Part shown: positions 1 through 64,000 of the stretch, in pieces
How the letters are laid out: each line of letters begins with the position of its first letter
How positions within the stretch are numbered: position 1 is the first letter of the stretch
DNA from: a bacterium
GTDB taxonomy: Bacteria; Sysuimicrobiota; Sysuimicrobiia; Sysuimicrobiales; Segetimicrobiaceae
Reading direction: 5' to 3'
Assembly: GCA_035295165.1 (NCBI GenBank)
Contig: DATGJN010000091.1
Location: 62,001-126,000 of the forward strand
DNA: 64,000 nt
The notes under the pieces: model-generated
What the model was told of the DNA's origin: nothing
The model's input: only the letters and a program-made list of their open reading frames with translations
Databases searched by the model: none
Translations under genes and position numbers: made by a program

Positions 1-141
1 GCGGGCCAACTGCTCTTCCACGAGGTGCATCATCGCGCCCAGGTGATGGCCATGCTCCGGCAGGCGGGTGTGAGCGCGGAAAACTTGGACTATTCGCGTC
101 TGATGTGGAGACGCACGCCCATGGTGGACCATGACGCATGA
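1..141 (+). CDS. DinB-family protein, C-terminal fragment
   Basis: The frame is open from the first base of the window and ends at a TGA at 139-141, so only the last 46 residues are visible. They include HEVHHRAQVMAMLR followed by LDYS, the last helix of the DinB/YfiT four-helix fold with its metal-binding histidine pair; the ending 'LDYSRLMWRR' is common in bacterial DinB proteins. These are putative metal-dependent, often thiol-linked enzymes of unknown substrate. The start lies outside the window. The family assignment rests on this short tail only. Confidence 0.6.
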   Translation, partial: AGQLLFHEVHHRAQVMAMLRQAGVSAENLDYSRLMWRRTPMVDHDA

Positions 142-277
142 CGTCTCCCTATAGTGTGCCAAAGGCGGTGGGAGACCCGTCCCCAAGGGAGACGCGTCGC
201 GATGCAGCACAGGCCGGACGAACTACTAAGCTGTTCCGTCCCTAACGCGAGGCCGCGGAGACAGATCACGATTCCTC

Positions 278-306
278 GTGACGGGATGTAGCACATATGC
301 TACACT
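278..306 (+). promoter_or_regulatory. Promoter and palindromic operator of toxin-antitoxin pair 1
   Basis: A -35-like GTGACG (278-283) and a -10-like TACACT (301-306) are separated by exactly 17 bases. An inverted repeat, TGTAGCA (287-293) and TGCTACA (298-304) with a 4-base spacer, covers the spacer and the -10. Transcription would begin about 7 bases beyond the -10, at or next to the ATG at 313, so the mRNA would be leaderless; no Shine-Dalgarno sequence is present. A palindrome over the promoter is what autoregulation by a Phd-type antitoxin needs. Inferred from sequence only. The rest of the 142-312 gap shows only a weak inverted repeat (142-150 with 186-194). Confidence 0.5.
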
Positions 307-312
307 AGAGCT

Positions 313-561
313 ATGAAGATTATTCCTCAACGGGAACTACGAAACCGAATCGGGCAAGTGCTGCGGCAAGTGGAGCGTGGCCAGGAAGTGCGAATTACCG
401 TAAACGGCCGGCCCGTCGCCGACCTCGTCCCAATCGGCGGAGCCCGACGGAATTTCGTGCCGCGTGATGCGGTTGCACGACTCATCGAGCGTGCCCCGCT
501 CGACCGCGCATTCACGAGGCAGATAACGGCAGTGACCGGCGCCACTATAGAGGAGCTGTGA
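313..561 (+). CDS. Phd/YefM-type antitoxin
   Basis: An 82-residue protein with the typical Phd/YefM N-terminus: MKIIPQRELRNRIGQVLRQV, then a 'G.EVRITVNGRPVADLVP' strand. This region folds as the DNA-binding dimer, while the C-terminal tail (about residues 50-82) should wrap the toxin. It neutralises the PIN-domain RNase encoded immediately downstream and should repress its own operon through the palindrome over the promoter. Its TGA overlaps the GTG start of the toxin gene by four bases (GTGA), so the two are translationally coupled. The length is normal for the family. The start at 313 has no ribosome-binding site, consistent with a leaderless transcript. Confidence 0.85.
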   Translation: MKIIPQRELRNRIGQVLRQVERGQEVRITVNGRPVADLVPIGGARRNFVPRDAVARLIERAPLDRAFTRQITAVTGATIEEL

Positions 562-962
562 CCTTCCCTACCGGTGCGAGCGATCGCGGATTGCTCGACA
601 CATCGGTGTTCGTCGCCCGGGAGAACCAGCGGCCACTCGGGGCGTTGCCGGACACCGTGGCGGTGTCGGTGGTGACGATCGCGGAGTTGTATCTCGGGGT
701 TGTGATGGCCGAGGATCCGCAAGTTCGCGCGCAGCGTCTCCGCACGCTTTCCGCTGTTGAAGCCTTGTTTGACCCGTTGCCGATTGATGCCGCGGTCGCG
801 CGGGCCTTTGCGGAGCTCGCGGCCGAGGCGCGGTGTCAGGGCAAGCGTCCCAAAATCATGGACACATGGATCGCGGCCACCGCCGTGGCGCTTGACCTCC
901 CCGTGTACACTCAAGACGAGGACTTCCTGGCTATTCCGCGCGTGCAGGTTATCCGCGTGTGA
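558..962 (+). CDS. vapC: PIN-domain toxin (VapC-like endoribonuclease)
   Basis: A 134-residue PIN-domain protein. The acidic cluster expected for Mg-dependent RNase activity is visible: Asp14 in LLDTSVFVARE, Glu43 in IAELYLGV, Asp102 in KIMDTWIAATA, and Asp120/122 in YTQDEDF. VapC toxins cleave RNA, often initiator tRNA or the sarcin-ricin loop of 23S rRNA; which one this acts on cannot be seen. The GTG start overlaps the antitoxin stop by four bases. The pairing of a Phd-type antitoxin with a PIN toxin is common. The complete active-site set argues that the toxin is functional. Confidence 0.85.
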   Translation: MTFPTGASDRGLLDTSVFVARENQRPLGALPDTVAVSVVTIAELYLGVVMAEDPQVRAQRLRTLSAVEALFDPLPIDAAVARAFAELAAEARCQGKRPKIMDTWIAATAVALDLPVYTQDEDFLAIPRVQVIRV

Positions 963-1108
963 CCCTTCCCGAACGCCCGTATCGAAATGACGATCTGAGG
1001 GCGCACGAGTCGCGGCGCGGAGGTTCAGTTGTCAACGCAACAGGATACGGACGGGAACACCTAAACGCGCTGAACCCGTAGGGTGGTGCCCTGGGTAGGG
1101 AGGCTAAG

Positions 1109-2119
1109 ATGCACGCGTTGGTGTGGCGCGGTCCCCGGTCGATGATGCTGGAGCAGGTCGACGAGCCGAAGCTCCGATCGAGCGAGGCGATCATCCGGGT
1201 AGAGGCCGTCGGTATCTGCGGTTCGGAGCTTTCCGGCTACCTCGGCGAGAGCAGCATCCGGAAACCACCGCTGATCATGGGGCATGAGTTCTGCGGCCGC
1301 GTGGAGGACGTCCCCCCCGGCAGCCGCCTCGTCCGCGGTCAGCGGGTCACGGTGAACCCGTTGCTGTCGTGCGGCGAATGCCGCGCCTGCCGCGCAGGCG
1401 CTCAAAACCTCTGCGCCCGGCGGGAGATTATCGGCGCGCACCGCGCCGGCGCGTTTGCGAATCTGGTTGCGGTTCCTGTCCAGAACTGCTATCCAGTGCC
1501 CGCGGAGATGGGGCCGGTCACGGCCGCGATGACGGAGCCGCTGGCGTGCGCGGTGCGCGCGGTCGAGCTCGCCCAGATCGCGCCCGGTGACAGCGTGCTC
1601 GTCCTGGGGAGCGGTACGATCGGACTGTGCGTGCTGGCGGTGGCCCGGCGCGCCGGCGCTGGTGTGCTCGCCTGTACCGACACGAACCCCGCGCGTCTTC
1701 GCACGGCCCTCGCCTGGGGCGCCACGCACGTGTTCGACGGAACCGCCGACGCGGCAACGGGTGCACAGGCACTCACCGGCGGCGCGGGGGTCGACGTCGC
1801 CGTTGACGCCGTCGGGCTGACCGTCACACGTCAGACGGCCGTTCGCGCGGCCCGGCGCGGCGGGCGCGTCGTGCTCGTGGGGTTGCACGAGGCCGAATCC
1901 GCGTTTCCCGTGAACGACATCGTGCGGAACGAGACGGCGATCACCGGGTCATTCGCCTATCGGGCGGAGACCTTCGAGCGCGCGTTCTCGTTACTCGGCG
2001 CGGGGATCCTTGAGGCGGGCCCGTGGCTGGAGGAGCGACCGCTCGAGGACGGGCCCGCGGCGTTCGAACGGCTCTTGGGCGGGGACGTGAGCGCGGCCAA
2101 GATCATCCTCGCGCCGTAG
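1109..2119 (+). CDS. Zinc-dependent alcohol/polyol dehydrogenase (MDR family)
   Basis: A 336-residue medium-chain dehydrogenase. Catalytic zinc ligands are Cys37 (GICGSEL) and the His59-Glu60 pair in MGHEFCG. The structural zinc lobe has Cys88, Cys91, Cys94 and Cys102 with the canonical CxxCxxCx7C spacing. A Rossmann nucleotide-binding motif follows (VLVLGSGTIG), and 'ACTDTNPARL' after it carries an Asp, as in NAD-preferring members. The family oxidises alcohols or polyols (sorbitol, threonine and similar); the substrate cannot be told. It stands alone, with 146 bases before it and 160 after, so it is probably a single-gene transcript. A GGGAGG-like ribosome-binding site precedes the ATG. Confidence 0.85.
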   Translation: MHALVWRGPRSMMLEQVDEPKLRSSEAIIRVEAVGICGSELSGYLGESSIRKPPLIMGHEFCGRVEDVPPGSRLVRGQRVTVNPLLSCGECRACRAGAQNLCARREIIGAHRAGAFANLVAVPVQNCYPVPAEMGPVTAAMTEPLACAVRAVELAQIAPGDSVLVLGSGTIGLCVLAVARRAGAGVLACTDTNPARLRTALAWGATHVFDGTADAATGAQALTGGAGVDVAVDAVGLTVTRQTAVRAARRGGRVVLVGLHEAESAFPVNDIVRNETAITGSFAYRAETFERAFSLLGAGILEAGPWLEERPLEDGPAAFERLLGGDVSAAKIILAP

Positions 2120-2279
2120 CGACGAGGGTCGCGCGCACTCGGCTGCGGGGTAGGTCGTCTGGACTGCGGTATCCGGGATCGGGGCGCCGGACGTAGGGCG
2201 ATCGTCCGGGACGCAGGATGCCCACCGCGAACCGGGAATCTTGGCCCCTCGGAACCAAAAGAAGGGGGGACTTCATCCC

Positions 2280-2624
2280 ATGAGTGCTCCTGCTGCCCCT
2301 GAACAGTCGCAGCGGTTGCTCGCGGCGCTCGCGTACCCGATCTGGATCATCGCGTTGATCATCGTGCTCACCGACATCAAGAAGGACCCATTCATGCGGC
2401 ACCACGGGTGGACGGCTCTCTTCTGGGCCATCGGGTGGGTCATTCTGTTCTTCGCGTGGGTGTTCGTGGCCAGCCTGCCGTTCCTGCACTGGTTGTTCTT
2501 GTTCTACCCGCTCCTGTGGCCCGTGTTTATCGTGGTGTCGATCTACTACGCGGTCCAGGCGTACAACGGGCGGGAGTTTTCCATTCCGTTTGTGAGCGAC
2601 TGGGCCCGGAAGTACGCGGCGTGA
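2280..2624 (+). CDS. Small DUF4870-like integral membrane protein
   Basis: A 114-residue protein with three hydrophobic segments (about residues 12-28, 46-67 and 70-90). The 'LAALAYPIWIIALIIV' start and the 'FMRHHGWTALFW' loop match the pattern of DUF4870/Tic20-like small membrane proteins, whose function is unknown. I place the start at the ATG at 2280 because a purine-rich GAAGGGGGGA lies a few bases upstream. A longer in-frame start at 2241 would add 13 hydrophilic residues and has no ribosome-binding site. No partner gene is adjacent on the same strand. Confidence 0.6.
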   Translation: MSAPAAPEQSQRLLAALAYPIWIIALIIVLTDIKKDPFMRHHGWTALFWAIGWVILFFAWVFVASLPFLHWLFLFYPLLWPVFIVVSIYYAVQAYNGREFSIPFVSDWARKYAA

Positions 2625-2700
2625 CACCGACGGCAATCTTCTCGCGTGGCGGGAACGCGCATCGCGCGAGCCGACGGAGGCGTCGGACGGCGCCGCGGCG

Positions 2701-3240
2701 CTAGAATATGTCGATGCGCGCCGCCATTTGGGTGTCGGTGTCGATCCAGAACCGGACGCCCGCGTATTCCATCTTGCGCATGCCGGGTTGCCCGGCCGTG
2801 AGCGTGCCGGGCTGTCCCATGGCCAGCGTCACGTTCAACAGGCTGGAGCCGCGCGCGCCCCTGGGTCCCGATGTGTGGAGATTCTGCGGCGTGGCGTAGG
2901 CGGGCAGGTACCGCACGTTCACCTGGGTGATCCGGTTGTCGGGAAGGCACGTGACCGCGAAGCCGCTGGCCGCCGCGGGGACCTCGCTTCCGTGGGACGT
3001 GTTCGTGTACCAGCGGTACTCGCGAAGGCGCACCGGCGTCTCCGTGAGCACGGCGCTAGATCGATACGGCCCCAGGGCCGCTACGGCGCGCGCAAGCGGC
3101 TCGCCCAACAGCACCGGCCCAATGCGCTGACCGGGCACGATCTCGTGGGCGGCGTCGGCGTACGCCGCGCCGCCGATGAGGCACGCGGCCACGGTTGCCG
3201 CAGCGAGACCCCTCAGGCTCAGAACGACATGCATGTGCAT
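2701..3240 (-). CDS. Secreted protein of unknown function
   Basis: With a start at the ATG at 3240 the protein has 179 residues and opens with a clear Sec signal peptide (MHMHVVLSLRGLAAATVAAC, cleavage near AAYADAAHE). The mature part contains 'IVPGQRIGPVLLGEPLARAV', a pattern found in small exported proteins of unknown function, and 'VRFWIDTDTQMAARIDIF' at its end. A second in-frame ATG lies six bases into the gene. The open frame extends upstream to 3357, but that would bury the signal peptide. It is divergent from the CitE-like gene. I do not recognise a named domain. Confidence 0.55.
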   Translation of the reverse strand: MHMHVVLSLRGLAAATVAACLIGGAAYADAAHEIVPGQRIGPVLLGEPLARAVAALGPYRSSAVLTETPVRLREYRWYTNTSHGSEVPAAASGFAVTCLPDNRITQVNVRYLPAYATPQNLHTSGPRGARGSSLLNVTLAMGQPGTLTAGQPGMRKMEYAGVRFWIDTDTQMAARIDIF

Positions 3241-3455
3241 GATCGCGTTCTCAACGTCCCGATCAACTCCTCCCGGCGCGGTCGCGCGGCTCCGGGAGTG
3301 CCGTCCACCGATCACGTGGTCCGCGGACGCCGGGGCGAATGCGATGACCATGGACACGTCCCGAGCCAGCCCAACCGGAGCGCCGGGACGACCGCGGCCG
3401 CTGGTCCCGAGTTCAGGGGGAGGCCCTTCACAATCTGGCCGCGAACCTCTCGGCG

Positions 3456-4301
3456 ATGCCGGAGACCAGTTTCTCCACCGTCAGGACGCTGCTGTTTACG
3501 CCGGGCGACCGGTCGGACCGATTCGCCAAAGCGCCGTCGACCGGGGCGGACGGCCAGATTCTCGATCTCGAGGACGCCGTCGGCAGCGCCCAGAAGGACG
3601 CCGCGCGCGCCGTCGCGATCGACTACCTGAGGACCGCGCCGCTCGGCGATGGGTTCCTCCGCTGTCTGCGCATCAACAGTCTGCAAACGCCGGCCGGGTT
3701 CAAGGACGTCTCCGCGCTTGCCGACGGCAACGTCCGCCCGGACGCGATCCTTGTACCCAAGGCGGAGCACCCGGCCGAGCTCCACCTGCTCGCCTGCGTG
3801 CTCGCTCCCCGCCCGGCGCTGTTCATCCCGCTGATCGAGACCGCGCTGGGGCTGCGTCACGCCGAGGACATCGCGCGGCAGCCCGGCGTGGTCGCGCTGG
3901 TGTTCGGCGCGGTGGACCTCGCCGCCGACCTCGGCGCGGAGCTGGCCTGGGAGCCGATGCTGGCGCACCGCGCGCACGTCGTGCGTGCGGCCGCGGGCGC
4001 GGGGATCGTCGCGTGGGACGTGCCGTATCTGCGTCTGCGGGATCCCGACGACGGCCCGCTGATCGAGGAAGCCCGGCGGAGCAAGGCGCTCGGGTACACC
4101 GGCAAGATGGCCGTGCACCCGAGGCAGATCGCACCGATCTTGAGTGTGTTCACCCCGTCGGCCGACGAGGTGGCTCACGCGCGGCGCGTCGTGGAAGCGT
4201 ACGAGCGCGCTGCGGGCGGGGTCTGCGAGGTCGACGGCAAGATGATCGATGTGCCGGTGTACCGATCGGCAAAGCGCGTCGTCAGTCTCGCGTCCCGCTG
4301 A
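3456..4301 (+). CDS. HpcH/HpaI aldolase family, CitE-like acyl-CoA lyase
   Basis: A 281-residue CitE/malyl-CoA-lyase-type TIM barrel. It opens with RTLLFTPGDRSDRF and LDLEDAVG (36-42), typical of citrate lyase beta-like proteins. Arg72, Lys102, Glu128 (PLIETALGL) and Asp154 (FGAVDLAADLG) are the expected acyl-CoA and Mg-binding positions, and the C-terminal GYTGKMAVHPRQI is the conserved end of the barrel. Members cleave or form malyl-CoA, citramalyl-CoA or beta-methylmalyl-CoA. No citrate lyase alpha or gamma genes are nearby, so a stand-alone lyase or thioesterase role is more likely. The amidohydrolase gene follows about 100 bases downstream, probably in the same transcript. Confidence 0.8.
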   Translation: MPETSFSTVRTLLFTPGDRSDRFAKAPSTGADGQILDLEDAVGSAQKDAARAVAIDYLRTAPLGDGFLRCLRINSLQTPAGFKDVSALADGNVRPDAILVPKAEHPAELHLLACVLAPRPALFIPLIETALGLRHAEDIARQPGVVALVFGAVDLAADLGAELAWEPMLAHRAHVVRAAAGAGIVAWDVPYLRLRDPDDGPLIEEARRSKALGYTGKMAVHPRQIAPILSVFTPSADEVAHARRVVEAYERAAGGVCEVDGKMIDVPVYRSAKRVVSLASR

Positions 4302-4399
4302 GGGCCGCGGGCGGATAGTACGTGCAGGCTCACGACCGGTCCCGGCGAAGCACCACAGCGCCCGACGCTCGTCATTCGCTCCGCGCAGGGGGTTCTCCG

Positions 4400-5383
4400 G
4401 TGCCGGTCATCGACGTGCACGACCACTTCTATCCGCCCGCGTATCTCGACGCGCTCGCTAAGGATCCCGGCAACGTCCGGGTCACGCACGATCAAGCGGG
4501 GAATCCGCTGCTCCACTACCCGGGCGACTACAACATCGCCGTGCGCGGGCATCGCGACATCGCCTACCGGGAACACGTCCTGGCCGAGCACGGCGTCGAC
4601 CGCCAGGTGTTGACCCTGACCACGCCAGGGACGCACGTCGAGCGGCCCGAACGGGCGGTGGCACTCGCGAAGCTGGTGAACGACGCGTTCGCCGGGGTGG
4701 TGGCGGAGCGCGGTCGGCACTTCAGCGCGCTTGCGACGCTGCCGCTCAACGACCCTGCCGCATCGGTCGCGGAGTTGGAGCGCTGCGTGACCCAGCTCGG
4801 GTTTCGCGGCGCGATGCTGTTCAGCAACGTGAACGGCGTCGCGCTGGCCGACCGCCGGTTCTGGCCGTTGTACGAGGTCGCCAACGATCGCGGCGCGATC
4901 CTGCACATCCATCCCACGTCCCCGGTGGGGGTGGAGGCGATGACCGAATACTGGTTGATGCCGCTCGTGGGGTTCCTGCTCGATACGACGCTCGCCGCCG
5001 CCCACTTGGTTTTCGCGGGCGTGCTCGAGCGCTTCCCGCGGATCCGATGGGTGCTGAGCCACCTGGGCGGCACGATCCCATACCTGGTCGAGCGGCTCGA
5101 CCGCGGGTACGAGGCGTTCCGGGAGTGCCGGCAGCACATCCGGAAAGCGCCGAGCGAGTACCTCAAGAGCCAGTGCTGGTACGATACCGTCAACTTCGAC
5201 ACGAACGCGTTGCGTCTCGCGATCGAGTTCGCGGGCGCCGACCACCTCCTCGCGGGTAGCGACTATCCTCATCAGATCGGCAGCATTCCAAAGATGCTGG
5301 AGAGCCTCCGGGCGCTCCCGGTCGCGGACGCCGTCAAGGCGGGGATCCTCGGCGGGAACGCCGCGCGTCTGCTGGCGTTGTAG
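4400..5383 (+). CDS. Amidohydrolase-2 family protein (ACMSD-like decarboxylase)
   Basis: An Amidohydro_2 TIM barrel of 327 residues. The metal pair His7/His9 is in VIDVHDHFYPP. Later come 'HIHPTSP', 'WVLSHLGGTIP' and 'LLAGSDYPHQIG', which hold the other histidines and the catalytic Asp. The family includes aminocarboxymuconate-semialdehyde decarboxylase, gamma-resorcylate decarboxylase and lactonases; most are non-hydrolytic decarboxylases of aromatic-derived acids. I prefer the GTG at 4400 because CAGGGGG sits 7 bases upstream and the protein then begins directly at the barrel; an upstream GTG at 4322 would add 26 low-complexity residues. With the CitE-like lyase it may serve a ring-cleavage or side-chain degradation route. 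Confidence 0.8.
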   Translation: MPVIDVHDHFYPPAYLDALAKDPGNVRVTHDQAGNPLLHYPGDYNIAVRGHRDIAYREHVLAEHGVDRQVLTLTTPGTHVERPERAVALAKLVNDAFAGVVAERGRHFSALATLPLNDPAASVAELERCVTQLGFRGAMLFSNVNGVALADRRFWPLYEVANDRGAILHIHPTSPVGVEAMTEYWLMPLVGFLLDTTLAAAHLVFAGVLERFPRIRWVLSHLGGTIPYLVERLDRGYEAFRECRQHIRKAPSEYLKSQCWYDTVNFDTNALRLAIEFAGADHLLAGSDYPHQIGSIPKMLESLRALPVADAVKAGILGGNAARLLAL

Positions 5384-5521
5384 CCGCACCATCGACCCCG
5401 GCACCGGTCCCCCGTCATGGGCGCGTCATCGGCGCCTGCTAGGGTGGAAACCGGCGGCGCCGCGATCGGGGTTCACAAGAGATTCGCCTCCCCGGCACAA
5501 CTTCTTCACGGGGCCGCCCTA

Positions 5522-5559
5522 GGCTGACGGGTGTGGCCCACTGAGCGCGGCCGTCAGCC
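5522..5559 (+). promoter_or_regulatory. Hairpin in the leader of the downstream membrane gene
   Basis: GGCTGACGG (5522-5530) and CCGTCAGCC (5551-5559) are perfect 9-base inverted arms around a 20-base loop, lying 37 bases before the start codon of the next gene. There is no T-run, so it may be a leader structure rather than a terminator of the preceding amidohydrolase gene. No riboswitch family matched by eye. Confidence 0.25.
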
Positions 5560-5595
5560 GCAACGACGGGCGTGGTGCCCGGGAGGTGAGTGAAC

Positions 5596-6096
5596 GTGAC
5601 GCACGATCAGGCAGTCGGCACGACGACGCCGGCGGGGTTCGTCCCACTGCTCGCAGGTACCGGCGCAGGGGTCATTGCTGCGGCGGCCAGCGTGGCGGCG
5701 CAGTTGTTGATGGGCGCCCGCTATCCGGAACCGGCGGAAACCGCATGGTCGGCCTTTGCGGCCGGCATCGCCGGCGGTCTACTCTACGCAATCCTGACGC
5801 GGATCTCCGCACGACCCGTCCGCGCGCTGTGGGCGCTCAGCCTCGCGATCGCCACGCTCGACAGCGCGATGGTCGCGTTCCTCCCGATGCCGGCGGGGCA
5901 CGGACCGCGCCTCGGCATCCCCGTCGAAGGGCTCATCGTGCCGGTGCGGCAACTGGCCGCGCTCGTCGGGATGGGTCACTTTGGCGTCCGACATTTCCCG
6001 ACCGCGTTGCTCCCGGCCGATACCGTGATTCACTACATTCCCGCGGTCGCGGTCGCGCTGCTCGTGCCGAAGCTGATGGGATCCCGTCAGGCATGA
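5596..6096 (+). CDS. Small polytopic membrane protein of unknown function
   Basis: A 166-residue protein with four hydrophobic stretches (about residues 16-38, 50-68, 74-94 and 143-160), so probably a four-helix inner-membrane protein. GGAGGTGA at 5582-5589 lies 9 bases before the GTG at 5596, which is why I use that start rather than the GTG six bases earlier, which touches the Shine-Dalgarno sequence. Between helices 3 and 4 is a segment with 'PMPAGHGPRLGIPVEG'. I recognise no family. It is followed by a convergent adenylate-kinase-like gene. Confidence 0.55.
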   Translation: MTHDQAVGTTTPAGFVPLLAGTGAGVIAAAASVAAQLLMGARYPEPAETAWSAFAAGIAGGLLYAILTRISARPVRALWALSLAIATLDSAMVAFLPMPAGHGPRLGIPVEGLIVPVRQLAALVGMGHFGVRHFPTALLPADTVIHYIPAVAVALLVPKLMGSRQA

Positions 6097-6148
6097 CGGC
6101 GCCGAGGACCGGTCGCCGGGATGCGGTCGGCGTGCGAACGTCGGGACG

Positions 6149-6910
6149 CTAGCTGGCTCGCTTGCTGCGGGCTTTCGCGCCGGGCTGTTGGCGCGATTGC
6201 GGCGCCGGGCCGTCCCCGCGCCCCCCGGCTCTCGGGGCTGACCGGCGTGCGGTCACCGCACGCTCGGGTCGCGGCGTCCACGCCCGCGCTCCGTCGGAGC
6301 GGTATCGCGCGTCCAGACCGGCCTGGATGGCGTGCATGACGACCGGCACCGACGAAACCGCGGCGACGTCGATCACCGGCAGCCGCGGCCGCAGGAACCG
6401 GAGGATCGGCGCCGTGGCTTTGTGGAACAGGCGGAGGCGCCGGCGGGCGACCGCGGGCGTGTCGTCGGAGCGTCCGCGCTGGAGCAGCCGTGCGACGAAC
6501 AATCGGTCCGGCCCCCGGAGACTCACGACGAGGAGCGGGTTGCGCAGGCCGGCATCGCGAAGCAGGCGCAGCAGGTCTTTGGCCTGCGCCAGTGTCCGCG
6601 GATAGCCGTCGAGGATCGCGCCGCTCCGGGCAATGGCCCGCTTTTTCTTGTGCAGGATGGCGGCGACCTCTGCCCGCACGATCTCCCTCGGCACGAGCGC
6701 CCCGGCCGCGACATAGTGGCTGATCCGGCGCCCGAGGCGTGAGTGGCGCCGCACCTCGCTTCGGAGGTGCTCGCCGACCTCGATGTGCACCTGCCGCCGG
6801 AGGCCGGCGAGGAGGCGCGCCTGAGTGCCCTTACCCGATCCCGGAGGACCGATGAGCAGGATGATCGGGGCGGTTCCGCCAGCATGGAGCGCTGTGCGGG
6901 CGCGGACCAT
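6149..6910 (-). CDS. Adenylate-kinase-like nucleoside monophosphate kinase
   Basis: A 253-residue P-loop kinase. GPPGSGKGTQ (21-30) is the adenylate kinase Walker A motif, the NMP-binding region reads 'EVGEHLRSEVRRHSRLG', and LDGYPRTLAQA (100-110) is the family signature. The LID is the short form ('RGRSDDTPAVARRRLR'), without zinc cysteines. The enzyme should interconvert ATP + AMP and 2 ADP. Odd features: a start region (residues 1-14) that is not typical, and an unusual Arg/Ala/Pro-rich basic tail of about 45 residues after the kinase fold. It is divergent from the GltD-like gene and away from any secY or ribosomal-protein context, so it may be an accessory paralogue rather than the housekeeping Adk. 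Confidence 0.75.
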   Translation of the reverse strand: MVRARTALHAGGTAPIILLIGPPGSGKGTQARLLAGLRRQVHIEVGEHLRSEVRRHSRLGRRISHYVAAGALVPREIVRAEVAAILHKKKRAIARSGAILDGYPRTLAQAKDLLRLLRDAGLRNPLLVVSLRGPDRLFVARLLQRGRSDDTPAVARRRLRLFHKATAPILRFLRPRLPVIDVAAVSSVPVVMHAIQAGLDARYRSDGARAWTPRPERAVTARRSAPRAGGRGDGPAPQSRQQPGAKARSKRAS

Positions 6911-7283
6911 CGGTGCCGCGCGACGCTTCGTTCCCTCGGGCAATTCAGATCCCTCCGGCTCCCTGCGCCGGTTTCCCCGGCCGGTACCGCCAACATGGTA
7001 CCCTACAGTCAGGGGAACGCCATCAGGCGGGCGGCCGATTCTCCCTGATTCTTTCCCCGCGGCGGATACATTCCTCGCCGGATTGCCTGCCGGAACCCCT
7101 CCCCGTACCCTGAGAAGGAAGGTCGCCGAGGGCTGGCGTTGTCCCCGGCGGAGGTGCGCCGTCTCGACGGCGGGCACCGGTTGTCGCCGGGTGAGAGATC
7201 TCGTGACGAGGTGGGCAAATCCCAAGGGAATGGCGCGCCCGGCGGCGATCGGCGGGCGCGGCGGCTTCACGAGGAGGATGAGG
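6911..7283. other. Intergenic region between divergent kinase and GltD-like genes
   Basis: About 370 bases without a convincing gene. Open frames cross it on both strands but continue from the flanking genes and have no start signals. The only structure I see is the near-palindrome GCCGTC/GACGGC (7158-7163 and 7166-7171). Promoters for both flanking genes must lie here, but no clear -35/-10 pair stands out. I checked for TPP and cobalamin riboswitch core motifs and found none. Confidence 0.4.
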
Positions 7284-8948
7284 ATGGTCCCTCCCATGCG
7301 CGATATGAGCCCGGTCGTGGATCTTACGCGGGAACCGGGAACGGGTCCGGTTCGCGCCCGGCGGCCGATGTACGTCAGTCTCCTGCCGCCGTGCAACCAC
7401 GCGTGCCCGGCCGGCGAGGACATCCAGGCGTGGCTCGGCCTGGCGCAGGCCGGGAAGTTCCGCGCGGCGTGGGGGGCGTTGATCCGCGACAATCCCCTGC
7501 CGGCGGTGCACGGCCGCGTGTGCTATCACCCGTGCGAGAGCTCGTGCAACCGGGCCGGTCTCGACAGCGCCGTCAGCATTCACGCGGTCGAACGCTTTCT
7601 CGGGGATCTTGCGAACGCCGAGGGGTGGACGGTCCCGCGCGGGGCGCCGGAGTCGGGACGCCGCGTGCTCGTGGTCGGCGCCGGACCGAGCGGGCTGTCC
7701 GCCGCGTACCACCTGCGCCGGCTCGGTCACGCGGTGGAGATTTGCGAAGCCGGGCCGGTAGCGGGCGGGATGCTCCACTTCGGGATCCCCGAGTACCGCC
7801 TGCCCCGCAGCGACTTGATGGCCGACATCCATCGCATCGAGGCGATGGGGGTGACGATCCGGCTCAACCATAAGGTCACCGACCTCGCCGCCGAGAAGGC
7901 GGCCGGCGGGTTCGACGCGGCGTTCGTGGCCATCGGCGCGCACATCGGCCGGCACGTGGAGATCCCGGCGCGCGACGCCGTCCGGGTGCTCGACGCGGTG
8001 ACGCTGCTGCGGGGTGTCGGGACCGGCGAGCGCCCGCTGCTCGGCCGGCGCGTCATCGTGTACGGCGGCGGCAATACGGCGATGGACGCGGCACGGACGC
8101 TGCGCCGGATCGGCGCGACCGAGCCGCTGATCGTGTACCGCCGCGACCGCGCGCATATGCCGGCGCATGCGTTCGAGGCCGACGACGCCGTGGCCGAGGG
8201 CGTCAAGATCAAGTGGCTGACGACGATCAAACAGATCGACGGCGCCGACGTGACGGTCGAACGCATGACGCTCGACGAACACGGGCGGCCGCAGGCGACC
8301 GGCGAGCTCGAGACCCTGCAGGCTGACGCCGTCGTGCTGGCGCTCGGGCAGGAGACCGACAGTGCGTTCCTCCGGAGCGTGCCGGGCGTCGAGTTCAAGG
8401 ACGACGGCACGATCGTCGTCGCGCCGAACATGATGACCGGGGCCGAGGGCGTGTTCGCAGGCGGCGACATGGTGCCGAGCGAGCGCACCGTCACCGTCGC
8501 GGTCGGACACGGCAAGAAGGCCGCGCGATACATCGACGCGTGGCTGCGCGGGGTCGTCTACGAGAAGCCGCCGGCCCATCCGCTCGTGTCGCTCGAGATG
8601 TTGAACCTGCCCATCTACAGCGATGCGCTGCCGTCGGAACAGCCGACGCTGGCGCCCGCCGACCGCACGGCGAGCTTCGCCGAGGTGCTCGCGGGCCTCA
8701 CCGAGGCGCAGGCGCTGCACGAGGCGCGCCGGTGCCTCTCGTGCGGCAACTGCTTCGAGTGCGACAACTGCTACGCAGCGTGCCCGGAGACCGCGATCGC
8801 GAGGCTCGGCCCCGGGAACGGCTACCGCGTGGACCTCACGCGATGCACGGGCTGCGCCGTGTGCGTGGAACAGTGTCCGGTGCACTCGATGGAGATGATC
8901 CCCGAACCATCGGCGGACGCCGCGGCGCGGCGGGGAGGCGCGTCATGA
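7284..8948 (+). CDS. GltD-like NAD(P)-FAD oxidoreductase with C-terminal ferredoxin domain
   Basis: A 554-residue fusion. The N-terminal cysteine cluster (PPCNHACPAGEDIQ, then CYHPCESSCNR) and the two nucleotide-binding folds (VLVVGAGPSGLSAAYH for FAD, VIVYGGGNTAMDAART for NAD(P)H) match the small subunit of glutamate synthase and NfnB-type proteins. The C-terminus adds a bacterial-type 2[4Fe-4S] domain (CGNCFECDNCYAACP and CTGCAVCVEQCP). Its stop overlaps the start of nifJ (ATGA), so it most likely passes electrons between NAD(P)H and the ferredoxin used by NifJ, or acts as a PorD-like partner. I chose the ATG at 7284 because GAGGAGG lies 6 bases upstream; the ATG at 7278 touches that site. 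No gltB partner is nearby, which argues against glutamate synthase. Confidence 0.85.
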   Translation: MVPPMRDMSPVVDLTREPGTGPVRARRPMYVSLLPPCNHACPAGEDIQAWLGLAQAGKFRAAWGALIRDNPLPAVHGRVCYHPCESSCNRAGLDSAVSIHAVERFLGDLANAEGWTVPRGAPESGRRVLVVGAGPSGLSAAYHLRRLGHAVEICEAGPVAGGMLHFGIPEYRLPRSDLMADIHRIEAMGVTIRLNHKVTDLAAEKAAGGFDAAFVAIGAHIGRHVEIPARDAVRVLDAVTLLRGVGTGERPLLGRRVIVYGGGNTAMDAARTLRRIGATEPLIVYRRDRAHMPAHAFEADDAVAEGVKIKWLTTIKQIDGADVTVERMTLDEHGRPQATGELETLQADAVVLALGQETDSAFLRSVPGVEFKDDGTIVVAPNMMTGAEGVFAGGDMVPSERTVTVAVGHGKKAARYIDAWLRGVVYEKPPAHPLVSLEMLNLPIYSDALPSEQPTLAPADRTASFAEVLAGLTEAQALHEARRCLSCGNCFECDNCYAACPETAIARLGPGNGYRVDLTRCTGCAVCVEQCPVHSMEMIPEPSADAAARRGGAS

Positions 8949-11900
8949 GCGGGTCCAGGGCGACGATGGATGGCAACACCGCGGTGGCGCACGTCGCCTA
9001 CCGGGTGAACGAGCTGTGCATCATCTATCCGATCACGCCGTCCTCCACCATGGCGGAGCTCGCGGACGATTGGACGGCCGCGGGCGTCCGGAACATTTGG
9101 GGGAACGTGCCGATCGTGCAGGAAATGCAGAGCGAGGGGGGCGCCGCCGGCGCCGTGCACGGCGCCCTTCAGTCGGGCGCGCTCGCGACGACCTTCACCG
9201 CGTCGCAAGGGCTGCTGCTCATGTTGCCGAACATGTTCAAGATCGCGGGGGAGCTGACCGCGACCGTGTTCCACGTCGCGGCGCGGTCGCTGGCCACGTC
9301 GGCGTTGTCGATCTTCGGAGACCACTCCGACGTCATGGCCGTGCGTACGACCGGGTTCGCTTTGCTGGCGTCCGGGTCGGTTCAGGAAGCGCACGACATG
9401 GCACTGATCGCCCAGGCGGCGACGCTCGCCTCCCGCGTCCCGTTTGTGCACTTCTTCGACGGGTTCCGCACGTCCCACGAGCTCAACACGCTCACGCTGA
9501 TCTCGGACGAGCACCTGCGGGCGATGATCGACGACGACCTCGTCCGGCAGCACCGGGCCCGTGCGCTCAACCCGGAGCGGCCGTTCATCCGCGGCACCGC
9601 GCACAACCCCGACACCTTTTTCCAGGCGCGGGAAGCGGTCAACCCGTACTACGCCCGGGTGCCGGACATCGTGCAGAGCGCGATGGACCGCTTCGCGGGG
9701 CTCACCGGCCGGCGGTACCGGACGGTGGAGTACGCCGGCGCCCTGGACGCCGAGCGCGTGGTCGTGATCATGGGCTCCGGAGCGGAAACGGCGCGCGAAA
9801 CCGCGGAGTGGTTGTGTGCGAGGGGCGAGAAGGTCGGCGTCGTCCAGGTGCGGTTGTTCCACCCGTGGCCCGCGCGCGCGTTCCTGGACGCCGTACCCCG
9901 GTCGGCTCGGGCGATCTCGGTGCTCGAGCGCACGAAGGAGCCGGGCTCCGCGGGGGAACCGCTCTACCTCGACGTGGTGACGACGCTCGCGCAGGCCTCG
10001 GCGGAGGCGGGCGGTCCGCCGATGCCGGTCGTCGTCGGCGGGCGATACGGCCTGTCCTCGAAAGACTTCACCCCGGCGATGGTCAAGGCCGCCTTCGACG
10101 AGCTCGGCCGCGAACGGCCGAAGAACGGCTTCACGCTCGGGATCATCGACGACGTTTCGCACACCAGCCTCGCGGTCGACCGCGCCTTTTCGATCGAGCC
10201 TCCCTCGGTGACGCGCGCGGTCTTCTATGGGCTGGGGGCGGACGGGACGGTCAGCGCCAACAAGAACAGCGTGAAGATCCTGGCCGAGGACGGATCGCTC
10301 TACGCGCAGGGGTACTTCGTCTACGACTCGCACAAGTCCGGCGCGCAGACCGTGTCGCACCTCCGGTTCGGCCCGTCGCCGATCCGCTCCCCGTACCTGA
10401 TCGACGCGGCGGACTTCCTGGCCTGCCACCAGTTCGACTTCCTGTTCCGCCAGGACGTGCTGAGCCTGGCCGCGCCCAACGCGACGTTCCTGCTGAACAG
10501 CCCGCACGGGCCGGACGCGCTGTGGGACCACCTGCCCAGGTTGGTGCAGGAGCAGATCCTCGCGAAGCGCCTTCGCGTGTTCGTGATCGACGCTAACCGG
10601 GTGGCCCGCGACGCCGGCCTGGGCACCCACACGAACACCGTGCTCCAGACCTGCTTCTTCGCGATCTCCGGCGTGCTGCCGCGGGACCGCGCCATCGACG
10701 AGATCAAGACGGCGATTCGCAAGACGTATGCCCGCCGGGGCGAGAAGGTGCTGCGGCAGAACTTCGCCGCCGTGGACCGCGCGCTCGCCGAACTGCACGA
10801 GGTCGACCTGACCGGCCGCCGCCCCGGCGTTCGGGAGCTGGCGCCGATCGTGCCGCCGGACGCGCCGCTGTTCGTGCGGGAGGTCACGGCGGCGATCATG
10901 GCCGGGCACGGCGACGACGTGCCGGTGAGCCGGATCCCCGCCGACGGCACGTTCCCCTCGGGGACCGCCGCGTACGAGAAGCGCAACATCGCCGACGTCG
11001 TTCCGGTGTGGGAGCCTGATCTCTGCATCCAGTGCGGCCAGTGCAGTTTCGTCTGTCCGCACAGCGTCATCCGCTCCCGGTACTATCACGAGGACCGGAT
11101 GGCCGGCGCGCCGGCGACGTTCAAGTCGGCGCCGGTGAACGCGCGCGGCTATCCGGAGACGCGCTTCACGCTGCAGTTCTACGTTGAGGACTGCACGGGG
11201 TGCGGGTTGTGCATCGAGGCGTGCCCCGCCGACAGCCCGACGGTACCCGGGATGAAGGCGATCAACCTCGCCGACAAACGGCCGCTCGTGGAGCCGGAGC
11301 GGGAGAACGTCCGATTCTTCGAGGCGCTCCCGGTGAACGACCGCGCCCGCGTCGACTTCGCCAACGTGCGCGGCGTGCAGTTTCTGCAGCCCCTGTTCGA
11401 GTTCTCGGGTGCGTGCGCCGGCTGCGGCGAGACGCCGTACCTGCGCCTGCTGTCCCAGCTGTTCGGCGACCGGCTACAGGTCGCGAACGCCACGGGGTGC
11501 TCGTCGATCTACGGCGGCAACCTCCCGGTCACGCCGTGGACGGCGAACCACGAAGGGCGGGGTCCGGCCTGGACGAACTCGTTGTTTGAGGACAACGCGG
11601 AGTTCGGGATGGGCTTCCGGCTCGCGGTCGACAAGCAGGTCGAGCTCGCACGCACGCGTCTCCGGGATGTGGCCGAGACGGTCGGACGCGAGCTCGCGGA
11701 GGCGATCCTGGCCGCTCCCCAGATCCAGGAGTCGGAGATCCGGGCACAGCGCGACCGGCTGGCGCAGCTCAAGGAGCGGCTCGGCGGGCTCGCCGACCCG
11801 CGGGCGCGCGACCTGCTCTCGGTCGTCGACTATCTGATCCGCCGGAGCGTCTGGATCGTCGGCGGCGACGGCTGGGCCTACGACATCGGGTACGGCGGCC

Positions 11901-12541
11901 TCGACCACGTGCTGGCGTCCGGTCGCGACGTGAACGTGCTCGTGCTCGATACCGAAGTTTACTCGAACACCGGCGGCCAGGCGTCGAAGGCGACGCCGCT
12001 CGGGGCGGTGGCCAAGTTCGCGGCCGCCGGCAAGCGCACGGCGCGAAAGGACCTGGGGTTGCAGGCGATCGCGTACGGCAACGTCTACGTGGCGCAGGTC
12101 GCGATGGGCGCAAACCCGCAGCAGACCTTGCTCGCGTTTCGCGAGGCCGAGGCCTACGACGGACCGGCGTTGATTCTCGCGTACAGCCACTGTATCGCTC
12201 ATGGGATCGACATGCGCTTTGGGATGCGCCAGCAGGCGCTGGCGGTGGGATCCGGGTACTGGCCGCTGTTCCGCTTCAACCCGGCGATGCGCGAGACGGG
12301 ACAGAACCCGTTCCGGCTCGATTCGCCCCGCCCGGTGATTCCGTTCCGGGACTACGCACGGAACGAGGCCCGCTACACCTCGCTCGCCGCGTCGCGCCCC
12401 CAGGAGGCCGACGCGCTGATGCGGATGGCGCAGGCGGTGGTCGACGAGAAGTACCGGCAGTACGAGGACATGGCGGCGCGCGACGGCAGCCGGTTCCATC
12501 CCGCGACGGTAGGGACGCCCGCGGATTCTCAGGGTGCGTGA
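8945..12541 (+). CDS. nifJ: Pyruvate:ferredoxin (flavodoxin) oxidoreductase
   Basis: A 1198-residue single-chain PFOR of full length. It catalyses CoA-dependent oxidation of pyruvate to acetyl-CoA and CO2 with reduction of ferredoxin or flavodoxin. Domain I starts with TMDGNTAVAHVAYR and YPITPSSTMAE. Two [4Fe-4S] clusters are at about 694-705 (CIQCGQCSFVCP) and 750-761 (CTGCGLCIEACP). The TPP domain has the proximal-cluster CAGCGETPYL near 823 and the GDGWAYDIGYGG and NTGGQASKATP motifs. GGGGAGG precedes the ATG, which overlaps the upstream flavoprotein stop by four bases. The pair forms an operon linking pyruvate oxidation to NAD(P)H; the oxygen-sensitive enzyme sits near a cytochrome bd oxidase, which would fit microaerobic or facultative life. 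Confidence 0.95.
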   Translation: MSGSRATMDGNTAVAHVAYRVNELCIIYPITPSSTMAELADDWTAAGVRNIWGNVPIVQEMQSEGGAAGAVHGALQSGALATTFTASQGLLLMLPNMFKIAGELTATVFHVAARSLATSALSIFGDHSDVMAVRTTGFALLASGSVQEAHDMALIAQAATLASRVPFVHFFDGFRTSHELNTLTLISDEHLRAMIDDDLVRQHRARALNPERPFIRGTAHNPDTFFQAREAVNPYYARVPDIVQSAMDRFAGLTGRRYRTVEYAGALDAERVVVIMGSGAETARETAEWLCARGEKVGVVQVRLFHPWPARAFLDAVPRSARAISVLERTKEPGSAGEPLYLDVVTTLAQASAEAGGPPMPVVVGGRYGLSSKDFTPAMVKAAFDELGRERPKNGFTLGIIDDVSHTSLAVDRAFSIEPPSVTRAVFYGLGADGTVSANKNSVKILAEDGSLYAQGYFVYDSHKSGAQTVSHLRFGPSPIRSPYLIDAADFLACHQFDFLFRQDVLSLAAPNATFLLNSPHGPDALWDHLPRLVQEQILAKRLRVFVIDANRVARDAGLGTHTNTVLQTCFFAISGVLPRDRAIDEIKTAIRKTYARRGEKVLRQNFAAVDRALAELHEVDLTGRRPGVRELAPIVPPDAPLFVREVTAAIMAGHGDDVPVSRIPADGTFPSGTAAYEKRNIADVVPVWEPDLCIQCGQCSFVCPHSVIRSRYYHEDRMAGAPATFKSAPVNARGYPETRFTLQFYVEDCTGCGLCIEACPADSPTVPGMKAINLADKRPLVEPERENVRFFEALPVNDRARVDFANVRGVQFLQPLFEFSGACAGCGETPYLRLLSQLFGDRLQVANATGCSSIYGGNLPVTPWTANHEGRGPAWTNSLFEDNAEFGMGFRLAVDKQVELARTRLRDVAETVGRELAEAILAAPQIQESEIRAQRDRLAQLKERLGGLADPRARDLLSVVDYLIRRSVWIVGGDGWAYDIGYGGLDHVLASGRDVNVLVLDTEVYSNTGGQASKATPLGAVAKFAAAGKRTARKDLGLQAIAYGNVYVAQVAMGANPQQTLLAFREAEAYDGPALILAYSHCIAHGIDMRFGMRQQALAVGSGYWPLFRFNPAMRETGQNPFRLDSPRPVIPFRDYARNEARYTSLAASRPQEADALMRMAQAVVDEKYRQYEDMAARDGSRFHPATVGTPADSQGA

Positions 12542-12655
12542 TCGGGGACGGGGGAGGTCGCGACGGGGGCGCATCGGCCCCGCGGCGCGGTGCCGCTCCC
12601 TCGCCCGGGGCTGGCCGATTCCGATAGGGAACGACGCCGCAGGGCACGTAATGTC

Positions 12656-12685
12656 TTGGAGAACGGCGTAGTGTGGCATTACCAT
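12656..12685 (+). promoter_or_regulatory. Candidate promoter of the pnt operon
   Basis: TTGGAG (12656-12661) and TACCAT (12680-12685) with an 18-base spacer lie about 90 bases before the transhydrogenase start codon, in the only gap between nifJ and pntAA. A small CACGA/TCGTG hairpin falls in the presumed leader. Recognised by resemblance to sigma-70 hexamers only. Confidence 0.35.
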
Positions 12686-12773
12686 TACGGAGACAGAGCG
12701 GGATCCCACGAGGGCTCGTGCGAGGTGTGCGAATGACGACAGCGGAGTCGAAGATCGTCGGGGAGGGCCAACC

Positions 12774-13952
12774 GTGAAAATCGCCGTCCCGAGAGAACGG
12801 CTGGCCGGCGAGCGGCGGGTTGCAGCCTCCCCGGATACAGCAAAGAAATTGGTCGGTCTCGGCCACGAGGTGGTCGTGGAGGCGGGCGCCGGGGCAGGCG
12901 CGTGTTTCACGGACGCCCACTACCAGCAGGCTGGCGCAACCCTGCTCGAGGGACCGGAGGCCGTGGTCGGCGCGGCGGATGTTGTGCTCAAGGTGCGGCG
13001 ACCGCTCCGCGGAGAGCGGGGTGCCCCCGACGAGGTCGCCCTGATGAAGGAAGGCGCGATGCTGATCGGGCTGCTCGCGCCTCACCAGGATCCTGCCGCG
13101 CTCCAGGCCTACGCCGCCAGGCGGCTCACGACGTTTGCGCTCGAGCTCCTGCCGCGGATCAGCCGCGCGCAGGCGATGGACGTGCTGTCCTCCCAGGCCA
13201 ACCTGGCCGGGTACAAGGCGGTCCTGGAGGCGGCCAACGCGCTCGGGCATGCGTTCCCGATGATGATGACCGCGGCCGGGACGATCGCGCCCGCGCGCGT
13301 CCTCGTGATGGGCGTCGGCGTGGCGGGCCTGCAGGCGATCGCGACCGCCCGCCGTCTCGGCGCCATCGTCTCGGCGACGGACGTCCGCCCCGCGACCAAG
13401 GAGCAGGTGGAGAGCCTCGGCGGACGCTTCCTCATGGTGGAGGACGAGGAGACGCGGTCCGCCGAAACGGCAGGCGGTTACGCCCGCGAGATGAGCGCCG
13501 AGTACCAGCAGAAACAGGCCGCCCTCATCCGCGACACGGTGCGGACGGTCGATGTCGTCATCACGGCCGCCCAGATCCCGGGCCGGCCGGCCCCGGTGCT
13601 CCTGACCGAGGAGATGGTCGCGGACATGAAGCCGGGCGCCGTGATCGTGGATCTCGCGGTGGAGAGCGGCGGCAACTGCGCGCTGTCGAAGCGGGACGAG
13701 GTGGTGGTGGCGCACGGCGTGACGATCGTCGGGTACGAGAACTGGCCCAGCCGGATCGCGACCGACGCGTCCGCGCTGTACGCGAAGAACCTGCTTCACT
13801 TCATTACGCCGATGTTCGACAAGCAGACCGGGCAGTTGAACATCGACGGGGACGACGAGATCGTGAAGGCGACGCTCCTGACCCGGGACGGGGCGATCGT
13901 GCATCCGATGTTCCTCGATGAGAAGGAGTTGAGTCGTGCGGGGCGTGGTTGA
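12774..13952 (+). CDS. pntA: NAD(P) transhydrogenase subunit alpha 1 (NAD-binding domain I)
   Basis: A 392-residue soluble domain-I subunit. It opens with MKIAVPRE, the AlaDh/PNT N-terminal signature. A Rossmann motif, [20 protein letters not shown], follows at about residue 178, and the mobile-loop region '[17 protein letters not shown]' is present. It binds NADH and transfers hydride to NADP+ in domain III while protons cross the membrane, supplying NADPH. Domain I is a separate chain here, as in Rhodospirillum-type three-gene transhydrogenases. Its 3' end overlaps pntAB by 17 bases, and pntB follows, so the three genes form one operon. Confidence 0.95.
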
Positions 13953-14232
13953 TCCGCTGGTCTTCCAGATCTCCATTTTCGTGCTCGCGGTGTTCGTGGG
14001 CTACTACGTCGTGTGGAGCGTGACGCCCGCGCTGCACACTCCGCTGATGTCGGTGACGAACGCGATCTCGTCGGTGATCATCGTGGGTGCGCTGATCGCG
14101 GCGGGTCCGGCCGAGGTGACGCGGTCCAAGGTGTTGGGCCTCGTGGCGACCGCGCTGGTCTCGGTGAACATCTTCGGCGGCTTCGCCGTCACGCAGCGGA
14201 TGCTGGTGATGTACCGGAAGCGAAAGCGATAG
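13936..14232 (+). CDS. pntAB: NAD(P) transhydrogenase subunit alpha 2 (membrane)
   Basis: A 98-residue membrane subunit with three predicted helices (about residues 7-27, 38-58 and 64-86). The segment '[20 protein letters not shown]' followed by '[11 protein letters not shown]' is the strongly conserved PntA C-terminal/PntAB motif. It forms part of the proton-conducting domain II with PntB. Starts at GTG 13936, preceded by GAAGGAG, inside the end of pntAA; the 17-base overlap suggests translational coupling and balanced subunit production. Confidence 0.93.
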
Positions 14233-14249
14233 CGGCAGGGACTCCGGGC

Positions 14250-15638
14250 ATGTCGGCTGATCTCGCGGCGCTCCTATACCTAGCCTCGGCGGTACTGTTC
14301 ATTCTCGCGTTGCGCGGGCTCTCCAACCCGGAGTCGGCGCGGATGGGCAACGTGTTCGGCATGGCCGGCATGGCCGTCGCCATCCTGACGACCGCGCTCG
14401 GCCCGCAGGTCACGTCGTACGGCAGCATCGCGCTCGCGGTCTGCGCCGGCGGGATCGTCGGCCTCGTGATCGCGTTCCGCATCAAGATGGCCGCGATGCC
14501 CCAGCTCGTGGCCGCCTTTCACAGCCTCGTCGGACTGGCCGCGGTGCTGGTGGCGGCCGCGGCCTTCTACCATCCTACGGGCTACGGGATCGTCAACGCT
14601 CTGGGGCAGATCAGGGTGCAGAGCCGGATCGAGATGTCGCTCGGCGTCGTCATCGGCGCCGTGACGTTCACGGGGTCCATCGTCGCGTTCACGCGGCTGC
14701 AGGGCGTGATCTCCGGCGATCCGGTGGTGTTCCGGGGCCAGCACGCGCTCAACGTCGTGATCGGCGCCGTTATCGTCCTGCTGCTGGGCGCGTTCGTGCA
14801 CACGCCGTCCGCGGACGTGTTTTGGGTCGTGACCATGCTGGCGTTCGTGCTGGGGGTCACGCTCGTGGCGCCGATCGGTGGCGCGGACATGCCGGTCGTG
14901 ATCTCGATGCTCAACAGCTACTCGGGGTGGGCCGCCGCGGGCATCGGCTTCACGCTCGAGAACTCCGCGCTCATCGTCACCGGCGCGCTGGTGGGGTCGT
15001 CCGGCGCGATCCTGAGCTACATCATGTGCCGGGCGATGAACCGGTCGTTCGTGAGCGTCATTCTCGGCGGGTTCGGCGGCGAGAGCGCCGGACCGGCGGC
15101 GCGGAAAACCGATCGGTCCGTGACGTCGGGCTCGGCGGAAGACGCCGCGTTCATTCTCGAGAACGCGGCGTCGGTGATCATCGTGCCGGGCTACGGGATG
15201 GCGGTGGCGCAGGCGCAGCACGCGGTCCGGGAGATGGCCGACGCGCTGAAGCGCCGGGGCGTGCGCGTCTCGTACGCGATCCACCCGGTCGCGGGCCGGA
15301 TGCCCGGTCACATGAACGTGCTGCTGGCCGAGGCGAACGTGCCGTACGATGAGGTCTTCGCGCTGGAGGAGATCAACTCGGACTTTCAGGCGACGGACGT
15401 GGCCTACGTGATCGGCGCGAATGACATCACGAACCCCGCGGCGCGGGACGATCCCTCGAGCCCGATCTACGGGATGCCGATCCTGGACGTGGACCGGGCG
15501 AAGACCGTGCTGTTCGTGAAGCGATCGCTCGCGCCGGGCTACGCCGGGATCGACAACGCGCTCTTCTACAAATCCAACACGATGATGCTGTTCGGCGATG
15601 CGAAGAAGATGACCGAGGAGATTGTGAAGGCGCTGTAG
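14250..15638 (+). CDS. pntB: NAD(P) transhydrogenase subunit beta
   Basis: A 462-residue beta subunit. The first 270 residues are hydrophobic with about nine helices; 'MPQLVAAFHSLVGLAA' and 'GGADMPVVISMLNSYSGWAA' are the conserved proton-channel segments of domain II. The C-terminal domain III binds NADP(H): VIIVPGYGMAVAQAQHAVR, 'IHPVAGRMPGHMNVLLAEA' and 'YVIGANDITNPAAR' are the family motifs. Chosen start is the ATG at 14250, 17 bases after the pntAB stop. Together with PntAA and PntAB it uses the proton gradient to make NADPH. Confidence 0.95.
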   Translation: MSADLAALLYLASAVLFILALRGLSNPESARMGNVFGMAGMAVAILTTALGPQVTSYGSIALAVCAGGIVGLVIAFRIKMAAMPQLVAAFHSLVGLAAVLVAAAAFYHPTGYGIVNALGQIRVQSRIEMSLGVVIGAVTFTGSIVAFTRLQGVISGDPVVFRGQHALNVVIGAVIVLLLGAFVHTPSADVFWVVTMLAFVLGVTLVAPIGGADMPVVISMLNSYSGWAAAGIGFTLENSALIVTGALVGSSGAILSYIMCRAMNRSFVSVILGGFGGESAGPAARKTDRSVTSGSAEDAAFILENAASVIIVPGYGMAVAQAQHAVREMADALKRRGVRVSYAIHPVAGRMPGHMNVLLAEANVPYDEVFALEEINSDFQATDVAYVIGANDITNPAARDDPSSPIYGMPILDVDRAKTVLFVKRSLAPGYAGIDNALFYKSNTMMLFGDAKKMTEEIVKAL

Positions 15639-15641
15639 CCG

Positions 15642-15839
15642 CTACGCGCCCCCGTGTCCGAGGGCGAGCCAGAACGCCGGGTCGCTCACGGGCCACGGAC
15701 GCTTGGGGCGGGCGTGGGTCTTGGCCTCGAGCCGCGTCGGCTGCCCGTCTCGCCGTACGATGCGGAGCCGTCGCTGACGCGCCCGACTGCGGGGATCGAC
15801 GTTGACGTTCACGCCGGCGACCTGCGCTGTCCTGGACAT
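15642..15839 (-). CDS. Possible small basic protein
   Basis: A 65-residue open frame on the minus strand in the 370-base gap between pntB and cydA. The start at 15839 has GCGAGG about 8 bases upstream, and the ending SDPAFWLALGHGGA is not an obvious shadow of another gene. The sequence is rich in Arg and has no recognisable domain. It would be convergent with pntB and end 3 bases after it. The remaining 15840-16012 contains a TAGAAT (15886-15891) that could be a -10 for cydA, but no matching -35. Treat as tentative. Confidence 0.3.
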   Translation of the reverse strand: MSRTAQVAGVNVNVDPRSRARQRRLRIVRRDGQPTRLEAKTHARPKRPWPVSDPAFWLALGHGGA

Positions 15840-16012
15840 GAATCGCCTCGCTGACCGCGATGGTTCGTGCCGTCCAGTGCCGTTCTAGAATACTGTCCCC
15901 CGAAACGTGCCATCGCAAACCGCGCCAAGCCGCGTCCGGCGGGGGGGTATTCTGGGCGCGCCCGTCGAACGGCGGAAAGAGCGTGTGATCCGTTGGGCCT
16001 TGGGGTACCCGC

Positions 16013-17350
16013 ATGACCGACTCCGTGATCGCCGACCGCATCCAGTTTACGTTCACCATCATGTTCCACTACCTGTTTCCGATCTTGACGATGGGGCTCG
16101 CCCCGCTGATCGTCGTGCTGAAGACGCTCGAGCTCCGTCGCGGCGACGCGCGGTACGGCGCGGCGGCCCGCTTCTGGACCCGGATCTTCGCGCTCAACTT
16201 CGCGATGGGCGTGATCACCGGGATCCCCATGGAGTTCCAGTTCGGGACCAACTGGGCCCAGTTCTCCGCGTTCGCCGGGGGCATCATCGGGCAGACGCTC
16301 GGGCTGGAAGGCGTGTTCTCGTTCTTCTTGGAGTCCACGTTCCTCGGGATCCTGCTGTTCGGGGAGGGGCGCGTCTCCCCGCGGCTCCACTGGTTGTCCT
16401 CGGTGCTCGTCGCCGCGGGCGCGTGGCTGTCCGGTCTCTTCATCACCGCGACCAACGCCTGGATGCAGCACCCGGTCGGCTACCGCGTCGCCGCGGACGG
16501 CACCGTGCAGATCGGCAGCCTGGCGGCGCTGCTCGGGAACCCGTTCCTGTGGTGGCAGTACGCCCACGTGATGAACGGCGCGGTCCTGTCCGCCGCCGTC
16601 GTCATGGCGTCCGTGGGCGCCTACTATCTGCTCGCGGGGCGGCATCTTGAGTTCGGCCGGCTCTCGGTGGCGATGGGCGTCGGCGTGGGCGCGGTGTTCG
16701 CGCTGACCCAGTTGTTTCCGACCGGCGACATGAACAGCCGGAACGTGACCGCCTACCAGCCGGTCAAGCTGGCCGCGATGGAAGGGTTGTTCGAGACCCG
16801 GTACGGCGCACCGCTGGCCATCCTCGGGATGCCGTCCACGACCGAGCACCGACTGCTCGATCCGGTCGAGGTTCCCGACGTGCTCAGCTATGTCGCGTAC
16901 GGCAGCTTCCGCGCGGAGGTCAAGGGGCTCAACGACTATCCCGAGGCGGAGTGGCCCCTCGTGCAGCTCACGTACTACGCCTACCACATCATGGTGGGGC
17001 TCGGCACCATGCTGATCGCCGCCCTGCTCCTCGGGGTGGCGCTGTGGTGGCGGGGCGCACTGTTCGCCAGCCGGTGGTTCCTGTGGATCCTCCTGCTGCT
17101 GCTGCCGTTTCCCTATATCGCGAACGAGGCCGGCTGGGTGGTCAGCGAGGTCGGACGCCAGCCGTGGCTCGTGTACGGGCTCCTGCGGACGGTCGCCGGC
17201 GTCTCCCCGAACGTCGCGGCGGGCGAAACGATCTTCACGGTCCTCGGGTTCGCCGGCATGTACGCGTTGCTCGGCGTTCTCACGGTGTTTCTGGCGATCC
17301 TGATCGTGTTGCGCGGCCCGGACGAGGGCCCGATGGAACGGGCGCGCTGA
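16013..17350 (+). CDS. cydA: Cytochrome bd ubiquinol oxidase subunit I
   Basis: A 445-residue CydA. His19 (TIMFHYLFP) is the expected haem ligand; the GIPMEFQFGTNW motif, 'FFLESTFLGILLFGE', and the GRQPW motif near residue 380 (EVGRQPWLVYG) are diagnostic. Nine or so helices are evident. The Q-loop is short ('YGSFRAEVKGLNDYPEAEW'), the form common outside enterobacteria. With CydB it reduces O2 to water with quinol electrons, usually with high O2 affinity. The ATG is preceded by a GGGGT site, and cydB follows after 22 bases. No cydX-like or cydCD genes are in view. Confidence 0.95.
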   Translation: MTDSVIADRIQFTFTIMFHYLFPILTMGLAPLIVVLKTLELRRGDARYGAAARFWTRIFALNFAMGVITGIPMEFQFGTNWAQFSAFAGGIIGQTLGLEGVFSFFLESTFLGILLFGEGRVSPRLHWLSSVLVAAGAWLSGLFITATNAWMQHPVGYRVAADGTVQIGSLAALLGNPFLWWQYAHVMNGAVLSAAVVMASVGAYYLLAGRHLEFGRLSVAMGVGVGAVFALTQLFPTGDMNSRNVTAYQPVKLAAMEGLFETRYGAPLAILGMPSTTEHRLLDPVEVPDVLSYVAYGSFRAEVKGLNDYPEAEWPLVQLTYYAYHIMVGLGTMLIAALLLGVALWWRGALFASRWFLWILLLLLPFPYIANEAGWVVSEVGRQPWLVYGLLRTVAGVSPNVAAGETIFTVLGFAGMYALLGVLTVFLAILIVLRGPDEGPMERAR

Positions 17351-17372
17351 GGCGCCGGCCGGAAAGGGGCGG

Positions 17373-18395
17373 GTGGCGATGGGCACGTTCTGGTTCATAG
17401 TTCTCGCCGTGCTCCTCGTGGGATACGCCGTGCTCGACGGGTTTGACATCGGGGTCGGCGCACTGCACCTCACCGTCGCCCGCAACGACGCGGAGCGGCG
17501 GACCGTGCTCAACGCGATCGGCCCCGTCTGGGACGCCAACGAGGTCTGGCTGCTGGGCGTCGGCGTGGGCGCGCTGCTCGCGTTCCCGCGGGCGTTCGCC
17601 GTGGGATTCAGCGGCTTCTACCTGCCGCTGATGATCGTCCTGTGGCTGCTGATGGGGCGCGGGATCGCGCTCGAGTTCCGCCACCACATCGCGGATCCCC
17701 TGTGGCAGGGCGCCTGGGACGTCGTGTTTTCGGTGAGCAGCCTGCTGCTCGCGGTCCTGTACGGGGTCGCCATCGGCAACATCGTGACCGGTGTGCCCAT
17801 CGACGAGCACGGGTGGTTCCAGGGGCTGTTCGCGTCGCTGCTGAACCCGTACGCGCTCGTCATGGGCGTGTTCAGCCTGGCGCTCCTCATGCTGCACGGG
17901 GCGTACTACCTGTGCGTGAAGACCGACGGGGCGCTGCACGAGCGCGCGCACCTCGCGGCGGGGCGCCTCTGGAGCATCGTGGCGATGCTGGTCGTCGTGC
18001 TGACGGTCGCGACGTTCGTGCTGCGGCCGGGGCTGCTCGGGAACTACTGGGCCTACCCCGTCTGGCTTCTCGTGCCGCTGGCCGCGGGGTGGTGTGTCGT
18101 GGCGATGTGGCGGGCCCACGACCGGCGGCGGCACGGCGCCGCGTTCCTCGCGTCCAGCGGATTGATCGCGGCGCTTCTCGTCGCGACCGCGGTCGGCGCC
18201 TATCCGTACCTCCTGCGTTCGCGCCCGTTCCCCGAGCGCAGCCTCACGGTGGCGAACGCCGCCGCGTCACCGGCCGGGCTGATCGCCGCGGCGTTCTGGC
18301 TGATCCCCGGCGTGGTGCTCATCCTGGCGTACCAGATCGTCGCGTACCGGGCGTTCGCGGGAAAGGTTCGGCTCGACGGCGGCGCGCACTACTGA
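17373..18395 (+). CDS. cydB: Cytochrome bd ubiquinol oxidase subunit II
   Basis: A 340-residue CydB with about eight helices. Conserved segments: 'YAVLDGFDIGVGALHL' near the N-terminus, 'AIGPVWDANEVWLLGVG', and 'LMGRGIALEFRHH', which lie around the quinol and haem interface. It forms the heterodimer with CydA. The start is GTG 17373 or ATG 17379, both just after an AAAGGGGCGGG stretch. The gene ends 12 bases before the convergent DUF885 gene, leaving no room for a separate terminator. Confidence 0.94.
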   Translation: MAMGTFWFIVLAVLLVGYAVLDGFDIGVGALHLTVARNDAERRTVLNAIGPVWDANEVWLLGVGVGALLAFPRAFAVGFSGFYLPLMIVLWLLMGRGIALEFRHHIADPLWQGAWDVVFSVSSLLLAVLYGVAIGNIVTGVPIDEHGWFQGLFASLLNPYALVMGVFSLALLMLHGAYYLCVKTDGALHERAHLAAGRLWSIVAMLVVVLTVATFVLRPGLLGNYWAYPVWLLVPLAAGWCVVAMWRAHDRRRHGAAFLASSGLIAALLVATAVGAYPYLLRSRPFPERSLTVANAAASPAGLIAAAFWLIPGVVLILAYQIVAYRAFAGKVRLDGGAHY

Positions 18396-18407
18396 CGGCG
18401 CGTCGGA

Positions 18408-20090
18408 TCACCCGGTCCCATCGCCGCGCCGCGTGTCCTCTGCGCGAAGCATGCGTTCGCGGATCAGCGCGACGGGGATGGAACCGTACGACAGGAACCG
18501 ATCGTGGAACCCCCGCAGCGTGAACCCCGGCCGGGACGATAGTGCGCGCCGGAGCGCGTGGATCGCGTCGGTGCCGACCAGGTACATGAGCGCGGCGCCC
18601 GGGAACATGCTGTTCTTGACCGCCTCGGCGCGCGCCCCCTCGGCGGTCATGCCGACACGATCGCGGTAGCACGCCACCGCGTCGTCCAAGGAAAAGGCCC
18701 CCTGGTGGAGGCGAACGTCGACGAGCGCGCGGGCGGCCTGCCTGAGGCGCGCGTGGCGCTGAGCGTATCGCTCGAGAGGCTCGAGGAAACCGATCTCGTC
18801 CATCAGGTCCGTCGCGTAGCACGCCCATCCCTCGGCCATCGTGCCGCCGCAGAACATCGCGATCCGCGAGGCGCAGTCCACCGCGGCGACCTGGCCGATC
18901 CGGGACGGGGCGCGATACGCGTTCCAGTTCTGCACGTGGTGGCCGAGCCCGCCGTGGTGGATCACGTGGTTGAGCTTGATGACGCTGTCGTTGGCCGCGC
19001 GCAGCCGCCGGGTTTGTTCGGCGGGCGGCATTTCGGGCTCGATCGGCGAGACGAGGTAATCGACGACCGGCGCGCGGTCGAACGGCGCGGGGGACCGGTA
19101 GGACAGGAAATAGAGGAAGGGGGCCGCCCCCCGCGCCCAGACGGGTTGAGGCACGTAGCGCAGCGGGTGGTCCGGCCAAGTGACGAGATCGTGCGCCAGC
19201 GCCGCCTCGCGGGCCCGCCGCCAGACGTCCGCGTAGCGCGCGTAGTACTCCTCGGCGGACGGATGGCGATCCAGGAGCTGCCCGAGCGCCTCCTGCGGCG
19301 TCCGCGCGCCGAACGTGCCCGCGCCGGCGGCAAGCGCGCTCTCGCAGGAGGCGATCTGTTCCTCCGCGTAGGCCGCGATCTGGTCCGCGTTCTCATCGAG
19401 GCAATGCCCGTGGCGGAGGAGAAGATCGAGTGCGTCGCCCCCGCACGCGTAGCCCTCGGTCGCGCGCGCCCGGAGATCGGTCTCCAGATAGTGCCCGAAC
19501 TCGGCGAACGCCGCCGAGGCGCGGGCTGCGGCCGCGCGAAGCCCCGGGTGCGCCAGGCCCGCGTCGCGCAGGAGCAGGTCGATCCCCTCGCCGAGCAGGC
19601 GATGGGCGCCGGTGCACTCGCGCACCGCGCGGTCGATCCAGGCCGCCGGCGCCTCCCGCAGGTGTCGCCGTCCCTGGTCGAGCAGCGCCGGAACCGCGGA
19701 CAGCCTGGCTGCGGCGTGTTCCGCGCGCTCGGCGAGCGGGGCGAACGGCCGCAGGAACAGCCCGATGACGCCGAAGATCGCTTCCCCCGTGTACACGCAG
19801 GGGTTCCCGCGATGGAAGTGGGATGATTCGAACTCCCACCGCTGGATCGCGAGAAAGCCCTCGGCGAGCCGGCGGTCGGTCTCCTCACTCTCGCTGAGCG
19901 GCTCCCGCGGCAGGTTCCGCAGCCACGCGAGCAGCGCATCCATGGCCGCGACGGCCTCGTCCACGCCGCGCGAGGAGTAGTCGGGCAGCCGGTCGTCGTG
20001 GTCGTGCACGCCGGCGAAGGTCGCGTTGACCGGACGGTGCCGGTAATAGACGGCGAAGAAGTCGTCGAGCCAGCCGGTGAACGCCGCCAC
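18408..20090 (-). CDS. DUF885-family hydrolase with altered metal motif
   Basis: A 560-residue DUF885 protein, a family of putative zinc carboxypeptidase-like hydrolases. The C-terminal half has the family landmarks: the histidine motif IHHGGLGHHVQNW (residues 377-389) and AEGWACYATDLM (419-430). In typical members the first motif reads HE..PGHH; here the Glu is His379 and the Pro is Leu382, so the usual catalytic base is missing. No signal peptide is seen, so it is probably cytoplasmic. It is the last gene of the minus-strand transporter operon, about 220 bases after the second permease gene, suggesting that it processes the imported compound. The start is a GTG at 20090. Confidence 0.75.
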   Translation of the reverse strand: MAAFTGWLDDFFAVYYRHRPVNATFAGVHDHDDRLPDYSSRGVDEAVAAMDALLAWLRNLPREPLSESEETDRRLAEGFLAIQRWEFESSHFHRGNPCVYTGEAIFGVIGLFLRPFAPLAERAEHAAARLSAVPALLDQGRRHLREAPAAWIDRAVRECTGAHRLLGEGIDLLLRDAGLAHPGLRAAAARASAAFAEFGHYLETDLRARATEGYACGGDALDLLLRHGHCLDENADQIAAYAEEQIASCESALAAGAGTFGARTPQEALGQLLDRHPSAEEYYARYADVWRRAREAALAHDLVTWPDHPLRYVPQPVWARGAAPFLYFLSYRSPAPFDRAPVVDYLVSPIEPEMPPAEQTRRLRAANDSVIKLNHVIHHGGLGHHVQNWNAYRAPSRIGQVAAVDCASRIAMFCGGTMAEGWACYATDLMDEIGFLEPLERYAQRHARLRQAARALVDVRLHQGAFSLDDAVACYRDRVGMTAEGARAEAVKNSMFPGAALMYLVGTDAIHALRRALSSRPGFTLRGFHDRFLSYGSIPVALIRERMLRAEDTRRGDGTG

Positions 20091-20310
20091 GGGTCAGTCG
20101 CCCTCCCGCGGCAGCGGCCGACGTCCCTGCACGGGGCGCACCGCGCCCGCCCGCCGAAGGCGGCTCCCGACCCGGATCCGTGCCCCTGTCCACGCCATCA
20201 CCGCACCCCTTTCACTCTTGGCGAGCGCATCGCTCGCCCACCCGCCGCAGGCCCGAGCGTCTTCGCGCGTTCGCAACGTGCGTGGGTTCCTTCACGCGGC
20301 CGCCCCACGG

Positions 20311-21219
20311 CTAGAGACGAATGTGCGGATCGAGCACGTCGTGGAGGCCGTCGCCGAGGAGGTTGATCGCGAACACGCTCAGCATGATCGCGAGGCCGGG
20401 AAAGAACGCGACCCACCACGCGTTCGCCAGGAACTCCCGGCCGTCGGCGAGCATGTTGCCCCATTCGGGCGTCGGCGGTTGAATGCCGAGCCCCAGGAAG
20501 CTGAGCGTCGATCCCGTGATGATCGCGCCGGCGGTCCCCAGCGTGGTCAGGACGATCAACGGCGAGACGACGTTGGGGAGGACGTGGCGCGTGACAATCC
20601 GGTACGTGGGACACCCCGCGACTCTGGCGGCCAGGACGAACTCGCGTTCCTTGAGGCTCAGGACCATGCCGCGCGTGACGCGCACGTAGTTGGGAATCGC
20701 GGAGATGCCGACCGCGATCATGAGGTTGGTGAGGCTGCTGCCGAGCGTCGCGATGATCGCCAGCGCGAGGAGAATGCTGGGGAAGGACAGCAAGACGTCC
20801 ACGAACCGCATGATGGCGGTGTCCGTGACCCGTCCGTGGTACCCGGCCAGCAGCCCGAGGGTGACGCCCGCCGTGGCCGCGATCGCGACCGAAACGACGC
20901 CGACGAGCAACGAGAGCCGCCCGCCCCACAGCACGCGCGAGAAGATGTCTCGGCCGAATCGGTCGGTCCCCATGAGATGGGCCGCGGTCGGCGCCGCGAG
21001 GGGGGCGCGCTGGTTCGTGGTGACGGGGCTGTACGGGCTGATCAACGGGGCCAGCAGGACGGCGAGGCCGATCGTGAGCAGGCACAGCCCGCCCACGAGC
21101 GCACTCCGGCTGCGGCCCGCACGTCTGACGAGCACCGCGGGCCTGTGGTGCGCCGCCGCATCCCCCGCGCGTTGGGCCGCCAGGCGTTCGGGGGCGACGG
21201 TGGTCTTGTCGCTACTCAT
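20311..21219 (-). CDS. Peptide/opine-type ABC transporter permease (DppC-like)
   Basis: A 302-residue permease of the oligopeptide/nickel type. An N-terminal transmembrane helix (LVGGLCLLTIGLAVLLAPLI) is followed by the DppC landmark 'LMGTDRFGRDIFSRVLWG'. The EAA-type cytoplasmic loop lies at 'LAARVAGCPTYRIVTRHVLP', and 'STLSFLGLGIQPPTPEWG' and 'GDGLHDVLDPHIRL' close the protein. About six helices. Start chosen at ATG 21219; a TTG two codons upstream is possible. It pairs with the DppB-like gene 30 bases upstream. No ATPase gene is in the operon. Confidence 0.9.
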   Translation of the reverse strand: MSSDKTTVAPERLAAQRAGDAAAHHRPAVLVRRAGRSRSALVGGLCLLTIGLAVLLAPLISPYSPVTTNQRAPLAAPTAAHLMGTDRFGRDIFSRVLWGGRLSLLVGVVSVAIAATAGVTLGLLAGYHGRVTDTAIMRFVDVLLSFPSILLALAIIATLGSSLTNLMIAVGISAIPNYVRVTRGMVLSLKEREFVLAARVAGCPTYRIVTRHVLPNVVSPLIVLTTLGTAGAIITGSTLSFLGLGIQPPTPEWGNMLADGREFLANAWWVAFFPGLAIMLSVFAINLLGDGLHDVLDPHIRL

Positions 21220-21249
21220 CGGCAATGCCCCGCATGCCGCATCGCCCGC

Positions 21250-22173
21250 TCATTCGTACCGGATCCGCGGGTCGATGGCCGCGTACGTCACATCGACGAC
21301 CAGATTCGCAAGGACGTACGCGAGGGCCGAGAACAACACCGTGCCCTGCACCAGGGAGTAGTCGCGGTTGAGGATGGCGTCCACGGCAAGTCGTCCGAGG
21401 CCGGCGCGGGAGAAGATCGTTTCGGTCACCACCGCGCCGCCGAGGAGCGACCCAAGTTGAAGGCCCAGGACCGTGACGACGGGGATCAGCGCGTTCTTAA
21501 GGGCGTGGCGCAGCACCACGACGCGGCGGGTGAGACCCTTCGACGTCGCGGTGAGGACGTAGTCCTGACGGAGCACGCCGAGCATGCTCGATCGGACGAG
21601 CCGCGCGAGCACCGCGGACGACACGAGGCCGAGCGCGGTCGCCGGCATGACCAGATGCGCAAGACCACCCTGTCCCGTTGCCGGGAACCACCCCAGATCG
21701 AACGAGAGGAAGATGATCATCAGCAGGCTGAGATAGAACACCGGCATGGAGACGCCGAGGATCGCGAGCGCCATGGTCGCGGTGTCAAGCCACGTGCCGT
21801 GGCTGAGCGCGGCGATGATGCCGAGACCCAGCCCCAGGACCACCGCCACCCCGAGCGCCGTGAGAGTGAGCGCGGCTGTGGCCGGAGCGGCCTCGAGAAT
21901 GCTGTCCAGGACCGGACGGTCGCTGTGCAGGCCCACCCCGAGGTCCCCGTGGGCCAGCCGAGTCACGTAACTCGCGTACTGGACCCAGATCGGCCGGTCC
22001 AGCCCGAGTTGGTGGCGGAGCTCCGCGGCATGTTCCGCCGTAATCGGCTTGTCGCCGGCGAAGATCAGCACCGGGTCGCCCGGCAGGAGGTGCAGCATCA
22101 GGAACGTGATGATCGAGATGCCGATCAGGATCGGAACCAGGTGCACCAGGCGCTGCGCGATGTAGCGGCTCAT
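21250..22173 (-). CDS. Peptide/opine-type ABC transporter permease (DppB-like)
   Basis: A 307-residue permease. MSRYIAQRLVHLVPILIGIS and 'LPGDPVLIFAGD' are typical DppB N-termini; the EAA loop is at 'VLTATSKGLTRRVVVLRHAL', and 'TYAAIDPRIRYE' is the usual C-terminus. About six helices. It forms the membrane channel with the DppC-like protein and receives substrate from the Tat-exported binding protein encoded 58 bases upstream. The ATP-hydrolysing subunits must come from elsewhere in the genome. Confidence 0.9.
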   Translation of the reverse strand: MSRYIAQRLVHLVPILIGISIITFLMLHLLPGDPVLIFAGDKPITAEHAAELRHQLGLDRPIWVQYASYVTRLAHGDLGVGLHSDRPVLDSILEAAPATAALTLTALGVAVVLGLGLGIIAALSHGTWLDTATMALAILGVSMPVFYLSLLMIIFLSFDLGWFPATGQGGLAHLVMPATALGLVSSAVLARLVRSSMLGVLRQDYVLTATSKGLTRRVVVLRHALKNALIPVVTVLGLQLGSLLGGAVVTETIFSRAGLGRLAVDAILNRDYSLVQGTVLFSALAYVLANLVVDVTYAAIDPRIRYE

Positions 22174-22231
22174 GAGCTCACGCGGAGCGGGTCCGCGTCA
22201 CCCCATCGGCGTGCACGCGCGGAGGGCGCGC

Positions 22232-23905
22232 CTATTTCCTGAGGTACACGTCGTTCAGATAGACATACGAGGCCAGCGCGTCGAGGTACTCGTCCTGAAC
22301 CTCCGCGCGCTTCGCGTTGTACGTGATCGTGTCCACCAGCGGGATGCACTCCGCATCCCTGAGCACGCGCTGCTGGATCTGCGCGTAGAGCCGCGCGCGG
22401 GTCGCCTTATCGTTGATCGCGGCCGCCTGCTCGAGCCACCGGTCGACCTCCGGGACGCTATAGTGCCCGCGGTTGAACCCCGGTCCCTGCTGCGTGTGGA
22501 AGATCGCCCGCAGGGCGTCGGGATCGCCATACGAGAGCCACATGAAGTTGGCGTCGTACTGGTTCTGGGCGACGCGCGCCCGGAACGCCCCGATCTCCAG
22601 CGGCGTCACGATCACGTTCATCCCGACGTCGTGCAGGCTGGCCTGAATGGACTCGGCCATTGCCTTGTCCCGTGGCCGCCCGATGATGGGGAAGTCCAAC
22701 GTGAGCTTTTGCCCGGCCTTCTCGCGGATCCCGTCGGCGCCGACCTTCCAGCCGGCTTCCTCGAACATCGCTTTGGCCTTCGCCGGATCGAACGTATAGA
22801 TCTTTGCCGCCGCGGGATCGTACCCGAACGTGACTTTCATGAGCGGGCTCCACGCCACTTCCATGAGCCCGTGAAACACGGATTGATTGAGGCCGTCCCG
22901 GTCGACGCCATACTCCATCGCGCGCCGGACGGCGATGTCGGCGACCGGGCCCTTGCTCGTCACGTTCAGGAGCAGGGTTCGCCCCGACCCGGGCTGGCCC
23001 TTTCGCACCACCGAGAACCGCTGGCTGCGCCGCAGGTCCGCGTACTGCAGCGGATCGATGTCGTCGATGTACTGGGTCTCGCCGCTCTTGAGCGTGCCGG
23101 TGCGCACCGACGCGTCCGGGATGATCTTGAACACGACCTGGTCGAGATACGCCGGCCCGCGGTTCTTGAAGAACGACGACCCCCAGTTGTAGTCGGGGTT
23201 CCGCACGAGCGTGATATGGTCGTTGGTGACCCACTCCTTGAACACGAACGGGCCGGTGCCGACGGGGTGGCGCGCGAATTCGGCCCCCATCTGCTTCACG
23301 GCCGTCGGCGAGACGATGCCGAGGTACCCGTTGAGGTTGGTCAGCAGGGGCGCGTACCCTTCCTTCATGACGACCCGGACCGTGTAGTCGTCCACGATCT
23401 CGGTGTGATCGTACGGCCCGATCTGATCGTGCGACTGTCCGGCCTTCGTTGCCGGGTCCATGATCCGGTCGAGCGAGAACTTGACGGCCGCAGCGTTGAA
23501 GGGCGTGCCGTCGGTGAACCGGACCCCCCGCTTGAGTTTGAAGGTGTACGTCTTCACGTCGGGAGAGATGGACCACGATTCCGCGAGCGCGGGCACGAAC
23601 CGCCCCGGCGTCGGCTCCCACACCAGCGGCTCACAGATGTTCTGGGTGACCCGGATCGTCGAATCGAAGTTCGTGACCGCCGGGTCCATCGTGTTGTCGA
23701 GGTCGAAGCCGAGCCCGTAGACGAGCGTGCCGCCGCGGGTCGGCGCGGCGGCGGCCGGGGTCCGGTCGCCTGCAAGGCCGGCCGCCATCGCGCCGAGCGA
23801 GGCGCCGGCGAGCGTGAGGAACTGACGTCGCCCGAGGCGTGCTGCCCGGACATGCTGTCTTGTGGTGGCGGGGGTGGCGGGAGTGACGTCTGCGTGGCGT
23901 CCCAT
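22232..23905 (-). CDS. ABC transporter substrate-binding protein (SBP_bac_5), Tat signal
   Basis: A 557-residue family-5 extracellular solute-binding protein. The N-terminus has a twin-arginine signal (RLGRRQFLTLAGASLGAMAA). 'PALAESWSISPDVKTYTFKL' and 'GVRFTDGTPFNAAAVKFSLD' are the classical SBP_bac_5 segments, followed by 'HPVGTGPFVFKEW' and 'RAMEYGVDRDGLNQSVF'. Such proteins bind peptides, opines, nickel complexes or sugars; specificity cannot be read. AGGAGGGAG precedes the ATG. Second gene after the Gfo/Idh dehydrogenase, upstream of its permeases. It resembles the divergently encoded binding protein at 27527 in architecture and Tat export, so the two operons may be related. Confidence 0.9.
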   Translation of the reverse strand: MGRHADVTPATPATTRQHVRAARLGRRQFLTLAGASLGAMAAGLAGDRTPAAAAPTRGGTLVYGLGFDLDNTMDPAVTNFDSTIRVTQNICEPLVWEPTPGRFVPALAESWSISPDVKTYTFKLKRGVRFTDGTPFNAAAVKFSLDRIMDPATKAGQSHDQIGPYDHTEIVDDYTVRVVMKEGYAPLLTNLNGYLGIVSPTAVKQMGAEFARHPVGTGPFVFKEWVTNDHITLVRNPDYNWGSSFFKNRGPAYLDQVVFKIIPDASVRTGTLKSGETQYIDDIDPLQYADLRRSQRFSVVRKGQPGSGRTLLLNVTSKGPVADIAVRRAMEYGVDRDGLNQSVFHGLMEVAWSPLMKVTFGYDPAAAKIYTFDPAKAKAMFEEAGWKVGADGIREKAGQKLTLDFPIIGRPRDKAMAESIQASLHDVGMNVIVTPLEIGAFRARVAQNQYDANFMWLSYGDPDALRAIFHTQQGPGFNRGHYSVPEVDRWLEQAAAINDKATRARLYAQIQQRVLRDAECIPLVDTITYNAKRAEVQDEYLDALASYVYLNDVYLRK

Positions 23906-24045
23906 GGCTCCCTCCTGGAGTTGACCTGCACAGCCGTCCTGCGCGAGCGGCCACGGCGCACGACTCGCGCGCCGTTATTGCGCCCCCTGTACGTGGTCTT
24001 CCGACGGTTTTCCTCTAACGCCCCACGACGCGCGAGGCCGCGCGT

Positions 24046-25167
24046 TTAGCGCTGCAGGGGAAGCGACACCCAGCGGCTCTCTTGGAACGACCGTTCGACG
24101 GCGTTGATCACCTGCTGCACCCATGCGCCGTCCTCGAAGTTGCCCTGGTTGCGCGGGCCGCCGTCCCGGATCTCGTCGATGAAATCCTTGATGAGGTTTG
24201 CGTAGAACAGCGACCGCCACGACTCGCGCGGATGTCCGCCCTGCGGGTAGAACCGCTCCGGGATCTCGAGCTGCTTGAACTCAACGGCGTCCGGCGTGCC
24301 GACCTTGATCGTCTCGGCAACGCCAGACTCCTCAACGAGGCGACAGATGATCGCACCGCGCTCGCCGTACAGACGCGCTTCGATCCCGGGGTAGTTGCCG
24401 ATGGTTACGAAGCTGGTCTGAATCGAGCCGAGCGCGCCGTTCGCGTACTCGCCGATGAAGATGTCGCCGTCGTCGATGTTCATGCGCATCTTCCGGCCGG
24501 TGGCGCGCACCATGCGTTCGGGGATGAAGTTGCGCATCGTGCCGACGACGCGGGTGTAGTCGGCGCCCACCCACCAGTGGCCGATGTCGATGACCGGCGC
24601 GCCGTACCCTTCGAGCGACGACGTCTGCAGCGTCGCCTGGTCCGCCGTGTGGTCGACCTGGCGGAGCGGGACTGCGGGATCGAGCCATTGGGAGTTCTGT
24701 TCGTATCCGTTGAAGATGAACGGCGTGCCGACGAACCCTTCCTCCATCAGGGACTTCGCGTACTGGACGCCGGGGCTGTATCGGAACGTGAATCCGAGCT
24801 TCGTCTTGAGGCCTTTGCGCTTCGCCAGGGCCGCCGCATCCTGGGTCTGCCGGAAATCGTACGCGACGGGCTTCTCGCACAGGACGTGCTTGCCGGCGCC
24901 GATCGCCGTGGACGACAACTCGAAATGGGTGTGGGACGGTGTCGCGATGTCGATGACGTCGAGGTCCGGACGTCCGACCACAGCCCGCCAGTCGGTGCTG
25001 GCTTCGGGGATCCCGAACCGCGCCGCGAACTCCTCGGCGCGCGTGCCCTCGGGATCGCAGATCACGACGACCTTGGCGCGGGGGTCGCGCTGCCACCCCG
25101 GGACGTGGGCGGACTTCGCCCAATTGCCGGCGCCGAGTACCCCGATGCGAAGAACGGAGTCGTTCAT
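24046..25167 (-). CDS. Gfo/Idh/MocA-family NAD(P)-dependent oxidoreductase
   Basis: A 373-residue dehydrogenase. The nucleotide-binding start is IGVLGAGNWAKSAHVPGW (glycines at 12-14) and the family signature CEKPVAYDFRQT is at 97-108 with Lys99. Later 'VIDIGHWWVGADYTRVVG' contains the Asp-x-x-x-His pair that usually performs catalysis. Members oxidise or reduce sugars, inositols and related polyols or imines. GGGAGGCCCGCC sits before the ATG. It lies directly after the GntR gene in the minus-strand operon, so it is likely the first catabolic step for the compound taken up by the linked transporter. Confidence 0.88.
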   Translation of the reverse strand: MNDSVLRIGVLGAGNWAKSAHVPGWQRDPRAKVVVICDPEGTRAEEFAARFGIPEASTDWRAVVGRPDLDVIDIATPSHTHFELSSTAIGAGKHVLCEKPVAYDFRQTQDAAALAKRKGLKTKLGFTFRYSPGVQYAKSLMEEGFVGTPFIFNGYEQNSQWLDPAVPLRQVDHTADQATLQTSSLEGYGAPVIDIGHWWVGADYTRVVGTMRNFIPERMVRATGRKMRMNIDDGDIFIGEYANGALGSIQTSFVTIGNYPGIEARLYGERGAIICRLVEESGVAETIKVGTPDAVEFKQLEIPERFYPQGGHPRESWRSLFYANLIKDFIDEIRDGGPRNQGNFEDGAWVQQVINAVERSFQESRWVSLPLQR

Positions 25168-25219
25168 GGCGGGCCTCCCTTCCAGATCTGCTCAGCCCCG
25201 CCGTGCGGGGCCGGAGTAT

Positions 25220-25981
25220 CTACCGGTCCTGGACCCGCGGCTCGGGACCGCGCGTCGACGCGCCCGAGGGCGCTTCGGATTCGGCGAGCGTACCGAGCAC
25301 CCGCTCGATCGCGGAGGTCAGCGCGTCCGTGTCGAGACCGCCTCGGACATAGTGGTCGATGATTGTCGCCTGCAGCACGAGCGGATCGCGCGCGCGCATC
25401 GCATCGATGAGGCGGCGGTGAAACGTCACGACGTCCTCGACCGTGGCGTGGCTGCGTTCTACCGCCACCAGCATGAGGGCGCCGATCTGACCGTTGAGGC
25501 TGGCCCACAGGTCGAGCAGGCGGGGCGATCCCGCGCGTTCGACGAGCAGCCGGTGCAGCGCGAGGTCGATTTGGATGATCCGCGGGAAGCCGTCCGGCAG
25601 ACGGCACGCTGTCATCTCGGCGAGCAGGGTTTCCATCGTTTCGATCATGGTGTCGTCGATGGACCGCCAGGCCAGGCGCGCGGCAAACGCCTCCAGCAGC
25701 GCGCGCGTCATCTTCAAGTCGAGCGCGTCTGCGGGGGCCAGGCGCGCGACGAAGGTGCCGCGCCGCGGTTCGTTCACGACGAGGCCGCGTTGCTGGAGCA
25801 TCAGCAGCGCTTCACGGACGGTCGTCCGGCTCACGCCGAGATGGGCGGCGATCGCCGCTTCGACGAGCCGTTCTCCCGGCTGCACCTGCCCGGAGAGGAT
25901 CGCGTCCTCGAGGCTCTTGCACGCGTCGTCCACGACGCGAAGTCGCGTTGGCCGGCGGAGCTTCAACGTGTGCGCGGTCAT
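25220..25981 (-). CDS. GntR-family transcriptional regulator, FCD (FadR) type
   Basis: A 253-residue regulator. The N-terminal winged helix includes 'GERLVEAAIAAHLGVSRTTV', 'REALLMLQQRGLVVNEPRRG' and TFVARL. The C-terminal helical FCD ligand-binding domain has the metal-binding pattern (Asp in 'IIQIDLALHRLLVE', then 'VTFHRRLIDAMRARD' and 'IDHYVRGG'). ATG at 25981 is used; a TTG one codon earlier is possible. As the first gene of the minus operon and divergent from the M20 amidohydrolase operon, it probably controls both, responding to an organic acid intermediate. A TGTCGACA palindrome lies in the plus promoter. Confidence 0.9.
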   Translation of the reverse strand: MTAHTLKLRRPTRLRVVDDACKSLEDAILSGQVQPGERLVEAAIAAHLGVSRTTVREALLMLQQRGLVVNEPRRGTFVARLAPADALDLKMTRALLEAFAARLAWRSIDDTMIETMETLLAEMTACRLPDGFPRIIQIDLALHRLLVERAGSPRLLDLWASLNGQIGALMLVAVERSHATVEDVVTFHRRLIDAMRARDPLVLQATIIDHYVRGGLDTDALTSAIERVLGTLAESEAPSGASTRGPEPRVQDR

Positions 25982-26129
25982 CAAGTCACCCCGGCATCAC
26001 GGCATCTGGGGCGCCGCGCGCCAACTTCTTGGTCGGCTGCGGCCGTGCTCGCCGTCGCGATCCGTTTCTCACGCCCGGACCCCGCGACCGCGCTGGCAAC
26101 GAAGAGGTTGGTCATGTTACGCTCGACTG

Positions 26130-26158
26130 TGGACTGTCGACATTTTCCATGCTATCAT
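26130..26158 (+). promoter_or_regulatory. Promoter of the M20/transporter operon with candidate operator
   Basis: TGGACT (26130-26135) and TATCAT (26153-26158), 17 bases apart, form a good sigma-70-like pair. The perfect 8-base palindrome TGTCGACA (26135-26142) overlaps the start of the spacer and is a candidate GntR operator. On the minus strand, TAACAT (complement of 26114-26119) could be the -10 of the divergent GntR operon. The region is visibly richer in A+T than its surroundings. Inference from sequence alone. Confidence 0.45.
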
Positions 26159-26241
26159 GCAGGCGGTCACTGTCAATAGACGACCGTCGTCACGACCTCG
26201 TCCACGCTTGCCAGATGAGAGGTGCGGGTGAGAGGTCTCCC

Positions 26242-27453
26242 GTGAGTCCGGAATCGATCGCGGACCTCAAGCGGAGGGCATGCCGCCGTATCGATGAGGC
26301 GGCTCCAGCCCTCGTCGAGATCTCTCGCCGTATTTGGGCCACCCCGGAGGTCGCCTTCGAGGAACACCAGGCCTCCCGCTGGCTCGCCGAGCTGCTGGAG
26401 CGGGAGGAGTACGCGGTCGAGTCCGGGGTCGGCGGGTTGCCGACGGCATTTACCGCGACGCGGTCTGGATCGAGGCAGGGTCCGACGGTCGGAGTGTTCA
26501 GCGAGTACGACGCCCTGCCCGAACTCGGCCACGGCTGCGGCCACAACCTGCTCGCGATCTCGGGCGTCGGCGCGGGGATCGGGCTCGCGGACGTGATCGA
26601 CGACCTCCCGGGTACCGTCCGCGTGCACGGCACGCCGGCCGAGGAGGGGCCGTCGGGCAAAACCCTGCTCCTTCGAGCCGGCGTGTTCGACGGGCTCGAC
26701 TTCGCGCTGATCTTCCACCCGAGCGCCGAGGCAAACGTGCTCGAGCGCATGCGCACCGGCCAGGGCCTGACCTTCACCTTCACCGGGAAGCACGCGCACG
26801 CGGCGTCCCATCCCGACCTCGCGATCGACGCGCTGAACGGCGTGCTCGCACTGTTCAACAACGTCAACCTGCTCCGCCAGCATTTCCGCCCCGACGTCAG
26901 CGTCACCGGCAGCATTCCGGACGGCGGCGGCCGGCGCGCGTTCCCCGTGACCGCGGTCGCGCGTTTCGTCGTCCGCGTCTTCGAGGGGCAAAGCGATTTC
27001 GTCGCGCTGCGGGAGATGGTCGTCGACTGCGCCCGGGGCGCGGCGCTGGCCACGCGCACCGGGCTGGCGATCGAGTACGGCATCCTGGAGCGCGGGATGA
27101 AGCTGAACGAGACCGTGACCGGACTCGCCGTCGACAACGCCCGGCACCTCGGGATCGACCTGAGCCACCGGGTGACGATGGGCGGCATGTCGGATTTCGG
27201 CAACGTCTCGCATCTGGTGCCGGCGACCCACTTCAGCACCGCGACGTGGCCGGCCGGCGTCACGGCGCACACGCCGGAGGCGGTCGCCGCGAGCTGCAGG
27301 CCCGAGGCGTTCGAGGCCGCGCTCGCCGCCGCAAAGATCGAGGCGATGACGGCGATCGACGTCCTGGGGCGCCCGGACGCGGCCGAGCGGGCGCGGCGGG
27401 AGTTCGCGGAGAACGATCTCGGCCAGATTCCCGTTCGTCCTGAGGAAGGTTGA
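26242..27453 (+). CDS. M20-family amidohydrolase (AbgB/ACY1L2-like)
   Basis: A 403-residue metallo-aminoacylase. 'VFSEYDALPELGHGCGHN' (85-102) holds the metal His97 and the HGCGHN signature; Glu134/Glu135 in TPAEEGPSG are the catalytic base and metal ligand, and 'GKHAHAASHPDLAIDALN' is the dimerisation-domain motif. The family splits N-acyl or p-aminobenzoyl amino acids and dipeptides. I chose the GTG at 26242 since GAGAGG lies 6 bases before it; ATG 26215 would add nine residues. It heads the plus-strand operon with a Tat-exported binding protein, so it likely hydrolyses an amide or dipeptide imported by that system. Confidence 0.88.
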   Translation: MSPESIADLKRRACRRIDEAAPALVEISRRIWATPEVAFEEHQASRWLAELLEREEYAVESGVGGLPTAFTATRSGSRQGPTVGVFSEYDALPELGHGCGHNLLAISGVGAGIGLADVIDDLPGTVRVHGTPAEEGPSGKTLLLRAGVFDGLDFALIFHPSAEANVLERMRTGQGLTFTFTGKHAHAASHPDLAIDALNGVLALFNNVNLLRQHFRPDVSVTGSIPDGGGRRAFPVTAVARFVVRVFEGQSDFVALREMVVDCARGAALATRTGLAIEYGILERGMKLNETVTGLAVDNARHLGIDLSHRVTMGGMSDFGNVSHLVPATHFSTATWPAGVTAHTPEAVAASCRPEAFEAALAAAKIEAMTAIDVLGRPDAAERARREFAENDLGQIPVRPEEG

Positions 27454-27526
27454 CGACCGGGTGGCGCTCGCGCCCGCGGCCGTCGATTCGAGGGGCCATT
27501 CAACGGTGGTGAGAGGAGGAGGCAGC

Positions 27527-29206
27527 ATGAGCATCCGAGTCACACGATCGTCGAAGAGGGAGGAGCGCCTTCGGAGCGGGGCCGCCCGATTGTCGCGGCG
27601 CGCGTTCGTGCGGACCGCGGCGGCCGCCGGGGTCGCGGCGTCGCTGGGCGGGGTCTTCGGCGAGACCGGGCGGACGTTCGCGGCAGGCGCGTCCCAGGGG
27701 GGCGAGCTGTTCTACGGTCTGACCAACAAATTCGACACGCTCGATCCGAACGTCACGACGTTCTCCGACGTCGCGCGCATGGCCTATCATATCTTCGATC
27801 CGCTGGTGTGGGAGTCGAAGGCCGGCGTGTTCGTGCCGGGGCTGGCCGAACGGTGGGAGGTCAACGCGAACGCCACCCAGTACACGTTCCACCTCCGGCG
27901 CGACGTCAAGTTCCACGACGGCACCGCGTTCAACGCCGACGCGGTGAAGTTCACGTTCGATCGCATCGTGGACCCGAACTTGAAATCGCAGTCCGCGTTC
28001 TCGGCGATCGGCCCGTACGACAGCAGCGTGGTCGTGGATCCCTACACGGTCGTGGTCAAGTTCAAAGATCCGTACGCGCCGTTCTTGAGCTCGGCGGCGC
28101 AGTCGCTCCTCGCGCCGGTATCGCCCGATGCGGTCAAGAAGTACGGTAAGGACTTCGGCGCGCATCCGGTCGGGACGGGGCCGTTCAAGTTCGACTCCTA
28201 CACGACCGACAGCGCCGTGCGGATGGTCCGGAACCCCGACTACCGGTGGGCGCCGTCGATCTTCAAGACTCGGGGCCCCGCGGCGCTCGACGCGATCACG
28301 TACCGGATCATCCCGGAGTCCTCGACGCGGCTGGCCGCGCTCAAGTCCGGCGAGGTGCAGGTGATCCAGGACGTGCCGACGCAGGAGTACCAGAATCTCC
28401 AGCGCGACACGACGGTCCAGCTGCTCCAGGGCCTGATGACCGGGTCGGGCTGGACGATGATGATCAACGTGACCAACCCCCCGACGGACGACGTGCGCGT
28501 CCGGCAGGCGCTGCAGTGGGGCGTGGACAAGAACGCGATGATCAAAGCATGTTGGCAGGGTGTGTTCAAGCCGGCCAGCAGCGTCCTGACCGCGGCGACG
28601 TTCGGCTACGATCCCGCGACGCGCAACGTCTACCCCTACGATCCCAAGAAGGCCGGCGCCGTGTTGGATGAGGCGGGGTGGAAGATGGGATCGGGCGGCG
28701 TGCGTCAGAAGGGCGGGCAGGACCTCACGCTCGGGCTCTACTACCGCGCCGACAACTCCGACTTCACGGCGATGGCGACGTTCCTGCAGAGCATGTACGC
28801 GCAGATCGGGATCAAGATCGACCTGCACGGCCTGTCCCAGGGCGGGTACTTCTCGGCCGTGCGCGCCGGTCAGCACCACCTGCAGTTCTGGTGGGAGCCC
28901 GACACGGACCCGGACGTCGTGCGCATCCTGTTGTACTCGAAGAACGCGGACGGCGGGACGAACCGCAACCGCTACAAGAACGCGGAGATGGACAAGCTGA
29001 TCGACGACGCGGCGGCGACCACCGATCCGGCCAAGCGGAAGCAGCTCTATTCCCAGATCCAGATGAAGACGCTGCGCGAGTCGATCATGATCGGGTACGC
29101 CGATCCGCTCGATTTGTTTGCGTACCAAAAGGGCAAGGTCGACGGCATTGTGCTCGACTGGTCGGCGACCAACGTCCTGTTCCACGGCGCGTCGCTACGG
29201 AAGTGA
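27527..29206 (+). CDS. ABC transporter substrate-binding protein (SBP_bac_5), Tat signal
   Basis: A 559-residue family-5 binding protein with twin-arginine signal RLSRRAFVRTAAAAGVAASL. Characteristic segments: 'YTFHLRRDVKFHDGTAFNAD', 'FDRIVDPN', 'HPVGTGPFKFDSYTTD', 'QALQWGVDKNAMIKACW' and 'LYYRADNSDFTAMATFLQSM'. GAGAGGAGGAGG precedes the ATG at 27527. The gene lies between the amidohydrolase and the permeases, and a 30-base palindrome follows it. Overall design and Tat export match the binding protein in the opposite operon, so the locus may handle two related substrates or one substrate with two receptors. Confidence 0.9.
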   Translation: MSIRVTRSSKREERLRSGAARLSRRAFVRTAAAAGVAASLGGVFGETGRTFAAGASQGGELFYGLTNKFDTLDPNVTTFSDVARMAYHIFDPLVWESKAGVFVPGLAERWEVNANATQYTFHLRRDVKFHDGTAFNADAVKFTFDRIVDPNLKSQSAFSAIGPYDSSVVVDPYTVVVKFKDPYAPFLSSAAQSLLAPVSPDAVKKYGKDFGAHPVGTGPFKFDSYTTDSAVRMVRNPDYRWAPSIFKTRGPAALDAITYRIIPESSTRLAALKSGEVQVIQDVPTQEYQNLQRDTTVQLLQGLMTGSGWTMMINVTNPPTDDVRVRQALQWGVDKNAMIKACWQGVFKPASSVLTAATFGYDPATRNVYPYDPKKAGAVLDEAGWKMGSGGVRQKGGQDLTLGLYYRADNSDFTAMATFLQSMYAQIGIKIDLHGLSQGGYFSAVRAGQHHLQFWWEPDTDPDVVRILLYSKNADGGTNRNRYKNAEMDKLIDDAAATTDPAKRKQLYSQIQMKTLRESIMIGYADPLDLFAYQKGKVDGIVLDWSATNVLFHGASLRK

Positions 29207-29242
29207 GGCGCCGCCCGCGTTGAACGGTTCGTGAGGCGCCGC

Positions 29243-29272
29243 CGAGGGCCCGGCCGGCCGGCCGGGCCCTCG
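29243..29272 (+). terminator. Perfect 30-base palindrome after the binding-protein gene
   Basis: The 15-base half-site CGAGGGCCCGGCCGG at 29243-29257 is followed directly by its exact reverse complement to 29272. In RNA it would form a very stable GC hairpin 36 bases after the stop of the binding-protein gene and 65 bases before the first permease gene. There is no T-run. In ABC operons such hairpins often protect or partially terminate the message so that the binding protein is made in excess. A 13-base direct repeat, GTGAGGCGCCGCC (29203-29215 and 29231-29243), lies just upstream. Confidence 0.55.
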
Positions 29273-29337
29273 CTCCGCACCCGCGCGACGGACAGGCGGC
29301 AGCGGGCCGTCCGTGGACGCGTGACGCGCCGCCGCGC

Positions 29338-30261
29338 ATGCTGAAGTACGTCCAGCGCCGGATCGTGCTCGCCGTGCCGACGGTCGTGCTGACGTCGATG
29401 GTTGTCTTCTTGATGCTGTTTCTCATTCCCGGAGACCCGGCATCGATCTACATCGGCGAGCAGACGGCGACGCCGGAACGGCTCGCGCAGATCCGCCACG
29501 TGATGGGGCTCGACCGCCCGATCTACGTGCAGTACGGCGACTTCGTGTGGCGCGCGCTGCACGGCGACCTTGGGCGCTCGCTCCAGACGAGCCGCCCCGT
29601 GACCGTCGAGATCCTGACCCGGTTCCCCAACACGGTCGAGCTGGCGATCGCGGCGATGGCGATCGCCGTGGTCCTCGGCTTCGGGCTCGGGCTGCTCTCC
29701 GCGCTGCGGCGGAGCAGCGCCGTCGACACCCTCTCCATGATGGTGGCGCTGTTTGGCGTGTCCGTGCCGGTGTTCTGGCTGGCCCTCCTTCTGATCATGC
29801 TGTTCTCGCTGCGGTTGGGGTGGCTCCCCGCGACGAGCGAGCCGGGGCTGAAAGGGTTAGTCCTCCCCGCCGTGTCGCTCGCGCTCCTCTCCGCGGCGAC
29901 GCTCGCCCGGCTGATGCGGTCGAGCATGCTCGAGGTGCTGCGGCTGGAGTACCTGACGACCGCGCGCGCGAAAGGGCTGCGCGGTGCCGTGGTGGTGTTC
30001 CGCCACGCCCTTCCGAACGCCGTCATCCCGGTAATCACGGCGATGGGGCTGCAGTTCGGCGGGCTGTTGAGCGGCGCCGTCCTCACCGAGACGATCTTCG
30101 CGCGGCCCGGTCTCGGTAAGCTCGTCGTCGACTCGATCCAGAACAAGGACCTCCCGACGGTGCAGGGCGTCATCCTGGTGCTCGCGTTGATCTACGTCAC
30201 GATGAACCTGCTCGTGGATCTGTCGTACGCGTTTATCGATCCGAGGATCCGGTTCGAATGA
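29338..30261 (+). CDS. Peptide/opine-type ABC transporter permease (DppB-like)
   Basis: A 307-residue DppB-type permease with about six helices: MLKYVQRRIVLAVPTVVLTS, LIPGDPASIYIG, the EAA loop 'LTTARAKGLRGAVVVFRHAL' and the C-terminal 'SYAFIDPRIRFE'. It makes the channel together with the following DppC-like protein, whose ATG overlaps its TGA. It should serve the binding protein encoded just upstream. No ATPase genes follow; the next gene is an amidohydrolase. Confidence 0.9.
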   Translation: MLKYVQRRIVLAVPTVVLTSMVVFLMLFLIPGDPASIYIGEQTATPERLAQIRHVMGLDRPIYVQYGDFVWRALHGDLGRSLQTSRPVTVEILTRFPNTVELAIAAMAIAVVLGFGLGLLSALRRSSAVDTLSMMVALFGVSVPVFWLALLLIMLFSLRLGWLPATSEPGLKGLVLPAVSLALLSAATLARLMRSSMLEVLRLEYLTTARAKGLRGAVVVFRHALPNAVIPVITAMGLQFGGLLSGAVLTETIFARPGLGKLVVDSIQNKDLPTVQGVILVLALIYVTMNLLVDLSYAFIDPRIRFE

Positions 30262-31133
30262 GCGCGCTCAGCCCCGCACCGGTGCGCGCCCCGCGCGGCC
30301 TGTGGAGCGATGCGCTCGGCCGTCTGTTTCAGAACAAGGGGGCGACGGCCGGCGGCATCGTGTTTCTGCTGATCGTGGGCGCCGCGATCGCCGCCCCGCG
30401 CCTCGCCCCCGACAATCCGATCCGGCTCAACGTCTCCGAGTCGCTCGACCCGCCGGGTCCGCATCACTGGCTCGGGACCGACCAGTTCGGCCGGGACATC
30501 CTCAGCCGGATCGTCTACGGCGCGCGCGTCTCGGTGGCGATGGGGTTCGCCGCGGTGACGATCTCGGTCGCGGGCGGCTCCGTGCTCGGGCTGCTGTCGG
30601 GATACTACCTCGGCGCCGTCGATCTGGTCATCATGCGCATCGTGGACGTCATGCTGGCGTTTCCCGGCATCCTGCTCGCGCTCGTCATCATCGCGGTGCT
30701 CGGCCCCAACCTGAGCAGCGCGATGGTGGCGGTCGGCGTCTCGGGCATGCCTGTGTTCATCCGCGTCGTGCGCGGGTCCACGCTTGCGGTGCGCGAGTTC
30801 CAGTACGTGGAGGCGGCCCGGGTCACCGGCTGCGGCGACCTGCGCATCATCTTCCGGCACGTCCTGCCGAACGTGTCGGCGCCGATCATCGTGCTCGTGA
30901 CGCTCGGCATCCCCGGCGCGATCATCGCGGGCGCCGCGCTCAGCTTCCTCGGCCTGGGGATCCGGCCGCCCACGCCGGACTGGGGGGCGATGCTGAGCGA
31001 GGGGCGGTCGTTCATGAGCACGGCCTGGTGGCTGTCTACGTTCCCCGGGCTCGCGATCGTGGTCATCGTCATGGCGATCAACCTGTTCGGGGACGGTCTG
31101 CGGGACGCGCTCGACCCGCGGCTGAAGTTGTAG
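30258..31133 (+). CDS. Peptide/opine-type ABC transporter permease (DppC-like)
   Basis: A 291-residue DppC-type permease. 'HHWLGTDQFGRDILSRIVYG' is the family hallmark; the EAA loop is 'VEAARVTGCGDLRIIFRHVL', followed by 'AALSFLGLGIRPPTPDWG' and 'GDGLRDALDPRLKL'. About six helices. The four-base overlap with the preceding permease gene gives translational coupling. Downstream, 50 bases separate it from the amidohydrolase gene, which is probably in the same transcript. Confidence 0.9.
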   Translation: MSALSPAPVRAPRGLWSDALGRLFQNKGATAGGIVFLLIVGAAIAAPRLAPDNPIRLNVSESLDPPGPHHWLGTDQFGRDILSRIVYGARVSVAMGFAAVTISVAGGSVLGLLSGYYLGAVDLVIMRIVDVMLAFPGILLALVIIAVLGPNLSSAMVAVGVSGMPVFIRVVRGSTLAVREFQYVEAARVTGCGDLRIIFRHVLPNVSAPIIVLVTLGIPGAIIAGAALSFLGLGIRPPTPDWGAMLSEGRSFMSTAWWLSTFPGLAIVVIVMAINLFGDGLRDALDPRLKL

Positions 31134-31183
31134 GATCCGCGCCCACGTGTGGCGCGAAGATCGATAGGATCGGAGGCTGAGAG

Positions 31184-32428
31184 ATGGGCGCAAGCGCTGT
31201 TCCCGTGGTGATCCGGTGCGGCACGTTCCTGGACGGCGCCGGCGCGGCCCTGCGCGACCAGGCCGTCACCGTCGCCGGGGCCCGAATCACCGATGTCGGG
31301 CCGTGGAGTCAGGTCAGGCGCCCGCCGGGGACGCGGGTGGTGGACGCCGGCGGGCTCACCGTGATGCCGGGACTGTTCGACTGCCACGATCACCTGGCGA
31401 CACCGCCGCGCAGTCTCGCGGATCGCAGCGGGACCCCGCCGTCGCTGCACGTGCTCCGCGTCGCGGAGACGATGCGTGGGATGCTGCAGGCCGGGTTCAC
31501 CACGGTCCGGGACCCCGGCGGCCTCGACCTGGGGCTCAAGATGGCGGTCGAGGAAGGCGTGCTGCCCGGGCCGCGTGCGCTCATCTGTCTTGCGATCATC
31601 ACGCAGACGGCGGGCCTCTCCGACTACACGAACGCGGTCGGGTTTCACACCGAACTCCTGCGGCTGCCGGGGACGCCGGACGGGGTCGGCGACGGCGTGG
31701 AGCCCCTCCGGCTGCTGACGCGACGGCTGATTCGTGCCGGCGCGGACTTCATCAAGATCGCGACGACCGGCGGTGTGAGCTCGCGGATCAGCGGCGTCCT
31801 GACGCGCGAGTTCACCTTCGAGGAGGTCCGCGCGGTGGTCGAGGAGGCGCGCGCGTTCGGCCGGCCCGTCGCTGCGCACGCGTACGGCGGTGAGGGCCTC
31901 AAGAACGCGCTGCGCGCCGGCGTGCACTCCGTGGAGCATCTCGGACCGCTCGACGAGGAGGACGTCGCGACGATGGTGCGGCAGGGCACGTATCTCGTGC
32001 CCACCCTGCTGAACATGCGCGTCCGATTGGAGATGGCGGCCGAGCCGGGGGCCCTGTCGCCGTACAGCGTCCAGAAGGCCGCAGAGATCGCGCCGCTGCA
32101 GAAGGGGGCGTTCGCCCGCGCGCACAGCGCGGGGGTGCGGATCGCGGCCGGCACCGACTCCCGCGGGCTGCGGCACGGCGGGAACGCCCGCGAGCTGAGC
32201 CTCTTAGTGGAATACGGCATGAGCCCCATGGAGGCGATCTGCGCGGCCACCTCCGTGGCCGCGGGATGCTGCGCCGTCCCGGACACCGGCACGCTCCGGC
32301 CGGGCATGCGCGCGGACCTCCTCGCAGTGGACGGCGATCCGCTGGATGACGTCGAGGTGCTCCAGGACGTCGACCGGATCGTCCTCGTGATGCGCGACGG
32401 CGGTGTGTTCAAAAACCGAATCGGCTGA
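31184..32428 (+). CDS. Metal-dependent amidohydrolase (prolidase/imidazolonepropionase-like)
   Basis: A 414-residue amidohydrolase of the cyclic-amide/prolidase-like group. Metal site: His68-x-His70 in LFDCHDHLATPP; Lys191 in DFIKIATTGGVSS is the lysine expected to be carboxylated. 'AAHAYGGEGL' and 'HSVEHLGPLDEED' give the other histidines, and 'AAGTDSRGLRHGGNARELS' gives the catalytic Asp. Related enzymes hydrolyse Xaa-Pro or Xaa-Arg dipeptides, N-acyl amino acids or cyclic imides. GGAGG lies before the ATG. It shows clear resemblance to the two paralogues at 49341 and 51435, which also sit in a transporter cluster. Confidence 0.85.
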   Translation: MGASAVPVVIRCGTFLDGAGAALRDQAVTVAGARITDVGPWSQVRRPPGTRVVDAGGLTVMPGLFDCHDHLATPPRSLADRSGTPPSLHVLRVAETMRGMLQAGFTTVRDPGGLDLGLKMAVEEGVLPGPRALICLAIITQTAGLSDYTNAVGFHTELLRLPGTPDGVGDGVEPLRLLTRRLIRAGADFIKIATTGGVSSRISGVLTREFTFEEVRAVVEEARAFGRPVAAHAYGGEGLKNALRAGVHSVEHLGPLDEEDVATMVRQGTYLVPTLLNMRVRLEMAAEPGALSPYSVQKAAEIAPLQKGAFARAHSAGVRIAAGTDSRGLRHGGNARELSLLVEYGMSPMEAICAATSVAAGCCAVPDTGTLRPGMRADLLAVDGDPLDDVEVLQDVDRIVLVMRDGGVFKNRIG

Positions 32429-32443
32429 CAGGGGAGGGTGGTC

Positions 32444-33262
32444 ATGACCGGAGAGTTCTCAGGGAAGGTCGCCATCGTGTCGGGGGCGGCGCAGGGGGTC
32501 TCGAGTGTCATCTTGCGGCGGCTCGCGCAGGACGGAGCGCGCGCCGTGATCGCGGACATCGACGCGGAGCGGGCCGAGGCCGGCGTGCGGGATCTCACGG
32601 CACGCGGCTGCGACGTGCGCTTCATCCACACCGATGTGCGGGACAGCGGCCAGGTCAACGCGATGGTGGACCGCGTCGTGGAGCAGTGCGGGCGCGTCGA
32701 CATCCTCGTCCACGGCGCCGGAGTGGGGGTGCATAAGGAGATCGTCGATCTGTCCGACGAAGAGTGGGATCTTCAGATCGACGTGCAGCTGCGGGGCGCG
32801 TTCCTGTTGAGCCGGGCGGTCGGCGGCCGGTTGATCGCGCAGAAACAGGGCGGCCGCATCATCCTGATCGGCTCCACCTCCGGCAACAACGCGCGCGTCC
32901 GGGGCGGCCCCCACGCGGCGTCGAAGGCGGGCGAGATCCAGCTCGCCCACGTGCTGGCGATGGAAATGGGGCGGCACGGGGTCACGGTCAACGTGGTGTC
33001 TCCCGGGCTGACCAACATCGCGGGGATCTCGCGCTCGATGCAGACCCCGGAGTACCAGCGCGCGTTCATCGCGCAGGTGCCGCTCGGCCGCCTCGCGGCG
33101 CCGGATGAGATCGCCGACGCCGTGCTGTTCTTCGCGTCCGACCGGGCGCGGTTCGTCACGGGCCAGGTGCTGTGCGTGGACGGCGGGTACTCCGCGGGCA
33201 AACTGGCGGTGCAAGGGCCGAGCGTCGACGCCTTCTACGGGCAGGTCAGCGAGAGCCGGTAG
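32444..33262 (+). CDS. Short-chain dehydrogenase/reductase with substituted catalytic Tyr
   Basis: A 272-residue SDR. The nucleotide-binding loop is SGAAQGVSSVI, where the last Gly of the usual TGxxxGxG is Ser20. 'VDILVHGAGVGV' replaces the NNAG motif, and Ser144/146 are in LIGSTSGNN. The catalytic YxxxK reads HAASK, so His157 stands where Tyr is expected, with Lys161 kept. The protein may act as an enoyl-CoA isomerase/reductase type or bind ligand without normal oxidoreduction. GGGGAGGG precedes the ATG at 32444. Last gene of the operon, followed by a strong hairpin. Confidence 0.82.
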   Translation: MTGEFSGKVAIVSGAAQGVSSVILRRLAQDGARAVIADIDAERAEAGVRDLTARGCDVRFIHTDVRDSGQVNAMVDRVVEQCGRVDILVHGAGVGVHKEIVDLSDEEWDLQIDVQLRGAFLLSRAVGGRLIAQKQGGRIILIGSTSGNNARVRGGPHAASKAGEIQLAHVLAMEMGRHGVTVNVVSPGLTNIAGISRSMQTPEYQRAFIAQVPLGRLAAPDEIADAVLFFASDRARFVTGQVLCVDGGYSAGKLAVQGPSVDAFYGQVSESR

Positions 33263-33281
33263 GCAGGCGGTCGGGGACCGA

Positions 33282-33321
33282 TCGAGGCGCCGCGGCGGTT
33301 CGGAACGCCGCGGCGCCTCGA
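33282..33321. terminator. Bidirectional terminator-like hairpin
   Basis: Perfect 16-base inverted arms, TCGAGGCGCCGCGGCG (33282-33297) and its complement (33306-33321), with the 8-base loop GTTCGGAA. It lies 19 bases after the SDR stop and 30 bases before the end of the convergent permease gene, so it can end transcription from both sides. It lacks a T-run, as is usual for GC-rich genomes. Confidence 0.65.
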
Positions 33322-33351
33322 CTTCGGCGCTGCGGTCGCGGAGGTCGAGGG

Positions 33352-34500
33352 CTATGCGGTCTCGTGGTGGGGCATCGGCCGGTTCATCATGCGCAGCATC
33401 TCGAGACCTCCGGTGCGCAGGAACCGCCAGGCGAAGACCGCGGCCAGCGCCAGAAAGACGAGGTTGAGGACAGTCGTGTAGTTCCACGCGAGGTGGGCCT
33501 CGAGCACGAGCGCGTGGCGCGTGCGCGGCACCCACCCGATCGCCCCGAAGATCAGTTCCACCACCCATCCCGCCGCCACCATCGCCGCGTACGACGTGAC
33601 GAGGAGATACCACGCCATCGCGCCGCCGTAGTACCGCCGGTAGATGTCCAGGATCGGCAGGATGATGAGATCGGCGAAGACAAACGAGGCCACGCCGCCG
33701 AAGCTGATGCCGCCGTTCCATAGGATCGCCGCCAACGGCACGTTGCCCACGGAGCACACGAACGACACGATAGCGACGAGCGGGCCCACGACCGGCCCCC
33801 AGACGAAGGCCAGGTGCGGGTCGCCCGTCAGAAAGAAGCGCCGCCAGAACTCAGCCGGCACCCAAGCCCCGAGGGCGCCCGCGATGAGAAGCCCGCCGGC
33901 GACGTCCATCCACACGGCCGCCCAGTCCATGACGAAGTATTGGCTCATCGCGGTCAGGCCGTCGACCGAGATGGCCCGGACCAGGATCGGGCGGGCGTCG
34001 ACCACCGCCATGTCCATCTCGGCGTGGCCTTCCATGCGGCCCCGGCGACCACGTCCGGCTTGCGCCCGTGCCGCGGCGACGCGGGCGCGCGTGAGCGTGC
34101 GCCGGAAGATCAGCCACAGCAGGACGATCATGAACGGGCCGCCGAGGAACTCCGCCGCGGTGAACTGCCAACCCAGCAGCACCGCCATGATGATTCCGAG
34201 TTCGATCACGAGGTTCGTGGAGGCGAACTGAAACACGATCGCCGCGGTAAAGTGGGCGCCTTTGACAAACAGGGACCGCGCCAGCGCTACGGCCGCGTAC
34301 GAGCAGGAGGAGGACGCGAAGCCGAACAGGCTCGCGAGCGCGATCGACCGCCCGGAGTCGTCGCCGAGGAGCCTCGCCATGTCTCTCTTGGAGACAAACG
34401 CCTGCACGGCCGCCGACAGGGCGAACCCGAGGATCAGCGGCCACAGGATCTCCCAGAACATGGCGAAACTCAGGTCCAAGGCGCGGATCACGGGTTCCAC
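33352..34500 (-). CDS. Permease of the YraQ/DUF318 (ArsP-like) family
   Basis: A 382-residue protein with about eight to ten helices. The two conserved repeats are visible: 'FGFASSSCSYAAVALARSLF' and 'VSFVCSVGNVPLAAILWNGG' followed by GISFGGVASFVFADL. A basic cytoplasmic loop (RTLTRARVAAARAQAGRGRR) separates the halves. YraQ/ArsP relatives export methylated arsenicals or other small molecules, and the Cys in each repeat is typical; the substrate here is not known. The GTG at 34500 is chosen because AGGAG is 8 bases upstream; longer frames run through the divergent promoter region. Divergent from the stalk-domain gene. Confidence 0.78.
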   Translation of the reverse strand: MEPVIRALDLSFAMFWEILWPLILGFALSAAVQAFVSKRDMARLLGDDSGRSIALASLFGFASSSCSYAAVALARSLFVKGAHFTAAIVFQFASTNLVIELGIIMAVLLGWQFTAAEFLGGPFMIVLLWLIFRRTLTRARVAAARAQAGRGRRGRMEGHAEMDMAVVDARPILVRAISVDGLTAMSQYFVMDWAAVWMDVAGGLLIAGALGAWVPAEFWRRFFLTGDPHLAFVWGPVVGPLVAIVSFVCSVGNVPLAAILWNGGISFGGVASFVFADLIILPILDIYRRYYGGAMAWYLLVTSYAAMVAAGWVVELIFGAIGWVPRTRHALVLEAHLAWNYTTVLNLVFLALAAVFAWRFLRTGGLEMLRMMNRPMPHHETA

Positions 34501-34675
34501 GTCATCGCTCCTGGCCCCCAGTGTACCATCGAAACCGAGGGCCGCGCGCCAGCGTTCGTCGGCGCTGAGTGCGTGCACGCCGCTGGGTCCCATCGTGTCG
34601 GGCGATGGTGCTCGCCGGGCTCTCGGGGAACCTCTCTTGCCGACGCGGGCGCTTGGGGGGGTGGAGGTGTTGTCA

Positions 34676-35695
34676 ATGAGATGGAGTTCAGGCAGGCGCG
34701 CGCGTGCCGGCGGATGGTTCGCCGTCGTGCTGGTGATGACCCTGGTCACTAGCGCCGCGGCGCAGGCGATCGTCCCGGCACCCTACGTGAGAGTGTACGT
34801 CGACGGCCGGCTCGCGAGCCTCGACGTGCCCCCGGTGATCGCCGCGGGGCGGGTGCTCGTGCCTTTGCGGGGACTGTTCGAACAGATGGGGGCCGTCGTC
34901 GCCTGGGACGGCGGTACGCAGACCGTGCTGGCACAACGCGGGAATACCAGTGTGGCGCTTCAGATCGGATCCTCCCAGGCGACGGTCAACGGAGCGGCGC
35001 GGACACTGGACACGCCGCCGGTGCTCGTGGACGGGCGGACGATGATTCCGTTGCGCTTCGTCAGCGAGGCACTGGGGGTGCGCGTCGATTGGAACGCGGC
35101 AACGACGACGGTCACGATCAGCCAGACCTCCGCCCTGCCGCCGTCGGTGCGCTACGGTCCGTCTACCCCGGCGCCGCCTCCGCCCCGACCGGCTGCGATC
35201 GCGCCGCCTCCCCAGATCGTTGAGGTCGTTGTCCCTCCACCGGTTGTGGAGGTGGTCGTGGCTCCACCGCCGCCGCCCCGGCGCGAACCGCCACCGCCGT
35301 CCCGTCCGGGGTTTGTTTGGATCGCGGGCCACTGGCGGTACGCCGGCGGGTGGGTGTGGACGTCCGGTTGGTGGGACGCGGTGCCGTTTCCCGGTGCGGT
35401 CTGGGTTTCGAGCCGTTGGGAGCATCGCTCCGCGGGATGGACATGGATCGGAGGCTACTGGGGGGGATATGCCGTCACGCAAAACCCTCCGCCGCCCCCT
35501 CGCGTCGAGGTGATCGGTCGGCAGCCGGGTCCAGATGCCATTTGGATCAAAGGGGACTGGCGGTGGGACGCGAGGCAGTGGGTGTGGACGCCGGGTCGCT
35601 GGCAGCGGACGCCGTGGCGGACGGCGCACTGGGTGCCTGGATACTGGACCCGCCGGACGGTCGGTTGGGTGCGGGTGGCCGGCTACTGGCGGTAG
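34676..35695 (+). CDS. Secreted stalk-domain protein with Trp/Gly-rich repeats
   Basis: A 339-residue exported protein. After a Sec signal (about residues 1-31, ending near SAAAQA) comes a copper-amine-oxidase-N-like stalk domain (about 35-145) with two copies of the pattern 'VLVPLRGLFEQMGAVVAWD' and 'TMIPLRFVSEALGVRVDW'. A Pro-rich linker of about 45 residues follows. The C-terminal third is a set of aromatic repeats of the form W.xGHWRY/W.xGYW (for example FVWIAGHWRYAGGWVW and HWVPGYWTRRTVGW), like YXWGXW-repeat proteins. Probably cell-envelope associated, binding cell wall or surface polymers. GGAGGTG precedes the ATG. Single-gene transcript closed by the hairpin at 35725. Confidence 0.78.
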   Translation: MRWSSGRRARAGGWFAVVLVMTLVTSAAAQAIVPAPYVRVYVDGRLASLDVPPVIAAGRVLVPLRGLFEQMGAVVAWDGGTQTVLAQRGNTSVALQIGSSQATVNGAARTLDTPPVLVDGRTMIPLRFVSEALGVRVDWNAATTTVTISQTSALPPSVRYGPSTPAPPPPRPAAIAPPPQIVEVVVPPPVVEVVVAPPPPPRREPPPPSRPGFVWIAGHWRYAGGWVWTSGWWDAVPFPGAVWVSSRWEHRSAGWTWIGGYWGGYAVTQNPPPPPRVEVIGRQPGPDAIWIKGDWRWDARQWVWTPGRWQRTPWRTAHWVPGYWTRRTVGWVRVAGYWR

Positions 35696-35724
35696 CCGAA
35701 CATTCTGCGCGACGCCTCACGTAA

Positions 35725-35753
35725 CGGAGCCGCGTCCCCGCGACGCGGCTCCG
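35725..35753 (+). terminator. Terminator-like hairpin after the stalk-domain gene
   Basis: CGGAGCCGCGTC (35725-35736) and GACGCGGCTCCG (35742-35753) are perfect 12-base arms with a 5-base loop, 29 bases after the stop codon. No T-run follows. It separates the stalk-domain gene from the AIM24 gene. Confidence 0.6.
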
Positions 35754-35825
35754 CGTCTACGTCGATGCGCCATCGGGCAAGCAGTATACAGGTGCCCGAT
35801 CGATTCGGTTCATGGAGGGGTGTGC

Positions 35826-36521
35826 ATGCCTGTTCCTGTGATCCTGCCGACCCAGGCGCGCGACGAGACGTTCGGAGGCGTGACGTATCACATCGAAGGT
35901 GAGCTCGTTCCGGTGCTGCATGTAGAGCTGGGCAGCATGCCGGTCTATTTCGAGCATCACATCCTGTTGTGGAAGGACCCGGCCGTGAACATCGCGATCA
36001 AGCCTCTTCGGGGTGCGGTCAAACGCGTCCTCGCCGGCATGCCGGTGTTCGTGACGCAGACGCAGGGCGCCGGCCGCATCGCGTTCAGCCGGGACGGCGC
36101 CGGGCACGTCTTCGCCCTCCACATGAAGCCGGGCGAGGCCGTGGACGTTCGGGAACATCAGTTCCTCGCGGCCACGGACGCCATGGACTACACGTTCAAC
36201 CGGGTCAAAGGGGCCGCGAACGTCCTCTTCGGGGGAACGGGGTTCTTCATCGACACCTTCACGTGTACAAAATCCGATGGCATTCTCTGGCTCCACGGAT
36301 ACGGCAACGTGTTTTCCCTGACGCTCGGCGCCGGAGAACAGATCGACATCGAGCCCGGGGGGTGGATCTACAAGGACCGTACCGTGCAGATGCAGACCAT
36401 TTTTCAGAAGGTCTCGACCGGGTTGTTCGCGAGCGCCGGCAACCTCTTTTGGAACCGCTTCACCGGCCCGGGGCGAGTCGCGCTGCAGTCCATGTACCTG
36501 CACATGCCGACAGACGGTTAG
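35826..36521 (+). CDS. AIM24 (DUF124) family protein
   Basis: A 231-residue protein of the AIM24/TIGR00266 family, a beta-rich, tryptophan-RNA-binding-attenuator-like fold of unknown biochemical role. Family features: an N-terminal strand set, 'LHVELGSMPVYFEHHILLWK', 'VFVTQTQGAGRIAFSRDG', 'ALHMKPGEAVDVREHQFLAA', and the C-terminal 'LFWNRFTGPGRVALQS'. GGAGGGGTGTGC precedes the ATG at 35826. It lies alone between a terminator-like hairpin and the toxin-antitoxin pair. Related yeast Aim24 is mitochondrial; bacterial members are cytoplasmic. Confidence 0.82.
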   Translation: MPVPVILPTQARDETFGGVTYHIEGELVPVLHVELGSMPVYFEHHILLWKDPAVNIAIKPLRGAVKRVLAGMPVFVTQTQGAGRIAFSRDGAGHVFALHMKPGEAVDVREHQFLAATDAMDYTFNRVKGAANVLFGGTGFFIDTFTCTKSDGILWLHGYGNVFSLTLGAGEQIDIEPGGWIYKDRTVQMQTIFQKVSTGLFASAGNLFWNRFTGPGRVALQSMYLHMPTDG

Positions 36522-36539
36522 ACGCTACGGGGGTGCGTG

Positions 36540-36576
36540 TTGACATCATGATGCTGCTATATTAGCATCATGATGT
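36540..36576 (+). promoter_or_regulatory. Promoter and double-palindrome operator of toxin-antitoxin pair 2
   Basis: A consensus -35 TTGACA (36540-36545) leads, after 17 bases, into TAGCAT (36563-36568) as -10; an alternative TATATT lies at 36558-36563. Perfect 13-base inverted arms, ACATCATGATGCT (36543-36555) and AGCATCATGATGT (36564-36576), flank an 8-base spacer. Each arm itself contains the 10-base palindrome CATCATGATG. The second arm runs into the GTG start codon, so transcription would begin at or within a few bases of it: a leaderless message with the operator over promoter and start. This is an ideal site for autorepression by the ribbon-helix-helix antitoxin. Confidence 0.65.
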
Positions 36577-36820
36577 GCGAACAACAATCACATTAGACGA
36601 GGACGTTGCCGCGAGGCTCAAGGACGAAGTGCGACGATCGGGACGATCGTTCAAGGAGGTCGTGAACGAGTTTATCCGTCTTGGTCTGACGGCGCGCCGC
36701 GTGAATAGGCCTGCGCAACGATTCACCGTGAAGGCACGCTCGCTCGGGCTGCGGCCGGGCCTCGACTACGACAAGACGAGTGAACTGGTGGAGCAATTGG
36801 AAGGTCCGCTTCACAAGTGA
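36575..36820 (+). CDS. Ribbon-helix-helix antitoxin (CopG/VapB-like)
   Basis: An 81-residue protein. MRTTITLDEDVAARLKDEVR followed by 'SFKEVVNEFIRLGL' is a ribbon-helix-helix DNA-binding fold; the tail (about 50-81) should bind and block the PIN toxin. The GTG start lies inside the right half of the palindromic operator, and no Shine-Dalgarno sequence exists, consistent with leaderless translation. The TGA overlaps the toxin GTG by four bases. The presumed targets of repression are the two CATCATGATG sites. Confidence 0.82.
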   Translation: MRTTITLDEDVAARLKDEVRRSGRSFKEVVNEFIRLGLTARRVNRPAQRFTVKARSLGLRPGLDYDKTSELVEQLEGPLHK

Positions 36821-37254
36821 TCCTCGTCGACGTCAACCTCTTGTTGTACGCGTACAACCCCGCGTTCGAACACCATGTGCGCGCGCGGGACTGGCTGGAG
36901 GAGGTGCTCTCCCATACGGATCCAGTGTGTCTCGCGTGGGCGACGATCCTTGCGTTTCTGCGCATTGCGACGAACCCGCGGGCATTCGAACATCCGCTGA
37001 CGATCCGCGAGGCCGTCCCAATCGTTTCCGACTGGTTGGCGCAGCCGATGGTGACGATTGTGGAGCCGGGAGAGCGACACTGGACGATTTTGCAGGACCT
37101 TCTCACTCGCGTGCACGCGAGAGGCCCCGCGGTGACTGACGCTCATCTCGCCGCTCTGGCGATCGAACACGGGGCGACGCTCTGCTCGAGCGACCGAGAC
37201 TTCGAGCGCTTTCCGGGTCTCCGGGTTCTCAATCCACTCGCGGCGCAGACCTGA
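36817..37254 (+). CDS. vapC: PIN-domain toxin (VapC-like endoribonuclease)
   Basis: A 145-residue PIN protein. Asp5 in ILVDVNLLLYAY, Asp108 in AVTDAHLAALA and Asp126 in CSSDRDFERF are active-site acids. The helix that usually carries a Glu reads WATILAFLRIATNPR, a pattern typical of one VapC subgroup, so the missing Glu is not evidence of inactivation. GTG start, overlapping the antitoxin by four bases. Different in sequence type from the PIN toxin at 558, and paired with a different antitoxin class, so the two modules are not a recent duplication. Confidence 0.83.
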   Translation: MILVDVNLLLYAYNPAFEHHVRARDWLEEVLSHTDPVCLAWATILAFLRIATNPRAFEHPLTIREAVPIVSDWLAQPMVTIVEPGERHWTILQDLLTRVHARGPAVTDAHLAALAIEHGATLCSSDRDFERFPGLRVLNPLAAQT

Positions 37255-37264
37255 CGAGCGTGCG

Positions 37265-37284
37265 TCGAAGTCGAAACGCTTCGA
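37265..37284. terminator. Weak hairpin between convergent genes
   Basis: TCGAAG (37265-37270) and CTTCGA (37279-37284) with an 8-base loop lie in the 36-base gap between the convergent toxin and phosphorylase genes. It is a short stem without a T-run. Confidence 0.3.
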
Positions 37285-37290
37285 GCCCGG

Positions 37291-38190
37291 TCAGGTGTCC
37301 TGTCCGCTGGCTTGGGCGTTCACCCCGTACGCAGCGGGTCTGACCTTCCGATACCCGCCACAGCCGCAGTCGTCGGTCAGCTCGGCATGCGCGATCGTGC
37401 GCAGGCTGATGCGCGCCGCGGTCGCGCCCAGCTCCTCGTGGATCGTGTCCAACGCACCCCACTCTTCCGGGATGACGCCGTCGACGTAGTTGGTCACGTA
37501 CGACGCGCTGACGAAGCACGCGCCGATCTCGCGCGCGTTGGTGGCCTCCGGAGCGATGCTCTGGTTGACTGCGTCGGCGCCGAGCGACTGGAGCGCGCGG
37601 GCTTCGGCGGGGGTCTCGAAGCGCGGCCCCCATGTATGCGCCATCACCAGCCGGTTGGCCATGCCGTACACGCGGTCGGGGGCGGGCCATAGCCGCCGGG
37701 CTGTGCGTTCCAGCGTGCGGCCCAGGCTGGGGCACACGAGCTGATTCCCGCGGCACGCGTACGCGAATCGCCCCGGCAGCGTCGAGTACGTGGTTTGGCC
37801 CAGGTCCAGCACGTCGCTGGTGACCACGAAGTCCCGAGGTTGCAGCGCCCGGTTGATCGAGCCGCAGGTGCTGTCGGCCAGCACCTTGCGCACGCCCGCC
37901 TGCGCCAGAGTCCAGAAGACTCGACGATGCGCCGAGTGGTCGACGGCGTCGAGCGGCCAGCCGTGCGAGAACACGTTCAGCGCGAGACGGGTGCGGCCGT
38001 CTTCGGTCACGCCGCCGTCGAACTCGATGAGCTGCCACCGCTCGGTGCGTCCCCACGGCGTATCGAAGCTGAGGCCGCGCTCGACCACGCGCACGCCCGG
38101 CTCGCGGAGATCGTCCGGAAACCTGAGCCCCCAGCTGGCGCTGCCCGAGATCAGCGCCAACGCGGCTTTCGGGATTTTCTCGCCGCCCAT
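37291..38190 (-). CDS. Purine nucleoside phosphorylase / MTAP-like protein
   Basis: A 299-residue member of the PNP/MTAP (PNP_UDP_1) family. The opening 'AALALISGSASWGLRFP' corresponds to the phosphate-binding glycine loop, and 'FSHGWPLDAVDHSAHRRVFW' to the HxH.i pattern of MTA phosphorylases. 'VMAHTWGPRFETPAEARAL' and 'NQSIAPEATNAREIGACFVS' are the substrate-site motifs (GPRFET.AE and N.s..PEa..ArE). Members split methylthioadenosine or purine nucleosides with phosphate. Sequence around the motifs is divergent, so the exact nucleoside is unsure. The ATG at 38190 lies 8 bases after the creatininase-family stop, with GAGG upstream: a two-gene operon. Confidence 0.78.
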   Translation of the reverse strand: MGGEKIPKAALALISGSASWGLRFPDDLREPGVRVVERGLSFDTPWGRTERWQLIEFDGGVTEDGRTRLALNVFSHGWPLDAVDHSAHRRVFWTLAQAGVRKVLADSTCGSINRALQPRDFVVTSDVLDLGQTTYSTLPGRFAYACRGNQLVCPSLGRTLERTARRLWPAPDRVYGMANRLVMAHTWGPRFETPAEARALQSLGADAVNQSIAPEATNAREIGACFVSASYVTNYVDGVIPEEWGALDTIHEELGATAARISLRTIAHAELTDDCGCGGYRKVRPAAYGVNAQASGQDT

Positions 38191-38198
38191 CGTCCTCG

Positions 38199-39011
38199 CT
38201 ACGCCGTTTGGAGCGCCTTGGCCGGGTCGAGCTTCTGAAAGTCCTTCGCGAAGGCCACGATGTGGTCGACGATGCGCGCGAGCGACTCCTCGCCCCTCCG
38301 CTTCAGCGCCTCGAGCGCCGCCTTGTCGACCTCCGGCGCGCTCTCCACGTCTACGTCCCAGGAATCCACCGGAATGATCACCGGGGCGCTCTGATACTCG
38401 AAGTTGCTGAAGCCGAGCGGCTTGATCTTGTCTCCAAACAGCTGGCGCATCGGCGGGTTCACGCCCCACTCGCCCTTGTACCCGCCGGGCCTCACATCCG
38501 CGATGTGCGCGCCGCTGACCGCCAGCGCCACGGCGAGCTCCCAGATGTGGGTGCCTTCGGGGAACGCGTTCGGCGCGATCTTCTTGCCGATGTTCCACCA
38601 TTCCAAGACCGCGATCAGCATGCCGAGTTCCCGCACGTTGCGGCCCGTCCGGATGAGCGGCTCCCGGTTGCCGCCGTGGCCGTTGAGGAAGATCACCTTG
38701 CGGACGCCGTTGTCGTAGAGGCTCTCGCAAATGTCGGTGTAGACCGCCTCGATTACGTCCTGGCTGATGGTGATCGAACCGGGGTAGTGTGCCATCTTGT
38801 CGTTCTCGCCGTACGGGACCGCCGGCAGCGTTACCAGCCCGGTCCGCTTACCGACCTCGTCGGCGATCCACGCCACCGAGCTCGTGTCGATGCCGATCGG
38901 CGTCGGGCCGTGCGAATGCAGAGTGCCCACGGCCATGATCGCGGTGTCGGACCTCTTGAACGCCTCTTCGGCTTCTTTCCAGGACATCTCATCCAGCCGG
39001 TGCTTGGCCAC
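38199..39011 (-). CDS. Creatininase-family amidohydrolase with altered metal ligand
   Basis: A 270-residue creatininase fold protein. In the first metal motif most members read EQHGPHLP; here it is TLHSHGPTPIGIDTSSV, so His replaces the Glu ligand while the following His and the Asp are kept. 'VIFLNGHGGNREPLIRTG' is the second conserved motif. Family members hydrolyse cyclic amides (creatinine), formamides (FAPy-type) or peptides (MftE). The GTG start is set by AAGGAGGTGGACA directly upstream; the open frame extends further but without signals. It is co-transcribed with the nucleoside phosphorylase-like gene, suggesting a purine-derived or cyclic-amide substrate. Confidence 0.82.
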   Translation of the reverse strand: MAKHRLDEMSWKEAEEAFKRSDTAIMAVGTLHSHGPTPIGIDTSSVAWIADEVGKRTGLVTLPAVPYGENDKMAHYPGSITISQDVIEAVYTDICESLYDNGVRKVIFLNGHGGNREPLIRTGRNVRELGMLIAVLEWWNIGKKIAPNAFPEGTHIWELAVALAVSGAHIADVRPGGYKGEWGVNPPMRQLFGDKIKPLGFSNFEYQSAPVIIPVDSWDVDVESAPEVDKAALEALKRRGEESLARIVDHIVAFAKDFQKLDPAKALQTA

Positions 39012-39376
39012 TGTCCACCTCCTTGACTCGCCCGGAGTGACCCGGCCGTGCCGCACGTCCCCGCCGGCCGCGGCGTCATCCGAAGCGTTCCCCAGATAGA
39101 TCCTTCGATCAGGGATGTCGATCTTCCCTGGCCGTCCGCCGTGGGGCGCCGCGGCAAGGAGTCGACCTCGCAGTCCGCCTTCCTTTGGAGTCGCGTCCTG
39201 CCGAAAAGAGGCGACGGCGCCTCGGGCAAGTCGGTGGCACGAGGGTCCAAAGCGCGCGAAGGCCAATATTGAAGTCTTTGTGGAGAGCGCAGATGAATTG
39301 ATAACGTAGTGCGACGAGATCCCCGAACCGTTGCGCGCGGTTCTCGAAGGGACCGGTCGTACATCGGAGGGAGAAG
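39012..39376. other. Intergenic region between divergent creatininase and SDR genes
   Basis: About 365 bases with no convincing gene. Its right part (39260-39310) is distinctly A+T richer and must hold promoters for the plus-strand operon; TTGAAG at 39269 and GATAAC at 39300 are too far apart to be a standard pair. No repeats or hairpins stand out. Confidence 0.35.
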
Positions 39377-40192
39377 ATGGAATTCGCCGGCAAGGTTGTG
39401 TGGCTGACGGGCGGGGGCGGACGTATCGGGCGGGCGATCGCCGCGGCGTTCGCTCGAGAGGGAGCCTCCGTCGGGATCTGCGATCTGAACGGGGACGCCG
39501 CGACGCAGTCGCTCGAGGCCATGCGGGCTGGGGGAGGTCGCGGTGTCGCGCTCCGCGGGGATGTGAGCGTCGAGGCGGACGTGGACCGCATGCTCGCGGA
39601 GATCACAACGTCGCTTGGGCCAGTGGACATCTTGGTGACGAGTCACGGGAACTCCCCGAACATGCCGGTGCTGGAGATGGACCTGGCCACATGGCAGTCG
39701 GCGTTCACCGTCAACACCCAGGGGTGTTTCCTGGCGTGCCGGGCCGCGGCGCGTCAGATGGTCGCGCGTCGGGCACGGGGTGTCATCATCAACTTGTCCT
39801 CGGGGGCCGCGACGTCCGGCCGGCCGGGCTCGTCCGCCTATTGCGGCTCGAAGGCGGCGATCAACATGCTGAACCACGTGCTCGCGACGGAACTGGGCCC
39901 CCACGGTATCCGCGTCAACGCCATCTCGCCCGGGCTGGTTACCCCAACGGCGCTGCGGCACGGCGAGGCAGGGCACCCATATCTGAACCTGATGATCGAC
40001 ATGACCCCGCTCGGCCGGACCGGCGTGCCGACCGACGTCGCGGAGGCGGTGCTTGCGCTCGCGTCCGACCGCCTCGGATGGGTGACCGGTGCCAATCTCG
40101 AGGTCAGCGGCGGCTCGCACTGCGGCCGCACGAACGCCCCGTACACGCCGAGGTTGACGCCGCCGGGCGCCACGCCCCCGCCGCGTGCCTAG
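39377..40192 (+). CDS. Short-chain dehydrogenase/reductase
   Basis: A 271-residue classical SDR. TGGGGRIGRAIAAAF is the nucleotide-binding glycine motif, with 'CDLNGD' after it suggesting NAD preference. 'VDILVTSHGNSPN' stands for NNAG. The catalytic set is Ser in NLSSGAATSG and Tyr-x-x-x-Lys in SAYCGSKAAINM. Residues after 'ISPGLVTPTALR' form the substrate lid. CGGAGGGAGAAG precedes the ATG. First gene of a plus-strand run with an amidohydrolase, a Rieske protein and a small protein; it likely oxidises an alcohol or hydroxy-acid in the same pathway. Unlike the SDR at 32444 it has an intact active site. Confidence 0.88.
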   Translation: MEFAGKVVWLTGGGGRIGRAIAAAFAREGASVGICDLNGDAATQSLEAMRAGGGRGVALRGDVSVEADVDRMLAEITTSLGPVDILVTSHGNSPNMPVLEMDLATWQSAFTVNTQGCFLACRAAARQMVARRARGVIINLSSGAATSGRPGSSAYCGSKAAINMLNHVLATELGPHGIRVNAISPGLVTPTALRHGEAGHPYLNLMIDMTPLGRTGVPTDVAEAVLALASDRLGWVTGANLEVSGGSHCGRTNAPYTPRLTPPGATPPPRA

Positions 40193-40349
40193 TGGACGTG
40201 CCGCGGGGCCTCGGTGTCCGCGAGACCTGACGCCACGTTCGACTCCCGGCAGGCTTTGCTAGACTGATATCTGGGCCACCGATCGACGAGGGTGCCGGGC
40301 GTGGGCCTCGTCGGGATGGATGCAGGGTGGCGATTCGGAGGTGCGTTCC

Positions 40350-41480
40350 GTGGCCGATAGCCCATCGCCGTCGAACACACGAACGAAGCTGAGCGATGTC
40401 GTCGTTGTCGACGTCGACATCCACGCGGACGACCCACCCGGAGCGCTCGCTCCGTACTGTGACATGCCGTGGCGGCGGTCTCTGGAACTGCAGGCGACCC
40501 TTCCGTCGCGCTACCTGAGTTACGGCGGGTACTCGCCGAGCCTGGGCCTCGACCCGCCGTTTCCGGGCGGCCTGCACGGACGGACCACCCCGACCGCGGC
40601 GAAGATGCGCGAGGAGCTCGACGCGATCTCGGTGGACATCGGGATCTTGTTCCCCGACCATCTGCTGCTCATGGCGCAGTTGCCGAACGCCGACTACGCG
40701 GCCGCCCTCGGCCGTGCGTACAACCGCTGGCTCCTCGAGAAGTGGCTTGCGGTGGAGCCCTCGCTCTACGGCGCGCTCGTCGCGGCTCCCCAGGATCCCG
40801 TCGACGCGGCGCGGGAGATCGACAAGTACGGTGCGGATCCCAAGGTCGTGGCGGTCTATCTGCCGACGTCCGCGGTGTACCCGCTGTGGGGCCACCGGAA
40901 GTACGACCCGATCTACGCCGCGGCCGAGGCCGCGGGCCTGCCCGTGATGCTGCACAGCGTGTCTGCCGTGTTCCCGGTGTTCCCGTTCAACGTGGAGCAG
41001 TTCGACACGGCGCTCGCCCGGCACACCGTCGGGCATACGTTCGCGATGATGGCGAACCTGATCAGCATGGTGACGACCGGGGTGCCGGTGCGATTCCCGA
41101 AGCTCAAGGTGTGCTTCACCGAGGCCGGGATCTCGTGGGTGCCGTTCATCATGTGGCGGCTGGACAAGGAATACAACGAGAGCCGCCGCGAGGTGCCGTT
41201 CCTCGAGGACCGGCCGAGCGCGTACGTCAAACAGATGTACTTCGCCACGCAGCCTGTCGAGGAGCCGGAGAACCCGCGCCACCTCGCGGCGACGATTGAG
41301 GTCATCGGGGACGATCACATCCTGTTCGCCTCCGATTGGCCGCACCACGACTTCGACCACCCGCGTCACGTGTTCGACCTGCCGCTCGCGCCCGAGACGA
41401 AACGCCGGATCATGGGCGAGAACGCCCTCCGGCTGTTCGGGATCCCGGCCCCCGCCAAGTCCCCGAAGACGGGCGCGTGA
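40350..41480 (+). CDS. Amidohydrolase-2 family protein (decarboxylase-like)
   Basis: A 376-residue Amidohydro_2 protein. The first metal motif is degenerate: VVVDVDIHADDPP gives D-I-H rather than HxH. Later 'VMLHSVSAVFP' and 'HTVGHTFAMMA' carry histidines, and 'ILFASDWPHHDFDHPRHV' holds the conserved Asp. 'CFTEAGISWVPFIMWRLDKE' is typical of the gamma-resorcylate/ACMSD decarboxylase group. The GTG at 40350 is chosen for the GGAGG 8 bases upstream; ATG 40320 is an alternative. The next gene, for a Rieske protein, starts on the last base of this stop codon (TGATG), so the two products are likely made together. Confidence 0.82.
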   Translation: MADSPSPSNTRTKLSDVVVVDVDIHADDPPGALAPYCDMPWRRSLELQATLPSRYLSYGGYSPSLGLDPPFPGGLHGRTTPTAAKMREELDAISVDIGILFPDHLLLMAQLPNADYAAALGRAYNRWLLEKWLAVEPSLYGALVAAPQDPVDAAREIDKYGADPKVVAVYLPTSAVYPLWGHRKYDPIYAAAEAAGLPVMLHSVSAVFPVFPFNVEQFDTALARHTVGHTFAMMANLISMVTTGVPVRFPKLKVCFTEAGISWVPFIMWRLDKEYNESRREVPFLEDRPSAYVKQMYFATQPVEEPENPRHLAATIEVIGDDHILFASDWPHHDFDHPRHVFDLPLAPETKRRIMGENALRLFGIPAPAKSPKTGA

Positions 41481-41836
41481 TGGCCGACGTGACGGTCGCC
41501 CGGGTCAGCGAGTTCCCTTCCGGTGCGCGCCGCGTCGTCCGCAGCGGGCGCATCGAGATCGGTGTCTTCAACGTGGACGGCCGGTACTACGCGCTGCCGA
41601 ACGTGTGCGCCCACCAGTTCGGACCCCTGTGCGAGGGGCGCGTAACCGGGACCCTGATCGCGAACGCCGAGACGGAGTGGAGGCGGGCGTGGGTGCGCGA
41701 GGGCGCGATCCTGACGTGCCCCTGGCATTCGCTCGAATACGACATCACGACTGGCCGCTGCCTGGCCTACCCCGGTATCAAGCTGCGACAGTATCCGGTG
41801 CGCGTCGAAGGAGAGTACGTCGTCGTCTCGGTGTAG
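41480..41836 (+). CDS. Rieske [2Fe-2S] ferredoxin-like protein
   Basis: A 118-residue single-domain Rieske protein. The cluster ligands are Cys43-x-His45 (NVCAHQFGPL) and Cys80-x-x-His83 (TCPWHSLEYD). Compared with typical Rieske ferredoxins it has an insert of about 15 residues between the motifs (ANAETEWRRAWVREG). It should shuttle single electrons, normally to an oxygenase, yet no oxygenase or reductase gene is adjacent; its partners here are an SDR and an amidohydrolase. Starts at the ATG overlapping the amidohydrolase stop by one base. Confidence 0.85.
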   Translation: MADVTVARVSEFPSGARRVVRSGRIEIGVFNVDGRYYALPNVCAHQFGPLCEGRVTGTLIANAETEWRRAWVREGAILTCPWHSLEYDITTGRCLAYPGIKLRQYPVRVEGEYVVVSV

Positions 41837-41847
41837 AGGAGCGTGAC

Positions 41848-42078
41848 GTGATCTATCTCGTGCGCTGCGCCGAGTGCGATCAGGCGTTCTGGTTGGACGT
41901 CCGAGACGCGCGGACGCCGGCGCACAACCGGTGGGACCGACGCGCGTCCGCGCTTCCTGCCGCCGAACGGGGCGACGGCAGCGGACGCACCGGGCACTGG
42001 GTCATGGAGAGTCTCCGGCCGCTGCCGGCGATCACCCGTCCCGACCAACCCTGGACTCGGCGGTCGGACGGTTTCTGA
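41848..42078 (+). CDS. Small conserved-looking protein downstream of the Rieske gene
   Basis: A 76-residue frame starting at GTG 41848, 11 bases after the Rieske stop, with AGAGGAG about 7 bases upstream. It begins MIYLVRCAECDQAFWLDVRD with one CxxC pair; the rest is hydrophilic and ends QPWTRRSDGF. The single CxxC and the His/Trp residues could give a small metal- or cluster-binding protein. No family recognised. Position and spacing indicate it is the last gene of the four-gene operon. Confidence 0.5.
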   Translation: MIYLVRCAECDQAFWLDVRDARTPAHNRWDRRASALPAAERGDGSGRTGHWVMESLRPLPAITRPDQPWTRRSDGF

Positions 42079-42156
42079 AACACACCGCGAACTGGAGACC
42101 AACATCCAGATTCAGAGGCCGTCGGCTGTGGCGAGTCCTGGATTCCGCGCGTGTCA

Positions 42157-42209
42157 CCCGACGGTCGGGAACGTGCGAAGGGGGACTGCGGGCCGGCGGC
42201 GAACGCTCG
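42157..42209 (+). repeat. Degenerate direct repeat, left copy
   Basis: CCCGACGGTCG followed by GAACG..GC.AAGGG and, after a variable 14 bases, CGGCGAACGCTCG. The same order recurs at 43211-43262 on the other side of the alpha/beta hydrolase gene. The first 26 bases differ at three positions and the last 13 at one. Confidence 0.45.
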
Positions 42210-42250
42210 AATCGACTCGACTTCAATCATCGATGGGAATCTCGGGTAGA

Positions 42251-43069
42251 ATGGCGGGCAACGACCTCCGATCAGGACACGCGCCCCGAGTCGACGAATT
42301 CGTGCGCTCATCCGATGGAACGCGGGTTGGCTTCACCCGGCTCGGATCGGGACCGGCATTGGTAGTGGTTCATGGCAGCCTGTCGACGCGTGAAGATTGG
42401 CTCACCGTGGCGAGTCTGCTGGCCGATCACTTCACCTGCTATGTGATGGATCGGCGCGGGCGAGGGTTGAGCGGTGACGCGCCGGATTACGCGATCGAGC
42501 GAGAGTGTGACGACATCACCGCGGTGCTCGTGGCCGCGGGGCGCGCAGCAAATCTCCTCGCACACTCGTTCGGTGCGATCTGTGCCCTCGAAACGGCGAT
42601 GCGCGTCGTGGTGCCGCACCTTATCTTGTACGAACCTCCGCTTCCCGTCGGTGGGCGGGTCGCGGGTGAACATCTTGGCGAATATCGGGCCGCCGTCGCC
42701 ACGGGCCGCTTGGATGAGGCTCTTGAAATCGGCCTGACGCGCTTCGTCGGATTGTCGGCCGGGCAAATCGCGGGAATGCGCACGGCGCCAATTTGGCCGC
42801 AGTTGCGGTCGCGTACTCCCACATGGACTCGTGAAGTGGAAGCCATCGACGGCCTCAGCTCGAGCGTCGACCGTTACAGTGCGCTGACGTCCTCCACCCT
42901 CCTGCTGGTCGGGAGTGAAAGTGCGAAGCACCTCAGGGATGCCACAGCGGCGCTCAGTCAAGTACTTCAGCATGGCCATGTGACGACGCTCGTCGGGCAA
43001 GGGCATATGGCGGGTCGGCTCGCGCCCGAGCTCGTCGCACGAGCCGTCACTGCATTCCTGCGACAGTGA
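42251..43069 (+). CDS. Alpha/beta hydrolase
   Basis: A 272-residue alpha/beta hydrolase. The oxyanion motif is VVVHGSLSTREDW, the nucleophile is Ser106 in LLAHSFGAIC, and the catalytic His is in LVGQGHMAGRLAP near the C-terminus; 'LVGSESAKHLRD' is where the acid is expected. Substrate unknown; esterase, lactonase or haloperoxidase-like activities are possible. The start is uncertain: the ATG at 42251 has only a weak GGGTAGA, and ATG 42233 is an alternative. Base composition looks lower in G+C than that of its neighbours, and the gene is bracketed by imperfect direct repeats, both hinting at acquisition. Confidence 0.75.
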   Translation: MAGNDLRSGHAPRVDEFVRSSDGTRVGFTRLGSGPALVVVHGSLSTREDWLTVASLLADHFTCYVMDRRGRGLSGDAPDYAIERECDDITAVLVAAGRAANLLAHSFGAICALETAMRVVVPHLILYEPPLPVGGRVAGEHLGEYRAAVATGRLDEALEIGLTRFVGLSAGQIAGMRTAPIWPQLRSRTPTWTREVEAIDGLSSSVDRYSALTSSTLLLVGSESAKHLRDATAALSQVLQHGHVTTLVGQGHMAGRLAPELVARAVTAFLRQ

Positions 43070-43405
43070 ATCGTGTCGAACGAGGAGTGCCACCGCCCGG
43101 TCGAGCAGTGCTCTAGACAGTTCAGACGTCAAGGTCGTCTGGTTCGAGGAGAGTCGACTACTCACACCACCGCGCAATGAGCATACCGGGTGGCGCGCTC
43201 CGCGGGGGGCCCCGACGGTCGAGAACGCGCCAAGGGTGCGATGAATCGACGGCGAACACTCGCTTCGGCTTGATCTCGAAGCGGCACTCTCGCCCTTGGG
43301 AACTCGCCGGCGCGACGGAAGGGACTGACAGATGGAGAGACGCACCCCCTGCGAGATTGCCGTTCGCGCGCATCGCTTGGGCGCCGCGAGATGGAGGCTC
43401 CTCGC
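43070..43405. other. Intergenic region before the DyP-encapsulin operon
   Basis: About 335 bases without a supported gene. It contains the right copy of a degenerate direct repeat (43211-43262) and the imperfect hairpin GCTTC/GAAGC just after it. Promoter elements for the peroxidase-encapsulin operon should be here, but I see no clear hexamer pair. Confidence 0.35.
43211..43262 (+). repeat. Degenerate direct repeat, right copy
   Basis: CCCGACGGTCG, then GAACG..GC.AAGGG, then after 13 variable bases CGGCGAACACTCG. It matches the copy at 42157-42209 in order and spacing. Confidence 0.45.
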
Positions 43406-44485
43406 GTGAGCGCCGGCGGCGCGGAACGGGCGGGACACGCCACCCCGCAACCGGTGGTGGCGCCGCTCACGCGCGACGCGATCTTTCTGGTGGTGACCGT
43501 GAACCCGGGGGTCGAGAGCTGCGCGGCGGTGCGGGCGCTCTGCGGAGATCTCGGCGCGCTCCTGCGCGCGGTCGGATTCCGTGACATCGAAGGCGACCTG
43601 TCCTGCGTGGTGGGGTTTAGCTCCGACGCGTGGGACCGGCTCTTCGGGCAACCGCGGCCGGCGGAGCTCCATCCGTTCCGGGAAGTCACCGGCCGGCCGC
43701 ACCGCGCGGTCTCCACGCCCGGCGATATCCTCTTTCATATCCGCGCGAAGCGCATGGACCTCTGCTTCGAGTTGGCGACGCAGATCACGGCGCGCCTCGG
43801 CGATGCGGTGGCCCCTGTGGACGAGACGCACGGCTTCCGTTATTTCGACGACCGCGATCTGATCGGGTTCGTCGATGGGACGGAGAACCCCAGGGATCAG
43901 GCGGCGATCGACGCCACCATCATCGGCGACGAGGACGCGGCGTTCGCCGGCGGCAGCTACGTGATCGTGCAGAAGTATCTCCACGACCTCCGCGGGTGGA
44001 ACGCGCTGTCGACCGAGGCGCAGGAGCGCATCATCGGCCGGACGAAGCTCTCCGACATCGAGCTCGACGACGCCGTCAAGCCCACCGCGGCGCACAACGC
44101 GCTCACGACGATCGTGGAAGACGGGGTCCAGCTCGAGATCCTCCGCGACAACATGCCATTCGGCGAGGCGGCGAAGGGCGAATTCGGTACGTATTTCATC
44201 GGGTACGCGCGCTCGCCTCACCGGATCGAGCAGATGCTGGTGAACATGTTCGTCGGCCGTCCACCGGGCAACTACGACCGGCTGTTGGACTTCAGTCGCG
44301 CCGTCACCGGGACGCTGTTCTTCGTCCCGTCCGTGACGTTCCTGGAGAACGTGTCCGGCGGCGAGCCTGCCGTCGCGGCGCCGCCACCAGGTCCGTCCTC
44401 GCCGTCTGCGCCCGAGTCGGCACCGCCATCGCGCGACGGATCGCTCGGCATCGGTTCCCTCAAAGGAGACTCCCGAGATGAATAA
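43406..44485 (+). CDS. Dye-decolourising (DyP-type) peroxidase with encapsulin targeting peptide
   Basis: A 359-residue haem peroxidase. GFVDGTENPRD is the DyP distal motif with its catalytic Asp, KPTAAHNALT gives the proximal haem His, and 'LRDNMPFGEAAKGEFGTYFI' the distal Arg region. After the fold come a Pro/Ser-rich linker (AAPPPGPSSPSAPESAPPS) and the tail DGSLGIGSLKGDSRDE, which matches the short cargo-loading peptide (consensus GSLxIGSLK) that docks enzymes inside encapsulin shells. The encapsulin gene overlaps by 8 bases. GTG 43406 is used because GGAGG lies 8 bases upstream. It should oxidise dyes or phenolics with H2O2 inside the compartment. Confidence 0.92.
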   Translation: MSAGGAERAGHATPQPVVAPLTRDAIFLVVTVNPGVESCAAVRALCGDLGALLRAVGFRDIEGDLSCVVGFSSDAWDRLFGQPRPAELHPFREVTGRPHRAVSTPGDILFHIRAKRMDLCFELATQITARLGDAVAPVDETHGFRYFDDRDLIGFVDGTENPRDQAAIDATIIGDEDAAFAGGSYVIVQKYLHDLRGWNALSTEAQERIIGRTKLSDIELDDAVKPTAAHNALTTIVEDGVQLEILRDNMPFGEAAKGEFGTYFIGYARSPHRIEQMLVNMFVGRPPGNYDRLLDFSRAVTGTLFFVPSVTFLENVSGGEPAVAAPPPGPSSPSAPESAPPSRDGSLGIGSLKGDSRDE

Positions 44486-45281
44486 CCTGCACCGCGAACT
44501 TGCCCCGATCTCCGACGCCGCGTGGGCTCAGATCGAGCAGGAAGCGTCGCGCACGCTCAAGCGCCACCTTGCGGCACGACGGGTGGTCGACGTGCACGGG
44601 CCTAACGGCGTCGCCTTTTCCGCCGTCGGCACCGGCCATCTTCGGCCTGTCGAAGCTCCGGGGGAGGGTATCCACGCCTGGCAGCGCGACGCGACGGCGC
44701 TCGTGGAGCTGCGTGTCCCGTTCGAACTGGATCGCCGGGCGATCGATGACGTGGAACGCGGCGCCAACGACTCGGATTGGCAGCCGCTCAAGGATGCTGC
44801 GCGCACGATGGCCTTTGCGGAGGACCGGGCCGTCTTCGAAGGCTACGCTCCCGTCGGCATCGGAGGCATCCGACGGGGCACCAGCCACCCGGTGATGCCC
44901 CTCCCCGCTGATGCGCGCGAATATCCGAGCGCGATCGCTCGGGCGGTAACCCAGCTGCGTCTCGCCGGCGTCAACGGCCCGTACTCTGTGCTGCTGAGCG
45001 CCGACGCCTACACCGGCGTCAGCCAGGCCAGTGACCACGGCTACCCCGTGCTGCAGCACGTCAAACGTCTCCTAGACGGCGAGATCATCTGGGCCCCGGC
45101 GATTGCCGGAGCGTTTGTCTTGACCACCCGCGGCGGCGACTTCGATCTGCACATCGGCCAGGATATGTCGATCGGCTACGCCAGCCATGCGGACGCCGTC
45201 GTGCGCCTGTACCTGCAGGAGACCTTCACCTTCCTACTATTGACCGCAGAAGCCGCTGTGGCGCTGACGCCCCCCGGGTAG
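44478..45281 (+). CDS. Family 1 encapsulin shell protein (linocin/HK97 fold)
   Basis: A 267-residue encapsulin of normal length. MNNLHRELAPISDAAWAQIE is the characteristic N-terminal helix that contacts cargo; 'RRVVDVHGPNGVAFSAV' and 'AFAEDRAVFEGYAPVGIGGI' are conserved strands and E-loop region. The C-terminus reads 'GQDMSIGYASHADAVVRLYL' then QETFTFLLLTAEAAVAL, matching family 1 shells. Such proteins assemble into icosahedral cages, usually of about 60 subunits. Its Shine-Dalgarno AAAGGAGA (44462-44469) lies inside the codons for the cargo-loading tail of the peroxidase, tying shell and cargo translation together. Confidence 0.94.
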   Translation: MNNLHRELAPISDAAWAQIEQEASRTLKRHLAARRVVDVHGPNGVAFSAVGTGHLRPVEAPGEGIHAWQRDATALVELRVPFELDRRAIDDVERGANDSDWQPLKDAARTMAFAEDRAVFEGYAPVGIGGIRRGTSHPVMPLPADAREYPSAIARAVTQLRLAGVNGPYSVLLSADAYTGVSQASDHGYPVLQHVKRLLDGEIIWAPAIAGAFVLTTRGGDFDLHIGQDMSIGYASHADAVVRLYLQETFTFLLLTAEAAVALTPPG

Positions 45282-45302
45282 GAGCCGGCGCCGAGGGACT
45301 GA

Positions 45303-45806
45303 TCACCTCGCCCAGCGGAGCCCCCGCAGCCGGCTCACGGCGGCGCGCGCCGTTCGGACGGTGCGTCTCGGCAACCTGCGCATTGGCATCCATGCGACAT
45401 CGGCGACGTCATCGCCCGCGGTGAGATCGGCAGTCCCGTCGGCGATCCGGGCAATGTAGCACACGTCCAGCGTGGCGATTCCTCCGGACCCGTACGTTCC
45501 GGCAAAGGTGCCAAGCGTCCCCTGCAGTTCCACCTCGACGCCCAGTTCTTCCCGTGCCTCACGCCGTGCCGCGTCTTCCGCCGTTTCTCCCGGCTCCACG
45601 AACCCGCCGACGAGGTCCCAGTGCCCCTGCAACGGAGGGATCGCTCGTTTCGCGAGCAGAACGCGCGCCCCGTCCACAATCACGAGCGAGGCCGTAGGTT
45701 TGGGATTGTTCCAGTATGTCCATCCGCACCGGCGGCAGGTCTTTACGCCGCGGCCGCCGACCGGCGTCAGCGGCGCGGCGCACTGCATGCAGAAGCGCGC
45801 TCGCAT
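45303..45806 (-). CDS. NUDIX hydrolase with N-terminal zinc ribbon
   Basis: A 167-residue protein. Cys6, Cys9, Cys24 and Cys27 form a zinc ribbon (FCMQCAAPL and KTCRRCGWTYW), followed by a Nudix domain whose box is GFVEPGETAEDAARREAREE plus LGV (69-90), fitting Gx5Ex7REUxEExGU. The layout resembles NudC-type or ADP-ribose-type pyrophosphatases that hydrolyse nucleoside diphosphate derivatives such as NADH or capped RNA ends, but the NudC SQPWPFPxS motif is absent. GGAGG sits 7 bases before the ATG at 45806. Convergent with the encapsulin gene and divergent from the next hydrolase. Confidence 0.87.
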   Translation of the reverse strand: MRARFCMQCAAPLTPVGGRGVKTCRRCGWTYWNNPKPTASLVIVDGARVLLAKRAIPPLQGHWDLVGGFVEPGETAEDAARREAREELGVEVELQGTLGTFAGTYGSGGIATLDVCYIARIADGTADLTAGDDVADVAWMPMRRLPRRTVRTARAAVSRLRGLRWAR

Positions 45807-45916
45807 GGCGATCCTCCAGGAGAAAGCGCCGTCCGGCCCCCAAAGAGGCAGGTTCGTCCTGCAGGAAGAACCGTACCACAGCGCAGCGTCGGTCGAGCAT
45901 GCGCCGGAGTGACTCC

Positions 45917-46720
45917 ATGGACAGCACCGCCCCCCGTGTCCCACGCTTGGCCGGCGCCCTGGTGACCGTGCCGGGCGCCGGGGTGGTGCTGAGTGGATGG
46001 CTGTTTCCTCCCGCGGCGCCGGGTCGAGCCGCGTCGGCCGCGGTGATCGTGCTGCACGGGTGGAGGCCGCCTGGCGTCTGGGCTGCCCTGGACGTGGCGG
46101 GCGTCGCTCGCGAACTTGCGACGGAGGGATACGCCGCGCTCGCGCTGTCCCTGCGCGGATGGCCGGGGTCCGGCGGCGAGGACGACGGCGGGTTGCGCCA
46201 GCCCGACGACATCGCCGCGGCCCTCGACTGGCTCGCGTCGCGACCCGGTGTGGATCCTGCCCGTCTTGGGCTCCTGGGGTTCTCCCAGGGGGGGCAGGTG
46301 GCGCTGTTGACTGCGGCGCGGTCGGCGTCGGTGAAGGCGGTGGTCGCGTACTATCCGGTGACCGACATCGATGCGTGGCGCGAGACGACGTCCTTTCCGG
46401 CGATCCGGGACGTCTACGTGCCGCGTGTCTGCACCCCCGGCGGGACGCGGGTGCGATCGCCCGTCGACCGCGCCGCTTCCATCACCGCCGCGGTGATGCT
46501 GATCCACGGCGATCGAGATACCCGCGTGCCGACGGCGCAGAGCGTGGCGATGGCCGATGCGCTCGCCGCCGCCCGCCGTCGTGTGGAACTCGTGCTCGTG
46601 CCGGAAGCGGACCACGGGTTTGCCCGGCGCGAGCACCCCGGCGTGTGGCGGCGGGCGCTCGCGTTCTTCGAGGAACACCTGCGCGGCGAGACCGGCAGCG
46701 CGCGACCGGTGGTCCCGTGA
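45917..46720 (+). CDS. Dienelactone-hydrolase/prolyl-peptidase-like alpha/beta hydrolase
   Basis: A 267-residue alpha/beta hydrolase. Nucleophile Ser123 in LLGFSQGGQVAL, Asp201 in IHGDRDTRVP and His233 in EADHGFARRE form the triad; VIVLHGWRPPG gives the oxyanion region. It resembles BAAT/DLH-type hydrolases that act on lactones or peptides. The ATG at 45917 has GGAGT upstream. Its TGA overlaps the GTG of the next gene by four bases, so the two are coupled; 110 bases separate it from the divergent NUDIX gene. Confidence 0.82.
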   Translation: MDSTAPRVPRLAGALVTVPGAGVVLSGWLFPPAAPGRAASAAVIVLHGWRPPGVWAALDVAGVARELATEGYAALALSLRGWPGSGGEDDGGLRQPDDIAAALDWLASRPGVDPARLGLLGFSQGGQVALLTAARSASVKAVVAYYPVTDIDAWRETTSFPAIRDVYVPRVCTPGGTRVRSPVDRAASITAAVMLIHGDRDTRVPTAQSVAMADALAAARRRVELVLVPEADHGFARREHPGVWRRALAFFEEHLRGETGSARPVVP

Positions 46721-47565
46721 GCGACGAGACGTCGAGGCGGGCGCTACGGCCTGTCGTCACCGCTCATCTCTTCCCTGAACTCCTGACTGGGCTCCTGGAG
46801 CTCTTGACCGGGCTGGACACCGGGGAGTGGGCCGCGCCCGTCCCGCGGAAATCCTGGTCGGTGAGAGAGGTGGCGTTGCACCTGCTCGGAGTGGACGTGG
46901 GGCTCCTCTCGCGCCAGCGGGACGGTCACGCGGCGGCCGGGGCTCGCATCGACGACTACGAGGGACTCGTGCGGTTTCTCAAGACGCACAACGACACGTG
47001 GGTTGACGCCGCGCGACGGATCAGTCCGCGCCTGCTCTGCGATCTCCTCCGCTTCACCGGGGACCAAGTCAGCGACTACGTCCAATCGTTGGACCCCGAC
47101 GCGCCGACGGAGCCGGTCAGCTGGGCGGGGCCGGACCCGGCCCCCACGTGGCTGCACGTGGCTCGTGAGTACACCGAACGGTGGCATCATCAGCAGCACA
47201 TCCGCGATGCGGTGGCGAAGCCGGGCTACGGCAGCGTCCGCTATCTCAGGCCCGCGCTGGAGACGTTTGTGCGGGCGCTCCCCCGCGCCTATCGCAAGGT
47301 GGAGGCTCCGGAGCACACGGTGATCGAGATGGCGATTTCAGGAGCGGCGGGAGACAAGTGGCTGCTCGTGCGGGAGTCAGAAGCCTGGAGACTCTATCTG
47401 GGACATACGCCCGCTCCGGACGCGCTCGTCGTTCTTCCGCAGGAGATCGCGTGGCGGCTCTTCACGAGGTGGATCGCCAGGCAGGACGCGCTGCGCGAGT
47501 CTCGGGTGCGCGGAGATCCGTCGCTGGCATCTGTGGTGTTTGATACGGTCGCCGTCATCGCGTAG
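46717..47565 (+). CDS. DinB-fold/maleylpyruvate-isomerase-like protein
   Basis: A 282-residue protein. 'WAAPVPRKSWSVREVALHLL' followed by GVDVGLLSRQRDG is the start of a DinB/MDMPI four-helix domain, with the His of 'VALHLLGVD' and the pair in YTERWHHQQHIRDA as metal ligands. The C-terminal part (about 180-282) resembles the extra SCP2-like domain of mycothiol-dependent maleylpyruvate isomerases ('GDKWLLVRESEAWRLYLG'). It may be a thiol-dependent isomerase or transferase. GTG start overlaps the preceding stop (GTGA). The operon ends at the strong hairpin at 47605. Confidence 0.7.
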   Translation: MSDETSRRALRPVVTAHLFPELLTGLLELLTGLDTGEWAAPVPRKSWSVREVALHLLGVDVGLLSRQRDGHAAAGARIDDYEGLVRFLKTHNDTWVDAARRISPRLLCDLLRFTGDQVSDYVQSLDPDAPTEPVSWAGPDPAPTWLHVAREYTERWHHQQHIRDAVAKPGYGSVRYLRPALETFVRALPRAYRKVEAPEHTVIEMAISGAAGDKWLLVRESEAWRLYLGHTPAPDALVVLPQEIAWRLFTRWIARQDALRESRVRGDPSLASVVFDTVAVIA

Positions 47566-47604
47566 CGGCAGGTGTGCGGCCTGCGACCCGGCGCGGTCGC
47601 CACG

Positions 47605-47640
47605 CGCGAGGGAGCCGGCCCGAAGACCGGCTCCCTCGCG
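47605..47640. terminator. Bidirectional terminator hairpin
   Basis: CGCGAGGGAGCCGG (47605-47618) and CCGGCTCCCTCGCG (47627-47640) are perfect 14-base arms with the 8-base loop CCCGAAGA. It sits in the gap between the convergent DinB-fold gene (stop 47565) and binding-protein gene (stop 47675) and can serve both. Confidence 0.75.
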
Positions 47641-47674
47641 GCGCGTTGGGGTCGATGGGGTGCGGCTCAGGCCG

Positions 47675-49300
47675 TCACTGCGTGTATCGCCACTGCTCGA
47701 TGTTCCACCCGTCCCCGGCGTTGCTGGGGTTGCCGGTGAGGCCGGCGAGCTTGCTGCTCGTCGCGGTGGCGGAGACCATGTAGTACACGGGGATCGTCGG
47801 CACGTCCCGCCCGAGCATCTCCTGCGCCTTCCAGAACAGCGGCTTGGCTTTTGCGGGATCGATTTCCTGTTCGGCCTGGTTGATGACGTCCGTCACGTCC
47901 TTGTTCACGTAGAAGTCTTCGTTCAGGCCGTTCGGCGGCAGCGCGTCGGCCGAGTAGAAGATCGACAGCGCCGGCGGCGCGCCGATCTTCCAGCGGTGGA
48001 ACAGGGTGTCGCACTTGCCGGTGACCCGGATCTCCCCGTACACGGTCGAGGAGTAGTTGTGGATCTGCATATCCATGCCGACCGCGCGCAGTTCGGCCTG
48101 GATGACCTGTTGGACCCGGTCCTGGGTCGCGTCCCCGGTCGCATTGCAGTTCTCGAACGTCAGCGCGTGACCGCCCTTCTGGAGCACGCCGTTCGCGCCC
48201 GGCGTCCAGCCCGCCGCGGCGAGGAGCTGCTTCGCCTTGGCCGGATTGTACGTGTACTGACTGTACGCCTTCGCGTCGTACGCCCACGTCAGCGGGGTCA
48301 TCGGCGGCCCCGCGGCCGTGCCGAGGCCGCCGAGGACGCTCGACACGATCCCGCGCTTGTCGATCGCATACGCGACGGCCTGCCGCACGCGGACGTCCTG
48401 CCACATCGGCCGCTTGAGGTTGAAGTCGAAGTGCATCCACGCGTTGAGCGGGTAGACGACGACCTTCACGTTCGGCGTGGCCTGCAGCGCTTTGATCTGG
48501 TCGAACGGCACGAGCCACGCGACCTGCGCCTCACCCGTCTTCACCATGTTGATCCGCGTGTTCGGGTCCTGGACAAACCGCCACACGATCCGCTTGATGT
48601 GCGGGAGCCCCTGCGCGGCGCCGCGGTAGTACGGGTTCGCGACCTCGACGAGCGACTGCCCGGGCTGCCACGACTCGACCTTGTAGGGACCGGTGAGCAC
48701 GGGGCTCCGGTTGTAGGCGGTGTAGGTGTTCAGGTCGTGGCCCTCGAGGATGTGCTTCGGCATCAGGTACCGGAACGTGTTCACGATGTAGCCCGAGTAC
48801 GGGGTCTTGAACGTCGCGACGACGGTCAGGTCGTCCGGCGTGTCCACCGACTCGATCAGGTTCCAGCCCGGGCGCGTGTCAACGCGGAACGTCGTGTCGA
48901 TCATCGCCTTGTACGTGAACAGGGCGTCCGCCGATGTCACCGGCTGGCCGTCGCTCCACTTGAGCCCCGGCTTGAGCTTCCACGTCACGATCATCTTCTG
49001 GCCGACCAGCTTCACGCCGCCGTTGGACAGGAGCGGGACCTGTCGGGCCAGCAGCGGGATGTACCGCATCTTGTCATCGTTCGTGACGAACCCCTCCGCC
49101 AAGCCCATGTCTCCGACCGCAGGAATGTGCGTGGCGTAGGGGTTCAGCGTGTCGGGTTCCAGGGGATACGCGACCGTGAGCGTGTCCGGTGTCGCCGCAG
49201 CGCCCGCCGGCGGCCCAGGGATCGCGATCAGGCCCGCGACCAGAACCAGCCATGCGATCGTACAGATCGTCCCCGTCATCGTGCGCGCGCGTGTCCTCAT
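47675..49300 (-). CDS. ABC transporter substrate-binding protein (SBP_bac_5), Sec signal
   Basis: A 541-residue family-5 binding protein with an ordinary Sec signal (about residues 1-35, LVLVAGLIAIPGPPAGAAA), unlike the two Tat-type binding proteins at 22232 and 27527. 'YPLEPDTLNPYATHIPAVGD', 'WKLKPGLKWSDGQPVTSADA', 'PYKVESWQPGQSL', 'QAVAYAIDKRGIVSSVLGGL' and 'AKAKQLLAAAGWTPG' are the family landmarks. It is the last gene of the long minus-strand catabolic run. Its permeases are probably those at 56955-58765, on the far side of the RpiR gene, since none is adjacent. Confidence 0.88.
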   Translation of the reverse strand: MRTRARTMTGTICTIAWLVLVAGLIAIPGPPAGAAATPDTLTVAYPLEPDTLNPYATHIPAVGDMGLAEGFVTNDDKMRYIPLLARQVPLLSNGGVKLVGQKMIVTWKLKPGLKWSDGQPVTSADALFTYKAMIDTTFRVDTRPGWNLIESVDTPDDLTVVATFKTPYSGYIVNTFRYLMPKHILEGHDLNTYTAYNRSPVLTGPYKVESWQPGQSLVEVANPYYRGAAQGLPHIKRIVWRFVQDPNTRINMVKTGEAQVAWLVPFDQIKALQATPNVKVVVYPLNAWMHFDFNLKRPMWQDVRVRQAVAYAIDKRGIVSSVLGGLGTAAGPPMTPLTWAYDAKAYSQYTYNPAKAKQLLAAAGWTPGANGVLQKGGHALTFENCNATGDATQDRVQQVIQAELRAVGMDMQIHNYSSTVYGEIRVTGKCDTLFHRWKIGAPPALSIFYSADALPPNGLNEDFYVNKDVTDVINQAEQEIDPAKAKPLFWKAQEMLGRDVPTIPVYYMVSATATSSKLAGLTGNPSNAGDGWNIEQWRYTQ

Positions 49301-49340
49301 CGTTGTCCCTCCCCTGGGGTCTCGTACCGTGATTCCCGTG

Positions 49341-50615
49341 CTACACGGCTCCCGATGCGGGGCCGTCGAGCAACGTCTTGTAGACGCGACCGTCCTTCAT
49401 GACCAGCGCGAGGCGGCCGGGGTCCGCAACGGCGGCGATGTCGTCGAGTGGATCGCCGGCGACGAGCAGCAGGTCGGCCCGGCGCCCGGGCCTGAGCGTG
49501 CCGACGCGGTCGTCCATCGAGAGCAGCCGGGCGGCGTCCCCGGTGGACGCCACGATCGACTGCATCGGGGTCATCCCCGCCTCGACCATGTAGACGAGCT
49601 CCCGCGCGTTCTCGGCGTGTCCGAGCGCGCCTGCGTCGGTGCCCATCGCCATCGGCACGCCGAGCGCGAGCGCCCGGCGGAACACCTTGCGCTTTTCCTC
49701 GAGCATCGCCGGCACCCGCGCGGCGGTGTAGGCCGGAACGGACGTCGGGTCGCGCCGGATCCGTTCCACCATCCGCTGCGTGACGCTGAGGGTGGGGACC
49801 AGCCAGATCCGGCGGCGGGCCATCTCCTCAAGCTGGCGGTCGCTGGCGAGCCCCCCGTGCTCGACCGTGTCCACGCCCGCGGCGAGGCACATGTCGAGGC
49901 TCTCGCCGCCGTGCGCGTGCGCCATGACGCGGACGTCCTTGCTGTGCGCTTCGTCGACGATGACCCGCACCTCGTCGAGACAGAACTGGCGGGTCGTGTA
50001 CCCTCCGCGCGGCGACCCGCCGCCGCCGTTCGTCGCGATCTTGATCCAGTCCGCACCGAGCTTCAGCACCTCCCGGACCTTGCGGCGCACGCCATCCGTG
50101 CCGTCGGCGATGCCGTCCGGAATCCCAGGAAGCCTCGGCAGATCCGAGGAGAGCCCGGACGGCTGCGTGAGATCGCCGTGGCCGCCGGTCTGGGAAATGA
50201 TCACCAGGCTGATGAGGAGCCGGGGCCCGTCGATCACGCCCTGGTCGACCGCCATCTTGACGCCGAGGTCGACCCCGGCGGCGTCGCGCAGGGTCGTGAC
50301 CCCGGCCCGCAGCGTGTCGTCCAGCCACCGGCCCACCTGCAGCACCGCCAGGCTCGGCGCCAGTTGGAAGCGGCGCGTCAGGTCGAGCCCGAAGTGCGCG
50401 ACGTGGTCGTGGCAGTCGATGATCCCCGGCATCGCCGTGCACCGCGACCCGTCATACACGTGGGCGCCCGCCGGAAGCGCGCCCAGCCGGTCGAGCGGGC
50501 GCACGTCGGCGATCAGCCCGTCCTCGATGATCACGGCGGTCGCCCCCGTCGCCGCGGCCCCGGTGCCTTCGATCAGCCGGCCGGCTTTGACGACGTGGGT
50601 CACGGCTGCGGTCAC
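49341..50615 (-). CDS. Metal-dependent amidohydrolase (prolidase-like), paralogue 1
   Basis: A 424-residue amidohydrolase. Metal ligands His69-x-His71 (IIDCHDHVAHFG), the presumed carboxylated Lys192 (DWIKIATNGGGGSP), 'MAHAHGGESLDMC', 'DTVEHGGLASD' and the catalytic Asp327 in AMGTDAGALGHAENA. The same motifs occur almost word for word in the gene at 51435, and less closely at 31184. Family members cleave dipeptides such as Xaa-Pro or N-acyl amino acids. The GTG at 50615 overlaps the stop of the creatininase-family gene by four bases, so the two are translationally coupled. Confidence 0.87.
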   Translation of the reverse strand: MTAAVTHVVKAGRLIEGTGAAATGATAVIIEDGLIADVRPLDRLGALPAGAHVYDGSRCTAMPGIIDCHDHVAHFGLDLTRRFQLAPSLAVLQVGRWLDDTLRAGVTTLRDAAGVDLGVKMAVDQGVIDGPRLLISLVIISQTGGHGDLTQPSGLSSDLPRLPGIPDGIADGTDGVRRKVREVLKLGADWIKIATNGGGGSPRGGYTTRQFCLDEVRVIVDEAHSKDVRVMAHAHGGESLDMCLAAGVDTVEHGGLASDRQLEEMARRRIWLVPTLSVTQRMVERIRRDPTSVPAYTAARVPAMLEEKRKVFRRALALGVPMAMGTDAGALGHAENARELVYMVEAGMTPMQSIVASTGDAARLLSMDDRVGTLRPGRRADLLLVAGDPLDDIAAVADPGRLALVMKDGRVYKTLLDGPASGAV

Positions 50616-51433
50616 GCCCGCGCCGACCCCGCGGCCCGGCGGCGCTGGGCCTCCTGGCTGAGGCGCAGGAAGGCCGGCACGAACTCGCGCGCGTACGCGA
50701 CCATGCGGTCCAGGATCTGCCGGCCACGCGCTTCCGAGGCGACGCTCCAGTCGCCGCTTGCGCCGCTCGGCAGCACGTCCGACGCCTCGTTGAAGAGGCC
50801 GATCTCGAACCCCTGGAACTTCCCGGTCCGGTACGACGCGACCGAGATCGGCCCGTCGCTCGCTACGTACCCGCGAGTCTCGGCGTGCCCCTCGAGCGCC
50901 ACGGCGTCCGGCGCGAGCGCCATCATGACGGAGATCGTGGGCTCGCCCCCGTGCCCGAAGACCTGGTCGGCGTTCGGGGTGATGTCGCGGGCGACGTGGT
51001 TCGCGAGGCGCCACGGGTACAGGATGGCCAGGAGCACGCCGTGCCGCTGCCGCATCTTCGCGGCGACCGGCTCGATCGCGGCTTCGTTCGGGCCGTGGTT
51101 GTTCACGATGACGACGTGGCGGAACCCGTGCGCGATGTATCCCCCGACGACGTCCTGGACGACCGCGCGCAGCGTATCGAGCCGCAGGCTCACCGTTCCG
51201 GGAAACGCCGTGTACGGCGTGTACCCAAACCACAGCGGCGGCGCGACGTAGACATCGTCGAGACCCTCCGCGGTCCGCCGGCAGACGTACTCGGCGAGGA
51301 TCGTGTCCGCGCCGGTGAAGCCGGCGGGGCCGTGCTGCTCCACGCACCCGATCGGCACGAGCAGCACCGACCCGTCCTTCGGGATTGCGCCGATCTCCTT
51401 GTAGCTCATCAGCGCGAGGCTCCACTTCCGCAT
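50612..51433 (-). CDS. Creatininase-family amidohydrolase
   Basis: A 273-residue creatininase fold protein with the canonical first motif VEQHGPAGFTGADT (Glu, His and Asp metal ligands) and 'VVIVNNHGPNEAAIEPVAA' for the second. 'GHGGEPTISVMMALAPDAV' carries the conserved Glu. Substrates of relatives are creatinine, formamides and lactams. GGGAGGATGTAGA precedes the ATG; the upstream amidohydrolase gene ends one base before that ATG. Sandwiched between two amidohydrolase paralogues. In contrast to the creatininase-like protein at 38199, its metal site is intact. Confidence 0.87.
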   Translation of the reverse strand: MRKWSLALMSYKEIGAIPKDGSVLLVPIGCVEQHGPAGFTGADTILAEYVCRRTAEGLDDVYVAPPLWFGYTPYTAFPGTVSLRLDTLRAVVQDVVGGYIAHGFRHVVIVNNHGPNEAAIEPVAAKMRQRHGVLLAILYPWRLANHVARDITPNADQVFGHGGEPTISVMMALAPDAVALEGHAETRGYVASDGPISVASYRTGKFQGFEIGLFNEASDVLPSGASGDWSVASEARGRQILDRMVAYAREFVPAFLRLSQEAQRRRAAGSARA

Positions 51434-51434
51434 T

Positions 51435-52715
51435 CTACATCCTCCCGGTCCGCGTCCCGGCCCACGCGGGCGCCGGGGATTTGTAGACGATCCCGTCCTT
51501 CATCACGAGCGCGATGCGGTGCGGATCCGCGACGACGGCGATGTTCGCGAGCGGGTCGCCATCCACCAGGATGAGGTCGGCGAGCATCCCGGGCGCCACC
51601 GCACCGAGCGAGTCGGCCATGCCGAGCAGTGCCGCGGCCATGCTCGTCGACGCCACGATCGACTGCATCGGCGTCATGCCGCTCTCCGTCATGTAGACGA
51701 GCTCCTTCGCGTTCTGGGCGTGGCCGAGCGCGCCCGCGTCGGTGCCCATCGCGATCTTGACGCCGCAGTCCAGCGCCCGCTTGAAGTTGCGTCGCTGCGT
51801 GTCGAACACCAGCGGCAGCTTCGCCGCCGTATACCACGGCAGGGACTGCGGGTCGGCGTCGAGCCGCTCTTTCATCCTCGCCGTCACGCTCAGCGTCGGG
51901 ACGAGCCAGATGCCGAGGCGGGCCATCCGCTCGATGTCGGCCTCCTCGGCGACCGCGGCGTGTTCGATCGAGTCCACGCCGGCCTCGAGGCAGAGCTTGA
52001 TCCCGTCGCCACCGTGGGCGTGCACCATGACACCCTTGCCCGCGGCGTGGGCCTCGTCCACCATGGCGCGGAGCTCCTCGAGCGTGAACTGGCGCGTGGC
52101 CGGTCCGCCGCGCGGCGAGCCGACCCCGCCGGTGGTCGCGATCTTGATCCAGTCGGCGCCGAGCCGGATGACCTCGCGCACCTTCTTGCGGCACTCGTCG
52201 GGCCCGTCGGCGATCCCGTCGGGGACGCCGGGCAGCCGGGGAAAGTCCGAGGCGAGGCCGCACGGCTGGGTCAGGTCGCCGTGCCCGCCCGTCTGCGTGA
52301 TGATGACGAGGCTGATGAACAGCCGCGGCCCGGCGATGACGCCCTGCTCGATCGCCAGCTTCACGCCGAGGTCCGCGCCCGCCGCGTCGCGGAACGACGT
52401 GATGCCCGCCATCAGCGTCTCCGTGGCCCACCGCCCCGTCTGCAGCACCGCGAGGCTGGGCGCGGTGTTCATGCGCCGCCGGAGGTCCATGCCGAGGTGG
52501 GCGATGTGGTCGTGCGCGTCGATCAGCCCGGGCAGCAGGGTGAGCGACGGATGATCGTACACCGCGACGCGGTCGCCCACCGGTCCGAGCGTGGCCGCGG
52601 GGCGCACGTCCGTGATGCGGTTACCCTCGACGACAACCGCGATGTCGCGTTGCGGGAGACCGCCCGTCCCGTCGATCAGGCGTCCGGCTTTGATGATGCT
52701 CGTGGATCCTGCCAC
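51435..52715 (-). CDS. Metal-dependent amidohydrolase (prolidase-like), paralogue 2
   Basis: A 426-residue amidohydrolase closely similar to the product of 49341. It shares LIDAHDHIAHLGMDLRRR, 'SLVIITQTGGHGDLTQP', DWIKIATTGGVGSPRGG, 'MVHAHGGDGIKLCLEAGVD' and 'AMGTDAGALGHAQNAKELVY', with the full metal set (HxH, Lys, two His, Asp). The GTG at 52715 follows GAGGAGGAGC. The two paralogues flank the creatininase gene; a duplication followed by specialisation on two amide bonds of one substrate, or on stereoisomers, would explain this. No signal peptide, so cytoplasmic. Confidence 0.88.
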   Translation of the reverse strand: MAGSTSIIKAGRLIDGTGGLPQRDIAVVVEGNRITDVRPAATLGPVGDRVAVYDHPSLTLLPGLIDAHDHIAHLGMDLRRRMNTAPSLAVLQTGRWATETLMAGITSFRDAAGADLGVKLAIEQGVIAGPRLFISLVIITQTGGHGDLTQPCGLASDFPRLPGVPDGIADGPDECRKKVREVIRLGADWIKIATTGGVGSPRGGPATRQFTLEELRAMVDEAHAAGKGVMVHAHGGDGIKLCLEAGVDSIEHAAVAEEADIERMARLGIWLVPTLSVTARMKERLDADPQSLPWYTAAKLPLVFDTQRRNFKRALDCGVKIAMGTDAGALGHAQNAKELVYMTESGMTPMQSIVASTSMAAALLGMADSLGAVAPGMLADLILVDGDPLANIAVVADPHRIALVMKDGIVYKSPAPAWAGTRTGRM

Positions 52716-52757
52716 CGTGTGCTCCTCCTCGGCTCCCGGCCGGCGCGCCCCGCGTCC

Positions 52758-53837
52758 CTACGGCAGCGCCTTGCCGAGCCGGCGGATCAGCTCGTACAGC
52801 TCGTCGAAGTTGTGCCAGCCGAGCTCCCGCTCGTGGTCCTCGATCTCGTAGATCATCCGGTGCAGCTTCGTGTTGAGAGGGACCGGGACGCCGATCTGCG
52901 CGGCCTTCTCCTCGAGCGGGCCGTGTCCCCAGCGGACCTCGGACTTGCGCTTGCGGTAGACGATGTCCCAGTGGATGCCCGAGCCCTGCTTCACATAGGT
53001 GTGGGTGCCCTGCCGCTGGTGTTCGATCGCGAACCGGGCCTGCGTCTCCACGGTGGCGCGGATCCACGCAAACAGCCGCGCGGTGTCCTCGTGGGTCGTC
53101 GGAAAGTAGAGCGGCGGCTCGAAGAACGGTCCGCTCGGGACGTCGATCCCGTGGGCGCGGGCGACCTCGAGCGCCTCGCGGACCAGGGGGCCCGTGACGC
53201 GCTGGGCGCGGACGTCCGAGAGCACGACGTGGTACGGGAGATCGATCAGGGCGCTCGCCACGGTCTGCGACCCGAAGCACTTCTTCGCCCAGATGCGGGC
53301 CCGGATGTCGGTCAACAGGTGACACTCCGCGACCTCGGAGAGGAGGCGGTGGACCTCGCGCACGCGAGGGGTGAGGCGGCCGTCGAGCTCGCCGACGTAG
53401 ACCGGGCCCTCGATGACGAACTCGAGGTGACCGGGCTCGACGTAGGCGCCGCCGTAGTCGGGGAGGGCGCCGATCGTGCGCTCCGCGCCCACGATCGACG
53501 CGATCTGGTCTTCGTTCACGAGGCCGTTTTGGAGGGAGACGACGAACCCGTCCGAACGCAGCAGGGGCTTGATGGCCGCGACGGCGTCCTGCGTGTGCTG
53601 GGACTTCACCGACAGGAGGACGCATTCGAGCGGGTCCCGGAGCTCGTCCGGGGTGAACGCCCGCTGCGGCGGCAGCCGGTGGTCGCCGCGGCCGCCGTCG
53701 ACGAAGAGCCCCTTCGTGCGCAGGTGCTCGACGTGCTCGCGGTTCGTGTCCACGAACGTGACGTCCTCGCCCGCGAGCGCGAGCCACGCCCCGGTCAGCC
53801 CTCCAATGGCTCCCGCGCCCACGATCGTGATCTGCAT
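52758..53837 (-). CDS. Ketopantoate-reductase-like dehydrogenase, paralogue A
   Basis: A 359-residue PanE/ApbA fold protein. MQITIVGAGAIGGLTGAWLA is the NADP-binding start and SLQNGLVNED the QNG motif. The helix that in PanE reads WxKLxxNxxxN is here IWAKKCFGSQTV: the Lys is kept, but the substrate-binding Asn is Gly. The protein is longer than PanE and ends with an extra conserved segment (GSGIHWDIVYRKRKSEVRW). It matches paralogue B next to it over long uninterrupted stretches, so the duplication is recent. The start at 53837 is set by alignment with B; an ATG four codons earlier exists. Probably oxidises or reduces a 2-keto/hydroxy acid or imino acid rather than ketopantoate. Confidence 0.82.
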   Translation of the reverse strand: MQITIVGAGAIGGLTGAWLALAGEDVTFVDTNREHVEHLRTKGLFVDGGRGDHRLPPQRAFTPDELRDPLECVLLSVKSQHTQDAVAAIKPLLRSDGFVVSLQNGLVNEDQIASIVGAERTIGALPDYGGAYVEPGHLEFVIEGPVYVGELDGRLTPRVREVHRLLSEVAECHLLTDIRARIWAKKCFGSQTVASALIDLPYHVVLSDVRAQRVTGPLVREALEVARAHGIDVPSGPFFEPPLYFPTTHEDTARLFAWIRATVETQARFAIEHQRQGTHTYVKQGSGIHWDIVYRKRKSEVRWGHGPLEEKAAQIGVPVPLNTKLHRMIYEIEDHERELGWHNFDELYELIRRLGKALP

Positions 53838-53865
53838 CGGCCGCCCCATGTGATCCGAATGACCG

Positions 53866-54945
53866 CTACGGGTAGTCTTTGCCGAGCGACTGAATCAGCG
53901 CGCGCAGCTCATCGAAGTTGTGCCAGCCGAGCTCGCGTTGGTGATCCTCGATCTCGTAGATCATCTGGTGGAGCCGGCCGTTGAGCGGCACCGGGACGCC
54001 GGCGTCCCTGGCCTTGTCCTCGAGCGGCGCGTGGCTCCAGCGAACCTCGGACTTACGCTTGCGGTAGACGATGTCCCAGTGGATGCCCGACCCCTTCTTG
54101 ATGTACGTGTGGCCGCCGGGCCGCTGCTCTTGCCGCCGGTACGCGCTCTGCTTGGCCTGGGCCTCGTCCATGAACGCGAACAACCGCCGCGTATCCTCGG
54201 CCGTCTTGGGGAAGTACAGCGCGGGCTCGAAGAACGGCCCGCCGGGGACGTCGACGCCGTGCGCGTACGCCACCTCGAGCGCTTCGCGGACGAGCGGACC
54301 GACGACGCGCCGGGCGCGCTCCTCGCCCACCACTAGGTACGAGGGGGCGTCGACCAGCGCGCTCGCGACGATCTGCGCGCCGAAGCACGTCTTCGCCCAG
54401 ATCCGCGCCTTGATGTCGGTGAGGAGCTCCGCCTCCGCCACGTGCGAGAGGAGGCGGTGCACCTCCCTGACGCGCGGGGTGATCCGACCGTCGAGCTCGC
54501 CGACGTAGACCGGGCCCTCGATCACGAACTCGAGGTGGCCGGGGTCGACGTACGCGCCGCCGTAATCCGGCAGCGCGCCGATCGTGCGCGCGGCGCCCAC
54601 GATCGAGGCGATCTCGTCCTCGTTGGCGAGGCCGTTCTGCAGCGAGACGACGAACCCGTCCGGACGGAGCAGCGGCTTGATCGTCTCGACGGCGGCTCGA
54701 GTGTGCTGGGACTTCACGGAAAGGAAGACGCACTCGAGGGGGTCCCGGAGCTCGTCCGGCGTGAGCGCCCGCTGCGGCGGCAGCCGGTGGTCCCCGCGGC
54801 CGCCGTCGATGACGAGCCCCCGGGTGCGCAGGTGTTCGACGTGCTCCCGATTCGCGTCCACGAACGTGACGTCTTCGCCGGCCATCGACATCCACGCGCC
54901 CGCGATCCCGCCGATCGCGCCCGATCCGACGATCGTGACCCGCAT
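53866..54945 (-). CDS. Ketopantoate-reductase-like dehydrogenase, paralogue B
   Basis: A 359-residue close paralogue of A. MRVTIVGSGAIGGIAGAWMS, VSLQNGLANEDEI, 'RTIGALPDYGGAYVDPGHLE', the altered helix IWAKTCFGAQIV (Gly at the Asn position) and the C-terminal SGIHWDIVYRKRKSEVRW are shared. GAGGAGGACGAGCG precedes the ATG at 54945. Only 28 bases separate it from paralogue A. Together with paralogue C at 58871 the cluster encodes three such enzymes, so the fold must be central to the pathway, perhaps acting on different intermediates or enantiomers. Confidence 0.82.
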   Translation of the reverse strand: MRVTIVGSGAIGGIAGAWMSMAGEDVTFVDANREHVEHLRTRGLVIDGGRGDHRLPPQRALTPDELRDPLECVFLSVKSQHTRAAVETIKPLLRPDGFVVSLQNGLANEDEIASIVGAARTIGALPDYGGAYVDPGHLEFVIEGPVYVGELDGRITPRVREVHRLLSHVAEAELLTDIKARIWAKTCFGAQIVASALVDAPSYLVVGEERARRVVGPLVREALEVAYAHGVDVPGGPFFEPALYFPKTAEDTRRLFAFMDEAQAKQSAYRRQEQRPGGHTYIKKGSGIHWDIVYRKRKSEVRWSHAPLEDKARDAGVPVPLNGRLHQMIYEIEDHQRELGWHNFDELRALIQSLGKDYP

Positions 54946-54978
54946 CGCTCGTCCTCCTCGATCTCCGTCGATCGTCAC

Positions 54979-55827
54979 TCAGCCGAGCAGGTTGGCGGGC
55001 ACGCCCTGTCCGTAGGGGCTCGTGACGTCCAGCGTCTCGAGGTACCCGTGCACCGTCCGCGCCACCTCGGCGATGAACTGCTCGGAGACGTTCCGATCCG
55101 GCGGGCCGTACTTGGTCATGACGCAGATCGCGTACGGCCGGCGCTTCTGGTAGATGATCGCGCCGTCGCACCGGACCCGCTCCATCCCGCCCGGCTTGTT
55201 GGCGATCACGATGTCCTGCGGCAGGCCCGGAGCGAGGTAGCCGCGCTTGGGCTTTTTCAAGATGGCGAGCGTCTCGGTGCACACGAAGCGGCTGAGCCGC
55301 TCGCCGCGGTGCAGGATCTCGAGGAACTGCACGACCTCCAGCGGGCTCGCGACGTTCTCGTCGCCGCGGATCACCGACGCCTGGTCCTGCATCTTCCGGC
55401 GCAGCGTCGTCTGCGACAGGCCGAGCCCGCGCAGCATCGCGTTCGTGCCGTCGATCGTCGCCCAGTCGATGCACAGATTGGTCGCCGTGTTGTCGGAGAC
55501 GATGATCATCAGCACCGCGACGTCGCGCACGGTCAGCTCCTCGGCGTCGTCCAGGTACGTGAGCACGCCGCTCCCCGGGACGCGCACGGCGTCGTCGATC
55601 ACCACCTTGCGGGCCAGGTCGATCTCCCCGCCCTCGGCGCGCTGCATCAGCCGGGCCAGGATGTGGATCTTGATGGTGGATGCGGTCGGGAACACCTCCT
55701 GCTCGTGCACCGCGACCTGCCGGCCGGTCGCAAGATCGCGGACACACAGGCCCGCGGCGCCGGGGAACGCGGCGACGAGCCCCTCCAGGTCCGCGGACAA
55801 CCGCTGCCACACCAGCTGCTCAGACAT
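54979..55827 (-). CDS. Beta-lactamase-fold serine hydrolase
   Basis: A 282-residue protein of the class A beta-lactamase/DD-peptidase fold. Ser50-x-x-Lys53 (TASTIKIH), Ser111-Asp-Asn113 (VSDNTATN) and Lys211-Pro-Gly (ANKPGGME) are the three active-site motifs. There is no signal peptide, and at the position of the deacylating Glu of class A enzymes (ten residues before the Asp of RGDENVASP) lies Met146. It is therefore unlikely to be an antibiotic-resistance enzyme; a cytoplasmic amidase, esterase or lactam-opening enzyme in the local pathway is more plausible. Located between the RpiR gene and the dehydrogenase paralogues, all on the minus strand. Confidence 0.82.
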   Translation of the reverse strand: MSEQLVWQRLSADLEGLVAAFPGAAGLCVRDLATGRQVAVHEQEVFPTASTIKIHILARLMQRAEGGEIDLARKVVIDDAVRVPGSGVLTYLDDAEELTVRDVAVLMIIVSDNTATNLCIDWATIDGTNAMLRGLGLSQTTLRRKMQDQASVIRGDENVASPLEVVQFLEILHRGERLSRFVCTETLAILKKPKRGYLAPGLPQDIVIANKPGGMERVRCDGAIIYQKRRPYAICVMTKYGPPDRNVSEQFIAEVARTVHGYLETLDVTSPYGQGVPANLLG

Positions 55828-55854
55828 ACGCCACGCGCCCCCTTTGCGTCGCCG

Positions 55855-56730
55855 TCACTTCACAAACACGTCGAGGTCCCGGAACGCGCGCCGGATCCGC
55901 CAGTACCGGGCCCGCCGCGCGGTCGTCAGGCGGGTCCAGATCGCCGCGACCAGGCCGTACACGATCGACAGGCTGGCGGTCACGGACTGGAAGAACAGCA
56001 TCCCCTCGGTCGGCACGATGACCTTGAGCTTCGCGTGCCGGGCGAGCGGCGACACCGAGCTGTCGGCGATCACCGCGGTGGGAATGCCGTGCTCGCTCGC
56101 CCACTGCACGGCGGCGACCACGTCGCGGTCGCACTGCCAGAAGCCGATGCCGATGACGAGGTCGCGCGACGTGAGGCCGGTGAGCTGCGTGGCCCAGTGC
56201 ACGCGGCTGCGCGCCTCCGCACGGACGTTGATGTCGAGCGCGGCGCACAGATGCGCGAGCGCCACCGCGGGCGCAGCGTAGCTGCCGAACGCGACGATCA
56301 GCACCTGGTTCGCCGACAGCATCTGCGAGGCGAGCCGATCGAGCACGCGGGTGTCGATCGTCTCGAGGAGGCCCTGCAGGTTCTGGACGTCGCGCAGGAT
56401 CGCCGCGCGGTACACGTTTCGGGACGGCGTCCGCTGCCGCTCGATCAACTCGAGCGGTTCGAGGCGGCCGAGGTAGGTGTGGCGCAACTCCTGACGGAGC
56501 TGGTGGAACCCCGTAAACCCGACCGCCTTCGCGAATCGGGAGATCGTCGCGGCGTCCACGCCGGCCTTCTCGGCGAGCTGCCGCGTGCTGGCCAGCGACG
56601 CGAACTGGGGGTTGTTGGCGACGAAGTGGGCGACGCGCTGGTGGGTGGGGCTGAGCCGCGGCAGGGACTCCGCCAGCAGGTCGGCGAGCACGACGCGCTT
56701 GACCGCGGGCGACTCCGTGTGCGGGGTCAT
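55855..56730 (-). CDS. RpiR/MurR-family transcriptional regulator
   Basis: A 291-residue regulator. The N-terminal HTH_6 domain contains 'LSPTHQRVAHFVANNPQFAS', 'TRQLAEKAGVDAATISRFAK' and 'AVGFTGFHQLRQELR'. The C-terminal SIS domain (about 120-260) has 'QVLIVAFGSYAAPAVALAHL' and 'RDLVIGIGFWQCDRDVVAAV', the sugar-phosphate-isomerase-like fold that senses a phosphosugar or similar ligand. It heads the minus-strand run and is divergent from the permeases, so it should control both. ATG 56730 has no Shine-Dalgarno; TGTAAT on the minus strand (complement of 56740-56745) lies 9 bases before it, suggesting a very short or absent leader. Confidence 0.88.
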   Translation of the reverse strand: MTPHTESPAVKRVVLADLLAESLPRLSPTHQRVAHFVANNPQFASLASTRQLAEKAGVDAATISRFAKAVGFTGFHQLRQELRHTYLGRLEPLELIERQRTPSRNVYRAAILRDVQNLQGLLETIDTRVLDRLASQMLSANQVLIVAFGSYAAPAVALAHLCAALDINVRAEARSRVHWATQLTGLTSRDLVIGIGFWQCDRDVVAAVQWASEHGIPTAVIADSSVSPLARHAKLKVIVPTEGMLFFQSVTASLSIVYGLVAAIWTRLTTARRARYWRIRRAFRDLDVFVK

Positions 56731-56757
56731 GGGCGGCGTATTACAACAAATGGTGCA

Positions 56758-56779
56758 GAAACTCCTTTTGGCAGGTTTC
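56758..56779. promoter_or_regulatory. Candidate RpiR operator in the divergent intergenic region
   Basis: GAAAC (56758-56762) and GTTTC (56775-56779) form an inverted repeat with a 12-base spacer, in an A+T-rich patch between the RpiR gene and the permease operon. RpiR-family sites often contain GAAA/TTTC half-sites. Evidence is pattern and position only. Confidence 0.4.
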
Positions 56780-56954
56780 CGTTGCAGCCACGGGCAGGAG
56801 ATCGCGCGCAGCGGCCAGAAGCACGGCAGCCAATCCCGCGGCGGAAGCCGCACGGGAAGGCGGGGGCGGGAGTGAGCGGACGGGCGGACGCGGGACCTCC
56901 CGCGCCGGGCGGCGCGGCCGCAGCCGAGCGGCGGGGCCTGGGGGAGGGCCCGCG

Positions 56955-57896
56955 ATGACCAGGTTCGTGCTGCGGCGCCTGCTCGGGGCCGTGCCGCTCG
57001 TGATCGGCGTCTCGATGATCGTGTTCGGGATCTTGCAGGCGATGCCGGGCGGCCCGCTCGCGGTCTACCTCGACAATCCCTACATCACGGCCAGGGACAT
57101 CGCGCTGATCAAGCACCAGCTCGGCCTCGACCAGCCGCTGTACGTCCAGTACGCGCGATGGTTTGGGGCGTACGCGCTCGGGCACTGGGGGATCAGTTAC
57201 TCTTCCGGGGAGCCGGTGGCGTGGCTGATCTTCGCCCGGCTCCCCGCAACGCTCTTGCTCATGGGGACGTCGTTCCTGCTCGCGATGCTCTTCGCGCTCA
57301 CGACGGGAGTCTACAGCGCGGTGCACCAGCACTCGGCGTTCGACTACGCCGCGACGGTCTTCTCGTTCCTCGGGATCTCGATGCCGGTGTTCTGGTTCGG
57401 GTTGATGCTGCAGCTCCTGGTCGCGGTGCGCCTCGGCTGGCTCCCGGTCGCCGGCTACGGCGCCGGCGGGTGGCTCCCGGTCGCCCAACATCTCGTGCTC
57501 CCGAGCATCGTGCTGGCGATGTTCACCGCCGGCCGGTGGAGCCGATTCACCCGCGCCGGCGTGCTCGAGGTGCTGCGCCAGGACTACATTCGCACGGCGC
57601 GGGCCAAGGGGCTGGCGGAACGGCGCGTCGTATTCCGCCACGCGCTCCGCAACAGCCTGATCCCGGTCGTTACGGTCGTCGCGCTCGACCTCGCCGGCCT
57701 GCTATCGGGCGCCGTGGTGACCGAGACGGTGTTCGCGTGGCCGGGCATGGGCAGCCTCTTGATCCAGTCGATCTCCAACGTGGACTACCCCACGCTGCTC
57801 GCGATTCTGATGCTCAGCTCGTTTGCGATCATCCTGTCGAACCTGCTGGCCGACGTGCTGTACAGCCTGCTCGATCCGCGGATCGTGTACCGATGA
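56955..57896 (+). CDS. Peptide/opine-type ABC transporter permease (DppB-like)
   Basis: A 313-residue DppB-type permease: MTRFVLRRLLGAVPLVIGVS, 'MPGGPLAVYLDNPYIT', the EAA loop 'IRTARAKGLAERRVVFRHAL' and the end 'LYSLLDPRIVYR', with about six helices. GGGGGAGGG precedes the ATG. It is the first gene of the operon divergent from the RpiR gene and likely partners the binding protein at 47675. No ATPase is encoded in the cluster. Confidence 0.9.
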   Translation: MTRFVLRRLLGAVPLVIGVSMIVFGILQAMPGGPLAVYLDNPYITARDIALIKHQLGLDQPLYVQYARWFGAYALGHWGISYSSGEPVAWLIFARLPATLLLMGTSFLLAMLFALTTGVYSAVHQHSAFDYAATVFSFLGISMPVFWFGLMLQLLVAVRLGWLPVAGYGAGGWLPVAQHLVLPSIVLAMFTAGRWSRFTRAGVLEVLRQDYIRTARAKGLAERRVVFRHALRNSLIPVVTVVALDLAGLLSGAVVTETVFAWPGMGSLLIQSISNVDYPTLLAILMLSSFAIILSNLLADVLYSLLDPRIVYR

Positions 57897-58765
57897 GCGC
57901 GCGGGCGGTCGCGTTGCCGCGGCGATCGAGCCTGCTGCGTGACGCGTGGCGCCGCTTCGAGCGGGACCGGCTTGCGGCCGCGGGCGCGGTCGCGCTCCTC
58001 GTCCTCGCGACCGGCGCGGCCGCCGCCCCGCTGTTCACGTGGTACGCCCCAAATCAGGTAGACCTCGCGCGGCTCGACGCGGCGCCGTCCGCTGTGCACT
58101 GGTTCGGCACGGACGATCTGGGCCGGGACGCGTTCAGCCGCGCGTTGTACGCGGGGCGGGTGTCGCTGTCGATCGGCGTCGGGGCCGCGGTGGTGTCGGC
58201 GCTCGTGGGGACCGCCGTCGGCGCGTGCGCTGGGTACTTCGGCGGCGTCGTGGACAGCGTGCTGATGCGGGCGACGGACGTGGTCCTGTCGATCCCGCCG
58301 CTGCCGCTCGTCATCGTGCTCTCGGCGATCGTGAAGCCGTCGCCGCAGATCCTCATCCTGATCATCGCCGGGATCGGGTGGATGGGCACCGCGAGGCTCG
58401 TGCGCGGCGCGTTTCTCTCGATCCGGGAGACGGAGTACATCGAGGCGGCCCGCGCCGCGGGGTGCGGCAGCGCGCGCATCATCCTCAGGCACGCCCTGCC
58501 GAACAGCCTGGCGCCGATCATCGTCGCGGCGACGCTGGCGGTCGGCAACGCGATCATCACGGAGTCGGTGCTGTCGTTTCTCGGGGTGGGGATCCAGCCC
58601 CCGACGGCGTCGTGGGGCAACATGCTGCAGAACGCCGAGTCGACGATGACGACGAAGCCGTGGCTCTCGGTGTTCCCGGGCGTGTTCATCCTGGTGAGCG
58701 TGCTCGGGGTCAACGCGCTCGGGGACGGTCTGCGCGACGCGCTCGACGTCCGCATGAAGGAGTGA
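57893..58765 (+). CDS. Peptide/opine-type ABC transporter permease (DppC-like)
   Basis: A 290-residue DppC-type permease. 'HWFGTDDLGRDAFSRALYAG' is the family hallmark, the EAA loop is 'IEAARAAGCGSARIILRHAL', and 'LSFLGVGIQPPTASWGNMLQ' and 'GDGLRDALDVRMKE' end the protein. Its ATG overlaps the TGA of the DppB-like gene. It is followed after about 105 bases by the third ketopantoate-reductase-like gene, probably in the same transcript. Confidence 0.9.
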   Translation: MSARAVALPRRSSLLRDAWRRFERDRLAAAGAVALLVLATGAAAAPLFTWYAPNQVDLARLDAAPSAVHWFGTDDLGRDAFSRALYAGRVSLSIGVGAAVVSALVGTAVGACAGYFGGVVDSVLMRATDVVLSIPPLPLVIVLSAIVKPSPQILILIIAGIGWMGTARLVRGAFLSIRETEYIEAARAAGCGSARIILRHALPNSLAPIIVAATLAVGNAIITESVLSFLGVGIQPPTASWGNMLQNAESTMTTKPWLSVFPGVFILVSVLGVNALGDGLRDALDVRMKE

Positions 58766-58870
58766 CCCCGCGGGCAGACGAGGAACCGGCGGCGAAGTCA
58801 TGGGACGGCGGCGCGAGCGGCGCGCCCGCCGGCGTGCACGGCATTCGAGAAGAGCATCGGGGAGGCGGGG

Positions 58871-59947
58871 ATGGCGAAGATCGCAATCGTGGGGTGCGGG
58901 GCGATCGGCGGATTGGCAGGATTCTACATGGCGCGGGCGGGCGAGGACGTGCTGTTCATCGACCAGAACGCGGATCACGTCCGGGCGATCCGCGAGCGCG
59001 GGATCGCGGTCAACGGGGTGTACGGCTCGATGTCGATCCCGCCGCAGCGCGCCTGTACGCCGGCCGAGATCGCCGAACCGCTCGACGGCCTGGTGTTCCT
59101 GGCGTGCAAGTCGCAGGCGACCGACGCGGCGATTCGGGCCATCGCGCCGCGCCTGGCGCCCTCGGCGTGTGTGGTCTCGCTGCAGAACGGCATGAACGAG
59201 GACACGATCGCCGACGTCGTGGGCCGCGCGCGCACGATGGGCGCGCTGCCCGACTACGGCGGGGCATATCTCGATCCCGGCGTGCTTGAGGCCGTCCACG
59301 AGGGGACGGTGTACGTCGGCGAGCTCGACGGCAGCCTGACCCCGCGCGTCCGCGAAGCGGCCCGGCTGCTCGGGATCGGCCCGAACGCGTGCGAGCTGCT
59401 GACCGACATCGTCGGGCGGCTGTGGACGAAGCACGTGTACAATTCGCAGATCGTCGTGACCGCGCTCGTGAACGGAACGGTCGTGGAGGTACTCGGCAAC
59501 CGAGACGTCCAGCGTCTGGCCGCCGCCGCCGTGCGCGAGGCGATGCAGGTCTCGGACGCCGCCGGCGTCCGAGTGCACGGCGACCGGTGGTTCGATCCTG
59601 GGCTCTACCACCCCGAGACGCCCGCGGACACCGCCCGGCTGCTCGCCTCGTACGACCGGCTCGTGGAACACCTGGGCGGCCATCAGGTCGGCGACGGACC
59701 GGGCGGCTACAAGTACGTCAAGAAGGCGAGCGGCATCCACTGGGACCTCGTGTACCGCAAGCGGAAGAGCGAGGCGTCGCACCTCACGGTCTGCACCCAC
59801 GCGGCCCGCTACGGGGTGGCCGTGCCGCTCAATGCCAAGATCGTCTCGATGATCGAGGAAGTCGAGGCCGGGAAACGCGAGCTCGGCTGGCACAACATCG
59901 CGGAGGGCACCGCGTACGCGAAGCAGATCGGCGCGACGCTCCCCTGA
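58871..59947 (+). CDS. Ketopantoate-reductase-like dehydrogenase, paralogue C
   Basis: A 358-residue PanE-fold protein. MAKIAIVGCGAIGGLAGFYM is the NADP-binding start, SLQNGMNEDTIAD the QNG motif, and 'LWTKHVYNSQIVVTALVNG' keeps the Asn expected after the catalytic Lys, unlike paralogues A and B. The C-terminal SGIHWDLVYRKRKSEASH segment and 'RELGWHNIAEGTAYAKQIG' tail are shared with them. GGGGAGGCGGGG lies before the ATG. It sits in the permease operon, on the other side of the RpiR gene from A and B, so it is the more ancestral-looking of the three. Confidence 0.84.
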   Translation: MAKIAIVGCGAIGGLAGFYMARAGEDVLFIDQNADHVRAIRERGIAVNGVYGSMSIPPQRACTPAEIAEPLDGLVFLACKSQATDAAIRAIAPRLAPSACVVSLQNGMNEDTIADVVGRARTMGALPDYGGAYLDPGVLEAVHEGTVYVGELDGSLTPRVREAARLLGIGPNACELLTDIVGRLWTKHVYNSQIVVTALVNGTVVEVLGNRDVQRLAAAAVREAMQVSDAAGVRVHGDRWFDPGLYHPETPADTARLLASYDRLVEHLGGHQVGDGPGGYKYVKKASGIHWDLVYRKRKSEASHLTVCTHAARYGVAVPLNAKIVSMIEEVEAGKRELGWHNIAEGTAYAKQIGATLP

Positions 59948-60331
59948 CCGACCACGAATGCGCTGGCGGCCCCGCGGCGCGGTCTAGCCGGCGTCGCGAT
60001 ACCGCGATCCCATTCCAGGGCCCCCGGGCCGTGTTCGTCGGCCGGAAACATTCCGTCGAGCAGCGCTGACAGCGTACTCGCTGCGGTCGCGGCCAACGCC
60101 GCCGCCGAGGCGTCGATCGGGCCTCGCCGAGGGGATCGCGCGGCCGAGTCGAAATCGTGCGTCACGGTCTCACACCCCCGAGGACCGGTCTCACGTAGAC
60201 GCCGCACCGAGGGCTCGAAGGCGGCGAGGCGGAGTGCCGCCGCACCTTGACGAGACAACCTCGCTCGTGCCATCGGCGGCGTCATGATAGAGAATTCGAA
60301 AGCTGAGATCGAGCGTGAGGGAGCGAGTCTG
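59948..60331. other. Intergenic region with a gene remnant
   Basis: About 385 bases between the dehydrogenase and the TPP-enzyme gene. The only coding-like signal is the short minus-strand remnant described at 60013-60123. I see no clear terminator after the dehydrogenase and no clear promoter hexamers for the TPP-enzyme gene. Confidence 0.35.
60013..60123 (-). pseudogene. Remnant resembling gluconate 2-dehydrogenase subunit 3
   Basis: On the minus strand, about 37 codons read TAASTLSALLDGMFPADEHG and then PGALE, closely like the N-terminal 'L.aLaDtmfPADehGPGA.e' signature of gluconate 2-dehydrogenase subunit 3-type proteins. The frame then diverges (WDRGIATPARP); in the next frame MGSRYRDAG followed by a stop looks like a continuation. 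No start codon, ribosome-binding site or remainder of the gene is present. Most likely a decayed fragment of a flavin-dehydrogenase subunit gene. Confidence 0.4.
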
Positions 60332-62068
60332 ATGACACGCTACGGTTCCGATCTCGTGGTCGACCTGCTTCGCGGGTTCGGGATAGAATACGCTGCGCTC
60401 AATCCGGGCGCAACGTTCCGGGGGCTTCATGACTCGCTCGTCAACTACGGCGGAAACGAACGCCCCGAGATCATCCTGTGCTGTCACGAGGAAATCAGCG
60501 TCGCGATCGCCCACGGATACGCGAAGGCCGCGGGCAAGCCGATGGCGGTTGGGCTGCACGACCTCGTCGGGCTGCAGCACGCCAGCATGGCGATTTTCAA
60601 CGCGTGGTGCGACAGGGTGCCCGTGCTCCTGCTCGGTGGTGCCGGGCCGATGGCGATCGAACACCGGCGTCCGTGGATCGACTGGATTCACACGGGGCTC
60701 GTTCAGGGGCAGCTGGTCCGCGATTACGTGAAGTGGGACGATCAACCCAGCAGCATTCCCTCGATGACAGAAGCCCTGCTCCGTGCACATCGGATCGCCG
60801 TGACCGAGCCGCAGGGCCCGGTGTACGTCGCGCTCGACGCGGCACTTCAAGAGGGCGTGGTGCCGGCAGACACGCCGCTTCCCGAGATCGCCCGGTACGC
60901 ACGGCCGGAGCGTCTGCAGGGGAGTCCGGCCGCGCTGGACGCGGCCGCCGAACTGCTGGCGCGCGCCGAGCGTCCGGTGGTCCTGGCCGAGCGTCTGGGC
61001 CGGCACGCGGGAGCGTTCGACGCGCTGCGGGAGTTGGCGGAACTCCTGGCAGCCCCCGTGGTCGATCTGTACAGTCACGGGCGCCCGAATCTGGCCAACA
61101 CCCATCCGCTGGACCTCACCGCCGCCAAGAACGACCTCCTTCGTGAGGCGGACGTGATCCTCTCCCTCGATGTGATCGATCTCTACGGCGCCTTCGCCGA
61201 AACCAACCCGGCGACCCGCGAGCCGTCGATGATCGTTGGGGCGGGCGCGAGGGTGATTCACATCACCCTCGACGATCTCGCAGCCCGATCTTGGGTGGCG
61301 GACTACCAGCGGCTTGTGCCCGTGGAGATCCACATCATCGCCGACACCGCGCTCGCGGTTCCCGCGCTGGTGGAACGGCTGAGATCGCGCGCGGGCTCCG
61401 AGGGCGAGCGGACGGCTCGCTTTCACCGGCTCAAAGCGGCGCACGAAGCGTCGCGCGAGGAAGGATGGCGGCAGGCTCGCTCGCGATGGGACGATGTGCC
61501 CATTTCTCCGGCACGCCTCGCCGCCGAAGTCTGGGAGCGCATCAAGACCGAGTCCTGGGTCCTCGCAAACGGGGCGTTGGGCGGATGGCCGCGCCGGCTG
61601 TGGGAGTGGACGCGTCACGATGCGTATTTGGGCTTCAGCGGCGGCGCGGGACTGGGCTACGGGCTCGGCGCGTCTATCGGAGCCGCGCTGGCCCATCGGG
61701 GAAGCGGCAGGATTGTCGTGGATCTGCAATCGGACGGCGACTTCTTGTACACTCCGAGCGCGTTGTGGACGGCGGCCCACCACCACATCCCACTGCTCGT
61801 GGTGATGTGCAACAACCGATCCTACGGAAACGACGAGGTCCACCAAGAACTCGTGGCCCGCGCACGGAACAGGCCGGTGGAGAACAAAGTCGTTGGCATC
61901 CGCCTCGAGAAACCTCCGGTGGACTTTGCGGGGCTGGCTCGGTCCCTGGGCGTGCACGGCGAAGGGCCCGTCGACGTCCCCGGCGAGATCGGTCCGGCGC
62001 TGAGACGCGCGCTGCGGGTTATCAAGGATCAGGGACGGCCGGCGCTCGTCGACGTCGTCATGCGATAG
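60332..62068 (+). CDS. Thiamine-diphosphate-dependent enzyme (acetolactate-synthase-like)
   Basis: A 578-residue TPP enzyme with the usual three domains. The PYR domain holds the activating Glu in CCHEEISVAIAHGYAKAAGK. The central domain is the FAD/NAD-like fold ('RPVVLAERLGRHAGAFDALR'). The PP domain has 'FSGGAGLGYGLGASIGAALA' and the Mg/diphosphate motif SDGDFLYTPSALWTAA ending VVMCNNRSYGN. Relatives are acetolactate synthase, benzoylformate decarboxylase and oxalyl-CoA decarboxylase; the substrate is open. ATG 60332 is preferred for the GAGGGAG 8 bases upstream; ATG 60284 is an alternative. It is convergent with the GntR gene. Confidence 0.85.
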   Translation: MTRYGSDLVVDLLRGFGIEYAALNPGATFRGLHDSLVNYGGNERPEIILCCHEEISVAIAHGYAKAAGKPMAVGLHDLVGLQHASMAIFNAWCDRVPVLLLGGAGPMAIEHRRPWIDWIHTGLVQGQLVRDYVKWDDQPSSIPSMTEALLRAHRIAVTEPQGPVYVALDAALQEGVVPADTPLPEIARYARPERLQGSPAALDAAAELLARAERPVVLAERLGRHAGAFDALRELAELLAAPVVDLYSHGRPNLANTHPLDLTAAKNDLLREADVILSLDVIDLYGAFAETNPATREPSMIVGAGARVIHITLDDLAARSWVADYQRLVPVEIHIIADTALAVPALVERLRSRAGSEGERTARFHRLKAAHEASREEGWRQARSRWDDVPISPARLAAEVWERIKTESWVLANGALGGWPRRLWEWTRHDAYLGFSGGAGLGYGLGASIGAALAHRGSGRIVVDLQSDGDFLYTPSALWTAAHHHIPLLVVMCNNRSYGNDEVHQELVARARNRPVENKVVGIRLEKPPVDFAGLARSLGVHGEGPVDVPGEIGPALRRALRVIKDQGRPALVDVVMR

Positions 62069-62133
62069 GTGAATGCGCCGCTGGCCCCTCTGTCGAGGCG
62101 ACGAGCCGGCGCGCGCCCCCGCCCGGTGAACGG

Positions 62134-62952
62134 TTACGGTCGGTGGTCGCCGGCTGGGCCGACCGCGCCCGAGGATGCCCCGAGCTTCGCCAAGACAAGC
62201 CTGCCGGCTTTGAGCACGTGGGTTTCCATCAGCGTACCTGCGTCCGCCGCGTCCCGCCGCCGGAGAGCGTCGATGATCGCCGGGTGATCGGCGAGAGTGG
62301 TCTCGACCCATCCCGGGATCGCTTCGTAAAAGTGGCGGGGGACGTACCGGGAGGCGGTACGCAGGAACCAGCGCAGGCGATTGGCGTCGGGCACGTTGTT
62401 GATCGTGCGGTGGAACTGGAAATTCAGCGTCTCGATGGTTGACGTGCGCTCATCCAACGGCTTATGCGTGCTGACCGTCACGATCTCGTTCTGGATCGCC
62501 TCCAGCCTCTCCAGAACGGTCGTCTCGATCGTGGTCGCCGCGCTCGCGGCGAGCTGCCCGGCGACAAATGCGTGAACCCTGAATACATCTGCGATGTCCT
62601 GACGTCGCACAACCGCGACGCGAAACCCACGCCGGGGCAGCACTTCGATGAGCCCTTCGCCGACGAGCGTGACCAGTGCCTCTCTGACAGGCATCGTGCT
62701 CACTCCCAGCCGCTCCGCGATCGCCAGTGGTGCCATCCGCAGGTTCGCCGGGAAGATGCCGCCGATGATGCCGTCGCGGATGTACCGGGCGATTTCATCG
62801 CTGAGCCGGCGGTTGGGGAGCAGCGGGAAGCTGAGAAAGGCGTCTACGGGCGTGTGCGCGGCGGGGATGGCATCCGCGCCGGGTTGCGTTCCTGCAGCCA
62901 GTTTCGTGATCGGACGGGCCTCCTCGCTGGTAGGGAAATGCAATGGCTCCAC
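62134..62952 (-). CDS. GntR-family transcriptional regulator, FCD (FadR) type
   Basis: A 272-residue regulator. After about 45 poorly conserved residues comes the winged helix: 'LSDEIARYIRDGIIGGIFPA', 'PLAIAERLGVSTMPVREALV' and 'LVGEGLIEVLPRRGFRVAVV'. The FCD domain includes 'RVHAFVAGQLAASAATTIET', the His of 'LNFQFHRTINNV' and 'DHPAIIDALRRRDA'. The GTG at 62952 has no Shine-Dalgarno but begins about 8 bases after a -10-like TATCAT, consistent with a leaderless message. Divergent from the binding-protein gene at 63020 and sharing a symmetric promoter region with it, so it very likely regulates that transporter. Confidence 0.87.
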   Translation of the reverse strand: MEPLHFPTSEEARPITKLAAGTQPGADAIPAAHTPVDAFLSFPLLPNRRLSDEIARYIRDGIIGGIFPANLRMAPLAIAERLGVSTMPVREALVTLVGEGLIEVLPRRGFRVAVVRRQDIADVFRVHAFVAGQLAASAATTIETTVLERLEAIQNEIVTVSTHKPLDERTSTIETLNFQFHRTINNVPDANRLRWFLRTASRYVPRHFYEAIPGWVETTLADHPAIIDALRRRDAADAGTLMETHVLKAGRLVLAKLGASSGAVGPAGDHRP

Positions 62953-62960
62953 CGAATTTC

Positions 62961-62996
62961 ATGATAATTGATCCTCGATCTAAGATCAAGTATCCT
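62961..62996. promoter_or_regulatory. Symmetric face-to-face promoters with shared operator
   Basis: Plus strand: -35 TTGATC (62968-62973), 17 bases, -10 TATCCT (62991-62996), serving the binding-protein gene at 63020. Minus strand: -35 TTGATC (complement of 62984-62989), 17 bases, -10 TATCAT (complement of 62961-62966), serving the GntR gene at 62952. The two -35 boxes are the arms of the inverted repeat TTGATC-N10-GATCAA. A regulator bound there would block both promoters at once. Hexamers and spacing are read directly; function is inferred. Confidence 0.6.
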
Positions 62997-63019
62997 ACGT
63001 TTCGACGAGGGGGACAAAC

Positions 63020-64000
63020 GTGGAGAATCGCTCAGCCCGTTGGCACTTGGACTTCTGCGCAAACGGCGTGAGGGTGGTGGCGCTCGCGCTCGGCCTGGCG
63101 GTGGCACTCGCAGTGTCCGCAACGGCAGCCGCGCCGAGCGGCGACTACAACCTGAGCGTGCTGGAGACGACGCCGGGCTTCTTCGACCTGCCGCTCTACG
63201 TCGTGATGCATGACGGCTACGCCAAGACCAACCACCTCAATCTGACCCTCGCCCAGTTTCAGACGGGGGGCGGCACAACCTCCCAGGTGTTTGCCGGAGG
63301 CACGGGCGACATCATGATGGGAGGCATGGATCTTCCGGTCCGGCTGATGCAGTCGAAGACGCTTGATGTGACCGTGTTGGCCGACATGCTGCAACGCGGC
63401 GTGTTCGTGCTGGTGTCGAAGGCTGGCTCCCAGTATCACACGTTGCAGAGTCTGAAGGGCCAGATTGTGGGCATCAGCGGACCGGGCGCGTTCAGCGAGT
63501 TCGCGCTCCACGTTGCGCTCAAGAAGGCCGGCATGGATCCGAACGATGTGCAGATCGCCGCGCTCGGCGGCACGCCGGCACAGTACGCCGCCGTGCTCTC
63601 GGGCAAGGCCACGGCCGTGCAGCTCCAGTCCCCGATCCTCGAGAACGCGCTCGCACAGCACACCGTGCAGCCGATCTACGACTTCCGGACGGAACAAGGG
63701 CTGCAGGCCGGGTTGGTGTTCACCGGGCGCACCGCGGCGATCAGGGCCAATCCGGCTCCCTACATCGCGTTCATGCGTGCCTACCGTCAGGCGCTGCAAA
63801 AGATTCGAACCGATCCGGTCTATGCGATGAAGTGGGCGACCGAGGAATGGGGGTCGACGACGCCCGCCGCGAATCTCCAAATCCAGCTGGATTCGTACCT
63901 GCGCAACCCCGGAATTTGGTCGCTCGACGGCATCTTCACCGTCGTGATGTACAACAACACGCGCGAGTTGCTGCTGGGCTCGGGGCTGTTCACCGAGCCG
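63020..64000 (+). CDS. NMT1/SsuA-type ABC transporter substrate-binding protein (partial)
   Basis: The frame starts at GTG 63020, with GAGGGGG upstream, and is still open at the end of the window (327 codons, no stop). The protein opens with a Sec signal (hydrophobic VVALALGLAVALAVSATAAA) and continues with 'YNLSVLETTPGFFDLPLYVV' then MHDGYAKTNHLNLTL, the layout of NMT1/THI5/SsuA/TauA-like binding proteins. Later parts include 'VFAGGTGDIMMGGMDLPVRL', 'LKGQIVGISGPGAFSEFALH' and 'AAVLSGKATAVQLQSPILEN'. Such proteins bind sulfonates, nitrate, pyrimidine precursors or aromatic acids. Permease and ATPase genes probably follow beyond the window. Likely controlled by the divergent GntR regulator. 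Confidence 0.85.
   Translation, partial: MENRSARWHLDFCANGVRVVALALGLAVALAVSATAAAPSGDYNLSVLETTPGFFDLPLYVVMHDGYAKTNHLNLTLAQFQTGGGTTSQVFAGGTGDIMMGGMDLPVRLMQSKTLDVTVLADMLQRGVFVLVSKAGSQYHTLQSLKGQIVGISGPGAFSEFALHVALKKAGMDPNDVQIAALGGTPAQYAAVLSGKATAVQLQSPILENALAQHTVQPIYDFRTEQGLQAGLVFTGRTAAIRANPAPYIAFMRAYRQALQKIRTDPVYAMKWATEEWGSTTPAANLQIQLDSYLRNPGIWSLDGIFTVVMYNNTRELLLGSGLFTEP

Follow-up and report, generated by a model that had tools for sequence, protein, structure and literature searches.

A conserved amidohydrolase, creatininase-family and PanE-like gene unit in a putative peptide or N-acyl-amino-acid utilization locus of the phylum Sysuimicrobiota

Among the closest described counterparts of the locus studied here are the peptide uptake and catabolism clusters of the Dpp/Opp type, with which it shares an SBP_bac_5 solute-binding protein and DppB- and DppC-type permeases encoded beside peptidase/amidase genes. 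It differs from them in its creatininase-family and PanE-like partners and in that no ATPase subunits of a DppABCDF importer are encoded in the gene run; 11 oligo_HPY matches occur elsewhere in the host genome, on other contigs. The K–Gfo/Idh–DUF885–Dpp clusters of the Deinococcus/Devosia type also have a gene of the PanE-like family (K) beside a Dpp-type importer, and the permeases of the Meiothermus, Devosia and Rhizobium clusters are about 49–55% identical to those of our window, but these clusters carry DUF885 and Gfo/Idh genes in place of the amidohydrolase AH1 and the creatininase-family gene CRN, and some have their own ATPases. Members of the Sysuimicrobiota have been reported to express peptide-assimilation genes (PMC11604079). 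The preliminary description of this DNA noted that no described pathway with this set of genes is known, and the literature that we searched likewise yielded none; the enzymes are of known kinds, while their combination appears to be undescribed.

The host is a soil bacterium of the family Segetimicrobiaceae, phylum Sysuimicrobiota (GCA_035295165.1, contig DATGJN010000091.1), and the locus occupies positions 47605–59947 of the window, i.e., the whole 64-kb stretch of DNA that was analysed. Open reading frames and domain searches recovered all eleven genes previously claimed, with the families, strands and order as given: a minus-strand run of RpiR, BLA, K2, K1, AH1, CRN, AH2 and SBP, and a divergent plus-strand run of PermB, PermC and K3 (Table 1). 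The intergenic gaps of the minus-strand run are 40, −4 or 8, 1, 42, 16, 0 or 33, and 27 bp, varying with the start codon. On the plus strand, the PermB and PermC genes share 4 bp, and 105 bp separate the end of PermC from the start of K3. The start of AH2 lies near 50603–50615, and the listed 694-aa ORF is merely the longest open frame. Next to K3, the TPP enzyme (60332–62068) and the GntR gene (62134–62952) were rejected as parts of the locus, both being unlinked to K3 in the relatives examined. No Rfam match to a riboswitch or other structured RNA was found in the window, and PADLOC gave no match to a defence system.

Table 1. Features of the locus, with positions in the 64-kb window
Feature	Position	Strand	Evidence or remark
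Strong terminator-like hairpin without T-run	47605..47650 (about)		structure folding and terminator scan
SBP, peptide-type solute-binding protein (SBP_bac_5) with N-terminal hydrophobic signal-like stretch	47675..49300	-	PF00496 E 2.5e-83
AH2, amidohydrolase, Xaa-Pro dipeptidase/aminoacylase-like, second paralogue	49341..50603	-	PF01979 E 7e-42
CRN, creatininase-family amide hydrolase	50612..51433	-	PF02633 E 1.7e-53; orthologues in 6 genomes
AH1, amidohydrolase, Xaa-Pro dipeptidase/Arg-carboxypeptidase/ochratoxinase-like	51435..52715	-	domain, NCBIfam, solved relatives, metal ligands
K1, PanE-like dehydrogenase, tandem duplicate of K2	52758..53849	-	PF02558/PF08546; tree
K2, PanE-like dehydrogenase	53866..54945	-	domains, tree; alternative GTG start 54978 possible
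BLA, class-A-beta-lactamase-fold serine hydrolase without Glu166	54979..55827	-	PF13354 E 1.1e-59
RpiR-family regulator (HTH_6 + SIS)	55855..56730	-	PF01418 44.5 bits, PF01380 35.3 bits, both above cut-off
Candidate RpiR operator, GCAAC-N33-GTTGT with internal TGCA	56743..56785	-	divergent intergenic region
PermB, DppB-type permease	56955..57896	+	PF00528, PF19300
PermC, DppC/OppC-type permease	57893..58765	+	PF00528, PF12911
K3, PanE-like dehydrogenase, core member	58871..59947	+	PF02558/PF08546

The hairpin at the lower edge of the locus separates two convergent genes. It has a 15-bp perfect stem and a UUCG loop (−51 kcal/mol for an 85-nt stretch, z −4.15), but, contrary to the earlier call of a terminator, the T-run is absent and the terminator scan gave no report; an intrinsic terminator was rejected.

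Orthologues of AH1 and CRN are present together in the same six of the 12 family genomes, where they are always adjacent (≤30 bp) and lie <8 kb from K3 (6/6 loci). Around these three genes the order is rearranged, and SBP and the permeases have switched sides or been lost, being absent from the core in two genomes (G001 and G002); SBP orthologues of 64–86% are found in the loci of three others (G003, G007 and G009). The recurrence in relatives with rearranged order indicates that the cluster exceeds a chance run. The earlier proposal had named a lack of neighbourhood conservation in relatives as its refutation; the neighbourhood proved conserved, and of that proposal, a co-conserved import and amide-hydrolysis locus with PanE-type dehydrogenases is supported. 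The same comparison does not favour RpiR as the centre of a regulon, as previously suggested, since both RpiR and K1/K2 are accessory (2/6 core loci). Outside the phylum, a Sphaerobacteraceae MAG carries a similar set (PermC-AH-(SDR)-CRN-AH-K), and in the Deinococcota and Alphaproteobacteria the neighbours of K relatives include Dpp permeases together with Gfo/Idh and DUF885 genes. In Devosia, Rhizobium, Lichenicola, Deinococcus and Meiothermus, such relatives accompany Dpp importers and genes for peptidases or amide hydrolases (DUF885, M17 aminopeptidase, gamma-glutamyltranspeptidase).

A looser relationship, in which these genes lie side by side in a genome generally expanded in peptide importers and hydrolases and serve two or three loosely associated functions (AH1–CRN as one unit, K3 common to several importer clusters), seems to us somewhat unlikely. 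The host genome (4.79 Mb) has unusually many SBP_bac_5 genes (about 78) and creatininase-family genes (18–19), so that some proximity is expected by chance. In favour of the import scheme proposed below, on the other hand, 10 of 18 CRN-family genes lie ≤5 kb from an SBP_bac_5 gene, against 3.1 expected. In G004 and G006, K3 belongs to a different neighbouring importer cluster that has neither AH1 nor CRN, so that it need not act on AH1/CRN products and the parts need not all serve the single stepwise pathway proposed earlier; its partners in G001 and G002 are genes for acyl-CoA dehydrogenase, MaoC and CoA-transferase. The variable presence of SBP, the permeases, RpiR, BLA and K1/K2 points in the same direction, whereas the invariable AH1–CRN–K3 linkage despite rearrangement, the tight gene spacing and the similar set in another phylum argue against it.

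AH1 and AH2 share their domain, all metal-site residues and their best solved relatives with the group of Xaa-Pro dipeptidases, Xaa-Arg carboxypeptidases, aminoacylases and ochratoxinases (Cc2672, Sgx9260b/c, ADH3-like), a group that accepts N-acyl-prolines too (PMC11511702). The closest solved relatives of AH1 are dipeptidases, carboxypeptidases and ochratoxinase-like amidohydrolases, and its binuclear metal-site residues H68, H70, K191, H232, H252 and D326 are invariant in the amidohydrolase alignment; catalytic residues are intact in AH1, AH2 and the K proteins. Both differ from the characterised group in scoring under the 500-bit cut-off of NF051886 (Xaa-Pro dipeptidase; AH1 325 bits, AH2 273 bits). 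AH2 is 62–64% identical to every AH1 and was found only in the host genome, with no orthologue elsewhere in the order. CRN shares the domain of the creatininase family (creatininase, MftE, IolN) and conserves E32, H34, D43 and H113, which correspond to the creatininase metal ligands Glu34, His36, Asp45 and His120, but it remains under all equivalog cut-offs (91 bits against 235 for TIGR04448, creatininase) and has Pro115 at the position of the fifth ligand, Glu122. AH1, AH2, CRN, BLA, K2 and K3 all fall under their NCBIfam equivalog cut-offs, and close characterised relatives of the enzymes gave no substrate pointer.

The K proteins share the fold, the GxGxxG motif and the catalytic Lys/Ser/Glu equivalents (K187, S287 and E301, invariant in alignment A2; K187 and E301 also in A6) of PanE ketopantoate reductase and D-mandelate dehydrogenase. 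Unlike these, they are about 360 aa long instead of about 300, can number as many as three within one catabolic locus, and have an invariant acidic D31 (alignment A2) in place of the NADP-type arginine at the end of strand beta-2, where 3hn2 has Leu-Arg-Arg and where the K proteins lack an NADP-type basic residue. An acidic residue at this place is an established mark of NAD preference. The AF2 model of K3 (pLDDT 93.5) has ketopantoate reductase and D-mandelate dehydrogenase as its best PDB fold matches, and an opine-dehydrogenase fold was rejected, all top matches being PanE or D-mandelate dehydrogenase. K1 and K2 are 77% identical, the K2 copy in G003 is broken in two by a frameshift, and K3 orthologues within the family are 75–89% identical. 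A single-sequence scan of genome contigs with K1 gave no match, but an alignment-based scan did. Against TIGR00745 (PanE, cut-off 141.35 bits), K1 scores 150.7, K2 136.0 and K3 135.1 bits, while five other genes of the host genome reach 193–239 bits. Pantothenate (N-pantoyl-beta-alanine) is itself an N-(2-hydroxyacyl) amino acid, and together with the PanE fold and catalytic residues this would allow a catabolism in which AH1 or CRN acts as pantothenase and K oxidises D-pantoate. We hold this to be extremely improbable: the fold alone points to pantoate, the genome has those five better PanE matches elsewhere, and the known route of pantoate catabolism proceeds by oxidation at the other hydroxyl.

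BLA resembles class A beta-lactamases and PBP-A in its SxxK (S50–K53) and SDN (S111-D112-N113) motifs, both invariant, and in a KxG box, and is closest to 4ewf and the PBP-A Tll2115. It differs from them in that KPG replaces KTG, in the absence of a signal peptide, the protein probably being cytoplasmic, and in having no general base Glu166: Met146 aligns where the Tll2115 chains differ (Leu in 2j7v, Glu in 2j9o). BLA reaches 112 bits against NF033103 (cut-off 200) and is missing in three of six core loci. Lactam opening by this protein, as previously suggested, is unlikely without the deacylating residue, and was rejected as the main reading.

The RpiR orthologues (60–89%) are preceded in four cases by the same candidate operator, which has a single match in the window. 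Two of them (60–66%), found in G005 and G002, stand first in clusters of hydantoinase A/B and importer genes that carry this candidate operator; no relevant literature on RpiR with hydantoinase was found. These clusters fit a cyclic-amide-related inducer, and to this extent the earlier cyclic-amide idea retains support. A pathway in which as many as four hydrolases open a lactam, hydantoin or cyclic imide step by step and the PanE-like enzymes process the keto or hydroxy acid nevertheless seems decidedly unlikely, even though creatininase-family enzymes can open cyclic amides, as BLA lacks Glu166, AH1/AH2 belong to a dipeptidase/aminoacylase-like and not a dihydropyrimidinase-like group, and CRN scores far under the cut-off for creatininase and has no counterpart of Glu122. 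The resemblance of BLA to PBP-A, the RpiR-family regulator and the peptide importer also recall muropeptide scavenging, with a MurR-like RpiR, BLA as DD-peptidase and K oxidising D-lactate from muramic acid. SIS domains usually carry a Ser/Gly/Thr phosphosugar-binding motif; in RpiR, IGFWQCDRDVV (or ISFWQCDRDTV) stands in its expected place and is kept in four orthologues. This apparent replacement, the lack of sugar etherase, kinase or LD-peptidase genes in the locus and the patchy occurrence of BLA make muropeptide scavenging very improbable.

Based on gene content and homology, we tentatively propose, with somewhat less than even confidence, that the products of the locus take up peptides or N-acyl amino acids, hydrolyse them and oxidise a 2-hydroxy acid that is released in an NAD-linked reaction. 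In this scheme, SBP and PermB/PermC would bring in a small compound of peptide-like or N-acyl-amino-acid type, drawing energy from DppD/F-type ATPases whose genes lie elsewhere in the genome. AH1, with its paralogue AH2, would cut the amide bond adjoining the C-terminal amino acid in the manner of the Xaa-Pro dipeptidase/aminoacylase group, and CRN would cut a further amide, perhaps a cyclic or terminal one; BLA, where present, would have an accessory role as serine peptidase or amidase. K1–K3 would then act as NAD-linked PanE-type dehydrogenases converting the released 2-hydroxy acid to the 2-keto acid, and RpiR may govern both arms via the single operator in the divergent promoter region. 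The sequences themselves show the gene content, the conserved AH1–CRN–K3 linkage, the intact catalytic residues of AH1, AH2 and K and a conserved operator-like element, whereas we infer the chemistry, the direction and cofactor of the K reaction, the succession of steps and what each hydrolase does. A more specific proposal, which we consider unlikely, is an undescribed route for the breakdown of N-(2-hydroxyacyl)-amino acids or comparable pseudo-dipeptides, in which hydrolysis by the aminoacylase-like amidohydrolase and the creatininase-family enzyme would be followed by NAD-linked 2-hydroxy-acid oxidation by a long PanE-type subfamily spread over several phyla.

AH1–CRN–K3 represents a conserved and testable unit from an almost uncultured, little-known soil phylum, small enough for expression and screening. 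Moreover, the locus and its relatives tie peptide/amide uptake, in four phyla or more, to the long PanE-like subfamily whose members usually receive a pantothenate-biosynthesis annotation, and many '2-dehydropantoate 2-reductase' annotations may therefore be wrong.

The genes of the locus listed in the preliminary description were borne out by gene calling and Pfam/NCBIfam matches in the source MAG (G000; 4.79 Mb, 98% complete), and a 15-bp hairpin without a T-run was found at the convergent 3' end of the locus.

Genes of the locus from gene calling and Pfam/NCBIfam (window positions; minus-strand genes from the centre outwards)
Gene	Family	Position	Strand
RpiR	HTH_6 + SIS regulator	55855-56730	-
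BLA	class-A-beta-lactamase-fold serine hydrolase	54979-55827	-
K2	PanE-like dehydrogenase	53866-54945	-
K1	PanE-like dehydrogenase	52758-53849	-
AH1	amidohydrolase	51435-52715	-
CRN	creatininase-family hydrolase	50612-51433	-
AH2	amidohydrolase	49341-50603	-
SBP	SBP_bac_5 solute-binding protein	47675-49300	-
PermB	DppB-type permease	56955-57896	+
PermC	DppC-type permease	57893-58765	+
K3	PanE-like dehydrogenase	58871-59947	+

Of the 12 family genomes, exactly six (G000, G001, G002, G003, G007 and G009) carry CRN orthologues with E below 1e-160, and the same six carry AH1 orthologues. In all six loci, AH1 adjoins CRN, at most 30 bp separating the two, and K3, at 75-89% identity, lies within 8 kb of the pair. 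Four of these loci contain SBP and PermBC; SBP lies on the CRN side in two of them (G000, G003) and on the K3 side in the other two (G007, G009). BLA was present in three loci, and RpiR with K1/K2-type genes in two. The K2 orthologue of G003 (L039:5426-6506) is split by a frameshift, reflecting either decay or an assembly error, and AH2, 62-64% identical to every AH1, was limited to G000. Since AH1, CRN and K3 were kept throughout while the remaining genes vary, these three form the core of the locus, to which the importer, BLA, RpiR and the additional paralogues are accessory. The neighbourhood is conserved, partly through shared ancestry, yet the linkage outlasted rearrangement.

The locus belongs to a wider amide/peptide island that covers about 18-60 kb in the window, because a second creatininase-family gene, another importer cluster and K3 mix in relatives. 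The orthologue of the second creatininase-family gene (38199-39011) adjoins CRN in G001 and lies about 2.9 kb away in G002, and both genomes also carry parts of the other importer cluster (26-33 kb) in the core neighbourhood. A second importer island (18408-33262) comprises DUF885, PermC, PermB, SBP, Gfo/Idh and GntR, followed by M20, SBP, PermBC, amidohydrolase and SDR genes; its relatives terminate in K3, after DUF885, Gfo/Idh, GntR, M20, SBP, PermB and PermC in G004 and after SBP, PermBC, amidohydrolase and SDR in G006. The DUF885/Gfo-Idh portion of this island is similar to clusters of Deinococcus and Devosia. Downstream of K3 in the two same-genus genomes (L040:11080-14016, L042:6704-9641) come genes for an acyl-CoA dehydrogenase, a mesaconyl-CoA hydratase/MaoC-like protein and a class III CoA-transferase. 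At positions 7368-12541 of the window, gene-call N-termini alone point to an FeS/NAD-binding-type subunit and, after it, a pyruvate:ferredoxin-oxidoreductase-like protein of 1198 aa.

All amidohydrolase metal residues are present in AH1 and AH2, whose nearest solved relatives are an amidohydrolase construct, Xaa-Pro dipeptidase, Cc2672 and Arg carboxypeptidase, with ochratoxinase further down; CRN has four of the five creatininase metal ligands. BLA carries SxxK, SDN and KPG motifs and an N-terminus that is not signal-like. The proposed lactam opening was not supported, as BLA has Met146 at the Glu166 position, where two Tll2115 chains differ (Leu versus Glu). The K3 model (pLDDT 93.5) best matched ketopantoate reductase and D-mandelate dehydrogenase folds (query-normalised TM up to 0.75), with K187, S287 and E301 matching the PanE catalytic residues, and D31 suggests NAD rather than NADP as cofactor. 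Five better PanE candidates are encoded elsewhere in the genome, and therefore K1-K3 need not serve pantothenate synthesis.

An alignment scan recovered relatives of these dehydrogenases (K) in other phyla, with identities of about 26-44%. The neighbours of K in Devosia, Rhizobium, Inquilinus, Lichenicola, Deinococcus and Meiothermus are Gfo/Idh, DUF885 and, in most cases, a Dpp-type importer. In a quick tree with some branches open, K1/K2 and K3 were sister clades and the Devosia/Deinococcus set a neighbouring one. Directly upstream of K, Devosia, Rhizobium and Limimaricola encode a 390-400-aa protein without a Pfam match (L060:8556-9755 and relatives), which carries a fused VOC-like domain in Inquilinus and is annotated as DUF885 domain-containing in Lichenicola. 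The nearest match to the gene set outside the phylum is a Sphaerobacteraceae contig with PermC, AH, SDR (opposite strand), CRN, AH and K within 5.9 kb; in another genome (G013), a single 12.7-kb contig carries two S9 peptidases along with BLA, CRN and K.

Upstream of rpiR in the window (candidate operator, 56743-56785), G003, G005 and G002, we found GCAAC-N33/34-GTTGY with an internal TGCA. The pattern occurs once in 64 kb (0.25 expected) and is rare across 181 loci, counts that overstate its significance because it was read off these same sequences. In G005 and G002, orthologous rpiR genes (60-66%) stand at the head of genes for hydantoinase A/B and for an SBP-PermB-PermC importer. Judged from these orthologues, the regulator type is common to the locus and a cyclic-amide-hydrolase system, which is the best support for the earlier cyclic-amide idea.

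The run of locus genes contains no ATPase gene, and 11 oligo_HPY matches on other contigs compare with about 78 SBP_bac_5 genes in G000, so that ATPases are, from these counts, probably shared. Genome-wide, G000 also has 18-19 creatininase-family genes but no more than about five oligopeptide-type ATPase pairs, and an SBP_bac_5 gene is found within 5 kb of 10 out of 18 creatininase-family genes (3.1 expected).

A literature search covering few subscription journals returned no description of this gene combination. Sysuimicrobiota is an abundant soil phylum, for which expression of genes that serve peptide and amino-acid assimilation has been reported (PMC11604079). Gene families and context are best read as a system in which the importer would bring in peptide-like or N-acyl-amino-acid compounds, these would be hydrolysed, and a 2-hydroxy acid released from them may undergo NAD-linked oxidation.
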